A stretch of DNA of 64,000 bases from Streptomyces sp. NBC_00289 (GTDB lineage Bacteria; Actinomycetota; Actinomycetes; Streptomycetales; Streptomycetaceae). Both the position numbers and the translations under genes were made by a program. The notes below the pieces were generated by a model. That model saw only the letters and a list, made by a program, of their open reading frames with translations. It ran no database searches and was not told where the DNA came from. Each line of letters starts with the position of its first letter. The stretch's first letter is position 1. This document shows, piece after piece, positions 1 to 64,000 of this stretch. The stretch lies in assembly GCF_041435115.1 (NCBI RefSeq), contig NZ_CP108046.1, forward strand, positions 1,426,001-1,490,000, read 5' to 3'.

Positions 1-375
1 GTTGAGCAGGCTCGAGCAACTGTAGAGGCGCTCGACGACCTTCTTGGTGACGGAGCTGTTGTCCCCCAGCCAGATGGGGCCGGCGAGCACCAGGATGTCC
101 GCGGCCATCACCTGCTCGTACAGCGCCGGCCAGGCGTCGGTGGCGAAGCCGTGCTCGGTCATGTCCGGGTAGACGCCGGGCGCGATGTCGTGGTCGACGG
201 CGCGCACCACCTCCGTGGCCACCCCCCGCGACTCCATGATCGCCCGGCTTTTGTCGATCAGGCCCTGCGTGTGGCTGAGCTCCGGCGATCGCTTCAGCGT
301 GCAGTTGACGAACAGCGCGCGCAGTTCGTCGAAGCGATGGGTGTCGTCGAGGGAAGGTTCGGGCGAGGCGGCCAT
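1..375 (-). CDS. Flavodoxin-family NAD(P)H-dependent FMN reductase (C-terminus outside window)
   Basis: The reverse strand encodes 125 residues beginning MAASPEPSLDD and running off the left edge without a stop. An early FVNCTLKRSPELSHT segment fits the phosphate-binding loop of flavodoxin-like folds, and ILVLAGPIWLGDNSSVTKK matches the flavin-contacting strand-loop of NADPH-dependent FMN reductases. These cytosolic FMN enzymes reduce flavins or quinones; the substrate cannot be told from this part. The ATG is the first one in frame with this homology. The gene faces out of the window, so its operon partners are unseen. The fold call is firm and the reaction is not. Confidence 0.75.
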   Translation of the reverse strand, partial: MAASPEPSLDDTHRFDELRALFVNCTLKRSPELSHTQGLIDKSRAIMESRGVATEVVRAVDHDIAPGVYPDMTEHGFATDAWPALYEQVMAADILVLAGPIWLGDNSSVTKKVVERLYSCSSLLN

Positions 376-608
376 GACGGGATCCTTCGCACAGGCGATG
401 GGGCGCCCTGGGGGCCGGCCGTGTGCCGAGACCCCGGGCCTGGACTGGGGCAGCATCTCGCACGGAGCCCCGTTTGTCCGTGTTCGACGCCCCGCCCTCA
501 CCGTCGAGTCGGCCGGGGCGGCCCGACGGCCCTCCGAACCCGGTCCCCGCGGACCTGTCGTCGGGGGGCCGCCGGGCTGCTGCTCCGGCGCCGTGAACCG
601 GCCGAGCC

Positions 609-1574
609 CTACCGGCCGTTCTTGCGGGCGAGGATGAGGTTGGGGTCCTTTGCGGTGACGTAGGCGGCACTCAGTACGTAGACGGTGTCGCCGCGCAGCG
701 CGACGGAGGTGGGGTTCTGCAGGCCGTCGGCGGCGGACAGGACGGTGGAGCTGGTGCCGTCGGGACGGACGAGCGCGACCTCGCTGGGGCCGTTGAGGGT
801 GGCCAGGATCCGGTTGCCGTGGCCGCTGAAGGCGAAGTCGTCGATTCCGGTCAGGCCGGTGGCACGCGTCTGGACCCGGTCGGCGCGGCCGTCGTGGCGG
901 ACGGGGATACGCAGGACGGTTCCCTTGTCGAGGTTGGTGGCCCACACCGCCCCGTTGTGGATCTTCAGGCCGTTGGCGCCGAGGAACCCCGCGGGGGCCA
1001 GTTCGGGGGCGGCGGACCAGGTGGTGGGGGTGCCGCCGGTGGTGGGCACGCTCTGGATGGTGCCGAGTACGGAATCGGTGATGTAGAGGGTGTGGGTCCG
1101 CCGGTCCAGGGCCAGACCGTTGGGCAGGCCGGCGGCCGACAGCGCGGCGATGCGCTGCGGTTCACCACCGGGGCGCAGCCGCCACAGGCCGGTGAGGTCG
1201 GCGGTGCCCGTGGCGTAGAGGAAGTACAGGGTGCCGTCGTGGGCGCGGACGATGCCGGTGGTCAGGGCGAAGCCCAGGACCGGGGTGTGGACGCCTCCGT
1301 CAGCGGGCTCGGGCAGTGTGGCCAGGACGCGGGCGCTGCCTCCGGGGGTGATCCGAGCGACCTGGCGGGCGGCGGCAAAGGTGACGTACGCGGTGCCGTC
1401 GGGGGCCAGTGCGATGTTCTCCGGCGTCTGGCCCGCGGCCAGGTCGAAGTGCGCGGCGATCCGCGCGTTCAGTGGGGCCGAGGTGGCCGAAGCCGGCATC
1501 GGGCTGATCGTCACGACGGCGGCCGCGGTCAGGACAGCGGCCGATACGGCGGTCTTGGACAGCTTCTTGATCAT
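609..1574 (-). CDS. Secreted SMP-30/NHL-type beta-propeller protein
   Basis: A 321-residue protein starting MIKKLSKTAV, chosen because GAAGGA lies just upstream and a signal peptide follows directly (hydrophobic residues about 9-28, cleavage near ASA). The mature part has repeated blades, each with a hydrophobic strand followed by D-G-T or D-R-R turns (for example ALAPDGTAYVTF and GLALDRRTHTLYITDS), as in the SMP-30/gluconolactonase/NHL superfamily. Known relatives are calcium-dependent lactonases or non-enzymatic exported propellers (ScyD/ScyE type); metal ligands cannot be assigned by eye. The protein is probably exported by Sec. The neighbours do not suggest a pathway. Confidence 0.7.
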   Translation of the reverse strand: MIKKLSKTAVSAAVLTAAAVVTISPMPASATSAPLNARIAAHFDLAAGQTPENIALAPDGTAYVTFAAARQVARITPGGSARVLATLPEPADGGVHTPVLGFALTTGIVRAHDGTLYFLYATGTADLTGLWRLRPGGEPQRIAALSAAGLPNGLALDRRTHTLYITDSVLGTIQSVPTTGGTPTTWSAAPELAPAGFLGANGLKIHNGAVWATNLDKGTVLRIPVRHDGRADRVQTRATGLTGIDDFAFSGHGNRILATLNGPSEVALVRPDGTSSTVLSAADGLQNPTSVALRGDTVYVLSAAYVTAKDPNLILARKNGR

Positions 1575-1721
1575 GATTCCTTCACTGTTTTCGGACATGC
1601 GGCAGCGGTGGGCCGACGCACAGGGACGGATGACTGGCGCCCGGGGCACGGTGCGCCATTGCTGGTTCGGGCAGCGGCCGGTCGGCGGCCATGCCCGGTG
1701 AGACGGGCGCTCGCGGATGCC

Positions 1722-1982
1722 GGCCGAGCGCCGGGTGGCGATGTGGGGTCGCCGACAGGTCCTCGCGGGTACCGGCCGAGCGCCTCATGGCGTGGAGAGG
1801 TCGTAGGACGGGTCCTCGCCGGTACGGTCGAGCGCCCGGTGGCGTCGTGTGGTCAGCCGGCGTCGACGCGGGTCCGCGGTCGAGCGCCCGGTGGCGTGGT
1901 GTGGTCAGCCGGCGTCGATGCGGGTCCGCGGTCGAGCGCCCGGGTGGCGTGGTGCGGTCAGCCGGCGTCGATGCGGGTCCGC
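1722..1982. repeat. Five-unit 52-bp tandem repeat abutting an XRE regulator gene
   Basis: Units start at 1722, 1774, 1826, 1878 and 1930, spaced exactly 52 bp, each beginning GGCCGAGCGCC or GGTCGAGCGCC. Units 3 to 5 are nearly identical; units 1 and 2 have drifted. Unit 5 overlaps the 3' end of the regulator gene and contains its stop codon. On the reverse strand, units 3 and 4 also carry a version of the gene's last codons and stop (RTRVDAG-stop and RTRIDAG-stop). The array fills most of the 1575-1957 intergenic stretch. No other gene was seen there. Confidence 0.9.
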
Positions 1983-2845
1983 GGGCGCGCCGGGGCGGCC
2001 GGGGTGACGGCCTGGGCGAGCAGGGTCAGCGCGGCCCGTGAGGGCGAACCCGCTTCCGCGGTGGCGACCACGATGTTGGGGCCCCCTCCGTGGCCCAGGG
2101 TCTGCTGGGTGACGGTCAGCGTGCCGACCAGCGGATGTCGCATCTCGTAGACGGCGACGTCACAGGACCTGACGCGGTGGTCGGCCCACATGGAGGCGAA
2201 GTCCTCGTTCCTCGCGCTCAGTTCACCGATCAGCTCGTGCAGCGCGGAGTCGTCCGGGTACTGGCCCGCCACCAGACGCAGGTTCCCCACCACCGCCCTG
2301 GCCTTGCTCGGCCAGTCCGTGTACAGGTCGCGTGTGTGGGCGTCGAGGAACACCAGTCGGGCCATGTTGGGGCGCTCGTCCGGCCGGTCCGCGGCACCGG
2401 GGTCCAGGTGTCCGGCGAACAGCGCGTGTCCCAGGCGGTTCCACGCCAGGACGTCACTGCGGCGGCCGGTCACGATCGCGGGGATGTCCGTCATCGAGTC
2501 CAGCAGCTGACCGGTCGCCGCCGTCACGCGCTCGGGCGTGGGCCGCCGGCGCCGACCGCGATGCTTGGCCGACCGGGCCAGGGCGTGCAGGTGCAGACGC
2601 TCGAACTCGTCAAGTCGCAGGGCCCGGGCTATCGCGTCCAGCACCTCCGCCGACGCGTTCGTCGAATGCCCCTGCTCCAGCCTGGCGTAGTAGGACGCGC
2701 TCACGCCCGCGAGCACCGCCAGTTCCTCACGCCGAAGACCCGGCACGCGCCGCGCCTCCCCGTAGGTGGGCATCCCGACATCCTCGGGACGCAGCTGCGA
2801 GCGTCGCGCCTGCAGGAAGTCCCCGAGCCGCACTGTTCCGTTCAT
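1958..2845 (-). CDS. XRE-family regulator with MmyB-like C-terminal domain
   Basis: A 295-residue cytosolic regulator. Residues about 30-95 form a helix-turn-helix (GLRREELAVLAGVSASYYARLEQG), the standard XRE/Cro signature of large actinomycete families. The C-terminal half (from about 105, with VTGRRSDVLAWNRLGHALF) matches the MmyB-like ligand-binding domain, a PAS-like fold thought to bind small hydrophobic ligands. The ATG is the only good start and sits directly beside a 7-bp inverted repeat that could serve autoregulation. Its last codons lie inside the 52-bp tandem array. Targets are unknown; in this family the regulated gene is often an adjacent oxidoreductase. Confidence 0.85.
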   Translation of the reverse strand: MNGTVRLGDFLQARRSQLRPEDVGMPTYGEARRVPGLRREELAVLAGVSASYYARLEQGHSTNASAEVLDAIARALRLDEFERLHLHALARSAKHRGRRRRPTPERVTAATGQLLDSMTDIPAIVTGRRSDVLAWNRLGHALFAGHLDPGAADRPDERPNMARLVFLDAHTRDLYTDWPSKARAVVGNLRLVAGQYPDDSALHELIGELSARNEDFASMWADHRVRSCDVAVYEMRHPLVGTLTVTQQTLGHGGGPNIVVATAEAGSPSRAALTLLAQAVTPAAPARPRTRIDAG

Positions 2846-2873
2846 GGGTTCGAGTATGGGCCGACCCGAACCC
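2846..2873. promoter_or_regulatory. Inverted repeat at the XRE gene start
   Basis: GGGTTCG (2846-2852) and CGAACCC (2867-2873) form a perfect 7-bp inverted repeat with a 14-nt spacer, immediately upstream of the start codon at 2845. The position fits an autoregulatory operator, but there is no second copy to support it. Confidence 0.35.
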
Positions 2874-3100
2874 CGCCGCCTCTCCCTGCCGGGGATAGGG
2901 ACCAGCGACCATGGGTCCTACGGCCCGACAGCACGGCCACTTGATGACAGACCGTCACCAGCCGCCATTTCAGGCGCAGTCGACCGGCCGGCTCCCACTC
3001 GGCTCAGCTTGTACGAGCCTGCGGCGACGGGGCGGTAGCCGTCGTCGGCCGTCCAGGAACCGGCGCCCGACACGCGAAGCAGCCGGAGGCGTTCACCACC

Positions 3101-3146
3101 AACGAACATGTTCGTCCAGAACTTGTTCTCAACGAACATGTTCGTT
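3101..3146. promoter_or_regulatory. Twin palindromic operators for the adjacent TetR gene
   Basis: A perfect 16-bp palindrome, AACGAACATGTTCGTT, lies at 3131-3146, and a 15/16 copy (last base C) at 3101-3116, spaced 30 bp start to start. The nearer copy ends 12 bp before the TetR start codon. Paired palindromes just upstream of a TetR gene are the usual autoregulatory arrangement, and read-through would place the monooxygenase under the same control. Confidence 0.75.
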
Positions 3147-3158
3147 ATCGTGGGAGGC

Positions 3159-3863
3159 ATGAAACCTCGCCCCGAACCTCGCAGTCGTCGCGAGCGGCCC
3201 GCCAAGCCCGCACTGACCCGGGACGGGATCGTGGCGGTCGCCGTGGAGATCATGCGGGCCGAAGGCCTGGAGAAGGTCACCATGCGCCGACTGGCGCAGG
3301 AGCTGGACACGGGCCCGGCCTCCCTCTACGTCTACGTCAGCAACACCGCTGAACTGCACGCGGCCGTCCTCGACGAACTGCTGGGCGGCCTGCCCGATCC
3401 GGTGGGCGGGTCATGGCGCGAGCGCCTGGAAGAACTGCTCACCGCCTACACGCTGATGCTCTTCACCCATCCCGGTCTGGCACGTTCGGCGCTGGTGGCC
3501 CGCCCCGGCGGACCGCACTACCTGCGCCTGATCGAGGCGCTTCTGGCCCTTCTGGACGAGGGGGGTGTCCCCGGAGACCAGGCGGCCTGGGGAGTCGACG
3601 TGCTGATGCAGTACGCCACCGCGACCGCCGCAGAGCACGCCACCCGCGGCCAGTCGTCCGACGCCCAGGACGACCGGGACGCGCTCACCCACGCCGTCAT
3701 GACCGCTGACGAGCGCACCCACCCGCGGATCGCCGCCCTGGGCGCCCAGCTGCTGTCCGGCCCGCCGCGCGCGCGCCTGTCCTGGGGCTTCCACGTCCTG
3801 ATCAACGGCGTCATCCACACCCCCACCCCCGGGCCCGGCCCAGCCGCGCCCACCGGTCCCTGA
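3159..3863 (+). CDS. TetR-family regulator
   Basis: A 234-residue protein starting MKPRPEPRSRRERPAKP. The N-terminal helix-turn-helix is clear at about residues 20-60 (AVEIMRAEGLEKVTMRRLAQ, then LDTGPASLYVYVSN), and the remainder is the all-helical ligand domain of the TetR_C type. GGGAGG lies only one base before the ATG, which is tight; the upstream in-frame ATG at 3108 would run the protein through the palindromes, so it was rejected. The gene is followed after 61 bp by the FAD monooxygenase on the same strand, the likely target. By analogy it is a ligand-released repressor of that gene. Confidence 0.85.
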   Translation: MKPRPEPRSRRERPAKPALTRDGIVAVAVEIMRAEGLEKVTMRRLAQELDTGPASLYVYVSNTAELHAAVLDELLGGLPDPVGGSWRERLEELLTAYTLMLFTHPGLARSALVARPGGPHYLRLIEALLALLDEGGVPGDQAAWGVDVLMQYATATAAEHATRGQSSDAQDDRDALTHAVMTADERTHPRIAALGAQLLSGPPRARLSWGFHVLINGVIHTPTPGPGPAAPTGP

Positions 3864-3873
3864 CCCCACCCCC

Positions 3874-3912
3874 ACCGTCACCGTCACCGTCACCGTCACC
3901 GTCACCGTCACC
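3874..3912 (+). repeat. Hexanucleotide microsatellite (ACCGTC)6 in the monooxygenase leader
   Basis: Six perfect ACCGTC units plus ACC fill 39 bp between the TetR stop and the AGGAG ribosome binding site (3913-3917) of the monooxygenase. Copy-number slippage would change the leader length without touching either reading frame. Confidence 0.9.
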
Positions 3913-3924
3913 AGGAGATGTGTC

Positions 3925-5073
3925 ATGACTGCCCTCCACCACCCCATCGCCGTCATCGGCGGCGGCCTCGGCGGCCTCACCCTCGCCCGCGTCCTGCACG
4001 TGAACGGCCTGCGGGCCGCCGTCTTCGACCTGGACGCCTCACCCGAGGCACGGTCCCAGGGCGGCATGCTCGACATCCACGAGGAAACGGGTCAGGCCGC
4101 GCTGCGCGAAGCCCGCCTGTACGAGGACTTCCTGGCCAAGGTCCACCCCGGCGGCGAGCAGCTGCGCGTACTGGACAAGCATGCGCACGTCCTGCGTGAG
4201 GAAGCGGACGACGGCGCCGGGGACCGCCCCGAGATCGACCGCGGCGACCTGCGCGACCTCCTGCTGCACTCCCTGCCCGAGGGCACCGTCCGCTGGAACG
4301 CCAGGGCACTCTCCTGCCGCGCACTGGGTGACGGCCGGCACGAGGTCACGCTGGCCGACGGCACGGTGTTCACCACGGACCTGCTCGTCGGCGCCGACGG
4401 CGCCTGGTCCCGTGTGCGACCCCTGGTGTCCGCGGCGACCCCGGCCTACACGGGTGTCTCGTTCGTCGAACTCGACCTGCTCGACGCGGACGCCCGCCAC
4501 CCCGAGGGTGCGCGACTGATCGGCGGCGGCATGTTCTTCGCGCTCGGCGACGAGAAGGGCTTCCTCGCTCACCGCGAGACGGACGGCAGTCTGCATGTCT
4601 ACGTGGCCCTGCGCGCGGACGAATCATGGCTGGGCACGATCGACTTCACCGATGCCGACGCCGCCAAGTCCGCCCTGCTCACGTACTTCGACGACTGGGC
4701 CCCCGGCCTCCGCGACCTCATCGCCGAGGCGGACGGCCCGCTCGTGCCGCGCTCCATCCACGCCCTGCCCGTCGGCCACCGCTGGGCCAGGACGCCGGGT
4801 GTCACCCTCCTCGGCGACGCGGCCCACCTCATGTCACCCTTCGCCGGAGAGGGCGCCAACCTCGCCCTGATCGACGGCGCGGACCTCGGCCGATCCCTGG
4901 CCGAGCACCCCGGCGACACCGAGGCCGCCTTGGCCGAGTACGAGAAGATCCTGTTCCCGCGCTCCGAGGAGACCGCCAACGATTCTGCCCGGGGCCTGGA
5001 GATCATCTTCGACCCGAGCGCTCCCCGCCCCCTTCTCGACATGTTCGCCCAGTTCGACGCGGACCGGCACTGA
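3925..5073 (+). CDS. TetX-like class A FAD-dependent monooxygenase
   Basis: A 382-residue flavoprotein hydroxylase. The N-terminal Rossmann motif is GGGLGGL (about residues 11-17), and the FAD-ribityl motif GDAAHLMSPFAGEGANLAL lies near residue 295, both as in the PHBH/TetX group. SQGGMLDIHEETGQAALREA resembles the Tet(X) segment after the first FAD strand. Such enzymes use NAD(P)H and O2 to hydroxylate aromatic substrates, including tetracyclines and rifamycins. In a by-eye alignment, the position of the substrate-contacting glutamine of Tet(X) appears to be glutamate (FVELDL), so the tetracycline assignment is uncertain. AGGAG lies 7 nt before the ATG. The TetR gene just upstream probably controls it. 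Confidence 0.8.
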   Translation: MTALHHPIAVIGGGLGGLTLARVLHVNGLRAAVFDLDASPEARSQGGMLDIHEETGQAALREARLYEDFLAKVHPGGEQLRVLDKHAHVLREEADDGAGDRPEIDRGDLRDLLLHSLPEGTVRWNARALSCRALGDGRHEVTLADGTVFTTDLLVGADGAWSRVRPLVSAATPAYTGVSFVELDLLDADARHPEGARLIGGGMFFALGDEKGFLAHRETDGSLHVYVALRADESWLGTIDFTDADAAKSALLTYFDDWAPGLRDLIAEADGPLVPRSIHALPVGHRWARTPGVTLLGDAAHLMSPFAGEGANLALIDGADLGRSLAEHPGDTEAALAEYEKILFPRSEETANDSARGLEIIFDPSAPRPLLDMFAQFDADRH

Positions 5074-5304
5074 GACGGCCTCGCCGGCCACGGACAGACC
5101 GCTCACGTGCCGAACAGGCGGTACAACCCGTGCGCCGGGTACGTCCGTTGACTCGGCCGCCGCGTGGTTGTCCGAGTACGGAATCCACCTCTGAACCCCG
5201 CCGGGCCCGGCTCCCCGGACTCCGCACACCCCCGTCGGCAGCCTTCGGTTCGTCGCAGGTACTGTCTGGCAGCCCCACCCCGGATTCGAGGAACGGAACA
5301 CGAC

Positions 5305-5781
5305 GTGGACCCGGCAGACTGGATCACTCTCGGCGCCGCCGGCATCGCCCTGCTGACACTGATCACCAGCTCGGCCAGCGCCGCCCGGGCCCGCGTGAAA
5401 ACCATCGAGGACGCCTACATCGCCCGGTACTGGCAGATCCTGGACAGCTTTCCCACAGAGGCGCTCGTCGGCATACAGGGCCCGACCCCCCTGCCGGAAG
5501 ACGCCCAACGAGCCGTGCGTCTCTACCTGCGCCTGTGTGAGGACGAACTCGAGCTGCGCCAGCTCGGCTGGGTCGGCGGCCGGACCTGGGATCAGTGGCG
5601 CCCGGGTATCGAGCTGCAGTTGCAGCAGTGGCCGGTCGCCGACGAGTGGAATCCGATCCGCGACGGCCAGCGGGCACCCAGCCAGTTCGAGCTGCTCCGC
5701 CGCCTCGCCACCACACCCGGCTACGACCCCTATCAACCCACCCGGTTGGGCCGCATCGCCCGCGTCTGGCGTCAGCTGTGA
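5305..5781 (+). CDS. Small hypothetical membrane-anchored protein
   Basis: A 158-residue protein from a GTG start (VDPADWITLG), chosen because GAGGAA lies about 12 nt upstream and a single membrane segment follows at once (about residues 6-27, ITLGAAGIALLTLITSSASA). The rest is soluble, with an acidic helical stretch (LRLCEDELELRQLGW) and tryptophans (TWDQWRPGIELQLQQWP). No family was recognised. The topology suggests an N-terminal anchor with a cytosolic body. It stands alone between the monooxygenase and the lipoprotein. An upstream in-frame ATG at 5164 would add an unlikely arginine/proline-rich tail. Confidence 0.6.
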   Translation: MDPADWITLGAAGIALLTLITSSASAARARVKTIEDAYIARYWQILDSFPTEALVGIQGPTPLPEDAQRAVRLYLRLCEDELELRQLGWVGGRTWDQWRPGIELQLQQWPVADEWNPIRDGQRAPSQFELLRRLATTPGYDPYQPTRLGRIARVWRQL

Positions 5782-5962
5782 GGGTGCGGACCAACGGACA
5801 CCTGCCAACCCGGTCCACGTGGTGAGGTCGCGAGGATGCGGTCGGACGGACCCTCGGGCACACGGCGACACGGCGTGCAGCCGGTTGTCTTTGCCCCATT
5901 CACGGTACGAGGCTGAGAAGTTGTGGTCGAATCGGTTGATACCGAGGGCGGGGAGTCAGCGA

Positions 5963-6688
5963 GTGCGGTTCGGAATGACGGCGACGGTCCTCTTCACAGC
6001 GCTCCTGGCAGCCGGATGCCGGAGCGGCGGCAACGGCGACGGTTCCGACGCGAAGGTCTCCCCCTCAGTGTCGGGGTCGACGTCCCCGTCGGCGCCGGGA
6101 TCCGCGCCCGCATCCGCCGAGGCGTCGTCCGAGAGACCCGGCGACCCGCTCAGCGCCGCTCAGTTGAAGTCCGCCGCGCTGTCGGGCAGTGACGCGGACG
6201 GCTTCCAGGTCGCCGCCTTCCCGGCCAAGCCCGCCGGTGGTGGCACCGCCGCGCCCGCGGCCTGTCAGCCACTGGAGAACATGCGTACCGCTTCCCCGGA
6301 CCCGGCCCCCAAGGCGTTCGAAGGACTCCTCGCCTACGCCACCTCCGGCTCCGCGGCCGGTTCCGCCACCACTGTCGGCCTCATGGCCTACGAGCAGTCC
6401 GACGCGCAAGGCGTCCTCGACGGTCTCCGAACCGCCCTGAAGACGTGCACCGCCTACACGGGCGGCGTGCCCGCCCGAACCACCGCCGACACCGCCAAGG
6501 CCCCTGACGCGGGCGACGACGCCGTCGCCTTCCACCTGAAGACCGACGGGGACACCTCGGACGCCTTCGTCGTCGTGCGCAGCGGCGCCACGGTCGTCCT
6601 CTTCTCCACCGTGTCCGGCACCGACTCCGCGGCCGAGGTGCCCGAGGCGCTCGTCTCCGCTCAGATCGAGAAGCTGGAACAGGCCTGA
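5963..6688 (+). CDS. Secreted lipoprotein of unknown function
   Basis: A 241-residue protein from GTG (VRFGMTATVLFTALLAAGC) with GGGGAG 7 nt upstream. The N-terminus is a lipoprotein signal with a lipobox-like LLAAGC, so Cys19 should be lipidated and the protein anchored outside the membrane. A Ser/Pro/Ala/Gly linker (about 20-60) precedes a compact domain beginning near LSAAQLKSAAL, with two cysteines (PAACQPL and LKTCTAY) that could pair. Many Streptomyces lipoproteins share this sensor-like layout, but no specific family was recognised. It is convergent with the next gene. Confidence 0.7.
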   Translation: MRFGMTATVLFTALLAAGCRSGGNGDGSDAKVSPSVSGSTSPSAPGSAPASAEASSERPGDPLSAAQLKSAALSGSDADGFQVAAFPAKPAGGGTAAPAACQPLENMRTASPDPAPKAFEGLLAYATSGSAAGSATTVGLMAYEQSDAQGVLDGLRTALKTCTAYTGGVPARTTADTAKAPDAGDDAVAFHLKTDGDTSDAFVVVRSGATVVLFSTVSGTDSAAEVPEALVSAQIEKLEQA

Positions 6689-6755
6689 GAGGTCGGTCCG
6701 GGCTTCACCGTCGGCGAGCCCACCACCTCCACGCCCCCTGTGCCTCCTCGGTCGG

Positions 6756-7598
6756 TCACCTGACGTCGACGAAGTCCCCGGCGGTCTTGGCGGCTTGGGT
6801 GGCCTTGGTTCCCGCGTAGACGAAGCGGTAGTACCCGTCGTCCTTGGCCACGGTGGTGGCCGTCAGGGCGCCGCCGGTAGAACTCGTGACGGTCTTGACG
6901 GTGGTGTACACGCTGCTGCCCTTCTTGCGGAACTGCAGTTTCGCGGACTGCCCCTTGTAGCCCTGGTAGGTGCCGGTGTCCCAGTTGGCCCGGGTCAGCT
7001 TGCCCTTGACCGTGATGGTTCTGCCCTTCTTCACCGGTTCCGGCGAGGCGTCGGCGGTCAGCTTGGACGCGCGCTTGATCAGCGTCCGCGTGACGTCGTC
7101 GTCGGTGCTGACGTTCGCGTAGAAGTCGTACACGCCGAGGATCAGCTTCCAGGTACCGGCGACACCGTTCCCGGCCAGGTCGCGCTTCGGGTCCACGGTG
7201 AAGGTGGCCTCGCAGCTGTAGTGGCCGGTGCTGGTGGTCGACGCCGTGCAGTCCGCGGTGTCGTTCGCCTCCAGGGCGCCGGTGATGGTGTCGACGTCGG
7301 AGCTGTCGGTGCCCTGCCACAGGAAGGCCTGGGAGAGGACGACACCGTTCGCGTCGTAGACGTCGTACGTGACCTTGAAGGTCTTCCTGGCGGTCGTCCC
7401 GATGACGATGTCCTTGCCGCCGTTGACGACGCCGTTGCTGAACTCGGCGTTGCCGAGCCTGACGTTCGGCTGCACGGCGAGGCCCTGCAGCCGGCCCGCG
7501 GCGTTCGGAAGCGGCTGCGCCTGGGCGGCCGTGGGCAGGGAGAGAACGGCAAGGACGGCGGCACCGGAGGCAAGGGCGGATACGGCGCGTACGCGCAT
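6756..7598 (-). CDS. Secreted beta-sandwich protein of unknown function
   Basis: A 280-residue exported protein: signal peptide about residues 1-27 (MRVRAVSALASGAAVLAVLS, cleavage near AQA). The N-terminal domain (about 30-170) contains two cysteines (TADCTAS and HYSCEA) likely to pair. The C-terminal domain (about 175-278) has the alternating strand pattern of an Ig-like domain (KGRTITVKGKL, then SAKLQFRKKGSSVYTTVKTV, then YYRFVYAGT), as seen in many actinomycete cell-surface proteins. No catalytic motif is visible. It may be structural or adhesive. It is a single gene, convergent with the lipoprotein. Confidence 0.65.
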   Translation of the reverse strand: MRVRAVSALASGAAVLAVLSLPTAAQAQPLPNAAGRLQGLAVQPNVRLGNAEFSNGVVNGGKDIVIGTTARKTFKVTYDVYDANGVVLSQAFLWQGTDSSDVDTITGALEANDTADCTASTTSTGHYSCEATFTVDPKRDLAGNGVAGTWKLILGVYDFYANVSTDDDVTRTLIKRASKLTADASPEPVKKGRTITVKGKLTRANWDTGTYQGYKGQSAKLQFRKKGSSVYTTVKTVTSSTGGALTATTVAKDDGYYRFVYAGTKATQAAKTAGDFVDVR

Positions 7599-7790
7599 AG
7601 GAGATCCCCACGTAGAGCGAGAGGACCGGCCGAGTTCCCCTTCGGCCGGACCGACTTGACGTCTCGCAGCGTTTCACCGCACGGCACCCGGCGGCATCCG
7701 TGGAACTACGTAAACGACCACGGTGGGACGCCTCTTGGCCCGGGACCGGCCGGATCGTCCTTCCTCCATGGGCTTTTGAGCGGTGTCCCG

Positions 7791-8741
7791 TCACGGAGCT
7801 CGTCGGTCCGGACGGTCGCGCCAGTACAGGAAGGTGCGTTGCGGTTCGGGCAGCAGGTCCCAGGGATGGCGGGTCATGTGGCGGCCGATGCGGCGGAAGA
7901 CGGGTGCGGCGTCGGCCGGGCGGTGGGTCCGGGCCAGGGCGAAGGCCAGCATGTTGAGATCGGTGACCGCCTCGGCGTGCGGTGCCGCGGCGGTCCGGAA
8001 CCAGCCGTTCAGGGCCGCGTCGATCTCCTCAGCCGCCCGCGGTTCGTTCCAGTGGCCGTCGGCGCCGAGCGCCGTGAGGGAGTTCTGGCTCCGGCGGTGG
8101 GCGACGAGTTCCACGCGGGCCGCGACGGGCAACAGGGCGAGGGGTGAGCCGAGCGGTGCCCGGGTGGCGCTCTGCCCGGCGAAGTCCATCATGTCGGCCA
8201 CCGCGCCGTGTCCGCGCGGAGACAGGTACCTCAGCAGCCGGTGGTAGGCGGCGCGATGCCAAGGGGCCCTGCCGACGGCCTCGGTCCACACGGGCACGGC
8301 GTCCCGGACCGGCACGGCGTACGCGTGCATCAGATCCAGCAACGCCAGCCACGGGGCGGGATCCTCGGGGCAGGCCGTGGCGGCGCGCAGACACGCCTGC
8401 TCCGCCGTCCGGGCGGCAGACCGTCCGTCGGCCGCAGCCCGCGCCGAGAGCACGAAGGCGCGCAGCACCAGGGCGTCACCGTCGTCGGGCCGGGCGGCGG
8501 CCCACCCCTCGAAGACCGCCGCCGGCGCGGCCCGCGCCAATACGCGGACGCGGTGCGTCCGGCGGTCCCAGTCCCGCCCGGTGGCGCGCAGCAACCGGGC
8601 GGCCGGTTCCCACACGGGGCGGCTGCGCCCGGCGCCGAGCCCGTGGAGCTGCTGGGCGGGGCGGAGTTCGGCCAGGGTCGTGTGCAGGGCGTGGTCGTCG
8701 AGTTCGGGGCGGATGAGCAGGGAGGGTCGACGTCTCAGCAT
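7791..8741 (-). CDS. Hypothetical helical-repeat protein
   Basis: A 316-residue protein starting MLRRRPSLLIRPELDD; the frame extends upstream but is low-complexity there. The body is Ala/Arg-rich and helical, with a TPR-like rhythm (AWLALLDLMHAYAVPVRDAVPVWTEAVG, then WHRAAYHRLLRYLSPRGHG, then LNMLAFALARTHRPADAAPVFRRIG). It has neither a signal peptide nor a membrane segment, so it is probably cytosolic. No enzyme motif was seen. It lies downstream of the cstA-ybdD operon but 256 bp away, with an inverted repeat between, so it is probably a separate unit. Confidence 0.6.
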   Translation of the reverse strand: MLRRRPSLLIRPELDDHALHTTLAELRPAQQLHGLGAGRSRPVWEPAARLLRATGRDWDRRTHRVRVLARAAPAAVFEGWAAARPDDGDALVLRAFVLSARAAADGRSAARTAEQACLRAATACPEDPAPWLALLDLMHAYAVPVRDAVPVWTEAVGRAPWHRAAYHRLLRYLSPRGHGAVADMMDFAGQSATRAPLGSPLALLPVAARVELVAHRRSQNSLTALGADGHWNEPRAAEEIDAALNGWFRTAAAPHAEAVTDLNMLAFALARTHRPADAAPVFRRIGRHMTRHPWDLLPEPQRTFLYWRDRPDRRAP

Positions 8742-8907
8742 CTCGGTCTCACCGAAGGGCCTCACCGAAGGAGGGAACGCGGGCGGGGGTGTGGCACCTG
8801 GCCGCGGGCCGGGTTCGCGAGCGGGCCGCGGAGTGCGGGACCGCCGTGCAGCCGCGGCGGGTGCCGGAGGTTGACGGGACGCGGCGACTGGCGCCGACAT
8901 CAGGAAC

Positions 8908-8981
8908 GCGGGGGCGGGCGGCGGCGTCAGGGACACGCAGCGGGCGGCGGCGTCACGACGGGCACGCGCCGCCCGCCCCGC
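8908..8981 (-). terminator. Candidate GC-rich hairpin after ybdD
   Basis: A 16-base G-rich arm (8908-8923) pairs with 8967-8981 except for one bulged G, with a 43-nt loop. It lies just beyond the ybdD stop. There is no T tract, as is common in Streptomyces, and the loop is long, so the call is weak. Confidence 0.3.
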
Positions 8982-8997
8982 GGTCGGTGCCGGCGCC

Positions 8998-9186
8998 TCA
9001 GCAGCAGCGGCTCTGCGGGTGGGTCTCCCGGTGCAGGGTGCGGAGTACCTGGTACTCCCGGCGGGTGGGCGGCGGGGCGAGCGGGTGGTGGCGGCGGTGC
9101 CGCTCGCAGTAGCGGTCGTACTCCGCCTCGCCGGTGAGTTCACGCAGATACCAGCGCACGGCCGTCGCCCATCGGCGGGCGTTCAC
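8998..9186 (-). CDS. YbdD/YjiX family short protein
   Basis: A 62-residue protein from GTG (VNARRWATAVRWYLRELTGE), overlapping the cstA stop by four bases (GTGA), so translation is coupled. It matches the YbdD/YjiX family (DUF466) found almost invariably next to CstA/BtsT transporters: RWYLRELTGEAEYDRY near the N-terminus and a HPLAPPPTRREYQVLR segment. The family's role is unclear; it is presumed to assist the transporter. It ends in two cysteines. The coupling and family match make the call secure. Confidence 0.85.
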   Translation of the reverse strand: MNARRWATAVRWYLRELTGEAEYDRYCERHRRHHPLAPPPTRREYQVLRTLHRETHPQSRCC

Positions 9187-11351
9187 GATCGGGACCCCAC
9201 CAACGGCTCGGCGTCCCGCTCGGGCACGTCGATACGGGACTCGACGTACGGTGCCTCGGTCGTCGGCAGCGGTACCCGGGACCGTACGGCGCGTGCGCAC
9301 ACCACCGCCGCGTTGACGATCACCACGGCGACCAGCAGCAGGAACAGTGCGATGAGGACGCCGTCGACAGTGGAGTTGGCGACCACGGTGTGCATGTCGT
9401 CGAGCGTCTTGGCGGGCGGCAGGACCTGCCCGGCGTCGATGCCGTCGGCGTAGCGCGCGCGTTGGGCGAAGAAGCCGACGCGGGGGTCGTCGGAGAAGAT
9501 CTTCTGCCAGCCGGCGGTGAAGGTGACCGCGACCACCCAGCCCAGCGGGATGCCGGTGACCCACGCCCAGCGCAGTCGGCCGGACTTGATCAGGACGGTG
9601 GTGCAGACGGTGAGCGCGACGGCGGCGAGCAGTTGGTTGGCGATGCCGAACAGCGGGAACAACTGGTTGATCCCGCCCAGCGGGTCCGTGGCGCCGGTGT
9701 AGAGGAAGTAGCCCCAGGCGGCCACGACGATGCCGCTGCACAGCCAGATGCCCGGCTTCCAGTTGACCCGGCCGACGGGCTTCCAGACGTTGCCGAGCAT
9801 GTCCTGGAGCATGAAGCGTCCGACCCGGGTGCCCGCGTCGACCGTCGTCAGGATGAACAACGCCTCGAACATGATCGCGAAGTGGTACCAGAAGGCCTTC
9901 ATCGCGGTGCCGCCGAAGACCCCGGAGAAGATCTCGGACATGCCGACGGCGAGGGTCGGCGCGCCACCGGACCGGGCGATCAGCGTCTGTTCCTCCACCG
10001 ACTTCGCGGCCTGCGTCAGCTGGTCGGGGGTGATGGTGAAGCCGAGGCCTGCCACCGCGTGGGAGGCGGACTCGGCGGTGGCGCCGAGGAGACCGGCCGG
10101 GGCGTTCATCGCGTAGTACAGGCCGGGCTCGAGGGTGGCCGCGGCGATCAACGCCATGATCGCCACGAACGACTCCATCAGCATGGCGCCGTAGCCGATC
10201 AGCCGGACCTGGGACTCCTTCTGGATCAGCTTCGGGGTGGTCCCGGAGGACACCAGCGCGTGGAAGCCGGACAGCGCGCCGCAGGCGATGGTGATGAACA
10301 GGAAGGGGAACAGTGAACCGGCGAAGACGGGACCGGCGCCCGAGGTGGCGAAGTCACTGACCGCGTCGGCGCGCAGCACGGGTGCGGCCACGACGACCCC
10401 GACGGCGAGCAGGGCGATGGTGCCGATCTTCATGAAGGTGGAGAGGTAGTCGCGGGGCGCGAGCAGCATCCACACCGGCAGGACGGAGGCGACGAAGCCA
10501 TAGCCGATCAGGCAGAAGACGAGGGTCGTCGGGCTGAGGGTGAAGGCGCCGGCCAGCGAGGAGTCCTGGATCCAGCTGCCGCCGGCGATGGCGAGCAGCA
10601 GCAGTGCCACGCCCATCAGGCTGGTCTCCAGGACCCGGCCCGGCCGGATCCGGTGCATCCACAGGCCCATGAAGAGGCCGATCGGAATGGTCATCGCGAC
10701 GGAGAAGGTGCCCCACGGGGAGTGGGCGAGCGCGTTGACCACGACCAGCGCCAGCACGCCCAGCAGGATGATCATGATGGCGAAGACGGCGATGAGGGCG
10801 GCCGCCCCGCCCGCCCGGCCGATCTCGTTGCGGGCCATCTGCCCGAGGGACGTGCCGTCCCGTCGCATGGAGAGGAAGAGCACCACCATGTCCTGCACCG
10901 CCCCGGCGAAGATCACCCCGGCGACGATCCACAGGGTGCCGGGCAGGTAGCCCATCTGGGCCGCGAGCACCGGCCCCACCAGTGGCCCGGCACCGGCGAT
11001 CGCGGCGAAGTGGTGGCCCAGCAGGACCCGCCGGTCGGTCGGCTGGAAGTCGACACCGTCCTCGAGGCGTTCGGCCGGGGTTGCCCGGCGGTCGTCGGGT
11101 TCGAGGACCCGGCGGGCGATGAAACGGGCGTAGAAGCGGTAGGCGATGGCGTACGAGCCGAGGGCCGCCACCACCAGCCAGACCGCGGAGATCCGCTCGC
11201 CCCGGGCGAGCGCGACGACGCCCCAGGCGAGCGCCCCGAGGAGCGCGACGGCGCTCCACAGGAGAACCGATCTCGGGCTCGTACGGAAACGCGGGGGCGG
11301 CGGACCTTCCGGTGCCGGGAGACCGGATTCGGGCAGGACGGACGTGGACAT
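9183..11351 (-). CDS. cstA: CstA/BtsT family pyruvate-peptide transporter
   Basis: A 722-residue polytopic membrane protein with about 16-18 hydrophobic segments. The family signatures are plain: FQPTDRRVLLGHHFAAIAGAGPLVGPVLAAQ near residue 100 and, later, GALSGFHALVSSGTTPKL, with GRFMLQDMLGNVWKPVG near residue 525. In E. coli, CstA/BtsT import pyruvate and peptides under carbon limitation. The soluble N-terminus is short and extended. The gene is followed by coupled ybdD and preceded by the DUF3311 gene 60 bp upstream on the same strand, so the three probably form one transcript. The divergent sodium:solute symporter next door makes this a carboxylate-uptake island. Confidence 0.92.
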   Translation of the reverse strand: MSTSVLPESGLPAPEGPPPPRFRTSPRSVLLWSAVALLGALAWGVVALARGERISAVWLVVAALGSYAIAYRFYARFIARRVLEPDDRRATPAERLEDGVDFQPTDRRVLLGHHFAAIAGAGPLVGPVLAAQMGYLPGTLWIVAGVIFAGAVQDMVVLFLSMRRDGTSLGQMARNEIGRAGGAAALIAVFAIMIILLGVLALVVVNALAHSPWGTFSVAMTIPIGLFMGLWMHRIRPGRVLETSLMGVALLLLAIAGGSWIQDSSLAGAFTLSPTTLVFCLIGYGFVASVLPVWMLLAPRDYLSTFMKIGTIALLAVGVVVAAPVLRADAVSDFATSGAGPVFAGSLFPFLFITIACGALSGFHALVSSGTTPKLIQKESQVRLIGYGAMLMESFVAIMALIAAATLEPGLYYAMNAPAGLLGATAESASHAVAGLGFTITPDQLTQAAKSVEEQTLIARSGGAPTLAVGMSEIFSGVFGGTAMKAFWYHFAIMFEALFILTTVDAGTRVGRFMLQDMLGNVWKPVGRVNWKPGIWLCSGIVVAAWGYFLYTGATDPLGGINQLFPLFGIANQLLAAVALTVCTTVLIKSGRLRWAWVTGIPLGWVVAVTFTAGWQKIFSDDPRVGFFAQRARYADGIDAGQVLPPAKTLDDMHTVVANSTVDGVLIALFLLLVAVVIVNAAVVCARAVRSRVPLPTTEAPYVESRIDVPERDAEPLVGSRS

Positions 11352-11411
11352 GGCGGCTCCTCACCTCGACGGTGGTGTGTGGCGGTACGGATGCGCGGAG
11401 GCGCGCGGGGA

Positions 11412-11633
11412 TCAGGGATCGCGGCGTTCGTGCCTGGTCAGCGCGTACGCGGCGAGCAGGCAGAGGCCGCAGCCCGGCACCCAGGCGAGCTGGTACCAGT
11501 AGAAGAACGGCGTCCCCGCGAGCCGTGGGTCCGCACCGGCGTACCAGGGGACCCACAGCAGCCCCGCCGCGGGAGCGAGGAGCAGTACGGCGACGGCGAC
11601 GCGTCGCAGCCGGTGGTGACCGGTCCGTGCCAT
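11412..11633 (-). CDS. DUF3311-type small membrane protein
   Basis: A 73-residue protein with two predicted membrane helices (VAVAVLLLAPAAGLLWVPW and WYQLAWVPGCGLCLLAAYAL) and the motif TPFFYWYQLAW between them, as in DUF3311 proteins. GAGAGGAG lies 8 nt before the ATG. This family normally sits directly before a sodium:solute symporter and is thought to be its accessory subunit. Here the symporter gene is divergent and this gene precedes cstA instead. It is tiny and internal to a longer artefactual frame. Confidence 0.75.
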   Translation of the reverse strand: MARTGHHRLRRVAVAVLLLAPAAGLLWVPWYAGADPRLAGTPFFYWYQLAWVPGCGLCLLAAYALTRHERRDP

Positions 11634-11801
11634 GGCCTGCGCTCCTCTCCCCGTGGCTGTCGGTCTGTGCAAGAGTTGCCCACCCGCCGGAAGTGGTTGA
11701 CAGCGAATTTCCAGAAGATTTCCCGCCGGTTTTCTGTCATCGGAACCGGCCGCTCGCGCAACTCTCCCGCGAGAGCTCAGGCACACCAAGGACGGTGACC
11801 C

Positions 11802-13364
11802 ATGGCCGACGGAGCCATGACCGCGACGTTCCTCGCCGTGATCGGCGGAGCGTCGCTGCTCGCCGTCACCGCGCGCCGGCTGCGCCCGAACGACCGGCTG
11901 CCGTCCCTGGAGGGCTGGGCCCTGGCCGACCGGAGCCTCGGCCCGGTGTGGACCTGGCTGCTGCTCGGCGGCACGATCTTCACGGCGTACACCTTCACCG
12001 CCGTACCGGGACTGGCGTACGGCAACGGTGCGGCCGCCTTCTTCGCGGTGCCGTACACGGTGATCGTCTGCCCGCTCGCCTTCGTCCTGCTCAGCCGCCT
12101 GTGGAGCGTGGCCCGCCGCCACGGGTACGTCACCGTCGCCGACTTCGTGCGCGGACGATACGGTTCGCCGCCGCTGGCACTGGTGGTCGCGCTGACCGGG
12201 ATCCTCGCGACGATGCCGTACCTGGCGCTGCAACTGCTCGGCATACGGGCGGTGCTGACCGCCGGGGGCGTGTATCCGCGGGGTGCGGCGGGCGATCTGG
12301 TCATGGTGGCGTTGTTCGCCGGGCTCGCGGTGGCGACGTACCGGCACGGGCTGCGCGCGCCCGCGGTCATCTCGGCGCTGAAGGCGGTGGCCGTCTTCGT
12401 CTCCCTCACCGCCGTCTGCTGGCTGGTCCTGGGCCGGCTCGGCGGCCCCGGCGCGGTCTTCGACGGCGCGGCACGGCGGCTCGGCGGAGCGGACGCGGCC
12501 CACTCCGCCCTGCTGCTGTCCCCCGCACAGCAGCCCGCCTACGCCACGCTCGCCCTCGGCTCCGCGCTGGCCCTGCTGATGTACCCGCACGTGCTCACCG
12601 CCGGTTTCGCCGCCGACGGCCCGCGCACCCTGCGCAAGGTCACCGTGGCACTGCCCGCCTGGACCGGACTGCTCGCGCTCTTCGGCTTCCTCGGCATCGC
12701 GGCCCTGGCGGCGGGGGTGCGGGCGCCGGAGGGCGGTGCCGAGGCCGCGGTACCGATGCTGGTCGACCGGCTCATGCCGGCACCGCTCGCCGGGCTCGTG
12801 TTCGCCGCGATCACCGTGGGCGCGCTGGTCCCGGCCGCCGTGATGTCGATCGCCGCCGCCACCAGTTTCGTGCGGAACGTGTACGTCGAGTACGTCCACC
12901 CCACCGCCACGCCCAAGCGGCAGGTACGCATCGCCAAGGCGGTGTCGCTGACCGCGAAGGTGGGCGCGGTCGCGTTCGTGTTCGGGCTGCGCGACCAGGA
13001 CGCGGTCAATCTCCAACTGCTCGGCGGGGTGTGGATCCTGCAGATCTTCCCCGCCGTGGCCGTCGGACTGTTCACCGGCCGGCTGCACCCGCGGGCGCTG
13101 CTGGCCGGCTGGGCCGTGGGCATGGCTGCCGGGACCTTCATGGTGGTCCGTGAGGGGTTCTCGTCCGTCGTGTCCCTCGGGAGCGGCGAACAGCCGCTGG
13201 AGATCTACGCCGGTCTCGCGGCCCTGCTGCTCAACCTGACCGTCGCCGCGGCCGGCACCGCGGCCCTGGAACGTCTCGGTGTCCCGCGTGGCGCCGACTC
13301 GACCGACCTACCGTCCCGCCTGACCGTCAGGCGGAGCCCCGAGACGGGAGCGAACAACCCGTGA
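11802..13364 (+). CDS. Sodium:solute symporter, monocarboxylate type
   Basis: A 520-residue transporter of the SSS family with about 13 membrane segments. Recognisable features are SLGPVWTWLLLGGTIFTAYTFTAVPG early, YVTVADFVRGRYGSPPLALVV, and the C-terminal TSFVRNVYVEY block, all as in MctC/ActP-like monocarboxylate symporters. It probably takes up acetate, pyruvate or similar with sodium or protons. AAGGA lies 9 nt before the first ATG; a second ATG at 11817 is possible. The stop overlaps the sigma factor start by GTGA, so transporter and sigma factor are co-translated. It is divergent from the DUF3311-cstA-ybdD operon. Confidence 0.88.
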   Translation: MADGAMTATFLAVIGGASLLAVTARRLRPNDRLPSLEGWALADRSLGPVWTWLLLGGTIFTAYTFTAVPGLAYGNGAAAFFAVPYTVIVCPLAFVLLSRLWSVARRHGYVTVADFVRGRYGSPPLALVVALTGILATMPYLALQLLGIRAVLTAGGVYPRGAAGDLVMVALFAGLAVATYRHGLRAPAVISALKAVAVFVSLTAVCWLVLGRLGGPGAVFDGAARRLGGADAAHSALLLSPAQQPAYATLALGSALALLMYPHVLTAGFAADGPRTLRKVTVALPAWTGLLALFGFLGIAALAAGVRAPEGGAEAAVPMLVDRLMPAPLAGLVFAAITVGALVPAAVMSIAAATSFVRNVYVEYVHPTATPKRQVRIAKAVSLTAKVGAVAFVFGLRDQDAVNLQLLGGVWILQIFPAVAVGLFTGRLHPRALLAGWAVGMAAGTFMVVREGFSSVVSLGSGEQPLEIYAGLAALLLNLTVAAAGTAALERLGVPRGADSTDLPSRLTVRRSPETGANNP

Positions 13365-13948
13365 GACGCAGAGACACCCCACCCGTCACGCTGCCGCAGG
13401 TGCCACGGCCCGCAGGTCCGGCCGAGACCCTCTCCCCCGCTCCCGGCGACCCTGACGACCTGGAGCGGGAGGCCGCCCTGGCCGGCCTCTTCGAGCTGCA
13501 CTACGCCTCCATGCTGCGCCTCGCCGTCCTGCTCGGCGCCGATGACCCGGAGAACGTGGTGGCCGAGGCCTACTACCAGATCTACCGCAAGTGGCGGCGG
13601 CTGCGGGACATCGAGGCCGCGGAGGCGTATCTGCGCTCCACCGTCTGCAATCTGACCCGGATGCGCATACGTCACCTCCAGGTCGCCCGCCGGCACGTGG
13701 TGAACCCACCGGACGAGGTCGTCGCCTCCGCCGAGAGCACCGCCCTCCTCCACGACGACCAGCGCGTGCTGATCGACGCCCTCCAGCAGTTGCCCGCCCG
13801 GCAGCGCGAGGCGCTCGTGCTGCGGCACTGGCTCGGGCTGAAGGAGAGCGAGATCGCGGCGGCGATGGGGATCTCCTGCGGGTCCGTCAAGACACACACC
13901 TCGCGCGGCCTCGCCGCCCTGACCCAGGCGATGGAGGCCCGGCGATGA
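13361..13948 (+). CDS. ECF sigma factor, SigE-like
   Basis: A 195-residue sigma-70 family protein. Region 2 is visible at about residues 45-110 (LFELHYASMLRLAVLLGADD, then AEAYYQIYRKWRRLRD, then YLRSTVCNLTRMRIRHLQ) and region 4 at about 140-190 (LQQLPARQREALVLRHWLGL, then SEIAAAMGISCGSVKTHTSR). No region 3 separates them, as expected for an ECF factor. The GTG start overlaps the symporter stop, and the gene's own stop overlaps the next ATG (ATGA). The tight coupling suggests that sigma activity is tied to the transport operon and to the small membrane protein downstream. Confidence 0.88.
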   Translation: MRRRDTPPVTLPQVPRPAGPAETLSPAPGDPDDLEREAALAGLFELHYASMLRLAVLLGADDPENVVAEAYYQIYRKWRRLRDIEAAEAYLRSTVCNLTRMRIRHLQVARRHVVNPPDEVVASAESTALLHDDQRVLIDALQQLPARQREALVLRHWLGLKESEIAAAMGISCGSVKTHTSRGLAALTQAMEARR

Positions 13949-14247
13949 ACGACACCAGCCCGGACCGGACCGGCCCGGAACAGACCGAGAAGGAACTGCG
14001 CGCGGCACTGGAGGCGCTGGCCGGCGGTGTGCGGGCGGCGCCCGACGCCTATCGCACGGCGCGCGGCGAGTGGCGGCGCCGGGAGCGCCGACGCCGGCTC
14101 GTCCTCGCCGTCCTGGTCGCCGTCGTCTTCACCCTGGCCACCCTGATCGGCCTGTGGGTGCTGAACCAGACCCCGACCCACCCCGGTGTCATCTTCTCCG
14201 GTGCCCGGGACGCGACGGCGGCCGCCCCGGGGCCGGGAGCTCCGTAG
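13945..14247 (+). CDS. Small single-span membrane protein, possible anti-sigma partner
   Basis: A 100-residue protein overlapping the sigma gene by ATGA. The N-terminal 50 residues are charged and helical (EKELRAALEALAGGVRAAPD, then EWRRRERRRR), followed by one membrane helix (about 51-73, LVLAVLVAVVFTLATLIGLWVL) and a short outer tail. The layout, a cytosolic helical domain plus one membrane span right after an ECF gene, fits an anti-sigma factor. However, it lacks the HxxxCxxC zinc motif of ZAS proteins, so the role is inferred from context only. Confidence 0.65.
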   Translation: MNDTSPDRTGPEQTEKELRAALEALAGGVRAAPDAYRTARGEWRRRERRRRLVLAVLVAVVFTLATLIGLWVLNQTPTHPGVIFSGARDATAAAPGPGAP

Positions 14248-14707
14248 CCGGCCCTTCGACTGCGCCGTGACGGACCGGACCGGCTGCGAGGTGCCGTGCC
14301 CGCGCCCCTGCCCCGGCGGGCACCCCGGACCCCGGCGGGGTGCCGCCTCCCGGCCTGCCGCGCGCGGTCAGCGGTCGGTCTCGCGGGCGGCGCCCGGCAC
14401 GGAGGAGCCCCGCCGGGTCGCCCCGGTCGACGGGTGTGCGCCTGTCGCGGGGCGCACGAGTCGGGGAGCATTGTCCGGGGTGCGGTGAGCACAGTCGCGG
14501 TGCACGCTTGAGCGAGGAGGCACGGGGCGGCCCGGCCACCGCGGACCCGGGCGATCGCGGCCGTGCGGCACCGGAGCAGGGGTCGGGAAACACGCTCGAA
14601 CGTGCCGCGTCCCGGTCCGGGCGAGGGGTGACCTGACGCGGCGGGTCGACGTCGGTGACAGAAGCGGACACCTCGGGTGGAACGTTCCGTCGGATCGGAG
14701 ACAGCAC
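14248..14707. other. 460-bp intergenic region before the amphi-Trp gene
   Basis: No gene was seen here. It holds a strong hairpin at 14319-14344 and, 20 bp before the next gene, a perfect 10-bp palindrome GGAACGTTCC (14679-14688) followed by the GGAG ribosome binding site of the amphi-Trp gene. Confidence 0.5.
14319..14344 (+). terminator. Candidate hairpin terminator of the symporter-sigma operon
   Basis: GGCACCCC (14319-14326) and GGGGTGCC (14337-14344) form a perfect 8-bp stem with a 10-nt loop, about 70 nt after the last stop of the operon. It lacks a T tract, as is usual for GC-rich actinomycete terminators. Confidence 0.5.
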
Positions 14708-15073
14708 ATGAGGGACCTGAAGTTCGAGCAGAAGCGCTCGCTGTCACGCCGTGAAGCCGCCGATCAGCTGACGGCGCTCGCGGCCGCGCTCAGGGAAGGT
14801 GGAGACGCCGAACTCGACCTCGGCTCCGGAAAGGTGAGTCTGCGGATTCCCGACAACCTGCGCAGCGAGGTGGAGATCGAGGCAGGCAACGGCGAGATCG
14901 AGCTCGAGATCGAACTCAAGTGGCCGACCGCATCCTCCCGGACCGCGTCCTCGCAAGCGACGGCAGACACGGACGAGGCCCCGAGGGGGCGGAAGAGCGC
15001 GCCCGCCAAGCCCGGGCGGACCAGCACGGGCAAGAACAGGGCCGCGAAGCCGTCCGCCACGAAAACGCCCTGA
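14708..15073 (+). CDS. Amphi-Trp domain protein
   Basis: A 121-residue protein. Residues 1-75 match the amphi-Trp domain: FEQKRSLSRREAADQLTALA, GDAELDLGSGKVSLRIPDN, then VEIEAGNGEIELEIELKW. The name comes from the amphipathic strand pattern ending in a conserved Trp. The C-terminal 45 residues are a basic Lys/Arg/Ala/Pro tail (GRKSAPAKPGRT, then KNRAAKPSATKTP) like that of nucleic-acid-associated proteins. GGAG precedes the ATG by 7 nt. The function of the domain is not established. The gene stands alone. Confidence 0.8.
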   Translation: MRDLKFEQKRSLSRREAADQLTALAAALREGGDAELDLGSGKVSLRIPDNLRSEVEIEAGNGEIELEIELKWPTASSRTASSQATADTDEAPRGRKSAPAKPGRTSTGKNRAAKPSATKTP

Positions 15074-15137
15074 CCCGCGCCTCGTCACCGTTCGAGCGGT
15101 CCGTGTGGACGAGGAACGCGGGCGGCTGATCGCCGGT

Positions 15138-15235
15138 GTTGATGCGCTCGAGGAGGAGGCCGGCGTGACCGTTGTGCCGCGCGTACTCCTCGATCACGTG
15201 AATGACCTTCTGCAGCAGGCCCGTTCGACTTCCGC
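15138..15235 (-). pseudogene. Remnant of a DinB/DUF664 family C-terminus
   Basis: Between the convergent amphi-Trp and helR genes the reverse strand encodes LLQKVIHVIEEYARHNGHAG followed by LLLERIN. This closely resembles the conserved C-terminal block of DinB-like DUF664 proteins (usually HMIEEYARHNGHADLLRE). No start, upstream metal-binding part or properly placed stop accompanies it, and the frame runs on into the neighbouring gene. It therefore looks like a decayed 3' fragment. Confidence 0.55.
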
Positions 15236-15274
15236 CCTGCGCCGGACCGGCCCGAGCAGGGAAGTCGTCCGGCG

Positions 15275-17428
15275 TCAGGGGCTCGTGAGGACCACGAGCC
15301 GCTGGGTCGCCCGGGTCATCGCGACATAGCGGTCGACCGCTCCTTCGATGCCCTCGCCGAGCGCCACCGGGTCGACGAGGACGACCAGGTCGAACTCGAG
15401 CCCCTTCGCCAGCTCCGGCGTCAGCGACCGGACGCGGGAGGTCGCCCGGAAGGCCGGATCGCCGATGACGCAGGCGATCCCGTCGGCATGTGCGGCGAGC
15501 CAGGTGTCGAGGATCGAGCTCAGATCGGTGGCAGATCCGTATACGACGGGGACGCCGCCGCGGCGGATGGAGGTCGGCACGTTGGCGTCCGGCAGCACGG
15601 CCCGGATGACCGGCTCGGCCTCCGCCATGATCTCCTCCGGCGTCCGGTAGTTGACGGTCAGCGAGGCCAGCCTGATCCGGTCGAGCCCGACCCGCTCGAG
15701 CCGTTCCTGCCACGACTCCGTGAACCCGTGCCGGGCCTGCGCGCGGTCCCCGACGATGGTGAAGCTCCTGGACGGGCACCGGAGCAGCAGCATCTGCCAC
15801 TCCGCGTCGGTCAGTTCCTGGGCCTCGTCCACGACGATGTGTGCGAACGGACCGGCGAGCAGATCCGGTTCGGTGCCGGGCGACGCGCTCTTGTCGACCA
15901 GGGCGTCCTGGAAGTCCTCGCCGCGAAGCATCGTCACCAGGCCCGTCCCGTACTCGTCGTCGGCGACCTCGATCAGGTCGTCGACGACCCTGGTCATGCG
16001 CTCGCGTTCGGCGGCGACGGTTGCCCGCTGCCGGCGGTCGCGTCGTGACGCCTCCGGGTCGCCGAGCCGCTGCCGGGCCGCGTCCAGGAGCGGCAGATCG
16101 GACACCGTCCAGGCCTGGGCGTCCTCGCGCAGCAGTCGCCGAACGTCCTCGCGGCCGAGCCAGGGAGCGCACATCCGCAGGTAGGCGGGTACCGTCCAGA
16201 GGTCTCCGACGAGGTCGGCCGCTTCGAGCAGCGGCCAGGCGCGGTCGAGGGCGGTGCGCAGCTCCCTGTTGTGCCGCAGTGACTCGCGGAGCTGGTCGAC
16301 CGGGGCGTCGCCGTCGTACCTGTCCACCAGGACGCTCAGCAGCTCCTCCCAGATCTGCTCACGCGCCTCGTTGTGCGGAACATTGGATGCCGCCGTCTCG
16401 AACGCCACGGCCCAGTCCTCGGCACTGAGCCGGATGTCGGACCAGGGGGTCGTGACCGTCATCCCCTCGGTGGGCGGCTCCTCGTAGAACCGGACAGCCG
16501 TCTCGACCGCCCTCACCAGGTCCGCGGACGACTTCAGCAGGGCAACCTCCGGGTCGCCCTCGACGGCTGCCGCCGCTCCCTCGGGGACGAGGTCTCGCAG
16601 GACGCAGGTCTGCACCCCCTCCTCTCCGAGGCTGGGCAGGACGTCCGCGACGTAGGCCAGGTAGGGCCGGTGCGGGCCGACGAACAGCACGCCGCCCCGG
16701 CGGTGACCGAGGCGGGGGTCGGAGTGGAGGAGGTAGGCGGAGCGGTGCAGCGCGACGACGGTCTTGCCCGTACCCGGCCCGCCGTCGACGACGAGCGCGC
16801 CGCGGGACCCCGCGCGGATGACGGCGTCCTGGTCGGCCTGGATGGTGCCGAGCACGTCTCGCATCCGCGGCGACCGGTCGCTGCCCAGACTGGCGATGAA
16901 GGCGGACTGGTCGTCGAGCGCGGCGTGCCCGGCGAACCCGTCCACGGTGAACACCTCGTCCCAGTAGTCGCCGATCCGGCCACGGGTCCAGCGGTACCTG
17001 CGGCGGCTCGCCAGACCCATCGGGTCGGCGTGGGTGGCTCCGAAGAACGGCTCGGCCGCGGGGGAACGCCAGTCGAGCAGCAGCCGACGCCCCTCGCGGT
17101 CGGTGAGGCCGAGCCGTCCGACGTACACGGGCTCGGAGTCGTCCACGCCGACCATGCGTCCGAGGCACAGGTCGAGGCCGAAGCGCCGCAGTGTGCGCAG
17201 GCGGGCGGTCAGCCGGTGGACTTCCATGTCCCGTTCCATCGCCTGGCGGCCGATGCCGCCGGGCGCCTTGCGCGCGGCGTCGAGGCGGTCGGACAGTTCG
17301 GCGATCGACTCCTTGAGGCACCGCGCGACAGCCGCGAAGTGTTGCTCGTCGCCCGCGATCAGCGTCGGGTCGGCCTTGGCGGAGAGACGGTCGGGGAGGT
17401 CGAACGCACTGGTGGTCAGGGAATTCAC
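15275..17428 (-). CDS. helR: HelR/HelD-type RNA polymerase-displacing helicase
   Basis: A 717-residue UvrD-like superfamily 1 ATPase. The N-terminal coiled part (about 25-95) is followed by GRLGLTDREGRRLLLDWRSP, typical of HelD/HelR. Walker A GGPGTGKT is near residue 220, Walker B IVVDEAQELTDAEWQML is in the C-terminal half, and motif VAMTRATQRLVVL closes the protein. HelR proteins bind stalled RNA polymerase through the secondary channel and expel rifamycins from it. The GTG start (VNSLTTSAFDL) has GGAG 8 nt upstream; an in-frame ATG at 17467 is the alternative. It follows the GT1 glycosyltransferase on the same strand, 215 bp downstream, and probably shares its RAE-containing promoter. HelD is the other possible name; the neighbourhood favours HelR. 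Confidence 0.8.
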   Translation of the reverse strand: MNSLTTSAFDLPDRLSAKADPTLIAGDEQHFAAVARCLKESIAELSDRLDAARKAPGGIGRQAMERDMEVHRLTARLRTLRRFGLDLCLGRMVGVDDSEPVYVGRLGLTDREGRRLLLDWRSPAAEPFFGATHADPMGLASRRRYRWTRGRIGDYWDEVFTVDGFAGHAALDDQSAFIASLGSDRSPRMRDVLGTIQADQDAVIRAGSRGALVVDGGPGTGKTVVALHRSAYLLHSDPRLGHRRGGVLFVGPHRPYLAYVADVLPSLGEEGVQTCVLRDLVPEGAAAAVEGDPEVALLKSSADLVRAVETAVRFYEEPPTEGMTVTTPWSDIRLSAEDWAVAFETAASNVPHNEAREQIWEELLSVLVDRYDGDAPVDQLRESLRHNRELRTALDRAWPLLEAADLVGDLWTVPAYLRMCAPWLGREDVRRLLREDAQAWTVSDLPLLDAARQRLGDPEASRRDRRQRATVAAERERMTRVVDDLIEVADDEYGTGLVTMLRGEDFQDALVDKSASPGTEPDLLAGPFAHIVVDEAQELTDAEWQMLLLRCPSRSFTIVGDRAQARHGFTESWQERLERVGLDRIRLASLTVNYRTPEEIMAEAEPVIRAVLPDANVPTSIRRGGVPVVYGSATDLSSILDTWLAAHADGIACVIGDPAFRATSRVRSLTPELAKGLEFDLVVLVDPVALGEGIEGAVDRYVAMTRATQRLVVLTSP

Positions 17429-17581
17429 TTCGATGGCTCCGACAGGGGTCGATGGCGGCCGTTGCACGCGGCGGCGAAACGTCCGGACCGGCGTGACAAC
17501 TCTGGTGGCGGTGTGGCCGGACGGCCGTGACGAGCGATGCTCCGTCCGGCAGGGGCGTGACGTTCCGTGGCCGTCGTCGGC

Positions 17582-17647
17582 TCAGGCCGCCAGGACGTGC
17601 GGGTGCTCGTGCTCCGGGTCCTGGCCCGACGGTGACATGCGGTTCAC
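17582..17647 (-). CDS. Possible 21-residue peptide between glycosyltransferase and helR
   Basis: A GTG overlapping the glycosyltransferase stop (GTGA) opens a 21-codon frame (VNRMSPSGQDPEHEHPHVLAA) ending 154 nt before the helR start. The coupled junction is the only positive sign. The peptide is His/Pro/Glu-rich with no recognisable motif. It may be chance in GC-rich DNA or a short coupling ORF. Confidence 0.2.
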   Translation of the reverse strand: MNRMSPSGQDPEHEHPHVLAA

Positions 17648-18885
17648 GCGGACAGCGGCGGCCTCTCCTGGTCGGCGGTGTCGAGCAGGAGCTTCGCGGC
17701 CACCGTCGCCCCGTCGGTGCGGAACGTGTCGGCCACGGCCCTCGCTCGTACGAGGGTCTCCGGGGTCAGGGCCGTCCTGAGCGCGGCCGACAGCGACTCG
17801 AAGGTGAAGGCGGGACCGTCGTGCGCCGCGCCGATCCCCAGGTCGGCCACCCGGCCGGCGAAGTACGGCTGGTCCCCTCCCTGAGGTACCAGCACCTGGG
17901 GCGCGCCGGCCCAGGTGGCCGTCGTCGTGGTGCCCGCGCCGCCGTGGTGCACGGCGGCGGCCACCCGGCGGAACAGTGCCTGATGGTTGACCTCGCCGAC
18001 GGCGAAGCAGTCGTCCTGGTCGTCGATCAGGGCCAGGTCGGCCCAGCCGCGGGAGATGACCGCGCGGCGGCCCTGGGCGCGGATCGCTTCGACGGCCACC
18101 CGGGTGACGTCCTCCGGATCGCGCAGGGGAATGCTGCCGAAACCCACGTACACCGGCGGTGTACCGGCGTCCAGGAACGCCGACAACTCCGCGGAGAGCG
18201 GGCGTTCGTCGGGCAGCACCCACGCCCCGGTCTGCACCACGTCGAGGTCCGCGGGCTGCCGCCACGGGGCCAGGACCGGGTCCGCGGCCAGCCACGGGCG
18301 GTCGGTGAAGACGTGGTCGCGGACGTTGTCCAACAGCCGCAGGCCGATCGACGCCCGGTGGGTGTTGACCGCCTCGCCGAACACCGCCTGCGCGTCCTGG
18401 GCGTCCTGGTCCCACAGCACCCGGTTGTCGGTCACGTCCGACGGGAGCGGCCGGCCCGGCCGCGGGATCGGCGGGTGGTGCGGCGACGGCAGGCTGACCG
18501 GCTGGTAACTCCCGTACACATAGCGGATACCGAGTTTCTCGGCGACCGCCTTCACGCCGGCCGCGGCCGGCAGGAGGCCCGTCGCCACCAGCACGTCACA
18601 CCCCTCCGCGGCCGCGCGGACGGTGTCGTAGAACGCGGCGACCAGCTCGGCCGCGCGCCGGGGCACGCCTGCCGCCGTCGGCGGTGTCCTGCCGGTCACC
18701 AACCGGCGCACGGACTGGCCGGTCGGCACCATCTCCACGCCGATCCCGGCCAGCCGCTTCGCGAACTCCTCGTCCGGCGACGCGCACACGCGTACCTCCG
18801 CGCCGAGTTCCCGTAGCCGCACCGAGAGTCCCACCAGCGGTTCGATGCCCCCGCGCGAGTCGTACCCCGACAACACCACACGCAT
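17644..18885 (-). CDS. GT1 glycosyltransferase, candidate rifamycin glycosyltransferase
   Basis: A 413-residue GT-B enzyme. The N-terminus MRVVLSGYDSRGGIEPLVGL and the donor-binding HHGGAGTTTTATWAGAPQV near residue 300 are diagnostic of the MGT/GtfA-like GT1 family, which glycosylates natural products with UDP or TDP sugars. The Streptomyces rifamycin glycosyltransferase Rgt belongs to this group. Three facts favour that role: the RAE-like palindrome 57 bp upstream, a downstream HelR gene on the same strand, and no biosynthetic cluster around. The alternative is macrolide inactivation. ATG was chosen for the family N-terminus; the ribosome binding site is weak (GAGAG). Confidence 0.8.
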   Translation of the reverse strand: MRVVLSGYDSRGGIEPLVGLSVRLRELGAEVRVCASPDEEFAKRLAGIGVEMVPTGQSVRRLVTGRTPPTAAGVPRRAAELVAAFYDTVRAAAEGCDVLVATGLLPAAAGVKAVAEKLGIRYVYGSYQPVSLPSPHHPPIPRPGRPLPSDVTDNRVLWDQDAQDAQAVFGEAVNTHRASIGLRLLDNVRDHVFTDRPWLAADPVLAPWRQPADLDVVQTGAWVLPDERPLSAELSAFLDAGTPPVYVGFGSIPLRDPEDVTRVAVEAIRAQGRRAVISRGWADLALIDDQDDCFAVGEVNHQALFRRVAAAVHHGGAGTTTTATWAGAPQVLVPQGGDQPYFAGRVADLGIGAAHDGPAFTFESLSAALRTALTPETLVRARAVADTFRTDGATVAAKLLLDTADQERPPLSA

Positions 18886-18941
18886 TTCGTGACTCTCGTT
18901 TCCGTAGGTTCCGGCTTCGGTCGGTGATTCTGCGGTACGAC

Positions 18942-18964
18942 GGGGGCCTTGCCGCAAGGCCCCC
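18942..18964. promoter_or_regulatory. RAE-like inverted repeat (rifamycin-associated element)
   Basis: GGGGGCCTTGC (18942-18952), one central base, then GCAAGGCCCCC (18954-18964): a perfect 11-1-11 inverted repeat whose core reads TTGCGGCAA on the reverse strand. As I recall it, the 19-bp RAE found upstream of rifamycin resistance genes (rgt, rph, rox, helR) has the same core. It lies 57 bp before the glycosyltransferase start. TTGCGG inside it could be the -35 of that gene, with CAGAAT about 19 nt on as -10. Confidence 0.8.
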
Positions 18965-18977
18965 GGTGCGCTATACG
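18949..18977 (+). promoter_or_regulatory. Candidate divergent promoter sharing the RAE
   Basis: On the forward strand TTGCCG (18949-18954, inside the RAE) and TATACG (18972-18977) are spaced 17 nt, a good -35/-10 pair pointing at the surface-protein gene 137 bp downstream. It may be chance, since the core of the repeat contains TTGC on both strands. Confidence 0.4.
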
Positions 18978-19113
18978 TTGAGAGTGGAAAGGAGCGGGTA
19001 CTCCCCCTTTCCCTTCATCGCCCACTGTGGATGGGCCACTTCTCGTCTGATCTCCGAAGACCTTTCCCGGCCCCGCCCGGTGACCGGACGACGGGCAACC
19101 TTCGGGGCACGCC

Positions 19114-20676
19114 GTGCATCGAACAGGTATGAATCCGACGTGCACGGCGTTCGTGGCGGTGCCGGCTGCCGTGCTGCTCGCCCTGGCGCCCGGCGCCGCC
19201 GCCGTGGCCGCCGATCCGTCGCCCCTGCCGACCCAGGCGTACGCCACCGTCGGCGCCGAGGAGCAGGTCAACGTGACGTCGGCGGCGCGGTCCGCGGAGG
19301 TGAGCTGGATGTTCTGGGACGGCGGGGCACAGGTTCCCGTGCCCACGAACGAATCGGTCGTCATCGACGCCCGTGACCTGGCGGGCGTCGCGAAGGTCAC
19401 GGTCGACGACCCGAGATGCGAGAGTCGCGGGCAGGTCTTCACCTGCGTCAACGGCAAGAACGGCTCGCGGAGCCCCCACGTGGAGTTCTCCCTGCGTGCC
19501 GACGCGGGTGCCGCCACCGGCGACAGCGGAAGGATCACGTACACCCTCACCGCCGACCATGCCACCGGCGCCACCGCGCGGACGAAGGTGGTCGTCGGCG
19601 CTCCGAAACTCGTGGTCGGTCAACTGCCGGACGTGACGCACGCCGAACCCGGGTCCCGGATCGAACTGCCGCTCCGCCTCCGCAACACCGGCGACCTGGC
19701 CACCGACCGGCGCGTCATGCTGCGCTGGGAAGCGGTGGGCGGTCTGGTCTTCGACAGGAAGTTCTCCAACTGCGTCTACGGCGAAGGCGATGAACCCGGC
19801 GAGCCCGGCAGCCAGGCATCCGTCACCTGTGTCTTCCCGGCCTCCGTGTCCGCCGGGGCCACCGTGGAGCTGAGCAGCCCCCTCACAGCCACGGTCGGCC
19901 AGCGCGTCCTGACCGCCGTGGTCGACTACTCGGCCAGGCTGCTGAACGCGAGCGAACAACCCACCACACAGAACCGGAAGGGCACCGGTCCGGCGCTCAC
20001 CCTGGTGACGGCGGCGAGGACGGGCGGCGGATTCGCAACCAGCGCCGAGGGCCGGGTCACCGTGACGTCCGACAGCTCCGCGGATCTCGCGGCCGTCGCC
20101 AGGGCGCAACCGGGCCGCGGGGCAGCCGAATGGACCCTCGACGTCAGCGCCGTGAACCACGGCCCGGCCTCCGTGTACGCCATCGACCGCAAGGCCGTCG
20201 CCCTGATGGACATCGTCCTGCCCAAGGGCTCGGTCGTGACCGGTACCGCCGACATGGAGCAGGAGGACGACCGCTACGGCCCCTGCTTCCCGTGGACCGG
20301 CGGCAGTCGGCCGGCACCCTTCGAAGCGGGTCACCGGCACTACGTCTGCACCGTGCCGTTCGGGGTCGCCGTGGGCAGGAGCCAGCTGTTCAGACTGTCG
20401 GTGAGGACGACGGAGGGGTACGACGGCTCCGAGGGCACGGCCACCGTGCGTCCGGGTCCGGCCGGCTTCCCCCTGCACGATCCGGACACCTCCAACGACA
20501 GCGTCTCCTTCACCTTCGGCGAGCCGGCCGCACGGTCCGACGGCACGCTCCCCACGACGGGCGCCGGCCGCGCGGCGGTTGTCGCCACCGCTACAGCCGG
20601 GACGGCCGTCCTGGGCGCCGTCGCCCTCGTCGTCCACCGCCGCAGGCGTCGTTCCCGGGCGACATCCCGGCTGTGA
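19114..20676 (+). CDS. Surface protein with LPXTG-type anchor
   Basis: A 520-residue exported protein. A signal peptide covers about residues 1-33 (GTG start; a second start, ATG, at 19129). The middle consists of beta-sandwich repeats of DUF11 type (RIELPLRLRNTGDLATDRRV near residue 185, and a later domain with LDVSAVNHGPASVYAID). The C-terminus has LPTTG, a hydrophobic span (AAVVATATAGTAVLGAVALV) and a basic tail (HRRRRRSR), the signature of sortase anchoring. Streptomyces class E sortases prefer LAXTG, so LPTTG is slightly unusual. The role is probably structural. It diverges from the rifamycin-type locus. Confidence 0.75.
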   Translation: MHRTGMNPTCTAFVAVPAAVLLALAPGAAAVAADPSPLPTQAYATVGAEEQVNVTSAARSAEVSWMFWDGGAQVPVPTNESVVIDARDLAGVAKVTVDDPRCESRGQVFTCVNGKNGSRSPHVEFSLRADAGAATGDSGRITYTLTADHATGATARTKVVVGAPKLVVGQLPDVTHAEPGSRIELPLRLRNTGDLATDRRVMLRWEAVGGLVFDRKFSNCVYGEGDEPGEPGSQASVTCVFPASVSAGATVELSSPLTATVGQRVLTAVVDYSARLLNASEQPTTQNRKGTGPALTLVTAARTGGGFATSAEGRVTVTSDSSADLAAVARAQPGRGAAEWTLDVSAVNHGPASVYAIDRKAVALMDIVLPKGSVVTGTADMEQEDDRYGPCFPWTGGSRPAPFEAGHRHYVCTVPFGVAVGRSQLFRLSVRTTEGYDGSEGTATVRPGPAGFPLHDPDTSNDSVSFTFGEPAARSDGTLPTTGAGRAAVVATATAGTAVLGAVALVVHRRRRRSRATSRL

Positions 20677-20767
20677 CGCCAGGCTCCCGGTTCTGTCGTC
20701 GGCGAGGCGGGCAGCGGGGGCCGAGAAGCTGCTCGTCCTGTCACAACGCTGTGGCGGGTCAGGCTGC

Positions 20768-21817
20768 TCACGGTGCCGGAGGAGGTCCGCTGCTCTCCCG
20801 TACCACCAGTTCCGTCGCCACCTCCACTCGTGTCGTCTCCGGCTGCTCCCCGGACAGCAGCCGCAGCACCATCCGGGCGGCGAGCGCGGTCATGTCGGCC
20901 AGCGGTGTGCGGACCGTCGTCAGGCGTGGGGTGACCCAGTCGGCGAAGGGCAGGTCGTCGAAGCCGACCACGCTGACGTCGGCCGGGATGCGCAGGCCCA
21001 GTTCGGCGGCGGCCCGGTAGGTGCCCAGTGCCTGGTGGTCGCTGCCGGCGAAGATCGCCGTCGGACGGTCGGCCAACGACAGGATTTCCAGGGCGTGTTG
21101 GTGCGCGAGGCCGTGGGTGAAGTCGCCGTAGCGCACCAGCTCGGGGTCGAAGGGCAGACCGGCTTCCGCCAGGGCTGAGCGGTAGCCGTCGACGCGTGCC
21201 CGGGAGGTGAGCCGGCGCTCCGGGCCGCTGATGATCGCGATGCGCCGGTGGCCCAGCTCGACGAGGTGGCGGGTCGCGGCCAGTCCGCCGGGCCAGTTGG
21301 TCGCGCCCACCCACGGCGTGCCCGGCGCGGGTTCGTCGATCGGCATCACCAGCGCGTAGGGGATGCCGAGCCGGCTCAGCTCCTCGTGCTGCTCGGGGGT
21401 CAGCTCGGGCACCACGAGAATCGCGCCGCGCGTGGAACGGGTGGCCAGCGAGTCCAGCCACTGGCGGGCGCGTCGGGTCCGGCCGTGGGTGGAGGAGACG
21501 ACCAGCCCCATGCCCGCGTCGTGCAGCACGTCCTCCGCGCCCCGGATCAGCTCGACCGCCCAGGGGCTGTCCAGTTCGTTGATGACGAAGTCGATCAGCC
21601 CGCCGGCCGGCGCCGTGGTGGCCGCCGGGTGGTGTTTCGCCAGATAGCCGTGCTGCTCCAGCAACCGCTGCACCTTGGCCCGCGTCTCCGCCGATACATC
21701 GGACCTGTTGTGCAGCACCTTGGAGACCGTGGACACCGAAACGCCTGCCTGGTCGGCAATTGCGGCCAGAGTGCGCCGTCTTTCCTGACCGGATCCTGCC
21801 CGAACCGTTGACGTCAT
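20768..21817 (-). CDS. LacI-family regulator of the adjacent sugar-uptake locus
   Basis: A 349-residue regulator. The N-terminal LacI helix-turn-helix is clear (LAAIADQAGVSVSTVSKVLH, about residues 17-36) with the hinge ETRAKVQRLLEQHGY. The rest is a periplasmic-binding-protein-like ligand domain (IAIISGPERRLTSRARVDGY, then TAIFAGSDHQALGTYRAA, then VVGFDDLPFADW). It is divergent from the binding-protein gene across 97 bp containing an inverted repeat, so it most likely represses that operon until an oligosaccharide binds. Its 3' end is convergent with the surface-protein gene, 91 bp away. Confidence 0.9.
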   Translation of the reverse strand: MTSTVRAGSGQERRRTLAAIADQAGVSVSTVSKVLHNRSDVSAETRAKVQRLLEQHGYLAKHHPAATTAPAGGLIDFVINELDSPWAVELIRGAEDVLHDAGMGLVVSSTHGRTRRARQWLDSLATRSTRGAILVVPELTPEQHEELSRLGIPYALVMPIDEPAPGTPWVGATNWPGGLAATRHLVELGHRRIAIISGPERRLTSRARVDGYRSALAEAGLPFDPELVRYGDFTHGLAHQHALEILSLADRPTAIFAGSDHQALGTYRAAAELGLRIPADVSVVGFDDLPFADWVTPRLTTVRTPLADMTALAARMVLRLLSGEQPETTRVEVATELVVRESSGPPPAP

Positions 21818-21848
21818 CGGATGAATCTCCTACGTTGCCGGGCGATCG

Positions 21849-21863
21849 AGTTTTGCGAAAACT
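21849..21863. promoter_or_regulatory. Candidate LacI operator
   Basis: AGTTTT-GCG-AAAACT is a 15-bp inverted repeat with a CpG at its centre, as LacI-family operators have, midway between the divergent regulator and binding-protein genes. The flanks GCGAT and ATCGC extend the dyad approximately. Confidence 0.6.
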
Positions 21864-21914
21864 ATCGCAATCCTCGTTCCGGACGTAAGGCTCCTCGGCG
21901 CAAAGGTGGTCCCC

Positions 21915-23216
21915 ATGAAGAGATGGCGCGCGGCTTCGCTGGCCGCGGCCGCGGCCGCGGCTCTGGTGCTCTCCGGATGCGGAGGAACCGGTGGTGGCGG
22001 CGGTTCGGGCGACGGGAAGGGCGAGTTACTGGTCTGGGTGGACAACACCCGCATGCCCGCGGCCCAGCAGTACGAGAAGGCCCACCCCGACCTGAGGATG
22101 CGCATCGTCACCATCCCGCCCGACGCCGGCTACGTGCCCACCAAGGTCTCGCTCGCCAACCGCACCAAGAGCGGCTGGCCCGACGTCGTCTTCCTGGCCA
22201 ACCCGGCCGAGGCGGCGACGCTCGCGAGCGAGAAGTTCGGCTACGCGGCCCCGCTCGACGACCTCGTCCCGAAGACCGTCCGGGACGGTTTCACCCCCGG
22301 CTCCCTCGAGACCTGCACCTTCGGCGGCAAGGTGTACTGCCTGCGCAACGACATCGCCCCCACGGTCCTTTGGTACGACGCCAAGCTGATGAAGCGATAC
22401 GGCTACCAGGTCCCCAAGACCTGGGCGGAGTACCAGCGGACCGGACTGAAGGCCGCCGAGGAGCACCCCGGCACCATCGTCGGGGCCGTCAACGGCAAGT
22501 ACGGCGCCGGCATCTACTTCGGCAGCAGCGGCTGCCCCACCCGCGACACCCGCAGCCTCACCGAGGTCCACATCGACCTCGGCGGACCGAACTGCACCCG
22601 GGTGGCCGATCTGCTCCAGCCGCTCGCCCGCGAGAAGGCCGTCACCACCGTCCTGCCCATCGACCCCGGCTTCGCCAAGTTCGGCAAGGGCGACAAGATC
22701 CTCATGCTGCCGGCCCCGGCCTGGTTCGGCGACTTCATGTTCGGCCCCGCCTTCAAGGTGCCGGGGGGCCGGGTCGCCGCCGCCCCCATGCCCACCTGGC
22801 CCGGCGAGAGCAAGCCGTACGCGGGACAGGTCGGCGGCGGCGCCTTCCTCGTCTCCGCACACGCCGGCGCGCGCACCGAGCAGGCCGCGGACCTGGTGCG
22901 CTGGATGACCACCGACGTGAACCTCCAGGCGAGGCAGCCCACTTACCCCGCCTTCACGGCAGCGGCGAAGAAGTGGGGCGAGGCCAAGTCGAAGGACCCG
23001 TACTACGCCTCCGACCCGATGCCCGCTCTCACCGCGGCGGCGAACGCGCTGCGCCCCGGCTTCGGCGCGGTCCGCTTCGAGGCCGACTGGCAGAGCAGCT
23101 TCAACGACACGTTCGTCAAGGCGGTCGACTCCGACGGCAACCTCCGTGACTCCTTGGACAGTTGGCAGGACAAGCTGGAAGCGGCGGCCGGGACCAGCGG
23201 GTACACGGTCGGATGA
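21915..23216 (+). CDS. Sugar ABC transporter substrate-binding lipoprotein
   Basis: A 433-residue protein of solute-binding family 1. A lipoprotein signal (MKRWRAASLA, lipobox LSGC with Cys near residue 22) and a glycine-rich linker precede the mature domain (ELLVWVDNTRMPAAQQYEKA, then GWPDVVFLANPAEAATLAS, then DIAPTVLWYDAKLMKRYGY). It sits outside the membrane and delivers an oligosaccharide to the two permeases coupled downstream. AAAGGTGG lies 5 nt before the ATG. No ATPase gene is in the operon, so a shared MsiK-type ATPase elsewhere probably powers it, as is usual in Streptomyces. Confidence 0.9.
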   Translation: MKRWRAASLAAAAAAALVLSGCGGTGGGGGSGDGKGELLVWVDNTRMPAAQQYEKAHPDLRMRIVTIPPDAGYVPTKVSLANRTKSGWPDVVFLANPAEAATLASEKFGYAAPLDDLVPKTVRDGFTPGSLETCTFGGKVYCLRNDIAPTVLWYDAKLMKRYGYQVPKTWAEYQRTGLKAAEEHPGTIVGAVNGKYGAGIYFGSSGCPTRDTRSLTEVHIDLGGPNCTRVADLLQPLAREKAVTTVLPIDPGFAKFGKGDKILMLPAPAWFGDFMFGPAFKVPGGRVAAAPMPTWPGESKPYAGQVGGGAFLVSAHAGARTEQAADLVRWMTTDVNLQARQPTYPAFTAAAKKWGEAKSKDPYYASDPMPALTAAANALRPGFGAVRFEADWQSSFNDTFVKAVDSDGNLRDSLDSWQDKLEAAAGTSGYTVG

Positions 23217-24157
23217 GGACGCTCACGACACCCCGCTCGCCTACGGTCGCGGCGGCCGCACCGGCGATGCCCCGCCGCCGGCGCCGCCCCGCCCGTACCG
23301 CCGCCGTCTGGATCCTCGTCGGCCCCTACACGCTGTTCCTCGCTGTCTTCGGGCTCGCGCCCGCCGGATACGCCCTGTGGACCTCGTTCGTCGACGACGG
23401 CTCCTTCTCCGGCGGGCGCGACTGGGCGGCCGTCTTCCACGACTACCGGCTCGGCGACGCGGCCGCCCACGTGGCGACGTATCTGCTGCTGTGGCTGCCG
23501 ATCCTGCTGCTGGCCGTCCTGTCCCTCGCCTTCACCCTGCACGCCCGCCCCGGCCGCACGACGAGCGCGCTCCAGCTCGTCTACTACCTGCCCGGCGCGG
23601 TCACCGGCTCGGCCGCGGCGCTGCTGTGGCTGTTCATGGTCAGCCCGGACAGCAGCCCGTTCTCCCCCCTGCTCAGGCTGATGGACGTCAAGAGCGCCAC
23701 GGACGCGCTGTCCGGCGGCAGCCTCATCGCCGTCCTCACCGTGATGGGCGTCGCGGTGCACGCCGGCGGCTGGATCGTGGTCCTGTACGGAGCGCTCAAC
23801 GCCCTCCCGAAGGACGTACTGGAGGCGGCGCAGGTCGACGGCGCCTCGGCCTGGCGGACCATGTGGCACGTCAAGCTGCCGATGGTCCGCACCTACGTCG
23901 CCTTCGTGCTGATCTCCAGTTTCGCCTCCGGCAGCCAGGTGTTCGTCGAGCCCACCGTGCTGTCCACCGGCGCCCCCGGCCAGATCAGCCCCACCTGGTC
24001 CGTCAACCAGCTCGCCTACGTGTACGCCACCCAGGACGGCGACTTCGGCAAGGCCGCCGCGCTGTCGCTGGCCATGCTCGCGGTCGGCGTACTGGCCGCC
24101 TGGATCGTGATCACCCGTACGCGCATGTACGCCACCGACTCCTCCGACTCCCGGTGA
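23213..24157 (+). CDS. Sugar ABC transporter permease, MalF type
   Basis: A 314-residue inner-membrane permease overlapping the binding-protein stop by ATGA. An N-terminal cytosolic basic stretch (MPRRRRRPAR) is followed by six membrane segments, beginning AAVWILVGPYTLFLAVFGLA. The EAA loop that docks the ATPase reads EAAQVDGASAWRTMWHVKLP near residue 205. It is the first of two permeases in the operon and forms the translocation path with the MalG-type partner. Its stop overlaps the next start by GTGA. Confidence 0.9.
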   Translation: MRTLTTPRSPTVAAAAPAMPRRRRRPARTAAVWILVGPYTLFLAVFGLAPAGYALWTSFVDDGSFSGGRDWAAVFHDYRLGDAAAHVATYLLLWLPILLLAVLSLAFTLHARPGRTTSALQLVYYLPGAVTGSAAALLWLFMVSPDSSPFSPLLRLMDVKSATDALSGGSLIAVLTVMGVAVHAGGWIVVLYGALNALPKDVLEAAQVDGASAWRTMWHVKLPMVRTYVAFVLISSFASGSQVFVEPTVLSTGAPGQISPTWSVNQLAYVYATQDGDFGKAAALSLAMLAVGVLAAWIVITRTRMYATDSSDSR

Positions 24158-25032
24158 GTGAGGCGATGACCGCTCTGTCACGCGGCGCCCGCGTCCTGTT
24201 CCTGCTCGGCGCGGCCGTCTTCTTCGGACTGCCCCTGCTCTGGCTGCTGTTGGCACCCACCCGCACGGCCGACGACCTGACCACCGGCTCACCGCTCGGC
24301 TTCGGTTCGCTGGGCAACGTGGGCGACGCCTGGTCGCACCTGACGTCGTACAACGACGGCGAGATCACCCTGTGGATCGGCAACTCGATCGTCTACGCGG
24401 CGGCCAGCGTGGCCCTCGCCCTGCTGTTGTGCGTGCCGGCCGGCTACGCGCTCGCCAAGCACGACTTCGCCGGCCGCCGGGCGCTGCTCACCCTGTCGGT
24501 GGTGACGATGATCCTGCCCCCGGCCGCGCTGGTGCTCCCGCTGTACCTGGAGATGTCGGCGCTCGACCTCACCGGCACCGTCTGGTCGGTGATCCTGCCG
24601 TTGTCCTTCTACCCCTTCGGCGTCTACCTGGCCTTCCTCCACTTCCAGGCCAACCTGCCCGACAGTCTGCTGGACGCCGGACGCGTCGACGGGGCGAGCG
24701 AACTGCGGCTGTTCTGGTCGGTCGCGGTGCCACTGGCCCGCCCCGCCATCGCGCTGATCGCCTTCTTCGGCTTCGCCCGCTGCTGGACCGACTTCTTCCT
24801 GCCCTTCGTGATGCTCTCCGACGACCGCACCTTCACCCTCCAGCTCGGCCTGATGTCCCTGCTGCAGTCCACCGGCGCGGTCAACAACTCCAGCGGCTTC
24901 GCCGACCTCGACATCCACCAGCCGGAGGCGGCCCTGGCCGGACTCGTGGCCTGCGCACCACTGCTGATCGGTTTCGTCCTCGCCCAGCGCTTCCTGCGCA
25001 CCGGGCTGCTGGCCGGGGCGGAGAAGGGCTGA
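24154..25032 (+). CDS. Sugar ABC transporter permease, MalG type
   Basis: A 292-residue permease from GTG (VSEAMTALSRG) coupled to the previous gene. Six membrane segments are evident; the EAA-type loop is DAGRVDGASELRLFWSVAVP near residue 185, where the usual E-A-A is D-A-G. The C-terminal GFADLDIHQPEAALAGLVAC is typical of MalG-like proteins. It pairs with the MalF-type protein. Its stop codon is joined to the DUF2264 start as TGATG, inside an 18-bp tandem duplication. Confidence 0.9.
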   Translation: MSEAMTALSRGARVLFLLGAAVFFGLPLLWLLLAPTRTADDLTTGSPLGFGSLGNVGDAWSHLTSYNDGEITLWIGNSIVYAAASVALALLLCVPAGYALAKHDFAGRRALLTLSVVTMILPPAALVLPLYLEMSALDLTGTVWSVILPLSFYPFGVYLAFLHFQANLPDSLLDAGRVDGASELRLFWSVAVPLARPAIALIAFFGFARCWTDFFLPFVMLSDDRTFTLQLGLMSLLQSTGAVNNSSGFADLDIHQPEAALAGLVACAPLLIGFVLAQRFLRTGLLAGAEKG

Positions 25033-25055
25033 TGGACGGAGAAGGGCTGATGGAC
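25020..25055 (+). repeat. 18-bp tandem duplication of a stop-RBS-start junction
   Basis: GGAGAAGGGCTGATGGAC occurs twice in tandem (25020-25037 and 25038-25055). Each copy has a GGAG ribosome binding site, a TGA and an ATG in the same relative place. The two ATGs (25032 and 25050) are in frame with each other, so the DUF2264 gene has two equivalent starts. Confidence 0.95.
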
Positions 25056-26810
25056 GACACGCGTACCGAACTCGCCTCCGAAGTACGGGAACTGGTCGAG
25101 CCCCTCGCATCCCGTTTCAGCGCGGGCCGGGCCCGCGTACGGCTCGGCGTGAACACCGCGATCCACGACGACACGACCGCCGAACTGGAGGCGTTCGCCC
25201 GCCCGTTGTGGGGACTCGCGCCCCTGGCGGCGGGCGGACAGGCCGTGCCCCACGCCGAGTCGTGGGTCCGGGGACTCGCGAACGGCAGCGACCCCGCGCA
25301 CCCCGAGTACTGGGGCGAACCCGTCGACCACGACCAGCGCATCGTCGAGATGGCCGCCATCGGCTTCGCGCTCGCCCTCGCCCCCCAGCAGTGGTGGGAC
25401 CCGCTGACCGGCCCCGAGCGCGACCGGCTCGCCCGCTGGCTGCTCAGTGCGCTGCACCGGGAGACCACCGACAACAACTGGCTCTTCTTCCCGGTGCTGG
25501 TCGGCCTCGGCCTCGACCGGGTGGGAGTGCCCTACGACCGCTCGCTGAGCACCGCCCGCCTCGACCGGCTGGAGACCTTCTGGCTCGGCGACGGCTGGTA
25601 CGCGGACGGCCCCACCGAACGGCGCGACTACTACGTCCCGTGGGCGATGCACTTCTACGGGCTCCTGTACGACACACTCGCCGGCGGCGACCGCTTCAAG
25701 GAGCGGGCCGCCCGGTTCGCCGGGGACTTCCGCCACTGGTTCGCCGACGACGGCGCCGCCGTCCCGTACGGCCGCAGCCTCACCTACCGCTGGGCGCAGG
25801 CCGCGTTCTGGGGCGCGCTGCCGTTCGCGGGCGTCGACGTACTGCCCTGGGGCGAGGTCAAGGGCTATCTGCTTCGGCATCTGCGCTGGTGGCGCGGGCG
25901 GCCGGTGACCGGTCCCGACGGACTGCTGTCCATCGGGTACGGCTATCCGCAGCCCGCGATCGCCGAGCAGTACAACGCGCCGGGCTCGCCCTACTGGTCA
26001 CTCAAGGCGTATCTGCCGCTCGCCCTGCCGGCCCGGCACGCGTTCTGGACCGCGAAGGAGGAGCCTCCTCCCGTCCTGCCCGCCGTCAGCTCCCAGCCGC
26101 ACGCCGGGGCGGTCCTGATGCGCGCGTCCGGCGACGTCACCCTGCTCGCCGGGCGCCAGCACCACCCTTGGGTGCGCCACGGAGCGGAGAAGTACGCCAA
26201 GTTCGCCTACTCGACCCGCTTCGGCTTCAGCCTGCCGAACGGCACACTCGGCCTCGAACAGGGCGCCCACGACTCGATGCTGGCGCTGAGCGACGACGGC
26301 GGGGCGCACTACCGGGTGCGCGAGGAGCCGGCCGCGTCCTACGTCACCGCGGACACGGTCCTCAGTACCTGGCACCCGTGGCCCGACGTGGAGATCACGA
26401 CCTGGCTGACGGCCGCCGCACCCTGGCACGTGCGCACCCACCGCGTCCGCACCGCGCGCGCCCTGCACACCGCCGAGGGCGGTTTCGCCGTCGACCGGGA
26501 CGCGGGCACGGACCGCGAGAGCGGACCGGGACGCGCGCGGGTGTCGGCGCCCGCGGGACTCACCGGGCTGCGCGACCTCGACGGCCGGCGCGAGGGCGAG
26601 GTCCTCGACTGCCTGCCGGGCACGAACGTCCTCGCACGACGCACCGCACTGCCCGTACTCGTGGGCCGGCTGCCGCCCGGCGAGCACTGGTTGAGGTGTG
26701 CCGTGCTCGGCGCCCCGGACGGACCCGAGGCCGGGGCGGCCTGGCGGAGACCCCCGACCACGGCACACCCACCGACCACCGCACATCCGACGACTGGAGA
26801 CAGGACTTGA
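25032..26810 (+). CDS. DUF2264 protein, putative glycoside hydrolase
   Basis: A 592-residue protein without a signal peptide, hence cytosolic. The N-terminal two-thirds match DUF2264, an alpha/alpha-barrel-like family: RPLWGLAPLAAGGQAVPHAE, TDNNWLFFPVLVGLGLDRVG, GDGWYADGPTERRDYYVPWA, and GYGYPQPAIAEQYNAPGSPY. Some members are thought to be glucuronidases, which I cannot confirm here. The C-terminal part is beta-rich with a Pro/Thr tail. It follows the permeases by TGATG (see the 18-bp duplication) and precedes a beta-helix enzyme, so it probably trims the imported oligosaccharide. The first start was annotated; 25050 gives a protein six residues shorter. Confidence 0.8.
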   Translation: MDGEGLMDDTRTELASEVRELVEPLASRFSAGRARVRLGVNTAIHDDTTAELEAFARPLWGLAPLAAGGQAVPHAESWVRGLANGSDPAHPEYWGEPVDHDQRIVEMAAIGFALALAPQQWWDPLTGPERDRLARWLLSALHRETTDNNWLFFPVLVGLGLDRVGVPYDRSLSTARLDRLETFWLGDGWYADGPTERRDYYVPWAMHFYGLLYDTLAGGDRFKERAARFAGDFRHWFADDGAAVPYGRSLTYRWAQAAFWGALPFAGVDVLPWGEVKGYLLRHLRWWRGRPVTGPDGLLSIGYGYPQPAIAEQYNAPGSPYWSLKAYLPLALPARHAFWTAKEEPPPVLPAVSSQPHAGAVLMRASGDVTLLAGRQHHPWVRHGAEKYAKFAYSTRFGFSLPNGTLGLEQGAHDSMLALSDDGGAHYRVREEPAASYVTADTVLSTWHPWPDVEITTWLTAAAPWHVRTHRVRTARALHTAEGGFAVDRDAGTDRESGPGRARVSAPAGLTGLRDLDGRREGEVLDCLPGTNVLARRTALPVLVGRLPPGEHWLRCAVLGAPDGPEAGAAWRRPPTTAHPPTTAHPTTGDRT

Positions 26811-29464
26811 GACTCAGACATCTGTCCGTACTGGCCGCCGTGACCGCACTGCTGACCTTCCCGGTCCAGGCGCACGCGGCGCAGTCCGGCCACACCTACC
26901 ACGTCGCCCCCCGGGGCAGTGACCACGCACACGGCACGCAGGCAAGCCCGCTGCGCACCATCGGCGCCTGCCTCGAACGAGTCCGCCCCGGCGACACCTG
27001 CCTCGTCCACCGGGGCACCTACCGCGAACAGCTCACCCCTCCCTCCGGCACCGAGGGCGCTCCGATCACGATCGCCGCGTACGGCGACGGTCCGGTGACC
27101 GTCGACGGGACGGAACGGGTGACCGGCTGGAAGGACGCCGGCGACGGACTGGTCGCCGCCGACACCGACCTGCCCCCGGACCCGGACTTCAACGCCGTGT
27201 TCGTGGACGACGCCCGTGCCGCCGAGGGCCGTTGGCCCAACTCCGGCTCCGATCCGCTGAACACCACCTGGGCCGAGGCCGACACCACCTCCACCGACCA
27301 GCACATCGACGACACCGACCTGCCCGACGCCGACTGGACCGGCGCCACCGTGCACGTGTGGGCGGGCTCCAACCCGTGGGCCCAGCAGACCGGAACGGTC
27401 ACCGCCACGGCACCGGGCAAGCTGGACTTCAAGGGCGGCAACTACCGCTGCCCGCCGCTGTGCATGGGCAACCAGACCTACCGCAACTACTACCTCGTCG
27501 GGTCGAAGGCCGCCCTCGACCAGCCGGGCGAGTGGTACTACGACAGGACCGCCCACCGCCTGTACCTCGTCCCCCCGAAGGGCGGCATCGCCGGACACAC
27601 GGTGACCGCCAAGCACCGGCTGTGGGCCGTCGACCTGAGCGACAGCTCGTACGTCACCGTCCGCGACCTGAACCTGTGGGGCACCTCCCTGCGAACGGGC
27701 AAGTCCAGTACGGGAGTCGTGGTCGACCGACTGCACGCCACGTACGTCTCCGAGTTCTCCACCCTGCCCATGCCGCCGGACAGCGATCTCGCGGTCGAGC
27801 CGTTCGAAGGCAACATCGTCGCCTCCCGGATCCTCGACTCGGGCGTGCAGATCCTCGGCACCGGCAACACGCTGAGGAACAGTGAGATCGCGCAGTCGGC
27901 CGGCGACGGCGTCCTGGTCCGCGGCACCGGCAACACCGTCACCAACAACTACATCCACGACGTCGGCTGGATGGGCAGCTACACCCCGGGCATCGAGATC
28001 AACGGCAACGGCCACACGGTCACCCACAACACCGTCCGGCGCACCGGACGGGCGGCCATCGACACCGCCTGGCAGCTCAACGGCACCGAGTTCCACGGCA
28101 ACCGCATCGCCTACAACGACATCTCCGAGGCGATGCGCACCTCCCGCGACGGCTCACCCTTCTATGTCTGCTGCAGCCTGAACGGTTCCGGCACGTCCAT
28201 CGACCACAACACCGCGCACGACGCCGACGGCCAGAACGGCTACTACGTCGACAACTACTCCCACCACTTCCGGCTGCATCACAACGTCGCCTGGAACACC
28301 GGAAGCCGGGGCGTCTACTTCAACGGCCACACCGGCCCCAGCGTCGCCAACGAGGACCACAACTCCAGCTACGGCGTGGGCATCAACGTCGCCTCGGTCG
28401 CCCTCGGCGGCGCGACGGACGCGTCGGGCTCGTACTTCAGCAACATCGTCGGACCCAAGCCGGTCACCGCGACGAAGGCCGGAGATCCGCTGCCGGTCGT
28501 CCGCTCCAACCTGATCAGCGACAAGCCCGGCTACACCGACGCCGTCAACGGCGAACTGTGGCTGACGCCCGGTTCACCCGCCATCGACGCGGGCGAGGCG
28601 GTCGACGGCGTCACCACCGACGTCCTGGGCACGGCTCCCGACCAGGGCGCCTACGAGTACGGCGCACCCGTCTGGTCGACCGGCTGCGATCTGCCCGGCT
28701 GCCGACAGCGGGTACGCCACGGCGACTGGACCGCCACCGCGAGCGACGGCACCAGCGCCTCCGCCACCGTCGACGGCGACATCAACACCCGCTGGACCAG
28801 CGCCACCCCGCAGACCGCCGGCCAGTCCCTGACCGTCGACCTCGGCGAGAGCAAGACCTTCGGCCGGCTCTCCCTCGACGCCGGCCGCGACACCAGCGGC
28901 CAGCCGTACGGCTTCACGGTCTCCGTCAGCCGCGACGGCACGCACTGGAGTGAACCGCTCGCCCGGGTCTCCGGACGCTCCTTCACCCAGGACGCGGTGT
29001 TCCCCCGGCAGACCACCGCCCGCCAGGTGCGCATCACGCTGACCGTGAGCGGGCCGGCGCCCTGGGTCGTCAACGACATCAGGCTGTACGGGGAGGGGCC
29101 CGACGCCACCTCGGCGCTCCAGGCCGAACAGGCCACGACCGTGCGGGGCGTGGAGCGCGGGACGGCGGCCACCGGCGTCCTCGGCTCAGGCGACAGGCTG
29201 GGCTTCGGCACGGTGAATGTCCGTGGCGGGCACCTCACCGTACGTCTCGCCTCCACCTGCGCACAGGGCTGCTCGCTCCAGTTGCGCCTGGACTCACCTG
29301 CCGGCCCGGTGGCCGCGACGGTACCCCTCGCGGGTACCGACGGGGAATGGCGGGAGCAGTCCGTGGCTCTGCGACGCGAGGTCACCGGCACCCACGACCT
29401 GTACGCCGTGGCGAAGGGCGGGCCCCGGGTCGCCGCGCTCGACTGGCTGACGATCCGCCCCTGA
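26807..29464 (+). CDS. Secreted right-handed beta-helix protein with carbohydrate-binding domains
   Basis: An 885-residue exported protein, taken from a TTG overlapping the previous stop (TTGA) with GGAGACAGGA upstream. Signal peptide about 1-25. Residues about 30-80 (HTYHVAPRGSDHAHGTQASP, then VRPGDTCLVHRGTYREQ) are the entry of polysaccharide-lyase-like beta-helices of PL6/DUF1565 type. Coils run to about 610, with Asn-rich turns such as GNTVTNNYIHDVGW. Residues about 635-765 look like an F5/8-type (CBM32) module (DGDINTRWTSATPQTAGQSL) and the C-terminal 120 like a CBM6/35-type module (LQAEQATTVRGVE). It probably cleaves or binds the polysaccharide outside the cell before import. The exact activity is unknown. 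Confidence 0.8.
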   Translation: MRLRHLSVLAAVTALLTFPVQAHAAQSGHTYHVAPRGSDHAHGTQASPLRTIGACLERVRPGDTCLVHRGTYREQLTPPSGTEGAPITIAAYGDGPVTVDGTERVTGWKDAGDGLVAADTDLPPDPDFNAVFVDDARAAEGRWPNSGSDPLNTTWAEADTTSTDQHIDDTDLPDADWTGATVHVWAGSNPWAQQTGTVTATAPGKLDFKGGNYRCPPLCMGNQTYRNYYLVGSKAALDQPGEWYYDRTAHRLYLVPPKGGIAGHTVTAKHRLWAVDLSDSSYVTVRDLNLWGTSLRTGKSSTGVVVDRLHATYVSEFSTLPMPPDSDLAVEPFEGNIVASRILDSGVQILGTGNTLRNSEIAQSAGDGVLVRGTGNTVTNNYIHDVGWMGSYTPGIEINGNGHTVTHNTVRRTGRAAIDTAWQLNGTEFHGNRIAYNDISEAMRTSRDGSPFYVCCSLNGSGTSIDHNTAHDADGQNGYYVDNYSHHFRLHHNVAWNTGSRGVYFNGHTGPSVANEDHNSSYGVGINVASVALGGATDASGSYFSNIVGPKPVTATKAGDPLPVVRSNLISDKPGYTDAVNGELWLTPGSPAIDAGEAVDGVTTDVLGTAPDQGAYEYGAPVWSTGCDLPGCRQRVRHGDWTATASDGTSASATVDGDINTRWTSATPQTAGQSLTVDLGESKTFGRLSLDAGRDTSGQPYGFTVSVSRDGTHWSEPLARVSGRSFTQDAVFPRQTTARQVRITLTVSGPAPWVVNDIRLYGEGPDATSALQAEQATTVRGVERGTAATGVLGSGDRLGFGTVNVRGGHLTVRLASTCAQGCSLQLRLDSPAGPVAATVPLAGTDGEWREQSVALRREVTGTHDLYAVAKGGPRVAALDWLTIRP

Positions 29465-29486
29465 CCGACGCCTCAGCGTCCGGTCA
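29462..29486 (+). terminator. Hairpin terminator built on the stop codon
   Basis: TGACCGACGC (29462-29471), loop CTCA, then GCGTC-C-GGTCA (29476-29486, one bulged C). The stem begins with the stop codon of the beta-helix gene. The next gene is convergent, so this probably ends the ABC/DUF2264 operon. Confidence 0.6.
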
Positions 29487-29521
29487 CCCGCGGTCTGCCC
29501 GGCCAGGTCATGGCCGTCGGA

Positions 29522-30175
29522 TCACGCCTCCCACCGGTCGCGGTACTCGATGTGGATCTCGCGCGCGTCGCCGAGAACGCCTTCGTTGGAATGGAACTCG
29601 GTGCAGTAGTGCGGGTAGTTCGGATGGACGGGGACGTAACCGGGGCCGTTTCGGGCGATGTCGAAGAAGTGCCGGGCGGTTTCCCGGAACACCTTCGCGC
29701 TGCCGGTCATGAACAGCGTCTCGGCGTGGAGATGCTGCTGGAACAGGTCCCGGTTCTCCCGGTAGCGCCTCGCCTCGTAGTCGATCACGGCCTCGCCCGT
29801 GTCCTTCGGGCCGGGCAGCGTCACGGTCTGCGGACGGCCCACGCCGAGTCGTCCGCGGACCTCCTTCCAGCGTGCGGGCGCGAACTGCAGCGAGTGGTGC
29901 AGCAGAACGAGATCGAGTTGGCGTGTGCCGCCTTCGGCCAGTGCGCCGGAGGGAGGCCGGTTACCTCGCATCGGCAGGTGGATCAGTGAACGCGGTGACG
30001 AGGCGGCGAGCTTCCACAGGCCGCCGATCCGCCGCGCCGCGTCCTGGTCGAGGTAGGCGTCCAGATGCCGGTCGTGGTCGAGCAGCAGCGCACGCGACAG
30101 CGGCCTGGCGGGCCGGATGACCTTGAACTCCGCCGCGCCGAAGCGTGCCTGGTGGATGGTGACGGGCAGTTTCAT
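29522..30175 (-). CDS. Hypothetical cytosolic protein
   Basis: A 217-residue protein starting MKLPVTIHQARFGAAEFKVI, with GGGGGAG four bases upstream. It has no signal peptide or membrane segment. Notable parts are LLLDHDRHLDAYLDQDAARR near the N-terminus, FAPARWKEVRGRLG mid-protein and a C-terminal half rich in His, Tyr and acidic residues (HFFDIARNGPGYVPVHPNYP, then YCTEFHSNEGVLGDAREIHI). No family was recognised. It lies between two convergent or separate units, and its neighbours give no hint. Confidence 0.6.
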   Translation of the reverse strand: MKLPVTIHQARFGAAEFKVIRPARPLSRALLLDHDRHLDAYLDQDAARRIGGLWKLAASSPRSLIHLPMRGNRPPSGALAEGGTRQLDLVLLHHSLQFAPARWKEVRGRLGVGRPQTVTLPGPKDTGEAVIDYEARRYRENRDLFQQHLHAETLFMTGSAKVFRETARHFFDIARNGPGYVPVHPNYPHYCTEFHSNEGVLGDAREIHIEYRDRWEA

Positions 30176-30288
30176 CGGCTCCCCCGGACACGACGGCTGA
30201 CGTCGGCAGCGTAGGCGACCCAGTGGCCGCCCGCGACTTGGCGCGTGCACGTGCCGAGCCGCGAGGGGACCGCAAGTGCGGGCGCATG

Positions 30289-30972
30289 TCACTCGATCGC
30301 CGCGACGCCGATTCCGATGCCGATGAACAGGCAGCCGGTGACGCGTTCCCAACGGCGCCGCCAGGAGGGGCGACCCAGCACCGACCGCAGACGGACGGCG
30401 ACACCGACCAGGAGCAGCCAGTAGAGGATGCCGACGACGACGTCGATCAGGCCCAGAAGGAAGACCTGCTCGGTGAGCGACCCACCGCGGTCCGCGAACT
30501 GCGGCACGATGCTGAGGAAGAACAGGGCCGCCTTGGGATTGAGGACGTTGGTCAGGAACCCCTCGACGAAACTGCCGCGGCGGCCGCAACGCACAGCCCC
30601 GTCCGGGGCGTTGGCGGTTCCCTGGGTCCGGTCTGCTTCCGGGCGCCTTTGCGGGGCGGCGTGCGGGTCGCGCCGGCCCGCCCCAGCGCCGTGCCGGGCG
30701 TCGCGCAGCGCCCGTACGCCCAGATACACCAGATAGGCGGCCCCGGCCAGTTTGATCGCGGTGAAGGCGTAGGCGGACCGGGTGGCGATGACCGACAGGC
30801 CGAGGGCGGCGGCACACATGTGCACGCACAGGCCGGCCTGTGCGCCCAGCGCGGCGGCCCTGCCCAGCGCGCGTCGCCGCGCGGCCGCCCGCACGATCAC
30901 CAGGAAGTCGGGTCCTGGGACGAGGTAGGCGAGCAGCACCACACCGAGGAACCCCGCGAGATCGACCGACAT
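30289..30972 (-). CDS. LysE/RhtB family amino-acid exporter
   Basis: A 227-residue membrane protein. Signatures of the LysE/RhtB family: LLAYLVPGPDFLVIVRAAAR near residue 12, AGLCVHMCAAALGLSVIATR, then FVEGFLTNVLNPKAALFFLS near residue 135. Six hydrophobic segments are expected and seen; an unusually long polar loop (about 100-130, Arg/Ala/Pro-rich) separates the halves. The family exports amino acids or homoserine lactones. GGAG lies 6 nt before the ATG. No linked amino-acid genes were seen. Confidence 0.85.
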   Translation of the reverse strand: MSVDLAGFLGVVLLAYLVPGPDFLVIVRAAARRRALGRAAALGAQAGLCVHMCAAALGLSVIATRSAYAFTAIKLAGAAYLVYLGVRALRDARHGAGAGRRDPHAAPQRRPEADRTQGTANAPDGAVRCGRRGSFVEGFLTNVLNPKAALFFLSIVPQFADRGGSLTEQVFLLGLIDVVVGILYWLLLVGVAVRLRSVLGRPSWRRRWERVTGCLFIGIGIGVAAIE

Positions 30973-31006
30973 ACCCTGCTCCGTCCTGTGGCCCGGTAGG
31001 ACGGGC

Positions 31007-31028
31007 GCACCCAAGACCTTTCGGGTGC
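31007..31028 (-). terminator. Candidate hairpin after the second beta-helix gene
   Basis: GCACCC (31007-31012) and GGGTGC (31023-31028) pair across a 10-nt loop, 45 nt beyond the stop of the beta-helix gene. The stem is short (6 bp), hence low confidence. Confidence 0.35.
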
Positions 31029-31072
31029 CACCGGAGCGGCAGGTGATGCGGCCGGAGTCGCCGTCTTCTGGC

Positions 31073-32164
31073 CTACGCGAGGTGGGGGTCGTCGTTGGTG
31101 ATGTCGGTCGCCACTCCGATGAACGTGTTGCCGGCCGAAGTACCCAGCGCGCCCTTGTAGTTGTAGATAGCCCACTGCATGCCGCTGAAGGTGTTGTCGT
31201 ACACGTTCGCGCCGATGTAGTGGTTGATTCCCACGCCGAACCTGCCCGCACCTCCGATGTCGTGGATGCGGTTGTTGTAGACGTTCAGATTCGTCACGGC
31301 GTTGAACGGACCGCCACTGATGCCGATGATCAGGATGCCGTCCGTGAACCGGGTCCCACTGATGTCGTTGTCGTGGATGTTGATGTTCTTGGCCGCCGCG
31401 TTCTGGAAGCCGCTGTACACGATGCCCGGCAGGGTTCCCGTACCGCTCTCGGAACCGCCGACGATCGTGTTGTGGTGGATGGACACGTCGGACAGGGTCT
31501 CGGCGGACGAGTTGGGTTCGAGGTCGATGGGTCCGGGCATCCCGGAGCGCGAACACTTGACGAACCTGTTGTGGTGCACCTCGATGCGGGTGCCGGTGAC
31601 GATGGAAACACCGTTCCGGTTGAAGTGGTCGGACGTGAACGTGTTGTCCGGCCCGATCGTGCAGTTCTTGGCGGTACTTCCGATGTTGACGTAGACGCCG
31701 TCGCCGATGATGTCGCCGAACTCGCAGTTCTTGACGACGACGTCGCTGAGGTTGCCCTGGATTCTCACGCAGTGCCGGTACTGGGACCAGGTGGCCCCCT
31801 GCTTCGACGCGCGCCCGTCGAACCTGAGGTTCTCGATCGTGACACCCGATCCGCGCACGGCCAGGATCTCGTCACTGTGTGTGGTGGACTTCGTGGAGTC
31901 GTCCGGGAACCGCAGGGTCGAACCGTTGCCCACGACGTGGCAGCCGGCGGGTATCGACAGCGAGGTGACCGTGTACGTCCGCCCCTCCGGGAAGACCAGA
32001 CGCTTGCCGGCGGCGGCGTCGGCCGCCGACTGCGGCGTGGGGTGGTCCTTCACGAGCACATCGTCGTTGCCGCCGCGGGGAAGGCGTGGCCCGGCGGCCA
32101 GAAGAGGGAGGGAAACCAGGGCCAGCATCGACCTGCGGGAGACGGGACGGGCACCGGACAACAT
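31073..32164 (-). CDS. Exported right-handed beta-helix protein (Tat signal)
   Basis: A 363-residue protein starting MLSGARPVSRRSMLALVSLP; the SRRSML box and hydrophobic stretch suggest Tat export. After a short linker, AADAAAGKRLVFPEGRTYTV opens a pectate-lyase-superfamily beta-helix (GH28/Pectate_lyase_3-like). Repeated coils run on through VTIENLRFDGRASKQG, VVVKNCEFGDIIGDGVYVNI and IEVHHNRFVKCSRSG. No certain catalytic aspartate trio can be assigned by eye. It may act on the same kind of polymer as the beta-helix protein at 26807-29464, or remodel the polysaccharide made by the cluster to its right. The ribosome binding site is weak (GGCGAAG), so the start is uncertain. Confidence 0.7.
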   Translation of the reverse strand: MLSGARPVSRRSMLALVSLPLLAAGPRLPRGGNDDVLVKDHPTPQSAADAAAGKRLVFPEGRTYTVTSLSIPAGCHVVGNGSTLRFPDDSTKSTTHSDEILAVRGSGVTIENLRFDGRASKQGATWSQYRHCVRIQGNLSDVVVKNCEFGDIIGDGVYVNIGSTAKNCTIGPDNTFTSDHFNRNGVSIVTGTRIEVHHNRFVKCSRSGMPGPIDLEPNSSAETLSDVSIHHNTIVGGSESGTGTLPGIVYSGFQNAAAKNINIHDNDISGTRFTDGILIIGISGGPFNAVTNLNVYNNRIHDIGGAGRFGVGINHYIGANVYDNTFSGMQWAIYNYKGALGTSAGNTFIGVATDITNDDPHLA

Positions 32165-32329
32165 CTTCGCCGGTGACTTCTGCGCTCGGAACAAGACCAG
32201 GAACTCCGTGTGTGGGGGACAGCTCGGCGGTCGGTGCCGCTCGCACGAGCATTTTATCGGCAAGCCGCTAAGTCGACATCGATACGCCGATGTGCCGCTC
32301 CTCACTCGGGTGCCAGGGGATCAGCCTTG

Positions 32330-33073
32330 CTACCGCGCTTCCGTGAAGCGGTCGAGCAGGGCGTCCAGCCCGGCCGCCAGGCCCTCCGGCCCGCCCCGCC
32401 CGGCGAGCGCGGGGGCCATTTCGCGGAGCCGTGGCAGTTCGTGGGACGGCATGCGATGGAGCCCGAGACGGAAGGCGGGGTCCGACTCCTCGGCGTTGTC
32501 CACCATGGGCCGGAGTTCCGCGGACACGTAACCGAGGAGCCACGCGGTGAAGGCGCGGAAGGCGTCGGCGGTACGGCGCTCGTCCAGGCCGGCCTCACGG
32601 AGCAGGACGAGCACCCTCTCGTGGTCCTTCAGGACGGCGAGGGGGCGTCGGGCCAGCGGGACCGCCAGCATGCGCGTGGTCAGCAGCGGGACCACCTGGG
32701 GGTGAGCGAGGCAGACGTCGTAGGTCGCCGACGCGATGCGGTGGAGCATGCCGCGCCAGTCGGGTTCCTCGGCGCTCACGTCCGCCTCGGCCGCCAGGCG
32801 TTCCTCCAGCTTGAGGTACAGGGCCTCCACCAGGCCGTCCAGGAGAGCGTCCTTGCCCTCCGCGTACCGGTAGAGCGCCATGGCCTCCACACCCAGCTCG
32901 GCGCCCAGCCGCCGCATGCTCAGCGCCGAGAGGCCTTCCCGGTCCACCAGGTCGAGTGCGCTGGCCAGCACGCGTTCCCGGCTCAGCCGTCCGTAGCGCC
33001 CGCGGTCGGCGGCGCGGCGCGCCGGAGCACCGCCCGCGTCCTTGCCCCCGGTCTTCGCCTGCTCCTTGACCAT
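32330..33073 (-). CDS. TetR-family regulator divergent from the polysaccharide cluster
   Basis: A 247-residue regulator. The helix-turn-helix occupies about residues 30-80 (LSRERVLASALDLVDREGLS, then MRRLGAELGVEAMALYRYAE), and the C-terminal domain resembles the TetR_C class of the tetracycline repressor (LHRIASATYDVCLAHPQVVP, then AFRAFTAWLLGYVSAELRP). GGAGG lies 6 nt before the ATG. It is divergent from the aminotransferase/dehydratase gene across 158 bp that contain the first copy of the cluster-wide operator, so it is the best candidate for the protein that binds all four copies. That link is inferred from position alone. Confidence 0.85.
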   Translation of the reverse strand: MVKEQAKTGGKDAGGAPARRAADRGRYGRLSRERVLASALDLVDREGLSALSMRRLGAELGVEAMALYRYAEGKDALLDGLVEALYLKLEERLAAEADVSAEEPDWRGMLHRIASATYDVCLAHPQVVPLLTTRMLAVPLARRPLAVLKDHERVLVLLREAGLDERRTADAFRAFTAWLLGYVSAELRPMVDNAEESDPAFRLGLHRMPSHELPRLREMAPALAGRGGPEGLAAGLDALLDRFTEAR

Positions 33074-33117
33074 GCCCCGCCTCCATACGGCCGCCCCGTC
33101 ACAGTGCCCCTCTTGTG

Positions 33118-33170
33118 TTGACTCTATGCACTCTTGGGGGCAATGTGTACGTATACGACGTAAATATACG
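33118..33170 (+). promoter_or_regulatory. Polysaccharide-cluster promoter/operator, copy A
   Basis: TTGACT (33118-33123), 17 nt, CAATGT (33141-33146), then five bases and the operator TATACGACGTAAATATACG (33152-33170). It drives the first biosynthetic operon, whose first ATG is 61 bp downstream. The operator starts where transcription is expected to begin, the position of a blocking repressor site. Confidence 0.7.
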
Positions 33171-33231
33171 CCTTCTGGACGCACGGTCGGCGTCGTCTTC
33201 TCCAAGAACGCCACAGACCGGGGAGCTCTCC

Positions 33232-36045
33232 ATGACAGTCCATCGGTTGCTGCCCCAGCGGGAACAGGTCGAGCGGATCCGCCCCGCCCCGGACACCGTG
33301 TCCCCCGCCGACGCCGGATCCGGCCCCCGCACCCGCACCCTGGAACCCTCGCCTGAGTCGGACATCCCCTTCGCCGCGACCTGGATCAGTCCGGAGGCCC
33401 GGCGTGCCGCTCGGCGCGTACTCGCGTCCGGCTGGGTGACCACCGGCCCGCAGACGGAGCTCTTCGAGGACGAGTTCGCGGCGCACCTGGGGGCGCGGCA
33501 CGCGATCGCGGTGAGTTCCTGCACGGCGGCGCTCGAACTGGCGCTGCGCGCGCTCAGGCTGCCGGTCGGCGCGCCGGTGCTCGTTCCCGCCGTGACGTTC
33601 TGCGGGGCGGTCCAGGCGGTGCTGCACGCCCGGCTGCGCCCCGTGCTGGTCGACGTCGACCCGCGCACCGGGCAGGTGAACGCGGCGACCGTCGCCCGGG
33701 CCGCCAGGGTGTGCGGCTGCCCCCGGGCCATGATGGTCCTGCACTACGCGGGAGCCCCGGCGCCGGTCGCCGAGCTCGCCGAGGCCGCGCGGCTGCCCCT
33801 CACGCACATCGTCGAGGACGCCGCCCACGCCCTCGGCACCTGGGTGGACGACCAGCCGGTGGGGAGCCTTTCCCGGGCGGCCTGCTTCAGCTTCTACGCC
33901 ACCAAGAACCTGCCCATCGGTGAGGGCGGCATGGTGACCACGGACGACTCGGAGTTCGCCCGGTGGATCCGGCGAGCCAGGCTCCACGGCATGAGCGCCG
34001 ACGCATGGCGCCGGAACACGACCGGCGGCAACTGGCGGTACTCCGTGGAGGAGGCCGGGCTCAAGGCGAACATGACCGACGTACAGGCCGCTGTCGGGCG
34101 GGCCCAGTTGCGCCATCTCGACGACTGGCAGATACGGCGGCACGCCCTGGCCGCACAGTACGACGCGGCACTCGCGCCCCTGGCCGGGATCGAGCCGCTG
34201 GACGTCCCCGCTTCGGGACGGCACGCCCGTCACCTGTACGTGGTGCGGGTGGAGGAGGAGTACGGGACCGGCCGCGACGAACTGATCGACCGTCTCGCCG
34301 AGCACGGCATCGGCACCTCCGTCCATTTCGAGCCGCTGCACCACATGCCGTACTTCCGCGACACCGCGATCACTCCGCCCGGCGGCCTGCCGGGAGCCGA
34401 CGCGCTGTTCCCCCGGCTGCTGTCGCTCCCGCTGTATCCGCACCTCACGGACAGGGAGGTCGACCGGGTGTGCGCCGAACTGGCCCGGCTCGGCGACCGG
34501 CACGGCACGGCAAGGGCCGCACGATCCGCCGTGCCCGCCGACGCACTCCCCGCCCTCGCTCCGGTGCACCCGCTCCCCGCCGGACTGCGCACCCTGGTGA
34601 TCGGCGCCGGGGAGGCCGGCCAGGCGCTCGCGCGGGACCTCGCGCGGACCCCGCAGTTCGGGCTCGCCCCGGTCGGATTCCTCGACGACGACCCGGTCAA
34701 GCTCCGCGCCGCCGTCATCGGGGGGCTGCCGGTGCTCGGAGAGCTGGACGACAGCCGCGAGGCCGTCCTCACCCACCGGGCCGAGGCGGTCGTCGTCGCG
34801 ATCCCGGGACTGGGCTCGGAGCGCTTCCGCCAGGTGGCGGGGGCCGCCGAGGCCTCGGGGGCGAGTGTGCGGTACCTGCCGTCGTTCATCGCGGCCCTGC
34901 GCCGTGACGTGGTGGGCAGTGACATGCGGGCGCTGGACGTGCCCGCGCTGATCGGCCGGGCCGAGATGCACATCGTGAGCCCCGAGGTGCGCGCGACCAT
35001 CGCCGGGAAGCGGGTCCTGGTGACCGGCGCCGGCGGCTCGATCGGCAGCGAGCTGTGCCACCAGGTGCGCGCCTTCGGCCCGAGCCGCCTCTTCCTGCTC
35101 GACCACGACGAGTCCAACCTGCACCGGCTGCAACTGGAGCTCTACGGCGACGCCCTGCGCAACGACGACATCGTGATCTCGGACATCCGCGACCGCCCCC
35201 GTATCGACCAGGTCTTCCGGCAACTGCGCCCCGACGTGGTCTTCCACGCCGCCGCGCACAAGCACCTCCCCCTGCTCGAACGGCATCCGTGCGAAGGCGT
35301 CAAGTCGAACGTGCGCGGCACCGACAACCTCGTCCGCGCCGCGATCGCCGCCGGCACCTCACGGTTCGTCCTGATCTCCACGGACAAGGCGGCCGACCCG
35401 GTCTCGGTGCTCGGCGCGACGAAGCGGCTGGCCGAGCTGATCGTGCGCGACGGCCAGCAGGACTCGCCGCCCGGAACGGTGTTCTCCGCCGTCCGCTTCG
35501 GCAACGTGCTGGGCAGCCGCGGTTCGCTGCTGTCGGTCGTGGCGCAGCAACTGGGCGAGGGCGCCCAGGTGACGGTCACCCACCCCGACGCGACCCGCTT
35601 CTTCATGACCGTCGAGGAGGCCGTCGGCCTCGTGCTGGAGGCGGCGCGCATGGCCCGCGGCGGGGAGGTGTTCGTCCTCGACATGAGCGTCCCGGTGCGG
35701 ATCGTCGACCTGGTCCGCAAGTTCGCCCGGTCCGTGCACGTGCCGGACATCGACATCCGCTTCACCGGTCTGCGGCCGGGCGAGAAGCTCAACGAGACGC
35801 TGTTCGCCGCGCAGGAGGGGCACACCTCCACCTCCCACCCGCGCATCCTCGCCGCGACCTCCGCCGCCCGGCCCGAAGGCCCGGCCGCGCTGCGCCAGGC
35901 CCTGCCCGCGCTCTACGCCGCGGCGGAACGCAACGACACGCCCGAGGTCCGCCACGTACTGGCCGACCTCCTCCCCGGCTTCCCCGCGGCCGAGCAGGAG
36001 CACGCGCACACCGGGATGACCGACCCGTACCCGGACGACTTCTGA
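33232..36045 (+). CDS. Fusion of DegT-type aminotransferase and CapD/PglF-type sugar-nucleotide 4,6-dehydratase
   Basis: A single 937-residue frame with two enzymes. Residues about 45-425 are a DegT/DnrJ/EryC1/StrS PLP aminotransferase: FSFYATKNLPIGEGG gives Lys225, EDAAHALG precedes it. Residues about 450-575 are the nucleotide-binding domain that precedes CapD-type dehydratases (VIGAGEAGQALARDLA). Residues about 590-890 are the extended-SDR dehydratase: TGAGGSIGSE near 600, ISTDKAADPVSVLGATKR with Thr717-Asp718-Lys719, as in PglF. The usual N-terminal membrane helices of PglF are absent. Together the halves would turn UDP-GlcNAc into a UDP-4-amino-4,6-dideoxy sugar. GGAG before the ATG fixes the start. 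Its stop overlaps the LCP start. Confidence 0.88.
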   Translation: MTVHRLLPQREQVERIRPAPDTVSPADAGSGPRTRTLEPSPESDIPFAATWISPEARRAARRVLASGWVTTGPQTELFEDEFAAHLGARHAIAVSSCTAALELALRALRLPVGAPVLVPAVTFCGAVQAVLHARLRPVLVDVDPRTGQVNAATVARAARVCGCPRAMMVLHYAGAPAPVAELAEAARLPLTHIVEDAAHALGTWVDDQPVGSLSRAACFSFYATKNLPIGEGGMVTTDDSEFARWIRRARLHGMSADAWRRNTTGGNWRYSVEEAGLKANMTDVQAAVGRAQLRHLDDWQIRRHALAAQYDAALAPLAGIEPLDVPASGRHARHLYVVRVEEEYGTGRDELIDRLAEHGIGTSVHFEPLHHMPYFRDTAITPPGGLPGADALFPRLLSLPLYPHLTDREVDRVCAELARLGDRHGTARAARSAVPADALPALAPVHPLPAGLRTLVIGAGEAGQALARDLARTPQFGLAPVGFLDDDPVKLRAAVIGGLPVLGELDDSREAVLTHRAEAVVVAIPGLGSERFRQVAGAAEASGASVRYLPSFIAALRRDVVGSDMRALDVPALIGRAEMHIVSPEVRATIAGKRVLVTGAGGSIGSELCHQVRAFGPSRLFLLDHDESNLHRLQLELYGDALRNDDIVISDIRDRPRIDQVFRQLRPDVVFHAAAHKHLPLLERHPCEGVKSNVRGTDNLVRAAIAAGTSRFVLISTDKAADPVSVLGATKRLAELIVRDGQQDSPPGTVFSAVRFGNVLGSRGSLLSVVAQQLGEGAQVTVTHPDATRFFMTVEEAVGLVLEAARMARGGEVFVLDMSVPVRIVDLVRKFARSVHVPDIDIRFTGLRPGEKLNETLFAAQEGHTSTSHPRILAATSAARPEGPAALRQALPALYAAAERNDTPEVRHVLADLLPGFPAAEQEHAHTGMTDPYPDDF

Positions 36046-37094
36046 TGTCCGCGCGACGGCACCCGCCCCAGTGGCCACCGAGGCCGGCTCCGGGAGCGCG
36101 GCCCCGGCCGCGCCACCGGGTCCTGCGTGCCGTCCTGGTGGTCGGCCTCGCCGCCGTCCTCGCACTCGTCGGCCTCGCCGCCGGTGGCGTCTGGTGGGGC
36201 ACCAACCACTACGGGGACCAGGTCACCCGCATCCCCGACTCGTTCCCGACCGGACCCCGCCCTCCCAGGCCCACCGGGCACGACGGCGGTACCACCTTCC
36301 TGCTGGCCGGAGTCGACAGCCGCTCCAAGCGGCCGACCACCGGAACCGGCGCCACGGCCCAGCTGTGGCGGTACGGGGCGCAGCGCAGCGACACGCTGAT
36401 GCTGGTGCACCTCAGCGCCGGTGAGGACACCGCGTACACGATGTCCATCCCGCGCGACAGCTGGGTGCCCATCGCCGGGCACGGCTCGGCCAAGATCAAC
36501 GCAGCGTTCTCCTGGGGCGGCCCACCTCTCCTCATCCGCACGGTGGAGCAGCTCACCGGGGCCCGCGTCGACCACTTCGGCGTCATCGACTGGCACGGTT
36601 TCCGCGCCCTCACCGATGCCATCGGCGGCGTCCCCGTCACCGTCGCGCAGAATTCCTACGACCCGCAGCAGCACCGCCACTTCACCGCCGGCACCCAGGT
36701 GATGAACGGCGAGGAGGCCCTGGCCTACGTCCGGCAGCGGCACGGGCTGCCCGGTGGTGAGCTGGACCGGATCAAGCACCAACAGCAGTTTCTGCGCAGC
36801 CTGGTCAAAGAGGTGCGCGGCGGTGTGAAACTCACCGATCCGCTCGGCACCGACAAGACGCTCGACGCCATCACCAGCGCCGTGAGCATCGACGACGGGA
36901 TGTCCAACGGAGACCTCCGCGACCTGGCCTTCGGCCTGCGCGGGTTCGACACCGCGGGCGCCGTCTTCAGCACCGCGCCGATCGTCCGCTCCGAGTTCAT
37001 CCACGGCCAGTACACGCTGATCCTGGACAAGCAGAAGCTGCGGGCACAGTGGCGGGCGGCCGAGACGGGAGACCGGCCCGGCGCCGGGAGGTGA
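36045..37094 (+). CDS. LytR-CpsA-Psr (LCP) family glycopolymer transferase
   Basis: A 349-residue membrane-anchored protein joined to the previous gene by TGATG. A basic, proline-rich cytosolic start and one membrane helix (about 30-50, AVLVVGLAAVLALVGLAAGG) precede the LCP domain: RSDTLMLVHLSAGEDTAYTM, SIPRDSWVPI, GSAKINAAFSWGGP, then AYVRQRHGLPGGELDRIKHQ. These arginines and aspartates bind the polyprenyl pyrophosphate of the substrate. LCP enzymes move glycopolymers from the lipid carrier to peptidoglycan, so the polymer made here may be wall-linked. It belongs to the operon running to 39858. Confidence 0.9.
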   Translation: MSARRHPPQWPPRPAPGARPRPRHRVLRAVLVVGLAAVLALVGLAAGGVWWGTNHYGDQVTRIPDSFPTGPRPPRPTGHDGGTTFLLAGVDSRSKRPTTGTGATAQLWRYGAQRSDTLMLVHLSAGEDTAYTMSIPRDSWVPIAGHGSAKINAAFSWGGPPLLIRTVEQLTGARVDHFGVIDWHGFRALTDAIGGVPVTVAQNSYDPQQHRHFTAGTQVMNGEEALAYVRQRHGLPGGELDRIKHQQQFLRSLVKEVRGGVKLTDPLGTDKTLDAITSAVSIDDGMSNGDLRDLAFGLRGFDTAGAVFSTAPIVRSEFIHGQYTLILDKQKLRAQWRAAETGDRPGAGR

Positions 37095-37102
37095 GGCACG
37101 CC

Positions 37103-38704
37103 ATGCGCCCCCGGCACCCCGTCGGCAACGAGTCGGCCGGGAAGGCGGAGCAAGCGGCTCCCGGGACGGCAGGACGGTCCGACCGCGACCGGACGGCGCG
37201 GGGACTGCTGCCGTCGGTGGGTTTCAGCGCGGTGGCCCAGGCGGCGCCGCTGCTGACCAACCTGGTGCTCACGCCGTATCTCATCCGCCACCTGGGCCTG
37301 GACCGGTTCGGCGTGTGGTCGCTCGTCCTGGTCTTCCTCGCCACGCTCACCGTGCTGGACGGCGGCGTCGGCGCCTCCCTGGCGCGGTTCCACGCCTACC
37401 ACGCCGCACGCGGGGACCGGGAGGGCGCGGGGCGTCTGGTGACCGGGGCGCTCGTCCTCTTCGTCGCGCTGGGCGTGGTGGTCACCGGCCTGTGTCTGCT
37501 ACTCGCGCCCATGCTCACCTCCGCGGTGGATGTGCCGCCCCAACTGCGCGAGGAAGCGGGGCTGTTGCTGCTGGCCCTCGGGCCACTGCTGACCCTGGCG
37601 CTGGCGTCCAACTCGGCCACCGCGCTGCTCCAGGCCAACGCCCGCTTCCGGACCCTGGCGGGCGTCAGCGGCGGTTCGTGTCTGGCGTACGCCGTCGCCG
37701 TCGTCGTGCTGATCGACCAGGGAGCGGATCTGCCCCTGCTCGCCGTCCTCGCGGCCGGCCGGTATCTGCTCGTGACGGTCGGCGGACTCGTCGCCGGCGC
37801 GCGGCATGTCCGCATCCGGCGTCCGCTGCTGCCGCCGCGCGTCGAGCTCCGCGAGTTCTGGCACTACGCGGTGCGCATGCAACTGTCCGGGTTCACGGTC
37901 TTCCTCAACGGGGAGATCGACGCCCTGGTCGTCGCCGCGCTGCTGCCCGTTCGCTACGTCGGCATCTACGCCGCCGGATACCAGGTCGCCAACGCCCTGC
38001 GCAGCCTGCCGCTGTACGCCTTCCCGCCGATCCTCACCCGCATGACGCATGTCTTCACCGTGCGCGGACTCGCGGGCGCGGTAAGGGAGTTCCATGTCCT
38101 GCAGCCCCGCTGGTTGCCCGCCGTACTCACCTACGGAGTGGTGACGACCGCCGCGGTGGGCCTCGCCGTCCAGGTGTGGCTCGGGCCCGCGCTCGCGCTG
38201 AGCGGGGCGGTCGCCGCGGTGCTGCTGTCCGGCTACTCGGTCCAGGTGGCGCTGACCGGCATCCGGACCTGTTTCGTGCGGGCGATCGGCCGGCCCGGGT
38301 ACGAGACGCGTTACTCGTGGTGCTCGACGGTGATCAACCTCGCCCTCACCGTGCCGCTGACCCTGATGTTCGGCGTCGTCGGCGTGGTGCTGGCCACGTC
38401 CGTGGGCATCATGGCCGGCTCCGTGTACTTCGTCGTCCTGTGCCGGCGGCTCGCCGGCCTGCGGGAGCGGCGCCTTCCCAGGCGCTGGCTGCTCGCGACC
38501 CTGCCGGCCGCGCTTGTGGCCGTCCTCGGCAACCTGCTGGTCCTGCGGCTGGGCCTGCACGGAGTCCTGCCGCTGCTTCTGGCGGGCCTGCCGGTGCTGG
38601 CCGGTCTCGCCGCCGCGACCGCCCTACTGCTGCCCGAACTCACGGCTCACCCGGCCGCCGAGACGACACCCGAGAGAAGTCCCCAGAAGGAGGAAGCGCC
38701 ATGA
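37103..38704 (+). CDS. Polysaccharide flippase, Wzx/PST type
   Basis: A 533-residue protein with about 12-14 membrane segments. LLPSVGFSAVAQAAPLLTNL, then PYLIRHLGLDRFGVWSLVLV is the N-terminal signature of the PST/MATE-like flippases; FTVFLNGEIDALVVAALLPV and YVGIYAAGYQVANALRSLPL follow. It would flip the undecaprenyl-linked repeat unit across the membrane. GAGG lies 6 nt before the ATG; a GTG at 37091 overlapping the LCP stop is the alternative. It ends overlapping the next glycosyltransferase by ATGA. Confidence 0.88.
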   Translation: MRPRHPVGNESAGKAEQAAPGTAGRSDRDRTARGLLPSVGFSAVAQAAPLLTNLVLTPYLIRHLGLDRFGVWSLVLVFLATLTVLDGGVGASLARFHAYHAARGDREGAGRLVTGALVLFVALGVVVTGLCLLLAPMLTSAVDVPPQLREEAGLLLLALGPLLTLALASNSATALLQANARFRTLAGVSGGSCLAYAVAVVVLIDQGADLPLLAVLAAGRYLLVTVGGLVAGARHVRIRRPLLPPRVELREFWHYAVRMQLSGFTVFLNGEIDALVVAALLPVRYVGIYAAGYQVANALRSLPLYAFPPILTRMTHVFTVRGLAGAVREFHVLQPRWLPAVLTYGVVTTAAVGLAVQVWLGPALALSGAVAAVLLSGYSVQVALTGIRTCFVRAIGRPGYETRYSWCSTVINLALTVPLTLMFGVVGVVLATSVGIMAGSVYFVVLCRRLAGLRERRLPRRWLLATLPAALVAVLGNLLVLRLGLHGVLPLLLAGLPVLAGLAAATALLLPELTAHPAAETTPERSPQKEEAP

Positions 38705-39858
38705 ACCCCGCCGCCTCACGAGGTCCCCGTGCGTCCCGCGCCAGGCGCGTTCTCATCGTGGCCCAGCTGGACGGCTACGCCAACAGCGTCAAACCACTGG
38801 CCATCCAGCGGTTCCTGCGGGACCGCGGGCACGAGGTGCACCTGGCGGACACCAACTGCCTGGCCCGGGCCTCCGACGCCCCGGGATCCCTGGGACGGAT
38901 GCTGCCGGGTTCTTTGCGGCCGTCGCGTCTCCTGCTGTACGCCAACGACGTCGCGTCCAAGGCGCTCACCCGCCGCTGGGCCTTCGGGCGCCGTCACCTG
39001 TCGTACCACGTGCTGCTGACCGACCACCGGCTGCGGCGCCGCATCCTCACCCGTCAACTCGAACTCGACGACTACGACCTCGTCATCTGCGAGACGCCGT
39101 ACGACGCCGGGGTGCTGGCCACCGAGACCTCGGCCCAGACCCTCTACGACTGCCCCAACCCCTGGGCCGACGAGGTGTTCTTCGAGAACCGGCTCTCGAA
39201 GAAGCAGCACCGGAGGTTCCGCCGCTGGGAGACCGGCTTCCTGGAGGACATGGAGCACCTGTCCTTCTCCTGGGAGTCCTACGGCCGCTACGCGCGCGAG
39301 CACTACGGGATCAGTGGCCGTAACTTCCTTCAGCTCAACTGGGGTTGTACGCCGACGGAGGAGCGGGCCCGGTTCGCCGATCCGCCGCGCGTGGCCTATC
39401 TCGGATCGCTCAGCTCACGGTTCATCGACCTCGCGCTGCTGGCCCGCCTGTGCCGGCGGTATCCGAACATCGACGTCTACGGAGGGCCGTCGCCCGATCC
39501 TGCCCTCGGGATCAACTACCGCGGCTACGCCTCGCCCGACGTCCTGCGGACGTACCAGTTCGGGCTGATCACCTGCACCCGTGACCTGTTGCGCCGCGAG
39601 GGCTTCTCGGCCAAGCACCTGCACTACCTGGCCTACGGGCTGCCGGTGCTGGTGCCCGGCTGGCGGCGCCACCTCGACCTGCTGCGTGGGTCCGTGCCGT
39701 ACACCGAGGAGTCGTTCGGCTCGGTGGTGGGCGGCCTCAGCGACCCGGTCCGGTGGGGGCAGGCCGCCGACCAGGCCTATGAGCAGGCACGTCGGCTGGA
39801 CTGGAACCGCACTCTGGAGCCGCTGGAGGCACTGCTCGCCGCACCGCCGCGGGCATGA
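38701..39858 (+). CDS. GT-B fold glycosyltransferase
   Basis: A 385-residue enzyme overlapping the flippase stop by ATGA, with GGAGGA upstream. The N-terminus (RRVLIVAQLDGYANSVKPLA) and the C-terminal stretch (GLITCTRDLLRREGFSAKHL, then HYLAYGLPVLVPGWRRHLDL) have the GT4/GT1 group-1 pattern, with acceptor-side DLVICETPYDAGVLATE in between. It should add one sugar to the lipid-linked repeat unit on the inner face of the membrane. Donor and linkage are unknown. Its last 122 bp overlap the convergent polymerase gene. Confidence 0.75.
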   Translation: MNPAASRGPRASRARRVLIVAQLDGYANSVKPLAIQRFLRDRGHEVHLADTNCLARASDAPGSLGRMLPGSLRPSRLLLYANDVASKALTRRWAFGRRHLSYHVLLTDHRLRRRILTRQLELDDYDLVICETPYDAGVLATETSAQTLYDCPNPWADEVFFENRLSKKQHRRFRRWETGFLEDMEHLSFSWESYGRYAREHYGISGRNFLQLNWGCTPTEERARFADPPRVAYLGSLSSRFIDLALLARLCRRYPNIDVYGGPSPDPALGINYRGYASPDVLRTYQFGLITCTRDLLRREGFSAKHLHYLAYGLPVLVPGWRRHLDLLRGSVPYTEESFGSVVGGLSDPVRWGQAADQAYEQARRLDWNRTLEPLEALLAAPPRA

Positions 39859-41134
39859 GCACGGCGGCGATGAGGGCGAAGGTCAGCGCGTTGCTGATGC
39901 CGAACGACCAGGGGCGCTCGATCACCGAGGTGAGCAGCACCGGCAGCAGGACGACGGCGGCGGCCGGGAAGCCGGGAACACCGCCCCTGGCCAGCAGGTG
40001 AACCAGCAGGATCACGAACAGCGCGAGGCCGATGATGCCGCCCGCGTACAGGACGTCGATCCACTGGTTGTGCAGGGACGGCGAGACGGCGGCCGGAATC
40101 TCACCGGCCGGATACTTCGCCGACCAGGTCTTGCCGCCGAAGCCGATGAAGGGTGACGCGCGCAGCTCCTGACCGGCGATGTCCCAGATGGTGGCGCGGT
40201 CCCCGAGCCGCTCGGCGCTCGGATGACTGAACGGGAGCGCGAGGCCGACCGCCGCCACCGTGGCCAGGATCGGCACCGTGATCAGGATCCGGCCGGGCCG
40301 GGTTCTCACGTCCGGCTCGTCGGGGAGCCTGGGGCGCAGCAGCACCAGCAGGGCGACGGTCGCGACCGCGGCGACGGTGGCCATCGTGCTTCCGGTGGCG
40401 ACGGCCAGGACGGCGACGTAGCCCACCAGGACGGTGCGCACGCGTCCGCGCAACCCCAGCCAGAGGAACGGGATCCCGAGGACCAGCATCATGGCGAAGA
40501 TGTTCTCGTTGGAGAACACGCCCGCGTAGTGGACTCCGAGCAGGCCGCACGGGTTGTCGGCCCGGCACTCGCGCAGGACGGTGGCCGGTTCGACGAGCGC
40601 TTCGACTCCGCCCAGCACCGAGAACAGCAGCACGACGGCCGCCGCGCCCAGGAACGCGGAGCGGCCCGGCCTGGCGACCGTCGCCAGCAGCAGGGCGGCG
40701 AGCAGGACGAGTTGGCGGGGCACGAGGAACTGCTGGCCGTGCAGCCCGTCGGAGAGGGCGAACAGCACGGCGAGGAAGAGGGCGACCAGCGGCGCGGTGT
40801 TGATCCGGGCGCGGGCGAACAGCAGCCGGTGGACGACGAACGCGACGCAGATGACGAGCAGGATGCCGTTCGTGACCGTCCCGAGCCGGTTCACCCACGT
40901 CGGGAACCCGATCTCCACCTCGCCGACCGGGTCCAGGCGTTGCGTGCGGCCCGACCGGAAGACATACGCGACGCTCGGCACGTTGGCCAGCAGGCCCGTC
41001 AGGAAGACCGCCGTGGAGGTCAGATCCCAGTCCCCGAAGGCGCGGGCGCGTCTGAGGGCCTTCGTCACCGGGAACAGCGACACCAGGGCCAGAATGCCGA
41101 TGATCAGTGCTTTGGCGGCCTGGTCGCTCGTCAT
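39737..41134 (-). CDS. O-antigen polymerase/ligase-like protein (Wzy)
   Basis: A 465-residue membrane protein with about 11-12 hydrophobic segments. The conserved periplasmic loop is present: FIGFGGKTWSAKYPAGEI, then SLHNQWIDVLYAGGIIGLAL, where the His-Asn pair and following GIIGL are typical of the Wzy/WaaL family (O-antigen ligase-like). A large outer loop (about 185-215, ECRADNPCGLLGVHYAGVFS) contains two cysteines. ATG at 41134 was chosen (GGTGA upstream); a GTG four codons earlier is possible. It follows the Wzz-type gene. Its 3' end overlaps the convergent glycosyltransferase gene by 122 bp. Confidence 0.82.
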   Translation of the reverse strand: MTSDQAAKALIIGILALVSLFPVTKALRRARAFGDWDLTSTAVFLTGLLANVPSVAYVFRSGRTQRLDPVGEVEIGFPTWVNRLGTVTNGILLVICVAFVVHRLLFARARINTAPLVALFLAVLFALSDGLHGQQFLVPRQLVLLAALLLATVARPGRSAFLGAAAVVLLFSVLGGVEALVEPATVLRECRADNPCGLLGVHYAGVFSNENIFAMMLVLGIPFLWLGLRGRVRTVLVGYVAVLAVATGSTMATVAAVATVALLVLLRPRLPDEPDVRTRPGRILITVPILATVAAVGLALPFSHPSAERLGDRATIWDIAGQELRASPFIGFGGKTWSAKYPAGEIPAAVSPSLHNQWIDVLYAGGIIGLALFVILLVHLLARGGVPGFPAAAVVLLPVLLTSVIERPWSFGISNALTFALIAAVLMPAAVRRAVPPAAPECGSSPADVPAHRPGRRPAPTGPGR

Positions 41135-41151
41135 GCGCTGCTTCACCCCGT

Positions 41152-42570
41152 CTATTCGTGGTGCCGGACCGCGGCCGCGGTCGGCTCCGCGTCGTTCGCG
41201 TGGTCGTCACCGGGCGACCGGAGGTCCATCGGTCGCTGCGGTTCGGCCGGCGGCTGCCAGTCCGCGAGGCCTTCGTCGTGCGTGCCCGTCAGGACCGCGC
41301 CGAGCACCCGCGCCCGGACCGCCTCAAGGGTGTCCAGGGCACGGCGGGCGTCGTCGCGGCGGGTCTTTCCGGCGCGTACGACGAACAGCACGCCGTCCGT
41401 CACGGAGGCGAGGGCGGCACCGTCGGCGAACGACAGCAGTGGCGGGCTGTCCACCACCACGAGGTCGGCGTCCGCCTCCAGGGCGCGCACCAGCTGGGTC
41501 ATGACCGGCCCGGACACGAGCCTGCTCGGGTCCGCCGGGACGGGGCCGCTCGGCAGCACGAGCACGCGGCCGCCGGGCAGGGTCTGCAGGGCGTCGTGCA
41601 GCGCCGCTCGGCCCTCGATGACATCGGCGAGTCCCGGGCCGGCGCGCAGGCCGAGTTCGGCGGTGAGGCGCGGTCGGCGCAGATCCGCCTCGAGGAGCAC
41701 GACACGTCTGCCGGTGCGGGCGACGCTCACCGCCAGGTCGAGCGCGGTGCGGGTCCGGCCTTCCCCGGGCAGCGCGCTGGTGATCAGCAGCGAGTCCGGG
41801 ATGCCGCCCTCGGTACTGAACCGCAGCTGGGTGCGCAGCTGGTTCAGTGCCTCGGTCCGCCGGCCGTCGTCCGTCGGCCGCGACGGGCGCCGGCGGCGCC
41901 GGTCGGGTGAGGGAACGGCGCCGAGAGTGGTCAGGCCCAGGTGGGTCCGTATGTCCTCGGGGGTGCGGAGGCTTGTGTCGAGGGCGTGCCGGAGCACGGC
42001 TCCCCCGACGCCGACGGCGATGCCGGCGAGCAGCCCGATGGCCATGTTCAGCTCCGGGCGCGGACTCGTCGGGCTCGACGGGGGCTGGGATCCTCCGACC
42101 ACGCTCGCCTTGACCAGCGGCGGGCTGTCCGTCGAGGTGCCTTCGACGGTGTCGATGTACTTCGAGAACTGACGCGCGGTCTCGTCGGCGATCGCCTGCG
42201 CCCGGGTGGCCGATCCGTCGGTGACCCTGATGTCGACCAGGGTCGTGTCGAGCGGGGCCTGGGCGCTGATCCTGCCGGCGAGGTCGCCGGGCGTCGTCCG
42301 CAGGTTGAGATCGGAGATGACGCCGGTCAGGACCGCGGGGCTGGTGACGATGCGGGTGTAGGACTTGACCCGCTGCTGCGTGAACAGACCGCCCTGGTAG
42401 GCGTCGCCGCCGGTCTTGTCACTGGTGGCGATGAAGAGCTGGGCGGTCGCCGTGTAGGTGCGCGGAATCAGCGCGGTCATGAGGGCGGCCGTCGCCAGTC
42501 CGAGCAGGACGCACACGGTGACGAACCGCCAGCGGCGGCGCAGCGCGTCGAGATAGTCGCGGAAATCCAT
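41152..42570 (-). CDS. Wzz/CpsCD-type chain-length protein with atypical kinase domain
   Basis: A 472-residue protein. Residues 1-35 and about 175-195 are membrane helices flanking a Wzz domain (YTATAQLFIATSDKTGGDAY, then VDIRVTDGSATRAQAIADET). The C-terminal part resembles tyrosine autokinases of the CpsD/BY-kinase type (PGEGRTRTALDLAVSVARTG, VVLLEADLRRPRLTAE, DLVVVDSPPLLSFADGAAL). The Walker A lysine is replaced by arginine (Arg272), the first acid of Walker A' is Glu, and the tail ends in RHHE with no tyrosine cluster. So it probably sets chain length without normal kinase cycling. GGAG is 6 nt before the ATG. It is divergent from the next glycosyltransferase. Confidence 0.8.
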   Translation of the reverse strand: MDFRDYLDALRRRWRFVTVCVLLGLATAALMTALIPRTYTATAQLFIATSDKTGGDAYQGGLFTQQRVKSYTRIVTSPAVLTGVISDLNLRTTPGDLAGRISAQAPLDTTLVDIRVTDGSATRAQAIADETARQFSKYIDTVEGTSTDSPPLVKASVVGGSQPPSSPTSPRPELNMAIGLLAGIAVGVGGAVLRHALDTSLRTPEDIRTHLGLTTLGAVPSPDRRRRRPSRPTDDGRRTEALNQLRTQLRFSTEGGIPDSLLITSALPGEGRTRTALDLAVSVARTGRRVVLLEADLRRPRLTAELGLRAGPGLADVIEGRAALHDALQTLPGGRVLVLPSGPVPADPSRLVSGPVMTQLVRALEADADLVVVDSPPLLSFADGAALASVTDGVLFVVRAGKTRRDDARRALDTLEAVRARVLGAVLTGTHDEGLADWQPPAEPQRPMDLRSPGDDHANDAEPTAAAVRHHE

Positions 42571-42607
42571 GGAGGGCTCCCCTCCGCCCGGGCCGCTGCA
42601 CGTGCTC

Positions 42608-42660
42608 TTGACGTCATCCGACCTGAGGCGCAATATGTGGATTTACGGCGTAAACGTACG
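42608..42660 (+). promoter_or_regulatory. Polysaccharide-cluster promoter/operator, copy B
   Basis: TTGACG (42608-42613), 17 nt, CAATAT (42631-42636), five bases, then TTTACGGCGTAAACGTACG (42642-42660), whose left part is a perfect 6-1-6 inverted repeat (TTTACG-G-CGTAAA). The first ATG is 28 bp downstream. The wzz-type gene starts 72 bp to the left and could also be affected. Confidence 0.75.
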
Positions 42661-42688
42661 ATATCAGCTTACGGCTGGACCCGGAACT

Positions 42689-43750
42689 ATGAAACGTCAC
42701 CTGGATCGCTGCGCGATCACCCCCTACGGCCGCGAAGCCGGAAGCTCCCGGGTCCGCGTCTTCGAGTGGCTGGACCGCGTGGGCACGAACTTCACCGTCG
42801 GCAGCTATCTGTCGCTGCCCGACGCCTCCGCCTCGCGGCTGCTGCGCCACCCGGTGTCCGTGGCCGGTGCGGAACTGCGGCTGGGAGCCTTCGTCAGGGC
42901 CCGGCCCCGGCGGCTGCTGCTGCACCGGGAGGCGTCCCCGCTCAGCCGGGGCTGGTGGGAACGCCGGCTGCTGACGAGCGCGGAGTTCGCCGTGTACGAC
43001 TTCGACGACGCCCTGCAGTGGGACCGGGGCGAGGGCGGACTCGCCCGCAGACTGGCCCCCAAGGCAGGCAAGGCCGAGCTGGCCGTACGCCACGCCGACC
43101 GGGTGATCGCGGGCAACGCCGTACTGGCGGACTGGGCCTCCCGCTTCCAGCGGGACGTGGTGATCATCCCGAGCTGTGTGTCCCTGGAGGACTACACGCG
43201 CAAACCCGCCTACGTACTGCGCGACCCGCCACGGCTCGGCTGGATCGGCTCGCGCCACAACGAGGCGTCCCTGCTGCTCATCGCCGACGCGCTCACCGAG
43301 GTCCACCGCAGGACCGGTGCGCGGCTGACGCTCGTCGGCACGACCACACGATCCCTCGGCGCCCTGGAGTCCTTCATCGACCGGATCGCCTGGAGTCCGG
43401 CGAGCCAGCGGACGGCGCTGGCCGACATGGACATCGGTCTCATGCCGCTTCCGGCGACCACCTACAACCTCGGCAAGTGCGGTTACAAACTGCTCCAGTA
43501 CGCCGCCGCCGGCCTGCCCGCCGTGGCCAGCCCACTGGGCGTCAACGCGGACCTGCTGCGCCAGTTCGAGCTGCCGGCGCCACACACCCAGGACGACTGG
43601 ACCGCGGCGCTCCTCGAACTGATCGACTCCCCCCAGGACGCCCGGGAGCGGCTGGGCCGGACCGCACGGGGAGTCACCGCGCGGCGGTACTCCTACAACG
43701 CGTGGCTGCCCCGCTGGGCCGCCGCGCTCGAACTCGGACCGGTGACGTGA
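42689..43750 (+). CDS. GT4-like glycosyltransferase
   Basis: A 353-residue cytosolic enzyme starting MKRHLDRCAITPYGREAGSS, just after operator copy B. It has the GT-B shape: N-terminal half with VYDFDDALQWDRG, C-terminal half with PRLGWIGSRHNEASLLLIAD and the donor-site run IGLMPLPATTYNLGKCGYKL, then LQYAAAGLPAVASPLGVNAD. It is the first gene of an operon that continues with a GT2 enzyme, the initiating sugar transferase and an epimerase, joined by TGATG junctions. Sugar specificity is unknown. CCGGA is the only upstream ribosome-binding hint. Confidence 0.8.
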   Translation: MKRHLDRCAITPYGREAGSSRVRVFEWLDRVGTNFTVGSYLSLPDASASRLLRHPVSVAGAELRLGAFVRARPRRLLLHREASPLSRGWWERRLLTSAEFAVYDFDDALQWDRGEGGLARRLAPKAGKAELAVRHADRVIAGNAVLADWASRFQRDVVIIPSCVSLEDYTRKPAYVLRDPPRLGWIGSRHNEASLLLIADALTEVHRRTGARLTLVGTTTRSLGALESFIDRIAWSPASQRTALADMDIGLMPLPATTYNLGKCGYKLLQYAAAGLPAVASPLGVNADLLRQFELPAPHTQDDWTAALLELIDSPQDARERLGRTARGVTARRYSYNAWLPRWAAALELGPVT

Positions 43751-44814
43751 TGAGGCCGGGCGAGCGGTCCGCGCCGGCCGCCGACATCGTGATCGTCAAC
43801 TGGAACACGGGCCGTCATCTCGCGGACTGCCTGCGCTCGATCGTCCGGACCGACCGGTCGCTCCTGCGGGTGGCCCGGGTCGTCGTCGTCGACAACGCCT
43901 CCACCGACCGTTCCCACGAGCACCTGACCACGCCCGGCATCCCGCTCACCGTCGTCCGCAACAGCCGTAACCACGGCTTCGCCGTCGCCTGCAACCAGGG
44001 CGCCGCTCTGGGCGACAGCGACTTCCTGCTCTTCCTCAACCCGGACACGGAGCTGTATCCCGACACCCTGCGTGCCGTGGGCGACTTCCTCCGGTCCCCG
44101 GCCGCCCGGGGCCCCGGCATCTGCGGCGGCCGGATGGTCGACGCGCGGGGACGGCCCGCGGTCTCCTGTTCGCGCGCCCCCACCCTGCGCACCTTCCTCG
44201 GCAAGGCGACCGGCCTCGACCGGCTGGCTCCCGCGCTCTTCCCGCCGCACCACCTGCGGCCCGCGGAGACCACCGCCTCGCGACCGGTCGACCAGGTCAT
44301 CGGCGCCTTCTTCCTGCTGCGCCGCCCACTCTTCGACCGGCTCGGCGGCTTCGACGAGCGCTACTTCCTCTACTTCGAGGAAGCCGACCTCGCCCGTCGT
44401 GCCCGTCAACTCGGCCGCGGCAGCTACTACGTCCACGAAGCCCGGGTCCACCACATCGGTCAGGTCAGCTCCGCCCAACTCGGTGGCCGGCGACTGCGCC
44501 ACTCGCTGTGCAGCCGTACCCGGTACGCCTTCCGGCACTGGCCCCGATCACACGCCTGGCTGCTGGTGGCCCTCACGCTGACGGTCGAACTCGCCGCCAG
44601 GCTCGCGCGGTCCGCGCTGCACGCGAGCCCGTCCGAATGCCGAGCGACACTCGCCGGCTACGGCGGATACCTGCGGTGGCTCTGCACCACCACCGGACGC
44701 CTGCTCGAACGCGGTCTCCTCCAGGCGACGGCACCCGCCCCGGGCCCGACCGCGCCCACACCACCACCCCTGACGACGGAACCGGCTGAGGACGTTCTCC
44801 ATGCACACCGCTGA
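43750..44814 (+). CDS. GT2 glycosyltransferase, rhamnosyltransferase-like
   Basis: A 354-residue inverting enzyme of the GT-A fold. IVNWNTGRHLADCLRSIV opens the domain, VVVDNASTDRSHEHL is the nucleotide site, FLLFLNPDTELYPDTLRAVG holds the metal-binding aspartate region, and FDERYFLYFEEADLARRARQ is the acceptor/base region, as in WbbL-like rhamnosyltransferases. A C-terminal helical part may be membrane-associated (LLVALTLTVELAARLA). The gene is joined to the previous one by TGATG and overlaps the next by 14 bp. Confidence 0.85.
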   Translation: MRPGERSAPAADIVIVNWNTGRHLADCLRSIVRTDRSLLRVARVVVVDNASTDRSHEHLTTPGIPLTVVRNSRNHGFAVACNQGAALGDSDFLLFLNPDTELYPDTLRAVGDFLRSPAARGPGICGGRMVDARGRPAVSCSRAPTLRTFLGKATGLDRLAPALFPPHHLRPAETTASRPVDQVIGAFFLLRRPLFDRLGGFDERYFLYFEEADLARRARQLGRGSYYVHEARVHHIGQVSSAQLGGRRLRHSLCSRTRYAFRHWPRSHAWLLVALTLTVELAARLARSALHASPSECRATLAGYGGYLRWLCTTTGRLLERGLLQATAPAPGPTAPTPPPLTTEPAEDVLHAHR

Positions 44815-45475
44815 CCGAGCTTCCCCGAAGACACTGCCGGCCATGAGCGCCGTGCGGCTCTCACCGGCGCGCCGCACTCTGGACGTCGCCGTGTCCCTCA
44901 CTCTGCTGCTGGTGTTCGCCCCGCTCCTCCTGCTGGTGGCCCTGCTGGTCGCGGGCACGAGCGGGCCACCGGTGCTGTTCCGCCAGCCGCGGATCGGCGC
45001 GGGCGGCGGCACGTTCACGCTGCTCAAGTTCCGCAGCATGCGGACGGGTTGCACGGGCCCCGGGGTGACCTGCGGCGTGGACCCGAGGGTGACCCGCACC
45101 GGGCGCGTCCTGCGCCGGCTCAGCCTGGACGAACTCCCGCAACTGTGGAACGTGCTGCGCGGCGACATGACCCTGGTCGGCCCCCGCCCCGAGATACCGC
45201 GCCTCGCCCGCCGCTATCCACCGCAGCACCGCTGGGTGTTCCGGCACCGCCCCGGACTGACCGGACCCTGCGCGCTGCGGTCGCGCGGCTACGCCGCCCG
45301 GCTGGACGGCCGGCCCGATCCCGAGGAGTACTACCTGTCGGTCCTCGTTCCCCAACGCACCGCGCTGGACGCCGAGTTCCTGAAGCGTGCCACCGCGTGG
45401 CACGTCGTGGGGTTCACCGCCCGGACCGCCGTGTACGTGCTGTCCGCGGTGTGGGACCGGGAAGGAGGGTCGTGA
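44801..45475 (+). CDS. Initiating phosphoglycosyltransferase (bacterial sugar transferase)
   Basis: A 224-residue protein of the small PglC/WcaJ-core type. One N-terminal hydrophobic segment (about 30-52, VAVSLTLLLVFAPLLLLVAL) precedes the catalytic core: LLKFRSMRTG, then LSLDELPQLWNVLRGDMTLV, then GPRPE. The Asp-Glu pair of LDELPQ carries out transfer of a sugar phosphate from UDP-sugar to undecaprenyl phosphate, the first step of repeat-unit assembly. GAGGA lies 8 nt before the ATG. It overlaps the previous gene by 14 bp and joins the next by TGATG. Confidence 0.9.
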   Translation: MHTADRASPKTLPAMSAVRLSPARRTLDVAVSLTLLLVFAPLLLLVALLVAGTSGPPVLFRQPRIGAGGGTFTLLKFRSMRTGCTGPGVTCGVDPRVTRTGRVLRRLSLDELPQLWNVLRGDMTLVGPRPEIPRLARRYPPQHRWVFRHRPGLTGPCALRSRGYAARLDGRPDPEEYYLSVLVPQRTALDAEFLKRATAWHVVGFTARTAVYVLSAVWDREGGS

Positions 45476-46470
45476 TGCGTGCCGTCGTGACCGGCGTCGC
45501 CGGATTCATCGGCTCGCACCTGTGCGAGCACCTGCTGTCCCGCGGCGACGAGGTCGTCGGCATCGACGCGCTGACCGATTTCTACGCACCCGCGCGCAAG
45601 CGGCGCAACCTCGCCCGCCTGCTGGACCGGGACCGGTTCACCTTCCGCCGCGGTGACCTGCTCGACCTGCCCCTCCAGTCGCTGTTCGCCGACGCCGACG
45701 CCGTCTACCACCTCGCCGGCCAGCCCGGCGTGCGCGACTCCTGGGGCGCGGAGTTCGCCGTCTACCTCGAACGCAACGTCCTGGTCACCCAGCACGTACT
45801 GGAGGCGGCCCGGGATTCGGGACTGCCCCGGCTGGTCTTCGCCTCCAGCTCGTCGGTGTACGGCGACGCGGAGTCGTATCCCACCCCGGAGTCGGTGCGC
45901 CCCCGACCCGTCTCCCCGTACGGCGTCACCAAGCTCGCCGCGGAGCAGCTGTGCGAGACCTACCGGACCGTCTTCGGCGTTCCGGCGGCCTCCTTGCGGC
46001 TGTTCAGCGTCTACGGCCCCCGGCAGCGCCCCGACATGGCGTTCGCACGGCTCGTCGACGCCGCCTGCACCCGCCGCTCCTTCCCGCTGTACGGCGACGG
46101 CGGCCAGAGCCGCGACTTCACCTACGTCGGCGACGTGGTGACCGCGATGCGTTCGGCCGCCCTCTCCTCGTGGACCGGCGTCGCCAACCTCGGCGGCGGC
46201 AGTGAGGTGACAATGAATCAGGCCATTGCCCTGCTGGATGAGTTGGCGACCCCGGTGGACGTCGTATCGGGTCCGGACCTCCCGGGCGACGCCCGCCGTA
46301 CCGCGGCCGACATCACCCTGGCCCGCGACGCCTTCGGCTACCGGCCGGACACCGACATCCGCACGGGGCTCGCCGCGATGGTGCGGGCCGAACGGGTCCT
46401 GCAGCGGTCCGGGCCGGACGACTCCGCCGCCGTTGACGGACACCGCCCCCTGCACCGGAGCAAGGCCTGA
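45475..46470 (+). CDS. NAD-dependent sugar-nucleotide epimerase/dehydratase
   Basis: A 331-residue extended SDR. The NAD-binding GVAGFIGSH is at residues 7-15, the catalytic Tyr149-xxx-Lys153 in SPYGVTK, preceded by ASSSSVYGD. LYGDGGQSRDFTYVGDVV is the usual C-terminal substrate-side block. This pattern fits a UDP-glucose or UDP-glucuronate 4-epimerase; with UDP-GlcA made elsewhere in the cluster, the glucuronate route to UDP-GalA is plausible but not shown. It is the last gene of the operon from promoter B and ends at a convergent double hairpin. Confidence 0.85.
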   Translation: MRAVVTGVAGFIGSHLCEHLLSRGDEVVGIDALTDFYAPARKRRNLARLLDRDRFTFRRGDLLDLPLQSLFADADAVYHLAGQPGVRDSWGAEFAVYLERNVLVTQHVLEAARDSGLPRLVFASSSSVYGDAESYPTPESVRPRPVSPYGVTKLAAEQLCETYRTVFGVPAASLRLFSVYGPRQRPDMAFARLVDAACTRRSFPLYGDGGQSRDFTYVGDVVTAMRSAALSSWTGVANLGGGSEVTMNQAIALLDELATPVDVVSGPDLPGDARRTAADITLARDAFGYRPDTDIRTGLAAMVRAERVLQRSGPDDSAAVDGHRPLHRSKA

Positions 46471-46478
46471 CGAGCGGT

Positions 46479-46525
46479 CCGATGCAGCATCGGCCGGGAC
46501 ACCGGGAGCGCGGCGGGCCGCGCTC
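46479..46525. terminator. Convergent double-hairpin terminator
   Basis: Two perfect stems in the 53-bp gap: CCGATG-CAG-CATCGG (46479-46493) and GAGCGCGG-CGGG-CCGCGCTC (46506-46525). The second overlaps the stop of the methyltransferase gene. They probably end the facing operons in both directions. Confidence 0.65.
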
Positions 46526-47474
46526 ACTCCCGCCGCTGCGCTCCCCGGTAGTAGTCGACGATCTCCGCCGCCGTCATCTCCCGTTCCCTCCTGCGCCCCA
46601 GGAAGAACACCGCCGACGCGTCGTCCTGGGCGAAGTCCGGAGGGACGAGGTGGTCGAGGCCGCGCAGCCAGAACAGGAGGCCGCGGGTCGCGCGGCCCGC
46701 GGAGGCGGAGCGGGTGAGGCCCCGGACCACGTGGTCGAGGCTCCACAGGAGCTGGGTGCCGGGGCCGGCCACCGGGCCGGCGGCGAGTTCCTCGAAACGG
46801 CGGAAGAGGTAGCGGTGGCCGCTCGCCGTGAAGCGGGTGAAGTCGTGGGCGCCGGCGTGCACTTGCTGCAGGAAGGGGGTCTCCGCGTAGACGAGCCCGC
46901 CGTCCGTGAGGACCCGGTGGATCTCCGCGACGACCAGGGACGGGTCCAGGACATGCTCCAGGACGGCCTGCACCAGCACCGCGTCGACGCTTCCCGCGGA
47001 CAGCGGAATGCGGTGGGCGTCGGCGACGAACTGGGTCACGGGACTGCCGACGATGTCGAACCCGATCACCTGGACGCGAGGGTCCCGGTAGACGGCCTCC
47101 ACTCCGTTGCCGACCGTGGCGCCACCGACGACGAGCAGTCTCGGCGCGGGGTGGGGCAGGGCCCGCAGCATCAGGTCGACGTTGTGTGCCGCGATCCGGT
47201 TGGGCGGCTTGAGGACGCGTCGCAGCGGGGCGGGGAGGCCCTCGGCGCCGGCACCGGCGGCCGGCGCCACGGGTGCCCTGTCCGCGGCCACGACACTGCG
47301 CTCGAAGTCGACGAGCACGGGCCACCGGCCGACCGTGGGAAAGACGGCCGCGGCCGTCCCGTACGGACAGGAGGACGCGGTGCAGCCGAGCCCGCCGGGC
47401 CGGTCCGCCAGGTCGGACCGGCAGCGCGGGCACACCAGCAGCTTCCTGATGGCACTCAGCTCGGCAAGCGGCAT
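46524..47474 (-). CDS. SAM-dependent methyltransferase with N-terminal zinc ribbon
   Basis: A 316-residue protein. Residues about 15-37 have four cysteines in CxxC and CxxxxC pattern (LLVCPRCRSDL and CTASSCPYG), like Trm112/methyltransferase zinc ribbons. The methyltransferase domain follows: LLVVGGATVGNGVEAVYRDP (motif I), PLSAGSVDAVLVQAVLEHVL, then HRVLTDGGLVYAETPFLQQV. It may O-methylate a sugar of the polymer, by context. GGAGGA lies 7 nt before the ATG. The gene is divergent from the GT4 gene, across the region with promoter copy C. Confidence 0.8.
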   Translation of the reverse strand: MPLAELSAIRKLLVCPRCRSDLADRPGGLGCTASSCPYGTAAAVFPTVGRWPVLVDFERSVVAADRAPVAPAAGAGAEGLPAPLRRVLKPPNRIAAHNVDLMLRALPHPAPRLLVVGGATVGNGVEAVYRDPRVQVIGFDIVGSPVTQFVADAHRIPLSAGSVDAVLVQAVLEHVLDPSLVVAEIHRVLTDGGLVYAETPFLQQVHAGAHDFTRFTASGHRYLFRRFEELAAGPVAGPGTQLLWSLDHVVRGLTRSASAGRATRGLLFWLRGLDHLVPPDFAQDDASAVFFLGRRREREMTAAEIVDYYRGAQRRE

Positions 47475-47517
47475 GCGCGTTCCTCCGAGGTATTCCCCTC
47501 GACCATTTTCCTACGAT

Positions 47518-47570
47518 TTGACCGATACCGCCTGAAGAGTGAAGATGTACGTATACGACGTAAACATACG
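47518..47570 (+). promoter_or_regulatory. Polysaccharide-cluster promoter/operator, copy C
   Basis: TTGACC (47518-47523), 17 nt, GAAGAT (47541-47546), five bases, then TATACGACGTAAACATACG (47552-47570). It drives the GT4-ugd-uxs operon 35 bp downstream; the methyltransferase gene starts 78 bp to the left. Confidence 0.7.
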
Positions 47571-47605
47571 GCGATCAAACGGAACCGGGACGGCGGTGGT
47601 CCACC

Positions 47606-48886
47606 ATGCGGAACGGGACGCTCGTCCCCGGCTCCGGACGGTCCGACACCCCGGCCTTCACCTGGCCCGCGGCACCCCCGCGGGTGGTGCCGACCGCCTC
47701 GCTGCCGTCGCCCCCCGCGCCGGCCCGCATCAAGGTCCTGCACGTGATCACCAGGTTCCAGGCGGGAGCCGGTGGCAACACGCTGCTGTCGGCCGTCGGC
47801 CTGGACCCCGAGCGGTACGAGGTCTGGATCGCCGGAGTTCCCGGCGGCGGCCTCTGGGAGCGGGCTCGCGCGGCCGGAGTGCACACGGTCGAGCTATGCG
47901 GTTTCCGGCACACCCTCACGCCCGCCGACCTGCTCGTGCTGGCACGGCTGGTGCGCCTGATGCGGCGGGAGCGGTTCACCGTCGTGCACACCCACTCGGC
48001 CAAGGGTGGTTTCCTCGGCCGACTCGCCGCCCGGCTGTGCCGCACCCCCGTCGTGGTGCACACCTTCCACGGCCTCAGCTTCCATCCGTACCAGTCACGC
48101 TCCCGGCGCACGGTGTACCGCTGCCTGGAACGCGCGACCCGCCGCTTCACCCACGGGTTCCTGGCCGTCGCCCCCCGCGTGGCCCGGCAGGCCGTCGAGG
48201 AACACCTGGCCCTGCCCGGCCTGGTGCGGGTGATCCCCTCCGCCGTCGACCTGGGCCACATACCCCAGAGGTTCGATCCCCTCGCCCGGCGGGTGCTCGG
48301 CCCACCCCGCTCCACCGCCCTGATCGGCACCGTCGGCCGGATCGACACGCAGAAGGCTCCGCTGGACTTCGTCCGCATGGCGGCCGCGATCCGTGCCGAA
48401 CGCCCCGACACCGCGTTCACCATGATCGGCGACGGTCCACTGGAGGACGAGGTCCGGCGACTCGCCGCGCACCTCGACATCGAGCTGACCCTCACCGGCG
48501 ACCGGCCGGACGCCTCCTGGCTGGTGGCCGGCCTGGACGTGTTCGTGATGCCGTCCCTGTACGAAGGTCTGGGGAGGGCCCTCACCGAGGCGCTGGCCAC
48601 CGCGCGTCCGGTGGTCGCCACGGCCGTGAACGGCGTGCCGGACCTGGTGGAGCACGGCGCCACGGGACTGCTGGTGGCACCGGCCGATCCGGAAGGCGCG
48701 GCACGGGCGGTCTGCTGGCTGCTCGACCATCCCCGGGAGGCGGCCGAGATGGGCCGACAGGGCCGGCAGCGCGTACGGGCCGGCTTCGCACCGCAGGCCA
48801 TGTGCGCGGCCGTCGACGCCTGTTACCGAGGCCTGCTGGGCCTCCCGCCACAGAGCCGGACCCCGGGAGCGTCCCCGGGCCCCTGA
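47606..48886 (+). CDS. GT4 glycosyltransferase
   Basis: A 426-residue enzyme of the GT-B fold. A proline-rich start (about 1-40) precedes IKVLHVITRFQAGAGGNTLL, the glycine-rich acceptor loop. The donor half has LIGTVGRIDTQKAPLDFVRM and VFVMPSLYEGLGRALTEALA, the E-x7-E motif that holds the nucleotide sugar in GT4 enzymes. It would add a sugar to the repeat unit at the membrane. It heads an operon with UDP-glucose dehydrogenase and UDP-xylose synthase, so UDP-GlcA or UDP-Xyl is a likely donor. The ribosome binding site is poor (GGTGGTCC). Confidence 0.88.
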   Translation: MRNGTLVPGSGRSDTPAFTWPAAPPRVVPTASLPSPPAPARIKVLHVITRFQAGAGGNTLLSAVGLDPERYEVWIAGVPGGGLWERARAAGVHTVELCGFRHTLTPADLLVLARLVRLMRRERFTVVHTHSAKGGFLGRLAARLCRTPVVVHTFHGLSFHPYQSRSRRTVYRCLERATRRFTHGFLAVAPRVARQAVEEHLALPGLVRVIPSAVDLGHIPQRFDPLARRVLGPPRSTALIGTVGRIDTQKAPLDFVRMAAAIRAERPDTAFTMIGDGPLEDEVRRLAAHLDIELTLTGDRPDASWLVAGLDVFVMPSLYEGLGRALTEALATARPVVATAVNGVPDLVEHGATGLLVAPADPEGAARAVCWLLDHPREAAEMGRQGRQRVRAGFAPQAMCAAVDACYRGLLGLPPQSRTPGASPGP

Positions 48887-48942
48887 ACCGGAGCGCGCCG
48901 CCGGAGCAGAGCCCCGCCGGCACCTCGACCACGGAGATCGCC

Positions 48943-50268
48943 ATGCGCCTCACAGTCATTGGCACCGGATACGTCGGAGCCGTTCACGCCGCCTGCATGG
49001 CGGACATCGGCCACGATGTCCTGGGCGTCGACATCGACACCGACCGGATCACCGCCCTCGCCGCGGGCCGGCCGCCCTTCTTCGAGCCCGGCCTGTCCGG
49101 CATGCTCAAGGCGGCGGTGGACGCGGGACGGCTGCGCTTCACGACCTCCCTGGCCGAGGCCGCGTGGTTCGCCGACACCCACTTCGTCTGCGTCGGCACC
49201 CCGCAGCGGCCCGGCTCGGGCGCCGCCGACCTGAGGCATGTGGAGGCGGCGGTGGACGGCCTCGCGCCGCATCTGCCGCGCAGCGGGTACGAGAGGGTGC
49301 TGGTGGTCGGCAAGTCCACGGTGCCCGTCGGTACGGCCAGCCGGCTCTCCACGCGACTGCGGACGAGCGCACCGGACGCGGAGGTGGCCTGGAACCCGGA
49401 GTTCCTGCGCGAGGGCTGCGCGGTCCGGGACACCCTGAGTCCGGAACGGATCGTGGTGGGTGCCGGATCGGCGCGGGCCGAGGCCCGGATGCGGGAGCTC
49501 TACGCTCCCCTGCTCGCGACCGGAACCCGGTTCATCGCCACGGACCCGGCCACCGCCGAACTGGTCAAGGTGGCCTCCAACTCCTTCCTCGCCACCAAGA
49601 TCTCGTTCGTCAACGCCATGGCCGAGATCTGCGATGTCACGGGGGCCGACGTCCTCGCCCTGGCCGAGGCCATGGGTGCCGACTCCCGCATCGGCCCCCG
49701 CTTCCTGTCCCCCGGCCTCGGCTTCGGCGGCAGCTGCCTGCCCAAGGACATCCGGGCCTTCGCCGCCCGTGCCGAGGAACTCGGCCAGGGCGAGTCCGTG
49801 GCCTTCCTCCGGCAGGTCGACGAGATCAACACACGCCAGCGCACCCGCACCGTCGACCTCGCGCGCCAACTCGCCGGCGGGAGCTTCGCGGAGCGCAGCG
49901 TCGCCGTCCTCGGGGCCGCCTTCAAGCCGTGCAGCGACGACGTACGGGACTCGCCGGCGCTGGCGGTCGCGGACACGATCCGACGGCAGGGAGCCCAGGT
50001 CCGCGTCCACGACCCCGAGGCGGTCGACAACGCCCGGGCGGCCTTTCCCGCGCTCCAGTTCGCTCTGGAGGTGTCGAAGGCCTGCGAGCGCGCCGACGTC
50101 GTCCTGCACCTCACCGAATGGCCCCAGTACCGTGACCTCGACCCCGCCGCGCTCGCCACGGTGGTCCGGTCGCCGGCCATCGTCGACGCGCGCAACACCC
50201 TCGATCCGGTCGCCTGGCGGTCGGCGGGCTGGACACTCCGTGCCCCCGGCCGCCCGCGGCTCGGCTGA
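48943..50268 (+). CDS. ugd: UDP-glucose 6-dehydrogenase
   Basis: A 441-residue NAD enzyme oxidising UDP-glucose to UDP-glucuronate. Residues 5-13 (VIGTGYVGA) bind NAD; VGKSTVPVGT is near residue 127; WNPEFLREG and DPATAELVKVASNSFLATKI are family blocks; the catalytic Cys265 is in GFGGSCLPKD. The C-terminal domain (VLGAAFKPCSDDVRDSPAL) is intact. GGAG lies 6 nt before the ATG. It feeds the UDP-xylose synthase 15 bp downstream and probably the cluster's glycosyltransferases. Confidence 0.93.
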   Translation: MRLTVIGTGYVGAVHAACMADIGHDVLGVDIDTDRITALAAGRPPFFEPGLSGMLKAAVDAGRLRFTTSLAEAAWFADTHFVCVGTPQRPGSGAADLRHVEAAVDGLAPHLPRSGYERVLVVGKSTVPVGTASRLSTRLRTSAPDAEVAWNPEFLREGCAVRDTLSPERIVVGAGSARAEARMRELYAPLLATGTRFIATDPATAELVKVASNSFLATKISFVNAMAEICDVTGADVLALAEAMGADSRIGPRFLSPGLGFGGSCLPKDIRAFAARAEELGQGESVAFLRQVDEINTRQRTRTVDLARQLAGGSFAERSVAVLGAAFKPCSDDVRDSPALAVADTIRRQGAQVRVHDPEAVDNARAAFPALQFALEVSKACERADVVLHLTEWPQYRDLDPAALATVVRSPAIVDARNTLDPVAWRSAGWTLRAPGRPRLG

Positions 50269-50283
50269 ACGGCGGGAGGAATC

Positions 50284-51252
50284 ATGCGTGTCGTGGTGTC
50301 CGGCGGAAGCGGCTTCCTCGGATCGCACCTGTGCGAAGCGCTGTTGCGCCGGGGCGACAGTGTCCGCTGCCTGGACGACTTCTCCTCGGGCCGTGTCTCG
50401 AACATCGCCCACCTCCTCCACGAGCCCGGCTTCGAATCCACCACGTGCGACGTCACCGAACGCTTCCGGGTCATCGGGGACGTCGACGCCGTCGTCCATC
50501 TCGCCAGCCCCGCCTCACCCTTCGACTACGCGCGCCGCCCCCTGGAGACGCTGGCCGCCGGCAGCCGGGGCACGGAGAACCTGCTGAGACTGGCGGCCGG
50601 CCACCGCGCGCGCTTCGTCCTGGCGTCCACCAGCGAGGTCTACGGCGACCCCAGGGAACATCCGCAGGACGAGGACTACTGGGGGCACGTCAACCCGATC
50701 GGACCCCGCAGCGTCTACGACGAGTCCAAGCGCTTCGCCGAGGCCCTCACCATGGCCTACCGCCGCAGCAGGGACGTCAACACCGGCATCGCGAGGATCT
50801 TCAACACCTACGGGCCGAGGATGCGCGCGCACGACGGCCGGGTGGTCTCCACCTTCGTCCGGCAGGCCCTGGACGGAGAGCCGCTGACCGTCTTCGGAGA
50901 CGGCAGCCAGACCCGCAGCCTCTGTTACGTCGACGACCTGATCCGCGGTCTGCTCGCCATGATCGACAGACGTCTGCCGGGCCCCTTCAACCTCGGCAAC
51001 TCCCTGGAACGCACCGTGCGGGAACTCGCCGAGCTCGTCCTGCGCCTCACCGGCTCGGACAGCGAACTGCGCTTCCTGCCCCTGCCCGTCGACGATCCGG
51101 CCCGCCGGCGCCCCGCCATCACCCGGGCCCGCGAAGAACTCGGCTGGCACCCGAGGGTGCCGCTGGAGGAAGGTCTGCGCCGCACCGTCACCTGGTTCTC
51201 GACGCAGCCGGTCACCTCCGGACGACCACCGGAGCGTCCCGCGGTGGGGTGA
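50284..51252 (+). CDS. uxs: UDP-glucuronate decarboxylase (UDP-xylose synthase)
   Basis: A 322-residue extended SDR. GGSGFLGSH (7-15) binds NAD; STSEVYGDPREHPQDEDYWG, then VNPIGPRSVYDESKR is nearly diagnostic of UXS, with Tyr145 and Lys149 and Glu118 of the catalytic set. RIFNTYGPRMRAHDGRVVS follows. It decarboxylates UDP-glucuronate to UDP-xylose, taking the product of the preceding gene. GGAGGA is upstream of the ATG. The pair implies that xylose, or a sugar derived from it, is part of the polymer. Confidence 0.92.
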   Translation: MRVVVSGGSGFLGSHLCEALLRRGDSVRCLDDFSSGRVSNIAHLLHEPGFESTTCDVTERFRVIGDVDAVVHLASPASPFDYARRPLETLAAGSRGTENLLRLAAGHRARFVLASTSEVYGDPREHPQDEDYWGHVNPIGPRSVYDESKRFAEALTMAYRRSRDVNTGIARIFNTYGPRMRAHDGRVVSTFVRQALDGEPLTVFGDGSQTRSLCYVDDLIRGLLAMIDRRLPGPFNLGNSLERTVRELAELVLRLTGSDSELRFLPLPVDDPARRRPAITRAREELGWHPRVPLEEGLRRTVTWFSTQPVTSGRPPERPAVG

Positions 51253-51343
51253 CCGGCGACCCCGCGCTCTCCCGCGGCCGACGACCGCGGCAGAGGGCGG
51301 ATTTCGGGGGACCCGTACACCCCGCACGACAGAGGCACCGATC

Positions 51344-53182
51344 ATGAGTACTCCGGTAATCGACAACGCCATCGAGGACTACGCCCTCCTCAGCGACCTG
51401 GAAACCGCCGCCATGGTCGGCCGGGATGGCTCCGTCGACTGGCTGTGCCTTCCCCGCTTCGACTCACCCGCCTGTCTGGCCGCGCTGCTCGGCACCCGGG
51501 AGAACGGGTTCTGGCAGGTGGCCCCCCTCGCCCGCGGTCCCTGCACGCACCGGGCCTACCGGCCCGACACCCTCATCCTGGACTCCGTGTGGGAGACCGC
51601 GACAGGGACGGTCCGGGTCACCGACTTCATGCCGCCGCGCACCCAACTCCCCTGCCTGGTACGGGTGATCGAGTGCCTGTCGGGTTCCGTGCCGATGCGC
51701 AGCGAACTGCGCCTGCGCTTCCACCAGGGCCGGGTCGTGCCATGGATCCGGGTCGCCGACCAGTTCACGGTCGCGGTCGCCGGGCCGGACGCCGTGTGGC
51801 TGAGCGCCGACGGCACCGTGGGGTCACCGGGCGAGGAGGACTCCACGGTCGACTTCACCGTCTCGGCCGGCCACCGGCTCGCCCTGACGCTGGTGTGGGC
51901 GCCCTCGCACCGGCCGGTCCCGCCCGCCGCCCTGAGCGTTCCGGCGGAGACGGTCCTGAAGGAGACCGGCGACTACTGGCGGCGCTGGACCGGCCGGTGC
52001 CCCTACCGGGGCCCATGGCGGGACGCCGTGGTGCGGTCCCTCATCACCCTCAAGGCCCTCACCTACGCGCCCACGGGCGGCATGGTCGCCGCACCGACCA
52101 CCTCGCTGCCGGGGTGCGTCGGCGGCGAACGGAACTGGGACTACCGCTACTGCTGGCTGCGCGACTCCACCCGCGCCCTGTCCTGCCTGCTGCGCAGCGG
52201 CTACCGCGAGGAGGCGACGGCGTGGCTGGACTGGCTGGTGCGGGCCATCGCGGGCGACCCTGCCGACCTGCAGACCGTGTACGGGGTCGGCGGACAGCGA
52301 TTGCTGGCCGAGTCCGAGGCGCCCTGGCTGCCCGGCTACCGGGACTCGCGTCCGGTCCGCTTCGGCAACTCCGCCGTCGGCCAGTTCCAACTGGACGTGT
52401 ACGGCGAGGTGTTGGACGCCCTCTACGGGGCGGCTCAGGCGGGCATCCCGCTGCCCTCCCACGTGTGGAGTCTGGTCGAGGCCCTCATGGGCTTCCTGCA
52501 CCGGCACTGGCGGGAACCGGACCAGGGACCGTGGCAGGTGCGGGGACCGCGCCGCCAGTTCGTGCACTCCAAGGTGATGGCGTGGGTCGCCGCCGACCGG
52601 GCCCTGCGGATGGGCGAGTTGCTCGGCCGCAACGGCTCCTCGGCCCGGTGGCGCGCCATGCGGGACCAGGTGCACCTGCAGGTCTGCAGCCAAGGCTGGG
52701 ACGCGGAACAAGGGACCTTCACGCAGTCCTACGGCTCGGCGGAGCTGGACGCCTCCGCGCTGCTCATCCCCCGGCTCGGCTTCCTGCCCGCCGGCGACCC
52801 CAGGGTGCGCGGCACGGTCCGGGCGATGCGCGGGCTGGACGACGGCGGGTTCGTACGGCGGTACGCCCAGGGCGGCCGCGGGGTGCACGACGTGGACGGC
52901 ATGCGCGGCCGGGAGGGCACGTTCGTCGCGTGTTCCCTCTGGTACGCGCACGCTCTCGCCATGACCGGCCACGCCGAAGAGGGACGGGAGGCGTTCGAGC
53001 GGGTGCTCGGCACCCGTAACGACGTGGGGCTGCTCTCGGAGCAGTGGGATCCGCGCACCGGCCGCCAACTGGGAAACGCGCCGCAGGCGTTCAGTCATGT
53101 CGCCCTGGTAGAGACCGCGTTCGCCCTCGCAGCAGAACCATCCCCGAGTCCCCGTAGTCCGGCAGCGTCGGATCAGCGTTGA
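51344..53182 (+). CDS. GH15-like glucoamylase/trehalase-type protein with altered acid residue
   Basis: A 612-residue cytosolic protein. The N-terminal domain (IEDYALLSDLETAAMVGRDG, then SVDWLCLPRFDSPA) is the trehalase-like module; the catalytic (alpha/alpha)6 domain has GERNWDYRYCWLRDSTRALS near residue 261 and FVHSKVMAWVAADRA near residue 410. At the usual W-E-[VM]-R general-acid site this protein has WQVR (Gln398), and the usual LLSEEYD site reads LLSEQWD (Gln567, with Glu566 kept). Activity is therefore doubtful. It sits 91 bp after uxs on the same strand and may share its transcript. Its last 92 bp overlap the convergent methyltransferase gene. Confidence 0.82.
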   Translation: MSTPVIDNAIEDYALLSDLETAAMVGRDGSVDWLCLPRFDSPACLAALLGTRENGFWQVAPLARGPCTHRAYRPDTLILDSVWETATGTVRVTDFMPPRTQLPCLVRVIECLSGSVPMRSELRLRFHQGRVVPWIRVADQFTVAVAGPDAVWLSADGTVGSPGEEDSTVDFTVSAGHRLALTLVWAPSHRPVPPAALSVPAETVLKETGDYWRRWTGRCPYRGPWRDAVVRSLITLKALTYAPTGGMVAAPTTSLPGCVGGERNWDYRYCWLRDSTRALSCLLRSGYREEATAWLDWLVRAIAGDPADLQTVYGVGGQRLLAESEAPWLPGYRDSRPVRFGNSAVGQFQLDVYGEVLDALYGAAQAGIPLPSHVWSLVEALMGFLHRHWREPDQGPWQVRGPRRQFVHSKVMAWVAADRALRMGELLGRNGSSARWRAMRDQVHLQVCSQGWDAEQGTFTQSYGSAELDASALLIPRLGFLPAGDPRVRGTVRAMRGLDDGGFVRRYAQGGRGVHDVDGMRGREGTFVACSLWYAHALAMTGHAEEGREAFERVLGTRNDVGLLSEQWDPRTGRQLGNAPQAFSHVALVETAFALAAEPSPSPRSPAASDQR

Positions 53183-53867
53183 TGCGGGTCACCGCGAGCT
53201 CCTCGGTCAGCGGCGCGAACACCTCGGTGACGACGTCGGGGTTCACCGGGCAGCCCGGCCAGATCGAAGCGGCTCCGATCCGGTAGGTGGGCATGTTCTC
53301 CATGAACGCCGCCACCAGGTAGCCGCCCGGCACGACGGACTGGGCGAACCGGCCGCAGAACTCCGTGAACTCCTCGAAATCCTCGGTCGCGCCCTCGGCC
53401 ACGAAGTGCATCGACGCGAGCCCGTAGCCGCTCAACGGCACGGTCCGGACGTCGCCGTGGACGATCCGGACCCGCGCCAGCGCGTCCGGCAGGGTGGGCG
53501 GCAGATTCGGGTCGAGTTGTCGGCACAGCGCGTAGAACGGCTGCCAGCTCGCGTCCGGGCCGTGCGTCAACTGCCTCCTCAGATAGGCGATGTTGGCGGC
53601 ACCCCCCTCCACCGCCTCGATGCTGAGGCTCGCGGCGGCCGCGAGCATCAGCGGATACAGGTTGGGCCCGGCCCCGAACTCCAGAGACCGCTCGATACCG
53701 CCCGGCGGCAGGTTCCGGTAGAAGGCCGCGTGGTGGGCGATGACCGCCGCGTCGGCCTGGTGCAACTCACGGTAGTTCTCAGCGAGGTAGTCCTCGACGG
53801 GCCAGCCGTCCCAGTCCACATCGTCGTTGCGGGTCGGCGCGGGAGCGGTGGCCTCGGGTTCGGTCAT
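53091..53867 (-). CDS. SAM-dependent methyltransferase, NNMT/PNMT/TEMT-like
   Basis: A 258-residue cytosolic protein. VEDYLAENYRELHQADAAVI near the N-terminus and GIERSLEFGAGPNLYPLML (motif I) match the NNMT/PNMT/TEMT group of small-molecule N-methyltransferases and their actinomycete relatives. A long insertion (RQLTHGPDASWQPFYALCRQ) follows, then VRIVHGDVRTVPLSGYGLAS and SVVPGGYLVAAFMENMPTYR. It overlaps the end of the GGDEF-EAL/PLP gene by ATGA, so the two are coupled; an amine made by the PLP enzyme would be a natural substrate. That link is inferred. Confidence 0.8.
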   Translation of the reverse strand: MTEPEATAPAPTRNDDVDWDGWPVEDYLAENYRELHQADAAVIAHHAAFYRNLPPGGIERSLEFGAGPNLYPLMLAAAASLSIEAVEGGAANIAYLRRQLTHGPDASWQPFYALCRQLDPNLPPTLPDALARVRIVHGDVRTVPLSGYGLASMHFVAEGATEDFEEFTEFCGRFAQSVVPGGYLVAAFMENMPTYRIGAASIWPGCPVNPDVVTEVFAPLTEELAVTRINADPTLPDYGDSGMVLLRGRTRSLPGRHD

Positions 53868-56800
53868 CCCGGGTCAGCTCCCGGCCGCAGGGCGAAGCGT
53901 GTGGAGAGCCGGCTCAGCGCGTCGTTGAGCCGCTCGACGTCCTCGTCGGAGTTGAGGGCCGTGAGCTGCACCCGGAAGCCGACCCGGTCGCGGGGGACGA
54001 GGGGGTAGGCCGCCAGGGTCACGTAGATGCCCTGCTCCCACAGGAACGCGGCGACCGCGTCCAGGTCCGACGCGTTCGCGAGGGGGATCTCCACGATCGG
54101 CAGTTCGCACACCCCCGGCGTGGCGAGCCCGAGGCCGCGGACGTGCTCGAGCACCCGCACCGTCTTGCGGTGCAGATCGGCCCGGATCGCGTCGCCCCGG
54201 CGGTCGTTGACCTCCAGCCCGGCCAGCGTGGTGGCGAGCGAGGCCGTCGGCGAGGGCCCCGAGTAGAGGTACGGGCCGGCGGCGATCTTGAGATGGTCCT
54301 TGAGCGAGGGAGGCAACGCGATGAAGGCCAGCAACGACGAGTACGCCTTGGAGAAGCCGCCGACGAGCACGATGCCGTCGTACTGCTCGCCGGTGTGCCG
54401 TACCACGCCGTTGCCGCGGGACCCGTACGGACACGTCTCGCCGGGTGTCCGCTCACCGATGACGCCGAAGCCGTGCGTGTCGTCGATGTACAGGAGCGCT
54501 CCCCGCTCCCGGCAGATCCCGGCCAGCCGGGGCAGGTCGGGAATGTTTCCGCTCATGCTGTCGACGCCGTCGAGGCAGACGAGCCTGGGTTCACGGGAGG
54601 GTACGGCGCGCAGCAGGGCGTCGAGTTCGTCGGGAGCGTCGGCGCGGAAGCGGTACAGCGTCGCGCCCTGGCCGCGGGCCGCGACGCAGCCGTCGTAGAC
54701 GGTCCGGTGCGCGGTGGCCTCGACGAAGACGTGTCCCTGGCCCGCGAGGATGGGGATCACCGAGGCGTGGATCAGGGTGGCGGTCGGCAGCAGCAGCGTG
54801 TCCGGCGCGCCGAGCAGCTCGGTCAGCCGCTCCTCGATCTCCGGGTAGAGGCGTGGGCTGCCGAGCAGACGGGACCAGCTGGGGTGGGTGCCCCACTTTC
54901 GCACCGCGGGCTCGATGGCGTCGATGATCTCCGGGTCGCAGTCGAAGCCCAGGTAGTTGCAGGAGGCGAAGTCGATCAACCAGTGGTCCCCGCAGCGGAT
55001 GTGCCGGCCGCGCACCTCGTCCAGGACCGCGTCGCTCATGGGGCTGGTGCGCCGCAGGTGGTCGAGATCGGCCCAGCGGGGATCGTGCCGGATCTCCGGC
55101 GGATCGGTGGTGGTGTGGCGCATGGTGATGTGCTCCCTGTCTGCCGCTGGTGTGGGAGAGGACGCGCCGACGTTCCGGGCCGGTGGCCGGTCGCCGTTGC
55201 CGCGGCGCAGGACGACCTCGCCCTGCTCCACGGTCATCGGTGGGGCGAACAGGAAACCCTGCCCGAACCGGCAGCCCATGTCGGCCAGCATCTCTCGCTG
55301 CACCTGCTGCTCGACGCCCTCCGCGATCACCTGCAGACCGAGTGTGTCGGCCATACGGACGATGCCCTCGACGAGCGCGAACTGCCGGGGATCCTTGGGG
55401 ATGTCGTCGATGAACGACTTGTCGATCTTCAGTACGTCGATGGGAAAGTCCCGTAGATAACCCAGCGAGGAGAAGCCGGTGCCGAAATCGTCGACGGCGA
55501 TCCGCACACCGAGGTTCTTCAGGGATCGGACCATCGTGTCGATATGGGTGTCGCGCTGCATGAGCACCGACTCGGTCAGCTCCAGCAGCAGCGAGCCCGA
55601 CGCGAGGCCCGGTGTCTGCAGGGCCTGGCGCACCTCGTCGAGGAACGTGCCGTCCTGCCACTGCCGCCCGGACACGTTGACACTGATGTACGGCGTTGTC
55701 GGCCGGCGCGCCCGCTGTTGCAGCCGGGCCATGTCGGCCGCGGCGTTGTGCAGCACCCAGGCGCCGAGCGGCGCTATGTGCCCGGTCTCCTCGGCGAGCG
55801 GGATGAACTGCTCGGGCGGGACCGGGCCGTGCCGGCCACCCGGCCACCGGGCCAGCGCCTCGAAGCCGACGACCTCGCCGTCGGTGATGTCCACGACCGG
55901 CTGGTAGCGCAGCGCGAACTCCTGCCGTGTGACCGCCCGGTCCAGGCGCGCCTGGAGGTCCTGCCGCTCTGTCATCCGGACGCGCAACTGCGGCCGGAAA
56001 CGTCGCCATTGGCGTTTTCCGGCGGCCTTGGCCGCGTACAGGGCGAGATCGGAGAGGGCGAGCAGTTCCTCGGCGTCCGTGCTGTCCCTCGCGGTGGCGA
56101 CTCCCACGCTGGCGCAGACGCTCACGGAGCCGTCGGACAACTGGAAGGGATGGCTGAGGGTCTGGATCACCTGGGCGGCCAACAGCTCGGCGTCGAGGGG
56201 CTGTCTGGCGTCCTCCATCAGCACCGCGAACTCGTCGCCGCCGAGCCGGGCCGCGGTGTCGGTGCGCCGGAGCGCCCCCGCCAGCCGCTCCGACACCGCA
56301 ACGAGGAGCCGGTCACCCACCGAGTGCCCCAGGGTGTCGTTGACGACCTTGAAGTCGTCCAGGTCGATGAAGAGCAGACAGGTGAGCGTCGACTCGCGGC
56401 GGCCGCGCAGCAGGGCGCGCTCGGTCCGCTCCAGAAGCAGCGTCCTGTTGGGCAGCCCGGTCAGCGGGTCGTGGAAGGCGCGCTGGGTCAGCTCGTGCTC
56501 CAGCTGCCGCTGCTCGGTCACGTCCCGCAGGGTCACGACCAGCCCGCCCACGGTCCGGTCCTGGCGCAGGTCACGACAGCGCACCTCCACCTCGATGCGG
56601 CCGGTGTCCCGGACCACCCACCAGTGGTCGTGGGCCTCCTCGTGCCCGTTGAGCAGGGCGGTCAGTGTGCGGTGCACCCGGTCGCGATCCTGGGGATCGA
56701 CCAGCTCCCGCAGGGCCGCACCGGTCAGCGCGGAGGTGCCGAACACGGCTTCGGCGGACGGGCTGGCGTACCGCACGGTCGTGTCGTCGTTGACGATGAG

Positions 56801-58426
56801 GATGACGTCCGAGGCGTTGCGCACCAGGGTGCGGAAGTACGCCTCGCTCTCCTTGCGGCTGATCTCCTGCCGCAGCCCGACGCGGTCGGCCGCCAGCCCC
56901 GCGTGCGAGGCCAGGATCTCCAGCGAGCCGCGCATCTCGGCGAGCCGGCGCTCGGGGCCCGCGGCCAACAGCACGCCCGGGAGCTCGCCGCCGGCCGGGC
57001 GGTCGGGCGCGACCATGGGGCACACCAGTGCGCTCGGCAGGTCGCCGAGCCGTGCGGCGACATCGGGCGGAAGCTCGGCGACGGGCACCATCAGGGTGCG
57101 GTGGCGGACGATGTCGGCCGAGGGGGTCGCACTGACCGGCGCGGCGACCAGCCGGTCCACGTGCGCCCGCGACAGGCTCGCGTAGAGGTCCTGTGCCTTC
57201 CGGTCGGTCAGGAGCACGACCGCGTGGTGGGTCTTCGGCCCGAACAGCGCGTGCACCGCCCGGTCGCAGGAGCGGGCGATCTCCCGCGTCCCTCCGGCGG
57301 CGACGAGCGAGGCGGTCGCCCCGCGCAGGGCCAGCTCGCGCGCCACCGCCTTGCGGTGTGCCACGAGCATGCCCGCCAGACGCAGGATGACCAGCAGCAG
57401 CAGAACGCTGGAGAAGACGGCCAGCACGGTCGCGTCGCGGACCGTGCCGACCCGCTCCTCGAAGAGCTGGACCGCCGGCGCGATCAGTGTGGCCGCGGTG
57501 AGCAGCGCGAGTCGGCGCCAGGGCAGGAGCAGGGTCTGCGGCTGGGGTTGCGCCGAGGTCAGATCCGCCATGGACGGGTGCAGCGCGGCCAGTCCCCAGG
57601 CCGTGTAGAAGACGATCCAGCCGGAGTCCAGCAGGGTGCCGGCCTGCCATGATCCGTTGAGTTGCAGGATCCCGTAGGCGATGTCGAACAGGAGCAGGGT
57701 GAGCGTGCCCACGACGAGCAGTTGTACGGCGCGGTTGCGGCCGGAGAGGGGGCTCGGGGCGAGCAGGCGGATCAGCAGGGCCAGCACCAGGACGTCCCCG
57801 AGCGGATAGGCGATGCTGATCGCGCGCTGCTGCCAGGTCAGGCCTTCCAGCGTGGTCAGCGGCTGTACCAGGTAGACCCAGACCGGCAGTGCCAGACCCG
57901 CCGTGATGATCAGCGCGTCGAGCAGGCTGGGCACGTCACGGTCGGTCCAGCGGTAGCGGACGAGGCCGGACAGGCCGACGGCGAACAGCGGGTAGACGAG
58001 GAGGTAGCAGGCGTCCGACGGGGAGGGAAACGGGTTGGACGCCTGGAAGTACTGCTCCTGCACGTTGTAGTACGTGTCTCCCGCGGCGAAGGCCAGCAGC
58101 CCGGCGGCCAGCACCAGCCACGGCCAGCGGTGGACGGGCCGGTGGACGAGGACCCCGGTGACGACGGCCGCGGCACCCGCCAGCCCGATGACCGCCCACA
58201 GCGGCGCGCGCAGGACGGGAAAGGTCATGTAGAGACAGGTGACAGTCCCGACCAGGGCAAGGTAGGCGGCCATCAGACGGCGGGCCGGCAACAAGGGCAA
58301 GCGCCTCCCCGAGTTGGACGACACCGGGTCCGGAGCCCGCGTCAACCAGGGCTTTCTTCCACGATCGTAGGCACGTGACAGGCCCGGCTGCATCTCGGCG
58401 CGGGAGGCCGGAACCTCATCTCTCAC
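53864..58426 (-). CDS. Membrane PAS-GGDEF-EAL protein fused to an alpha-oxoamine-synthase-like PLP enzyme
   Basis: One uninterrupted frame of 1520 residues. About 50-355: some ten membrane helices. About 525-640: PAS domain (FRTLVRNASDVILIVNDD). About 645-810: GGDEF domain with intact GGDEF (729-733) and an RxxD inhibitory site (720-723). About 820-1075: EAL domain (EAL at 856-858; DDFGTGFSSLGYLRDFPID). From about 1102: a PLP enzyme of the KBL/AONS family, with SCNYLGF, DDTHGFGVIGE and Lys1360 in GGFSKAYSS. An internal ATG at 55123 with GGGAG upstream could also make the PLP enzyme separately (419 residues). So it may both make and break c-di-GMP and condense an acyl-CoA with an amino acid. 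The start is uncertain (GTG overlapping galE, or ATG at 58393). Confidence 0.8.
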   Translation of the reverse strand: MRDEVPASRAEMQPGLSRAYDRGRKPWLTRAPDPVSSNSGRRLPLLPARRLMAAYLALVGTVTCLYMTFPVLRAPLWAVIGLAGAAAVVTGVLVHRPVHRWPWLVLAAGLLAFAAGDTYYNVQEQYFQASNPFPSPSDACYLLVYPLFAVGLSGLVRYRWTDRDVPSLLDALIITAGLALPVWVYLVQPLTTLEGLTWQQRAISIAYPLGDVLVLALLIRLLAPSPLSGRNRAVQLLVVGTLTLLLFDIAYGILQLNGSWQAGTLLDSGWIVFYTAWGLAALHPSMADLTSAQPQPQTLLLPWRRLALLTAATLIAPAVQLFEERVGTVRDATVLAVFSSVLLLLVILRLAGMLVAHRKAVARELALRGATASLVAAGGTREIARSCDRAVHALFGPKTHHAVVLLTDRKAQDLYASLSRAHVDRLVAAPVSATPSADIVRHRTLMVPVAELPPDVAARLGDLPSALVCPMVAPDRPAGGELPGVLLAAGPERRLAEMRGSLEILASHAGLAADRVGLRQEISRKESEAYFRTLVRNASDVILIVNDDTTVRYASPSAEAVFGTSALTGAALRELVDPQDRDRVHRTLTALLNGHEEAHDHWWVVRDTGRIEVEVRCRDLRQDRTVGGLVVTLRDVTEQRQLEHELTQRAFHDPLTGLPNRTLLLERTERALLRGRRESTLTCLLFIDLDDFKVVNDTLGHSVGDRLLVAVSERLAGALRRTDTAARLGGDEFAVLMEDARQPLDAELLAAQVIQTLSHPFQLSDGSVSVCASVGVATARDSTDAEELLALSDLALYAAKAAGKRQWRRFRPQLRVRMTERQDLQARLDRAVTRQEFALRYQPVVDITDGEVVGFEALARWPGGRHGPVPPEQFIPLAEETGHIAPLGAWVLHNAAADMARLQQRARRPTTPYISVNVSGRQWQDGTFLDEVRQALQTPGLASGSLLLELTESVLMQRDTHIDTMVRSLKNLGVRIAVDDFGTGFSSLGYLRDFPIDVLKIDKSFIDDIPKDPRQFALVEGIVRMADTLGLQVIAEGVEQQVQREMLADMGCRFGQGFLFAPPMTVEQGEVVLRRGNGDRPPARNVGASSPTPAADREHITMRHTTTDPPEIRHDPRWADLDHLRRTSPMSDAVLDEVRGRHIRCGDHWLIDFASCNYLGFDCDPEIIDAIEPAVRKWGTHPSWSRLLGSPRLYPEIEERLTELLGAPDTLLLPTATLIHASVIPILAGQGHVFVEATAHRTVYDGCVAARGQGATLYRFRADAPDELDALLRAVPSREPRLVCLDGVDSMSGNIPDLPRLAGICRERGALLYIDDTHGFGVIGERTPGETCPYGSRGNGVVRHTGEQYDGIVLVGGFSKAYSSLLAFIALPPSLKDHLKIAAGPYLYSGPSPTASLATTLAGLEVNDRRGDAIRADLHRKTVRVLEHVRGLGLATPGVCELPIVEIPLANASDLDAVAAFLWEQGIYVTLAAYPLVPRDRVGFRVQLTALNSDEDVERLNDALSRLSTRFALRPGADPG
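55121..55137 (-). promoter_or_regulatory. Internal ribosome binding site and start for the PLP-enzyme half
   Basis: GGGAG (55133-55137 on the reverse strand) lies 9 nt before an in-frame ATG (55123) exactly where the EAL linker ends and the AONS-like domain begins. Starting here gives 419 residues, the normal length for this family. There is no stop between the two halves. Confidence 0.55.
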
Positions 58427-59471
58427 TCTCCGTCCGCCGCGCGGACCCGGCATAGCCCTGCGGATTGAGCCGCTGGAACCGCCAGGCGTCCCGGCACATG
58501 GCGTCGAGGTCACGGGTGGGGTGCCACCCCCAGGCACGGGTCACGGCACGCGCGTCGGCGACGAGTTCCGCCACGTCGCCCGGCCGGCGCGGCGCGGCCT
58601 CGTAGGGAATCCGCCTGCCGCAGGCGGCGGAGAACGCGGTGACGACGTCGAGCACGGAACTGCCCTCGCCGACCCCGAGGTTGTACACGTGCATACCCGG
58701 CGCGTCGGCGAGGTGGTCGAGCGCGACCCGGTGGGCCTCGACGAGGTCCATGACGTGGATGTAGTCGCGGATCGCGGTCCCGTCACGGGTGGGATAGTCG
58801 GTGCCGAAGACCCGCAGCCTGTCGTGTCGGCCGACGGCCACCTGGGCCACGTACGGCAGGAGGTTGTCGGGAACGCCGCACGGGTCCTCGCCGAGCAGTC
58901 CGCTCGGGTGGGCGCCGACCGGGTTGAAGTAGCGCAGGCACACCACGGTGTACTCGGGGCGGCGGCGGCAGACGTCGGAGAGGATCTGCTCGCAGGTCCA
59001 CTTGGAGGCCGCGTAGGGGTTGGTGGGCCTGGCGGGGGTGGACTCGTCGAGCGGCCCCGTGCCGGCGTCGCCGTAGACGGAACAGGACGAGGAGTACACG
59101 AGCTGGTGCACTCCGTGCTCGTGCATGGTCCGCAGCAGGGCGGTCGTGCCGCCGACGTTGGCGTCGTAGTACTCCACGGGCCGCTGGACCGACGCGCTCA
59201 CGCTCTTGAACGCGGCGAAGTGCACGACGGCGTCCACCGAGTGCCGGTCGAAGACCGCGGAGAGGGAGCGCCGGTCGCGGATGTCCAGTTCGTAGACGGC
59301 GCCCGCGAAGCGGCCCGCGATCCGTTCCACGCGGGCGAGAGCCTGCGGCGTACTGTTCGAGTAGTCGTCGACCACGATCAACTCGTATCCGTGGTCCAGC
59401 AGTTCTGCGCAGGCATGGCTGCCGATGAAGCCGGCCCCGCCGGTGACGAGGACGGTTGACGGTCCGCTCAT
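58416..59471 (-). CDS. galE: UDP-glucose 4-epimerase
   Basis: A 351-residue extended SDR. GGAGFIGSH (11-19) binds NAD; YSSSCSVYGD and NPYAASK supply the catalytic Ser, Tyr153 and Lys157; LRYFNPVGAHPSGLLGEDPC is the classic GalE block and YPTRDGTAIRDYIHVMDLVE follows. It interconverts UDP-glucose and UDP-galactose for the polymer. GGGAG precedes the ATG by 7 nt, and promoter/operator copy D lies 62 bp upstream. Its 3' end overlaps the GTG start of the GGDEF-EAL gene by 11 bp, so the two are probably co-transcribed. Confidence 0.95.
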   Translation of the reverse strand: MSGPSTVLVTGGAGFIGSHACAELLDHGYELIVVDDYSNSTPQALARVERIAGRFAGAVYELDIRDRRSLSAVFDRHSVDAVVHFAAFKSVSASVQRPVEYYDANVGGTTALLRTMHEHGVHQLVYSSSCSVYGDAGTGPLDESTPARPTNPYAASKWTCEQILSDVCRRRPEYTVVCLRYFNPVGAHPSGLLGEDPCGVPDNLLPYVAQVAVGRHDRLRVFGTDYPTRDGTAIRDYIHVMDLVEAHRVALDHLADAPGMHVYNLGVGEGSSVLDVVTAFSAACGRRIPYEAAPRRPGDVAELVADARAVTRAWGWHPTRDLDAMCRDAWRFQRLNPQGYAGSARRTESER

Positions 59472-59533
59472 GGCCCGCTCCCGTATGTGGCGGCCGCGCT
59501 CGGGGAGTCCGCTGTGACACGGACCCGGGACGC

Positions 59534-59587
59534 CGTACGTTTACGGCGTATATATCCGACTTTGCCCCTCTTGTCCCCTGGAGTCAA
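59534..59587 (-). promoter_or_regulatory. Polysaccharide-cluster promoter/operator, copy D
   Basis: On the reverse strand TTGACT (59587-59582), 17 nt, CAAAGT (59564-59559), six bases, then TATACGCCGTAAACGTACG (59552-59534). The -10 hexamer is one base further out than in the other three copies. It reads toward galE, whose ATG is 62 bp away. Confidence 0.65.
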
Positions 59588-59680
59588 GGCTCCTGACCGA
59601 CCGGTCGGAGCCGGCCTGCCCACGGCCGGTCTCCCGTCCCCGCGCTCGGCGACCGCCATGAGGAAACGCGTGGCTTCCCC

Positions 59681-62431
59681 TCACGGTCGGCCCTGCGATC
59701 CCCGGTGGCGGCCAAGCCGTCGACGAACGGCGGGGAAACCGGCCAACAGGCACAGACCGAACAGCGAGGCGGCTCCGACGACCGCACCCAGGCGCAGCCC
59801 GGGCGGGCGGAAGGTGCAGGTGAGGCTGGTCGAGGAGCCGTCGAGGGGCACGGCGACCAGCCCGTGGAAGTTCCCGGCGGGTACGGCGGAGGCGTCACCG
59901 GTGGCGCAGCGCCAGCCGGCGATCCGGGGAGCCGCGAGGACCGCGGTCCCCGCGCTGCCGACCGGGAGGCGGGCCCGGACGGTGTTGTCCGAGACACTCA
60001 CGTCGGTGGCGCCGGTGGTTCTCAGCCGTGCGGCGACGGTGCGCAGCCGAGCGGTGTCGAGGCAGCCGACCGCACCGTCGGGGACGTGGCTGGGCCGGTT
60101 CGGGGACAGCTCGACCACGAGTCCGCCGGAGGCCGCGACCGTGCCGAGTCGCTGCATGGCGGCGATCTTGGTGACCGGGTCGGACCTGAAGCGGCCGGTC
60201 AGGCTGCGCGCAGAGGCACCGCTGAGCCGTGCGGTGCCCGCGAAGTGCGGAGCCCACAGGTAGACCTCGCTGCCGGCCGGGCAGCGCGCGGTGATCGTGG
60301 GCTTCGGCGCCGGGGCCCCGGCGCTCCGCGTGGACAGGGCGTCCAGGCGCCGCCCCGGCCGCTTCCCCTCCTCGCGGGCCGCCGTCCTTCCCTCGCCGGT
60401 GCGCACCGTCAGGCGGGGCACGGTGTAGACCCGATCGCCCAGCAGCAGTTCCTGATTGCGGTAGGGCGACGACCCGTAACCGCCCGCGCGTACGGCCGCA
60501 CCGGCGAGGTCGTGCGGCCGCACCGTGACCAGAGGCGGCACGTCCTGCCGGGAGACCGTCACCCCGCTGCCGTCCTGGGCGAACCAGTTCTGGTGCGGAT
60601 CCGGCGGGGAACGCACCCGCGCTCCGACCGAGAAGATGACGTCGGTGACCGCGTTGTCAAGGCTTTGCAGGCTACGCCCGCCCGAGGTCCAGCCGCCGCC
60701 GAGCGCGGTGAGGGTGCCGCTGAGGACGTCGGAGGTGTGACTGCTGTAGTACTGGGCGCCCTGTCCACCCACCATCAGCGGGTCGTTGCCGACGGTCTGC
60801 TCCCGGCCCGGGTCGGTGCGGTGACGGGGCCATCCGTCGGCCTCCGAGACCGCCTCCGACTGCTGCTGCTGCCGTGCTCCCCAGGGCGCGTAGTCGTCCA
60901 TGCTCACCAGCCGCAGCCGGGCGGCCACGGCCGTAGTGGCGGTCGCCTCGCCGAACTGGACGGTGATGAGCAGCGCCGCCGCGCACCCCACCAGAGCGGT
61001 ACGACGCCCGCCGCCCGCCGGCCGCGGGCCGGCCGTGCGGCTGAGCAGGAACAGCCCGGTCGCCGCCGCCGACGCGGCGACCGCCAGGACCGGCCAGACG
61101 AAGGGCCGCACCAGACCGCCGCGGCTCCCGACGGCGGCGAGCAGCACGAGCAGCGCGGCCGCCGCGGACAGCGCGCGCCGGTCGGGTGGGCCGTAGGACA
61201 GCGCCTGCCAAGCGGCGATCACCAGCAGCGCACACACCACGAAGGCCTCGCGGTACGAACTGCCCTGCGGGGTGGTGAAGGCGTGCCAGGCCAGATGGGT
61301 CGGCTCCCACTGCATCGACACCGTCACGGCGACCACCAGCAGCGTCCAGCCGGCGCGCACCCGCCGAGGCACCGCCCGGTGGAAGGGCAGGGCGAGAGCG
61401 AGCAACAACGCCGTGGTGCCCACGAACAGAGCCGGCGAGCCGAAGCTGTACGTCGCCGGCAGCAGCCGGGCCGTCAGGTCCTCCCCCGACACCGGGGTGA
61501 AGTGGGTGAACCGGCCGGGAGAGGCGTGCCTGGTTCCGAAATACACCACCGTCACCAGCGGTGCCGCCAGGCCCACCCCCAGCCCGAAACTCACACCCGC
61601 CCGGCCGGCGACCGCGAACCTCCGGCGCGGCGGCAGATCGGTCAGCACCAGCCGCAGCAGCAGCACCAGGCAGGCGGCGAGAGTGGCCATGTACGCGGTG
61701 TAGAAGTTCGCGATCCAGGCCAGGGCCACGACCAGCACACCCAGGATTCGGCGCCGGCCATGGAGCGTCCACTCGCCCACCAGGCACAACAACGGCAGCG
61801 CGATCAGCCCGTCGAGCCACATCGGGTTGTACGCCGCATCCGCCACACTCCAGCCGCACAAGGCGTACGAGGCACCCAGCAGGCCTGCCGCCCACCAGCG
61901 GCCCGGACGCAGGGTGAGCAGCAGCGAGGCCATGACCGCGCCCGCACACGCCGTCTTGAGCAGCGTGATCACATACACGGCGAGGTCGATCTCGTCCCGC
62001 GGGAACACCACCACGAGCAGAGCGAACGGACTGCTGAGATAGGTACCGAAGTCGGGCACGAAACTGGCGCCGAACCCTGACTGCCAGTTGACGAGGAGAC
62101 CGCCGTCGGCCTTTCCGTGCAGCAGGTCCCACAAGTGGGCGTGAAAGGGCAGGTACTGGTTGCCCAGGTCGTTGATGCTGCGGGTACGCGGTCCGAAGGG
62201 ATAACTGCGGGCAACGGCACTGGCCGCACACAACGCCGTGACAGTGATCGCCGCCGCGAGAAGGGCCGCGGCCTGCCGGGGGCCGGCAGGCCGCAGCAGC
62301 CGCAACAGCCGCCGCGTACGCCCGCTTTCCCGACCGGAAGGCTGCCCGGCGGACAGCTCGGAGCGGGCCCCGGAAGCCCGCTCGCCGCTGGTCACCGCAG
62401 CGCTCCGGGCAGGATCGAACAAACCGGTCAC
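59681..62431 (-). CDS. YfhO-family membrane protein (GT-C-like)
   Basis: A 916-residue protein with a basic N-terminus, about 12-14 membrane helices and a large C-terminal exported domain. RSINDLGNQYLPFHAHLWDL, then GGLLVNWQSGFGASFVPDFG is the YfhO signature after the first helix, and NPMWLDGLIALPLLCLVGEW follows. YfhO proteins of Gram-positive bacteria add sugars to wall or lipoteichoic polymers using lipid-linked donors on the outer face. GGGGGA lies 5 nt before the GTG start (VTGLFDPARS). It is a single gene upstream of galE, 209 bp apart, so it is probably transcribed separately. Confidence 0.85.
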   Translation of the reverse strand: MTGLFDPARSAAVTSGERASGARSELSAGQPSGRESGRTRRLLRLLRPAGPRQAAALLAAAITVTALCAASAVARSYPFGPRTRSINDLGNQYLPFHAHLWDLLHGKADGGLLVNWQSGFGASFVPDFGTYLSSPFALLVVVFPRDEIDLAVYVITLLKTACAGAVMASLLLTLRPGRWWAAGLLGASYALCGWSVADAAYNPMWLDGLIALPLLCLVGEWTLHGRRRILGVLVVALAWIANFYTAYMATLAACLVLLLRLVLTDLPPRRRFAVAGRAGVSFGLGVGLAAPLVTVVYFGTRHASPGRFTHFTPVSGEDLTARLLPATYSFGSPALFVGTTALLLALALPFHRAVPRRVRAGWTLLVVAVTVSMQWEPTHLAWHAFTTPQGSSYREAFVVCALLVIAAWQALSYGPPDRRALSAAAALLVLLAAVGSRGGLVRPFVWPVLAVAASAAATGLFLLSRTAGPRPAGGGRRTALVGCAAALLITVQFGEATATTAVAARLRLVSMDDYAPWGARQQQQSEAVSEADGWPRHRTDPGREQTVGNDPLMVGGQGAQYYSSHTSDVLSGTLTALGGGWTSGGRSLQSLDNAVTDVIFSVGARVRSPPDPHQNWFAQDGSGVTVSRQDVPPLVTVRPHDLAGAAVRAGGYGSSPYRNQELLLGDRVYTVPRLTVRTGEGRTAAREEGKRPGRRLDALSTRSAGAPAPKPTITARCPAGSEVYLWAPHFAGTARLSGASARSLTGRFRSDPVTKIAAMQRLGTVAASGGLVVELSPNRPSHVPDGAVGCLDTARLRTVAARLRTTGATDVSVSDNTVRARLPVGSAGTAVLAAPRIAGWRCATGDASAVPAGNFHGLVAVPLDGSSTSLTCTFRPPGLRLGAVVGAASLFGLCLLAGFPAVRRRLGRHRGSQGRP

Positions 62432-62764
62432 AGCAGTCCCCCACGTGTATCCGCCGCATGGCGTCTCGTCCGGGGGTTCCCCTCCCCCGCACGGCGGCAA
62501 TTCGCCGAATTAGACGGGGAAAACCTCCGCATGGTTGTGCCGCGACGGACGACGAAAAGCGAATTCCGCGTTCACCGACAGCTATTGCGGAACGAGTCGC
62601 AGCCCGCGAGGAAAGGGAAATCATTCACGCAATGAAGGAATGTTGTCCCACACATGAACAGTGAGTGGAGCAGGTCGTCGGCTCCGCGGGCGGTCGCCCC
62701 TTTTCGGGACCCGCGGCGTGCGTGGGAGGCTCTCCTCAACGATCACGTCTGAGGAGTACGGCCA
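62432..62764. other. Divergent intergenic region between yfhO-like and M55 genes
   Basis: No gene was recognised in this 333-bp gap. It is slightly AT-richer than its surroundings. It holds a perfect 6-1-6 inverted repeat, AATTCG-C-CGAATT (62499-62511), 68 bp before the yfhO-like start, and the GAGGAG ribosome binding site of the peptidase gene. Confidence 0.5.
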
Positions 62765-63595
62765 GTGCGGATTTACATCAGTGCCGACATGGAGGGCATC
62801 ACGGGGCTCGTCGACGCCGACGACGTCCAGCCCGGCGGCCGGGACTACGAGCGCGGACGGCTGATGATGGCGGAGGACGTCAACGCCGCCATCCGTGGGG
62901 CCGTCGCGGCCGGCGCGACCGACGTCACCGTCAACGACGCTCACGGCCCCATGCGCAACCTCCTTCCGGAGGCCCTGCACCCGGCAGCCCGCCTCATCCG
63001 CGGCAAACCCAAGCAGATGGGCATGCTCGAAGGCCTCACGCCCGAGCACGACGCCGTGGTCTGCGTCGGCTACCACTCCCGGGCCGGCGCGCTCGGCGTG
63101 CTGAGCCACAGCTTCATGGGCCACGAGATCGAGGACATGTGGCTGGACGGCCGGCCGGTGGGCGAGATCGGCCTGGCCCACGCCACCGCGGCGGCCATCG
63201 GCGTTCCGGTGGTGGCCCTCACCGGTGACGACTGCGCCTGCGCGGAGATGGCGGACTGGGACGTATCGGTCTCGACCGTCGCCGTGAAGCATGCGCGGGA
63301 CCGTTTCGCGGCGGAGCTGCGCCCGGCCGAGGAAGCACGCGCGGCCATCGAGGAGGCCGTCGCCGCCGCCCTCTCCGCACGACCGTCGGGTGCGGCAGTA
63401 CCTTCGGGTCCGTCCACCCTCGCCGTCCGGTGGCAGTCGGCCTCAGTGGCCTCCACCCTCCTGGGAATACCGGGCGTCAACGCCACGGACACGCGGACCG
63501 TCCAGACGCAGGGCCCTCTGCCCACCCTGTACCGGCTCTTCGGCGTATGGATGCGGGTGGCCGCCTCCCTGACCAACCAGGCGCCGTACTGCTGA
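62765..63595 (+). CDS. M55-family D-aminopeptidase (DppA-like)
   Basis: A 276-residue cytosolic metallopeptidase. The zinc ligands of B. subtilis DppA are recognisable by position: Asp8 and Glu10 in ISADMEGI, His60 in NDAHGP, His104 in GYHSRAG and Glu134 in GEIGLAH, and the catalytic His115 lies in LSHSF. The family releases D-amino acids from D-Ala-containing peptides, as in peptidoglycan turnover. GAGGAG lies about 9 nt before the GTG start. It is followed after 133 bp by the ornithine-cyclodeaminase-like gene. Confidence 0.9.
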   Translation: MRIYISADMEGITGLVDADDVQPGGRDYERGRLMMAEDVNAAIRGAVAAGATDVTVNDAHGPMRNLLPEALHPAARLIRGKPKQMGMLEGLTPEHDAVVCVGYHSRAGALGVLSHSFMGHEIEDMWLDGRPVGEIGLAHATAAAIGVPVVALTGDDCACAEMADWDVSVSTVAVKHARDRFAAELRPAEEARAAIEEAVAAALSARPSGAAVPSGPSTLAVRWQSASVASTLLGIPGVNATDTRTVQTQGPLPTLYRLFGVWMRVAASLTNQAPYC

Positions 63596-63728
63596 CGGTC
63601 GCGCGCCCGGTGTCACGTGGATCGAGCACGTCGCGGACGGCGTGTCAGCACCGGGTCGATGCGGGCCGTGGCCGAGGCTTCACCTGTGCCGGCCGATCAG
63701 GACGGCCGTCGTCGGAAGGACGAGCCAC

Positions 63729-64000
63729 ATGCTTGTGCTCGGGCAGTCGCAGGTCGAATCGCTGCTGGACACCGACGAGTTGATCGACGCCCTGGCCCCG
63801 GCGATGGCGGATCTCAGCTCGGGCCGCGCCTCGGTGCCCGACCGCGTGGCCGCCTTGGTGCCCGAACAGCAGGGCTTCCTGGCGGCGATGCCGGGCTTCC
63901 TGCCGTCGGCGCGGGTCCTGGTGAGCAAGCTGGTCTCGCTGTTCCCGGGCAATGCGGGAACATCGCTGCCGACTCACCAGGCCCTGATCCTCGTCTTCGA
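63729..64000 (+). CDS. Ornithine cyclodeaminase/mu-crystallin family protein (N-terminus only)
   Basis: The first 90 residues of a gene cut by the window edge. MLVLGQSQVESLLDTDELID, then ALAPAMADLSSGRASVPDRV, then MPGFLPSARVLVSKLVSLFP is the N-terminal substrate domain of the ornithine-cyclodeaminase/mu-crystallin family, NAD(P)-linked enzymes acting on amino or imino acids. The catalytic Rossmann part is not visible, so the substrate is unknown. GGA lies 9 nt before the ATG. It may follow the D-aminopeptidase gene in a transcript. Confidence 0.8.
   Translation, partial: MLVLGQSQVESLLDTDELIDALAPAMADLSSGRASVPDRVAALVPEQQGFLAAMPGFLPSARVLVSKLVSLFPGNAGTSLPTHQALILVF

Follow-up and report, generated by a model that had tools for sequence, protein, structure and literature searches.

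Why would a c-di-GMP turnover protein end in a complete PLP-dependent enzyme? The question is raised by one reading frame of Streptomyces sp. NBC_00289, in which a membrane sensor with PAS, GGDEF, and EAL domains continues into an α-oxoamine synthase (AONS) domain (Table 1). The window, meaning the whole stretch analysed, spans 64,000 nucleotides (contig NZ_CP108046.1, positions 1,426,001 to 1,490,000). An earlier note on this DNA described a stop-free frame overlapped by a methyltransferase gene, and proposed that the locus could both make a small amine signal and adjust c-di-GMP. Frame and overlap are as described: the frame is open throughout, and the motif check finds RRTD, GGDEF, the EAL motifs examined, and the GFSK lysine. 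The true N-terminus is uncertain, the two candidates being GTG 58426, where the earlier note began the protein, and ATG 58273, the latter implied by a 1469-residue database entry (P0003).

Table 1. Features of the fused frame and its partner gene, numbered from the first letter of the window.
Feature	Positions	Strand	Remarks
Fused ORF 10TM-PAS-GGDEF-EAL-AONS	53864..58537	minus	1557 codons, stop-free
Ten-helix membrane sensor domain (NTM)	57338..58330	minus	predicted, AlphaFold
PAS, residues 567-678	56504..56839	minus	PF08448 and PF00989 over cut-off
GGDEF, residues 687-842	56012..56479	minus	PF00990, 146.5 bits
RxxD inhibitory site (RRTD)	56258-56269	minus	inside the GGDEF domain
EAL, residues 863-1100, catalytic motifs intact	55238..55951	minus	PF00563, 251.3 bits
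EAL-to-AONS linker	55124..55237	minus	
Possible internal ribosome-binding site AGGGAG	55133..55138	minus	precedes ATG 55121-55123
AONS domain	53867..55123	minus	PF00155 (Aminotran_1_2), residues 1188-1541, 82.4 bits
PLP lysine K1397 (GFSK)	54347-54349	minus	in the AONS domain
NNMT/PNMT-like SAM methyltransferase, 258 aa	53091..53867	minus	ATGA overlap (4 nt) at 53864-53867

Two further genes adjoin the pair. A galE-like epimerase gene (58416-59471, minus strand) lies directly upstream, its stop overlapping the candidate GTG start; a homologue is present in the fetched stretch of 21 of the 68 Streptomycetaceae loci examined. A GH15/trehalase-like gene (51344-53182, plus strand) converges on the methyltransferase gene, the ends overlapping by about 90 bp, and has a homologue in 36 of the same 68 loci.

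The fusion is real. When the AONS part was searched against long candidate proteins, the precomputed annotation of every one of the best 120 matches listed GGDEF, EAL, and Aminotran_1_2. A missed-stop artefact is ruled out, since two database fusions that are 89–90% identical across the AONS part share a comparable linker and the same internal Met. Codon-position GC within the linker (0.72/0.58/0.86) shows normal coding bias.

Nor is the fusion singular, as the earlier note had supposed. The genus sample (295 genomes, including that of the window) contains an AONS match at E≤1e-40 in 54 genomes, one of which is a different enzyme (34% identity), four broken or fragmentary, and two further ones interrupted by one TGA within the match; a class-wide sample yields matches at E≤1e-80 in 36 of 394 genomes. 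An additional genome scan supplied the best 80 of 83 relatives, through so few peptide patterns that distant loci are under-sampled. The locus has decayed in four genus genomes (L046, L047, L048, and L049), through frameshifts, fragments, or stops.

Fused and separate forms were placed on a quick tree of 132 AONS sequences, in which long branches are flagged, including those of L164 and L171. L049 and L107 entered it with their stop codons read as X; it leaves out L033, L046, L047, L048, L170, L174, and L175 (partial, decayed, or duplicate), along with identical rows, rows with short AONS matches, and three of the seven distant rows. Fusion was scored frame by frame for AONS and EAL, so that L017, L042, and L044, in which the AONS frame is open upstream but the EAL frame terminates, count as not fused. 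The Streptomycetaceae form a clade of 80 rows (SH-aLRT 98): 64 fused; 15 adjacent but separate, one of them the decayed L049; and one cut by a contig end. Close relatives with two separate genes had been named beforehand as grounds for rejecting the fusion; such relatives do exist, as these 15 rows, but in each the two genes are adjacent. The tree needs a minimum of nine changes between the two states. Early branches of the clade are fused in 26 of 27 rows (L049 is the remaining row) and the outgroups have separate genes, which suggests a single fusion near the base of the clade and several later splits.

The window species sits among such splits. Its subclade comprises 14 rows, eight separate and six fused, and in the sister species the separate GGDEF-EAL gene reaches its stop within the stretch that corresponds to the linker. 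The suggestion that the PLP enzyme might also be made alone gains from this comparison: the AGGGAG before ATG 55123 has a duplex energy of −8.6, and L106 and L134 have a nearly identical region at the start of their separate AONS genes, so that a second start here is probable. Because of this sister-like start, together with the Met shared by the two nearest sequences, the window organism probably produces the fusion protein and may additionally make the enzyme by itself. Elsewhere the arrangement differs. Among the 120 database fusions the linker contains a Met in 55 and lacks one in 58, the remaining seven being not scorable; where it lacks one, the enzyme would be made solely as a fusion, barring another start codon.

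Does the association extend beyond this clade? Linkage was scored as a GGDEF-EAL gene within 7.5 kb of AONS, in groups whose names are partly inferred (Frankia-type denotes family f18; Thermoleophilia-type follows one named Gaiellaceae MAG). It occurs in 79 of 80 Streptomycetaceae rows; in all nine rows where that gene immediately precedes AONS (Catenulispora, Phytohabitans, MAGs, and one f28-family genome); in 12 of 14 Thermoleophilia-type MAG rows; and in 18 of 20 Frankia-type rows. Only one of five Actinoplanes-type rows and none of four distant rows are linked. The link is weaker in the Frankia-type rows than in the others, and at least two of those loci have an aat-like gene (by eye) nearby. 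Outside the Streptomycetaceae clade AONS is a separate gene next to a c-di-GMP protein of the same kind, which implies that linkage predates fusion. The order is reversed in 13 of 14 MAG rows, with AONS preceding the sensor gene, and in L145, L150, and L151 the two genes as called share a 4-nt overlap. Chance neighbours are ruled out by this recurrence across lineages, in reversed order too.

It could still be argued that neighbours became fused through stop loss and share no function, as the interchange of fused and separate states and the variable linker length would allow. That account is already disfavoured and very improbable: the association is kept in reversed order in MAGs, 64 of the 80 Streptomycetaceae rows are fused, and 58 of the 113 database fusions scored have no linker Met. 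That the two halves, c-di-GMP protein and AONS, function together is well supported.

Other neighbours appear in single loci. In L162 (Amorphoplanes) an MCP-PilZ protein adjoins the AONS gene (6662-8722, minus strand); PilZ is a c-di-GMP receptor domain. In L144 (Catenulispora) a small MgtC-like membrane protein (by eye; 10304-10837, plus strand) follows it.

What kind of enzyme is attached? The window domain has the PLP lysine, stacking histidine, DxxH, and C-terminal arginine motif of the AONS family, residues whose roles we take to be those usual in the family. Its closest solved relative is 2x8u (131 bits), and serine palmitoyltransferases are among the closest solved structures. Membership of the named subfamilies is ruled out by scores far under the NCBIfam cut-offs. 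The earlier note had pointed to CqsA-type autoinducer synthases within the family; the CqsA/LqsA model (NF005526) gives 64.1 bits against a cut-off of 428, and by this curated model the domain lies outside that type. A housekeeping enzyme of biotin synthesis (BioF) or threonine catabolism (KBL) might be proposed because bioF is the best general model, but the 175.6 bits obtained compare with a cut-off of 426 (TIGR00858), and the best serine palmitoyltransferase and KBL scores, 152.5 and 135.8 bits, with cut-offs of 500-670 and of 460 and 493 (glycine C-acetyltransferase), respectively. We regard this as the least credible of the explanations considered.

The closest matches beyond Actinomycetota are two Patescibacteria-group MAG contigs (L164 and L175; 46–51% identity). 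L164 is a stand-alone AONS gene amid unrelated genes; it has no carrier protein and does not match the ten-helix query, both of which count against a signalling role. L175 ends at a contig edge; a HAMP-PAS histidine kinase (4057-6219, plus strand) and a short-chain dehydrogenase are encoded a few genes before AONS in this Peregrinibacteria MAG. The next non-actinobacterial relatives, 36–41% identical, are joined to carriers: Nostoc has FAAL-ACP-AONS followed by SDR and MFS genes; Pseudoalteromonas, ACP-AONS; and the Caulobacteraceae MAG L166 (223-7806, plus strand), a single PKS module with an ACP-AONS end. (Genes of the AT-rich Nostoc, Pseudoalteromonas, and Patescibacteria loci were taken from ORF lists.) These relatives, with L166, L167, and L171 among them, resemble the natural-product enzymes for which we take PigH and SxtA to be the carrier-linked types; they bear carrier-protein, FAAL, or PKS domains where the window protein has a c-di-GMP protein instead. 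By analogy with them, an acyl-ACP or acyl-CoA donor is plausible.

Motifs of all three catalytic domains, intact in the window, are almost so across the family. Among Streptomycetaceae rows the GGDEF motif and the R and D ends of RxxD are retained in 79 of 79 and the PLP lysine in 75 of 79; the lysine is present in all 53 other rows, and AONS dN/dS is 0.17–0.23 in the six compared pairs that have it. The exceptions include a fused clade of three genomes (L098, L103, and L053) in which a single event removed the lysine. AONS stays open there, the methyltransferase is missing, and pairwise dN/dS is 0.30–0.37, relaxed yet constrained; a pseudoenzyme is possible. Single loci also uncouple the two losses: L025 has lysine changed to Gln and a methyltransferase present, and L122 has the lysine kept and the methyltransferase in fragments. 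Each counts against a signalling role.

MocR-type regulators use aminotransferase-like domains as regulatory domains, and the AONS domain might likewise serve mainly to bind a ligand for the c-di-GMP protein, with catalysis secondary. The constrained lysine-less clade speaks for such a role. We nevertheless consider it improbable, given how widely the lysine is retained, the free-standing AONS genes in many lineages, and the methyltransferase partner.

That partner is kept in 76 of the 80 Streptomycetaceae-clade loci, and its tie to AONS, proposed in the earlier note, is supported. The window copy scores 24.8 bits for Pfam NNMT_PNMT_TEMT, just under the gathering score of 25, and 38 of 39 relatives match that family at E≤0.001. 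It has the fold of the PNMT/INMT/NNMT group, amine N-methyltransferases to which it is 15–18% identical in the structural rows. The best NCBIfam model, for the SCO2525 family (NF040568), gives 120.1 bits against a cut-off of 240. In the S. lydicus locus (L131) a gene for a Cache-PAS-GAF-SpoIIE phosphatase (12383-15163, plus strand) follows the methyltransferase gene.

The N-terminal part is predicted by AlphaFold to form ten long helices (pLDDT 87.5). Pfam assigns no family to the window domain, and weak MASE5 matches appear in two of 38 relatives. The model looks GPCR-like, a resemblance that is not significant, as Foldseek returns no solved relative at E≤0.001; this counts against a signalling role. 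A ten-helix domain lies near AONS in 69 of 80 Streptomycetaceae rows, the other 11 being ten loci about 4 kb long and one contig end; in eight of the nine directly upstream rows; and in all 14 Thermoleophilia-type rows. Also against signalling, it is found in none of 20 Frankia-type rows at E≤1e-10 (L077 is one weaker match among them) and none of five Actinoplanes-type rows. None of the four distant rows has it near AONS.

Each of seven MAG genomes, which may be incomplete, has one or two copies of the sensor domain, at least one of them near AONS. The other six genomes searched have 1 and 1 (f18, unlinked), 3, 3, 5, and 24 copies; the 24 are those of a Paractinoplanes genome, none near its AONS, which again speaks against a signal. 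AONS-linked sensors are not monophyletic (five label changes, versus 16 in shuffles, with 19 unlinked copies sampled), and probable CdgC bears a distant copy. Both observations weigh on the same side, and the latter indicates that the domain works without AONS too.

Two MAGs show the sensor with other outputs. In L142, AONS is separated from the NTM-PAS-GGDEF-EAL gene by genes for an NTM-PAS-histidine kinase and an MFS protein; the AONS gene of L153 comes after those for an NTM-PAS-hybrid kinase, a response-regulator-like small protein (by eye), and an MFS protein. Both kinase NTMs nest within the AONS-linked MAG sensor clade (12 rows; 100/99). The sensor is the constant part of the AONS-linked loci, and it points to a previously unnamed membrane sensor domain common to c-di-GMP proteins and histidine kinases. 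The transporter is less regular: an MFS gene joins some loci and is absent near AONS in 75 of 80 Streptomycetaceae rows, and the window genome lacks an orthologue of the linked MFS protein (best match 30%). Both absences count against a signalling role.

The GGDEF-EAL half very probably has a name already. The main text of Al-Bassam et al. (2018, PMC6205966) describes S. venezuelae CdgF (vnz02140/sven0451) as 10TM-PAS-PAC-GGDEF-EAL with its catalytic residues present; the C-terminally tagged protein was weakly expressed and found in the membrane fraction, and cdgF deletion gave no developmental phenotype, a further point against a signalling role. Identity of 45% or more to the S. venezuelae protein was the cut-off for orthologues there. 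In one sampled genome of 8.22 Mb (G015) there are exactly eight genes with GGDEF; paired in order, their positions follow the published locus tags of the eight S. venezuelae genes with r 0.9998 and residuals of at most 75 kb, although rank pairing by itself raises r. The spacing within the two close pairs agrees as well (33 kb against 32 genes, 26 kb against 22), and by these gene positions G015 is probably S. venezuelae. Its gene at the cdgF position is a fusion (L065), without a linker Met, 58% identical to the window protein across 1586 columns. The window protein, which shares the 10TM-PAS-GGDEF-EAL arrangement, intact catalytic motifs, and predicted membrane location, is therefore, as judged by sequence, very probably a CdgF orthologue.

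Full-text searches of open-licence papers turned up neither the fusion nor an AONS domain in CdgF, so this part of the protein has apparently been overlooked in the literature covered. The word aminotransferase is absent from the main texts of PMC6205966 and of a 2026 paper (PMC13232838), and no mention of an AONS domain or methyltransferase for CdgF was found in either. The 2026 main text states that the function of CdgF is still to be defined.

What, then, might the assembled locus do? We tentatively favour, at a little short of an even chance, a small-molecule signalling module consisting of synthase, modifier, sensor, and sometimes exporter. From an amino acid and an acyl thioester (probably acyl-CoA or acyl-ACP) the AONS domain would form an α-amino ketone by condensation; the PNMT/NNMT-like enzyme would methylate this, probably at the amine; and in some lineages the linked MFS protein would export the product. 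The ten-helix domain, in the same or a neighbouring protein, would sense the product or a relative of it and set the balance of GGDEF and EAL, so that the cell would read its own product as a change in c-di-GMP. The observations behind this scheme are intact domain motifs; AONS-sensor linkage that is fused, adjacent, or order-reversed; the MFS and methyltransferase partners; and the NTM on a histidine kinase beside AONS in two MAGs. We prefer it because no other reading accounts as well for a transporter together with a sensor whose output differs between loci. The comparative gene arrangement fits the signal system first proposed, whose role, product, and activity stay predictions. Linkage between AONS and c-di-GMP proteins is well supported; we infer the acyl donor, product, methylation site, export, sensing, direction of c-di-GMP change, and use of the product as a signal.

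The main competing explanation reverses the flow. Here the c-di-GMP half controls the enzyme: a membrane-tethered AONS and its methyltransferase would make a specialised metabolite or amino lipid, with AONS switched by local c-di-GMP or by PAS or membrane input, and the product would be the output. Direct fusion of AONS to a c-di-GMP protein suits this explanation, as do the conservation of both GGDEF and EAL, the biosynthetic carrier- and PKS-fused relatives, and the serine palmitoyltransferases among the closest solved structures. The partner in L153, however, is a hybrid histidine kinase without GGDEF or EAL, and rows of the other lineages, like 15 of the 80 Streptomycetaceae rows, have separate genes. 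We consider control of the enzyme unlikely, though clearly less so than a regulatory AONS domain.

A signalling role has precedents in CqsA/CqsS and LqsA/LqsS, the α-hydroxyketone quorum-sensing systems. These likewise place an AONS-family synthase beside a multi-helix membrane sensor, and an acyl-derived ketone would be expected in both cases. The window enzyme belongs to another AONS branch (64 of 428 bits for NF005526); unlike Cqs and Lqs, ten helices and a c-di-GMP output share one polypeptide, and systems of the window type have N-methyltransferase and MFS partners. A receptor-cyclase chimera has been described for Cqs/Lqs-type quorum sensing (PMC4821796). As far as gene content can indicate, the locus is compatible with a quorum-sensing system. 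The most specific form of the proposal is that a single polypeptide makes and senses an acyl-derived amino-ketone autoinducer, finished by the N-methyltransferase, with the unnamed ten-helix receptor directly setting c-di-GMP; this version of the CdgF-type system, which in relatives would come with histidine-kinase forms and its own MFS exporter, we hold possible but doubtful.

According to the main text of PMC6205966, it is unknown which signals the c-di-GMP enzymes of Streptomyces perceive through their sensor domains, and the same source describes a cdgF mutant and a tagged strain of S. venezuelae. Here a c-di-GMP enzyme is physically joined to a possible signal-maker, and other actinobacteria show the same pairing; the question of what the sensor senses thereby becomes directly testable in the model species. 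If the signalling explanation is true, CdgF would gain its missing function, and c-di-GMP-controlled Streptomyces development would gain a candidate extracellular input.
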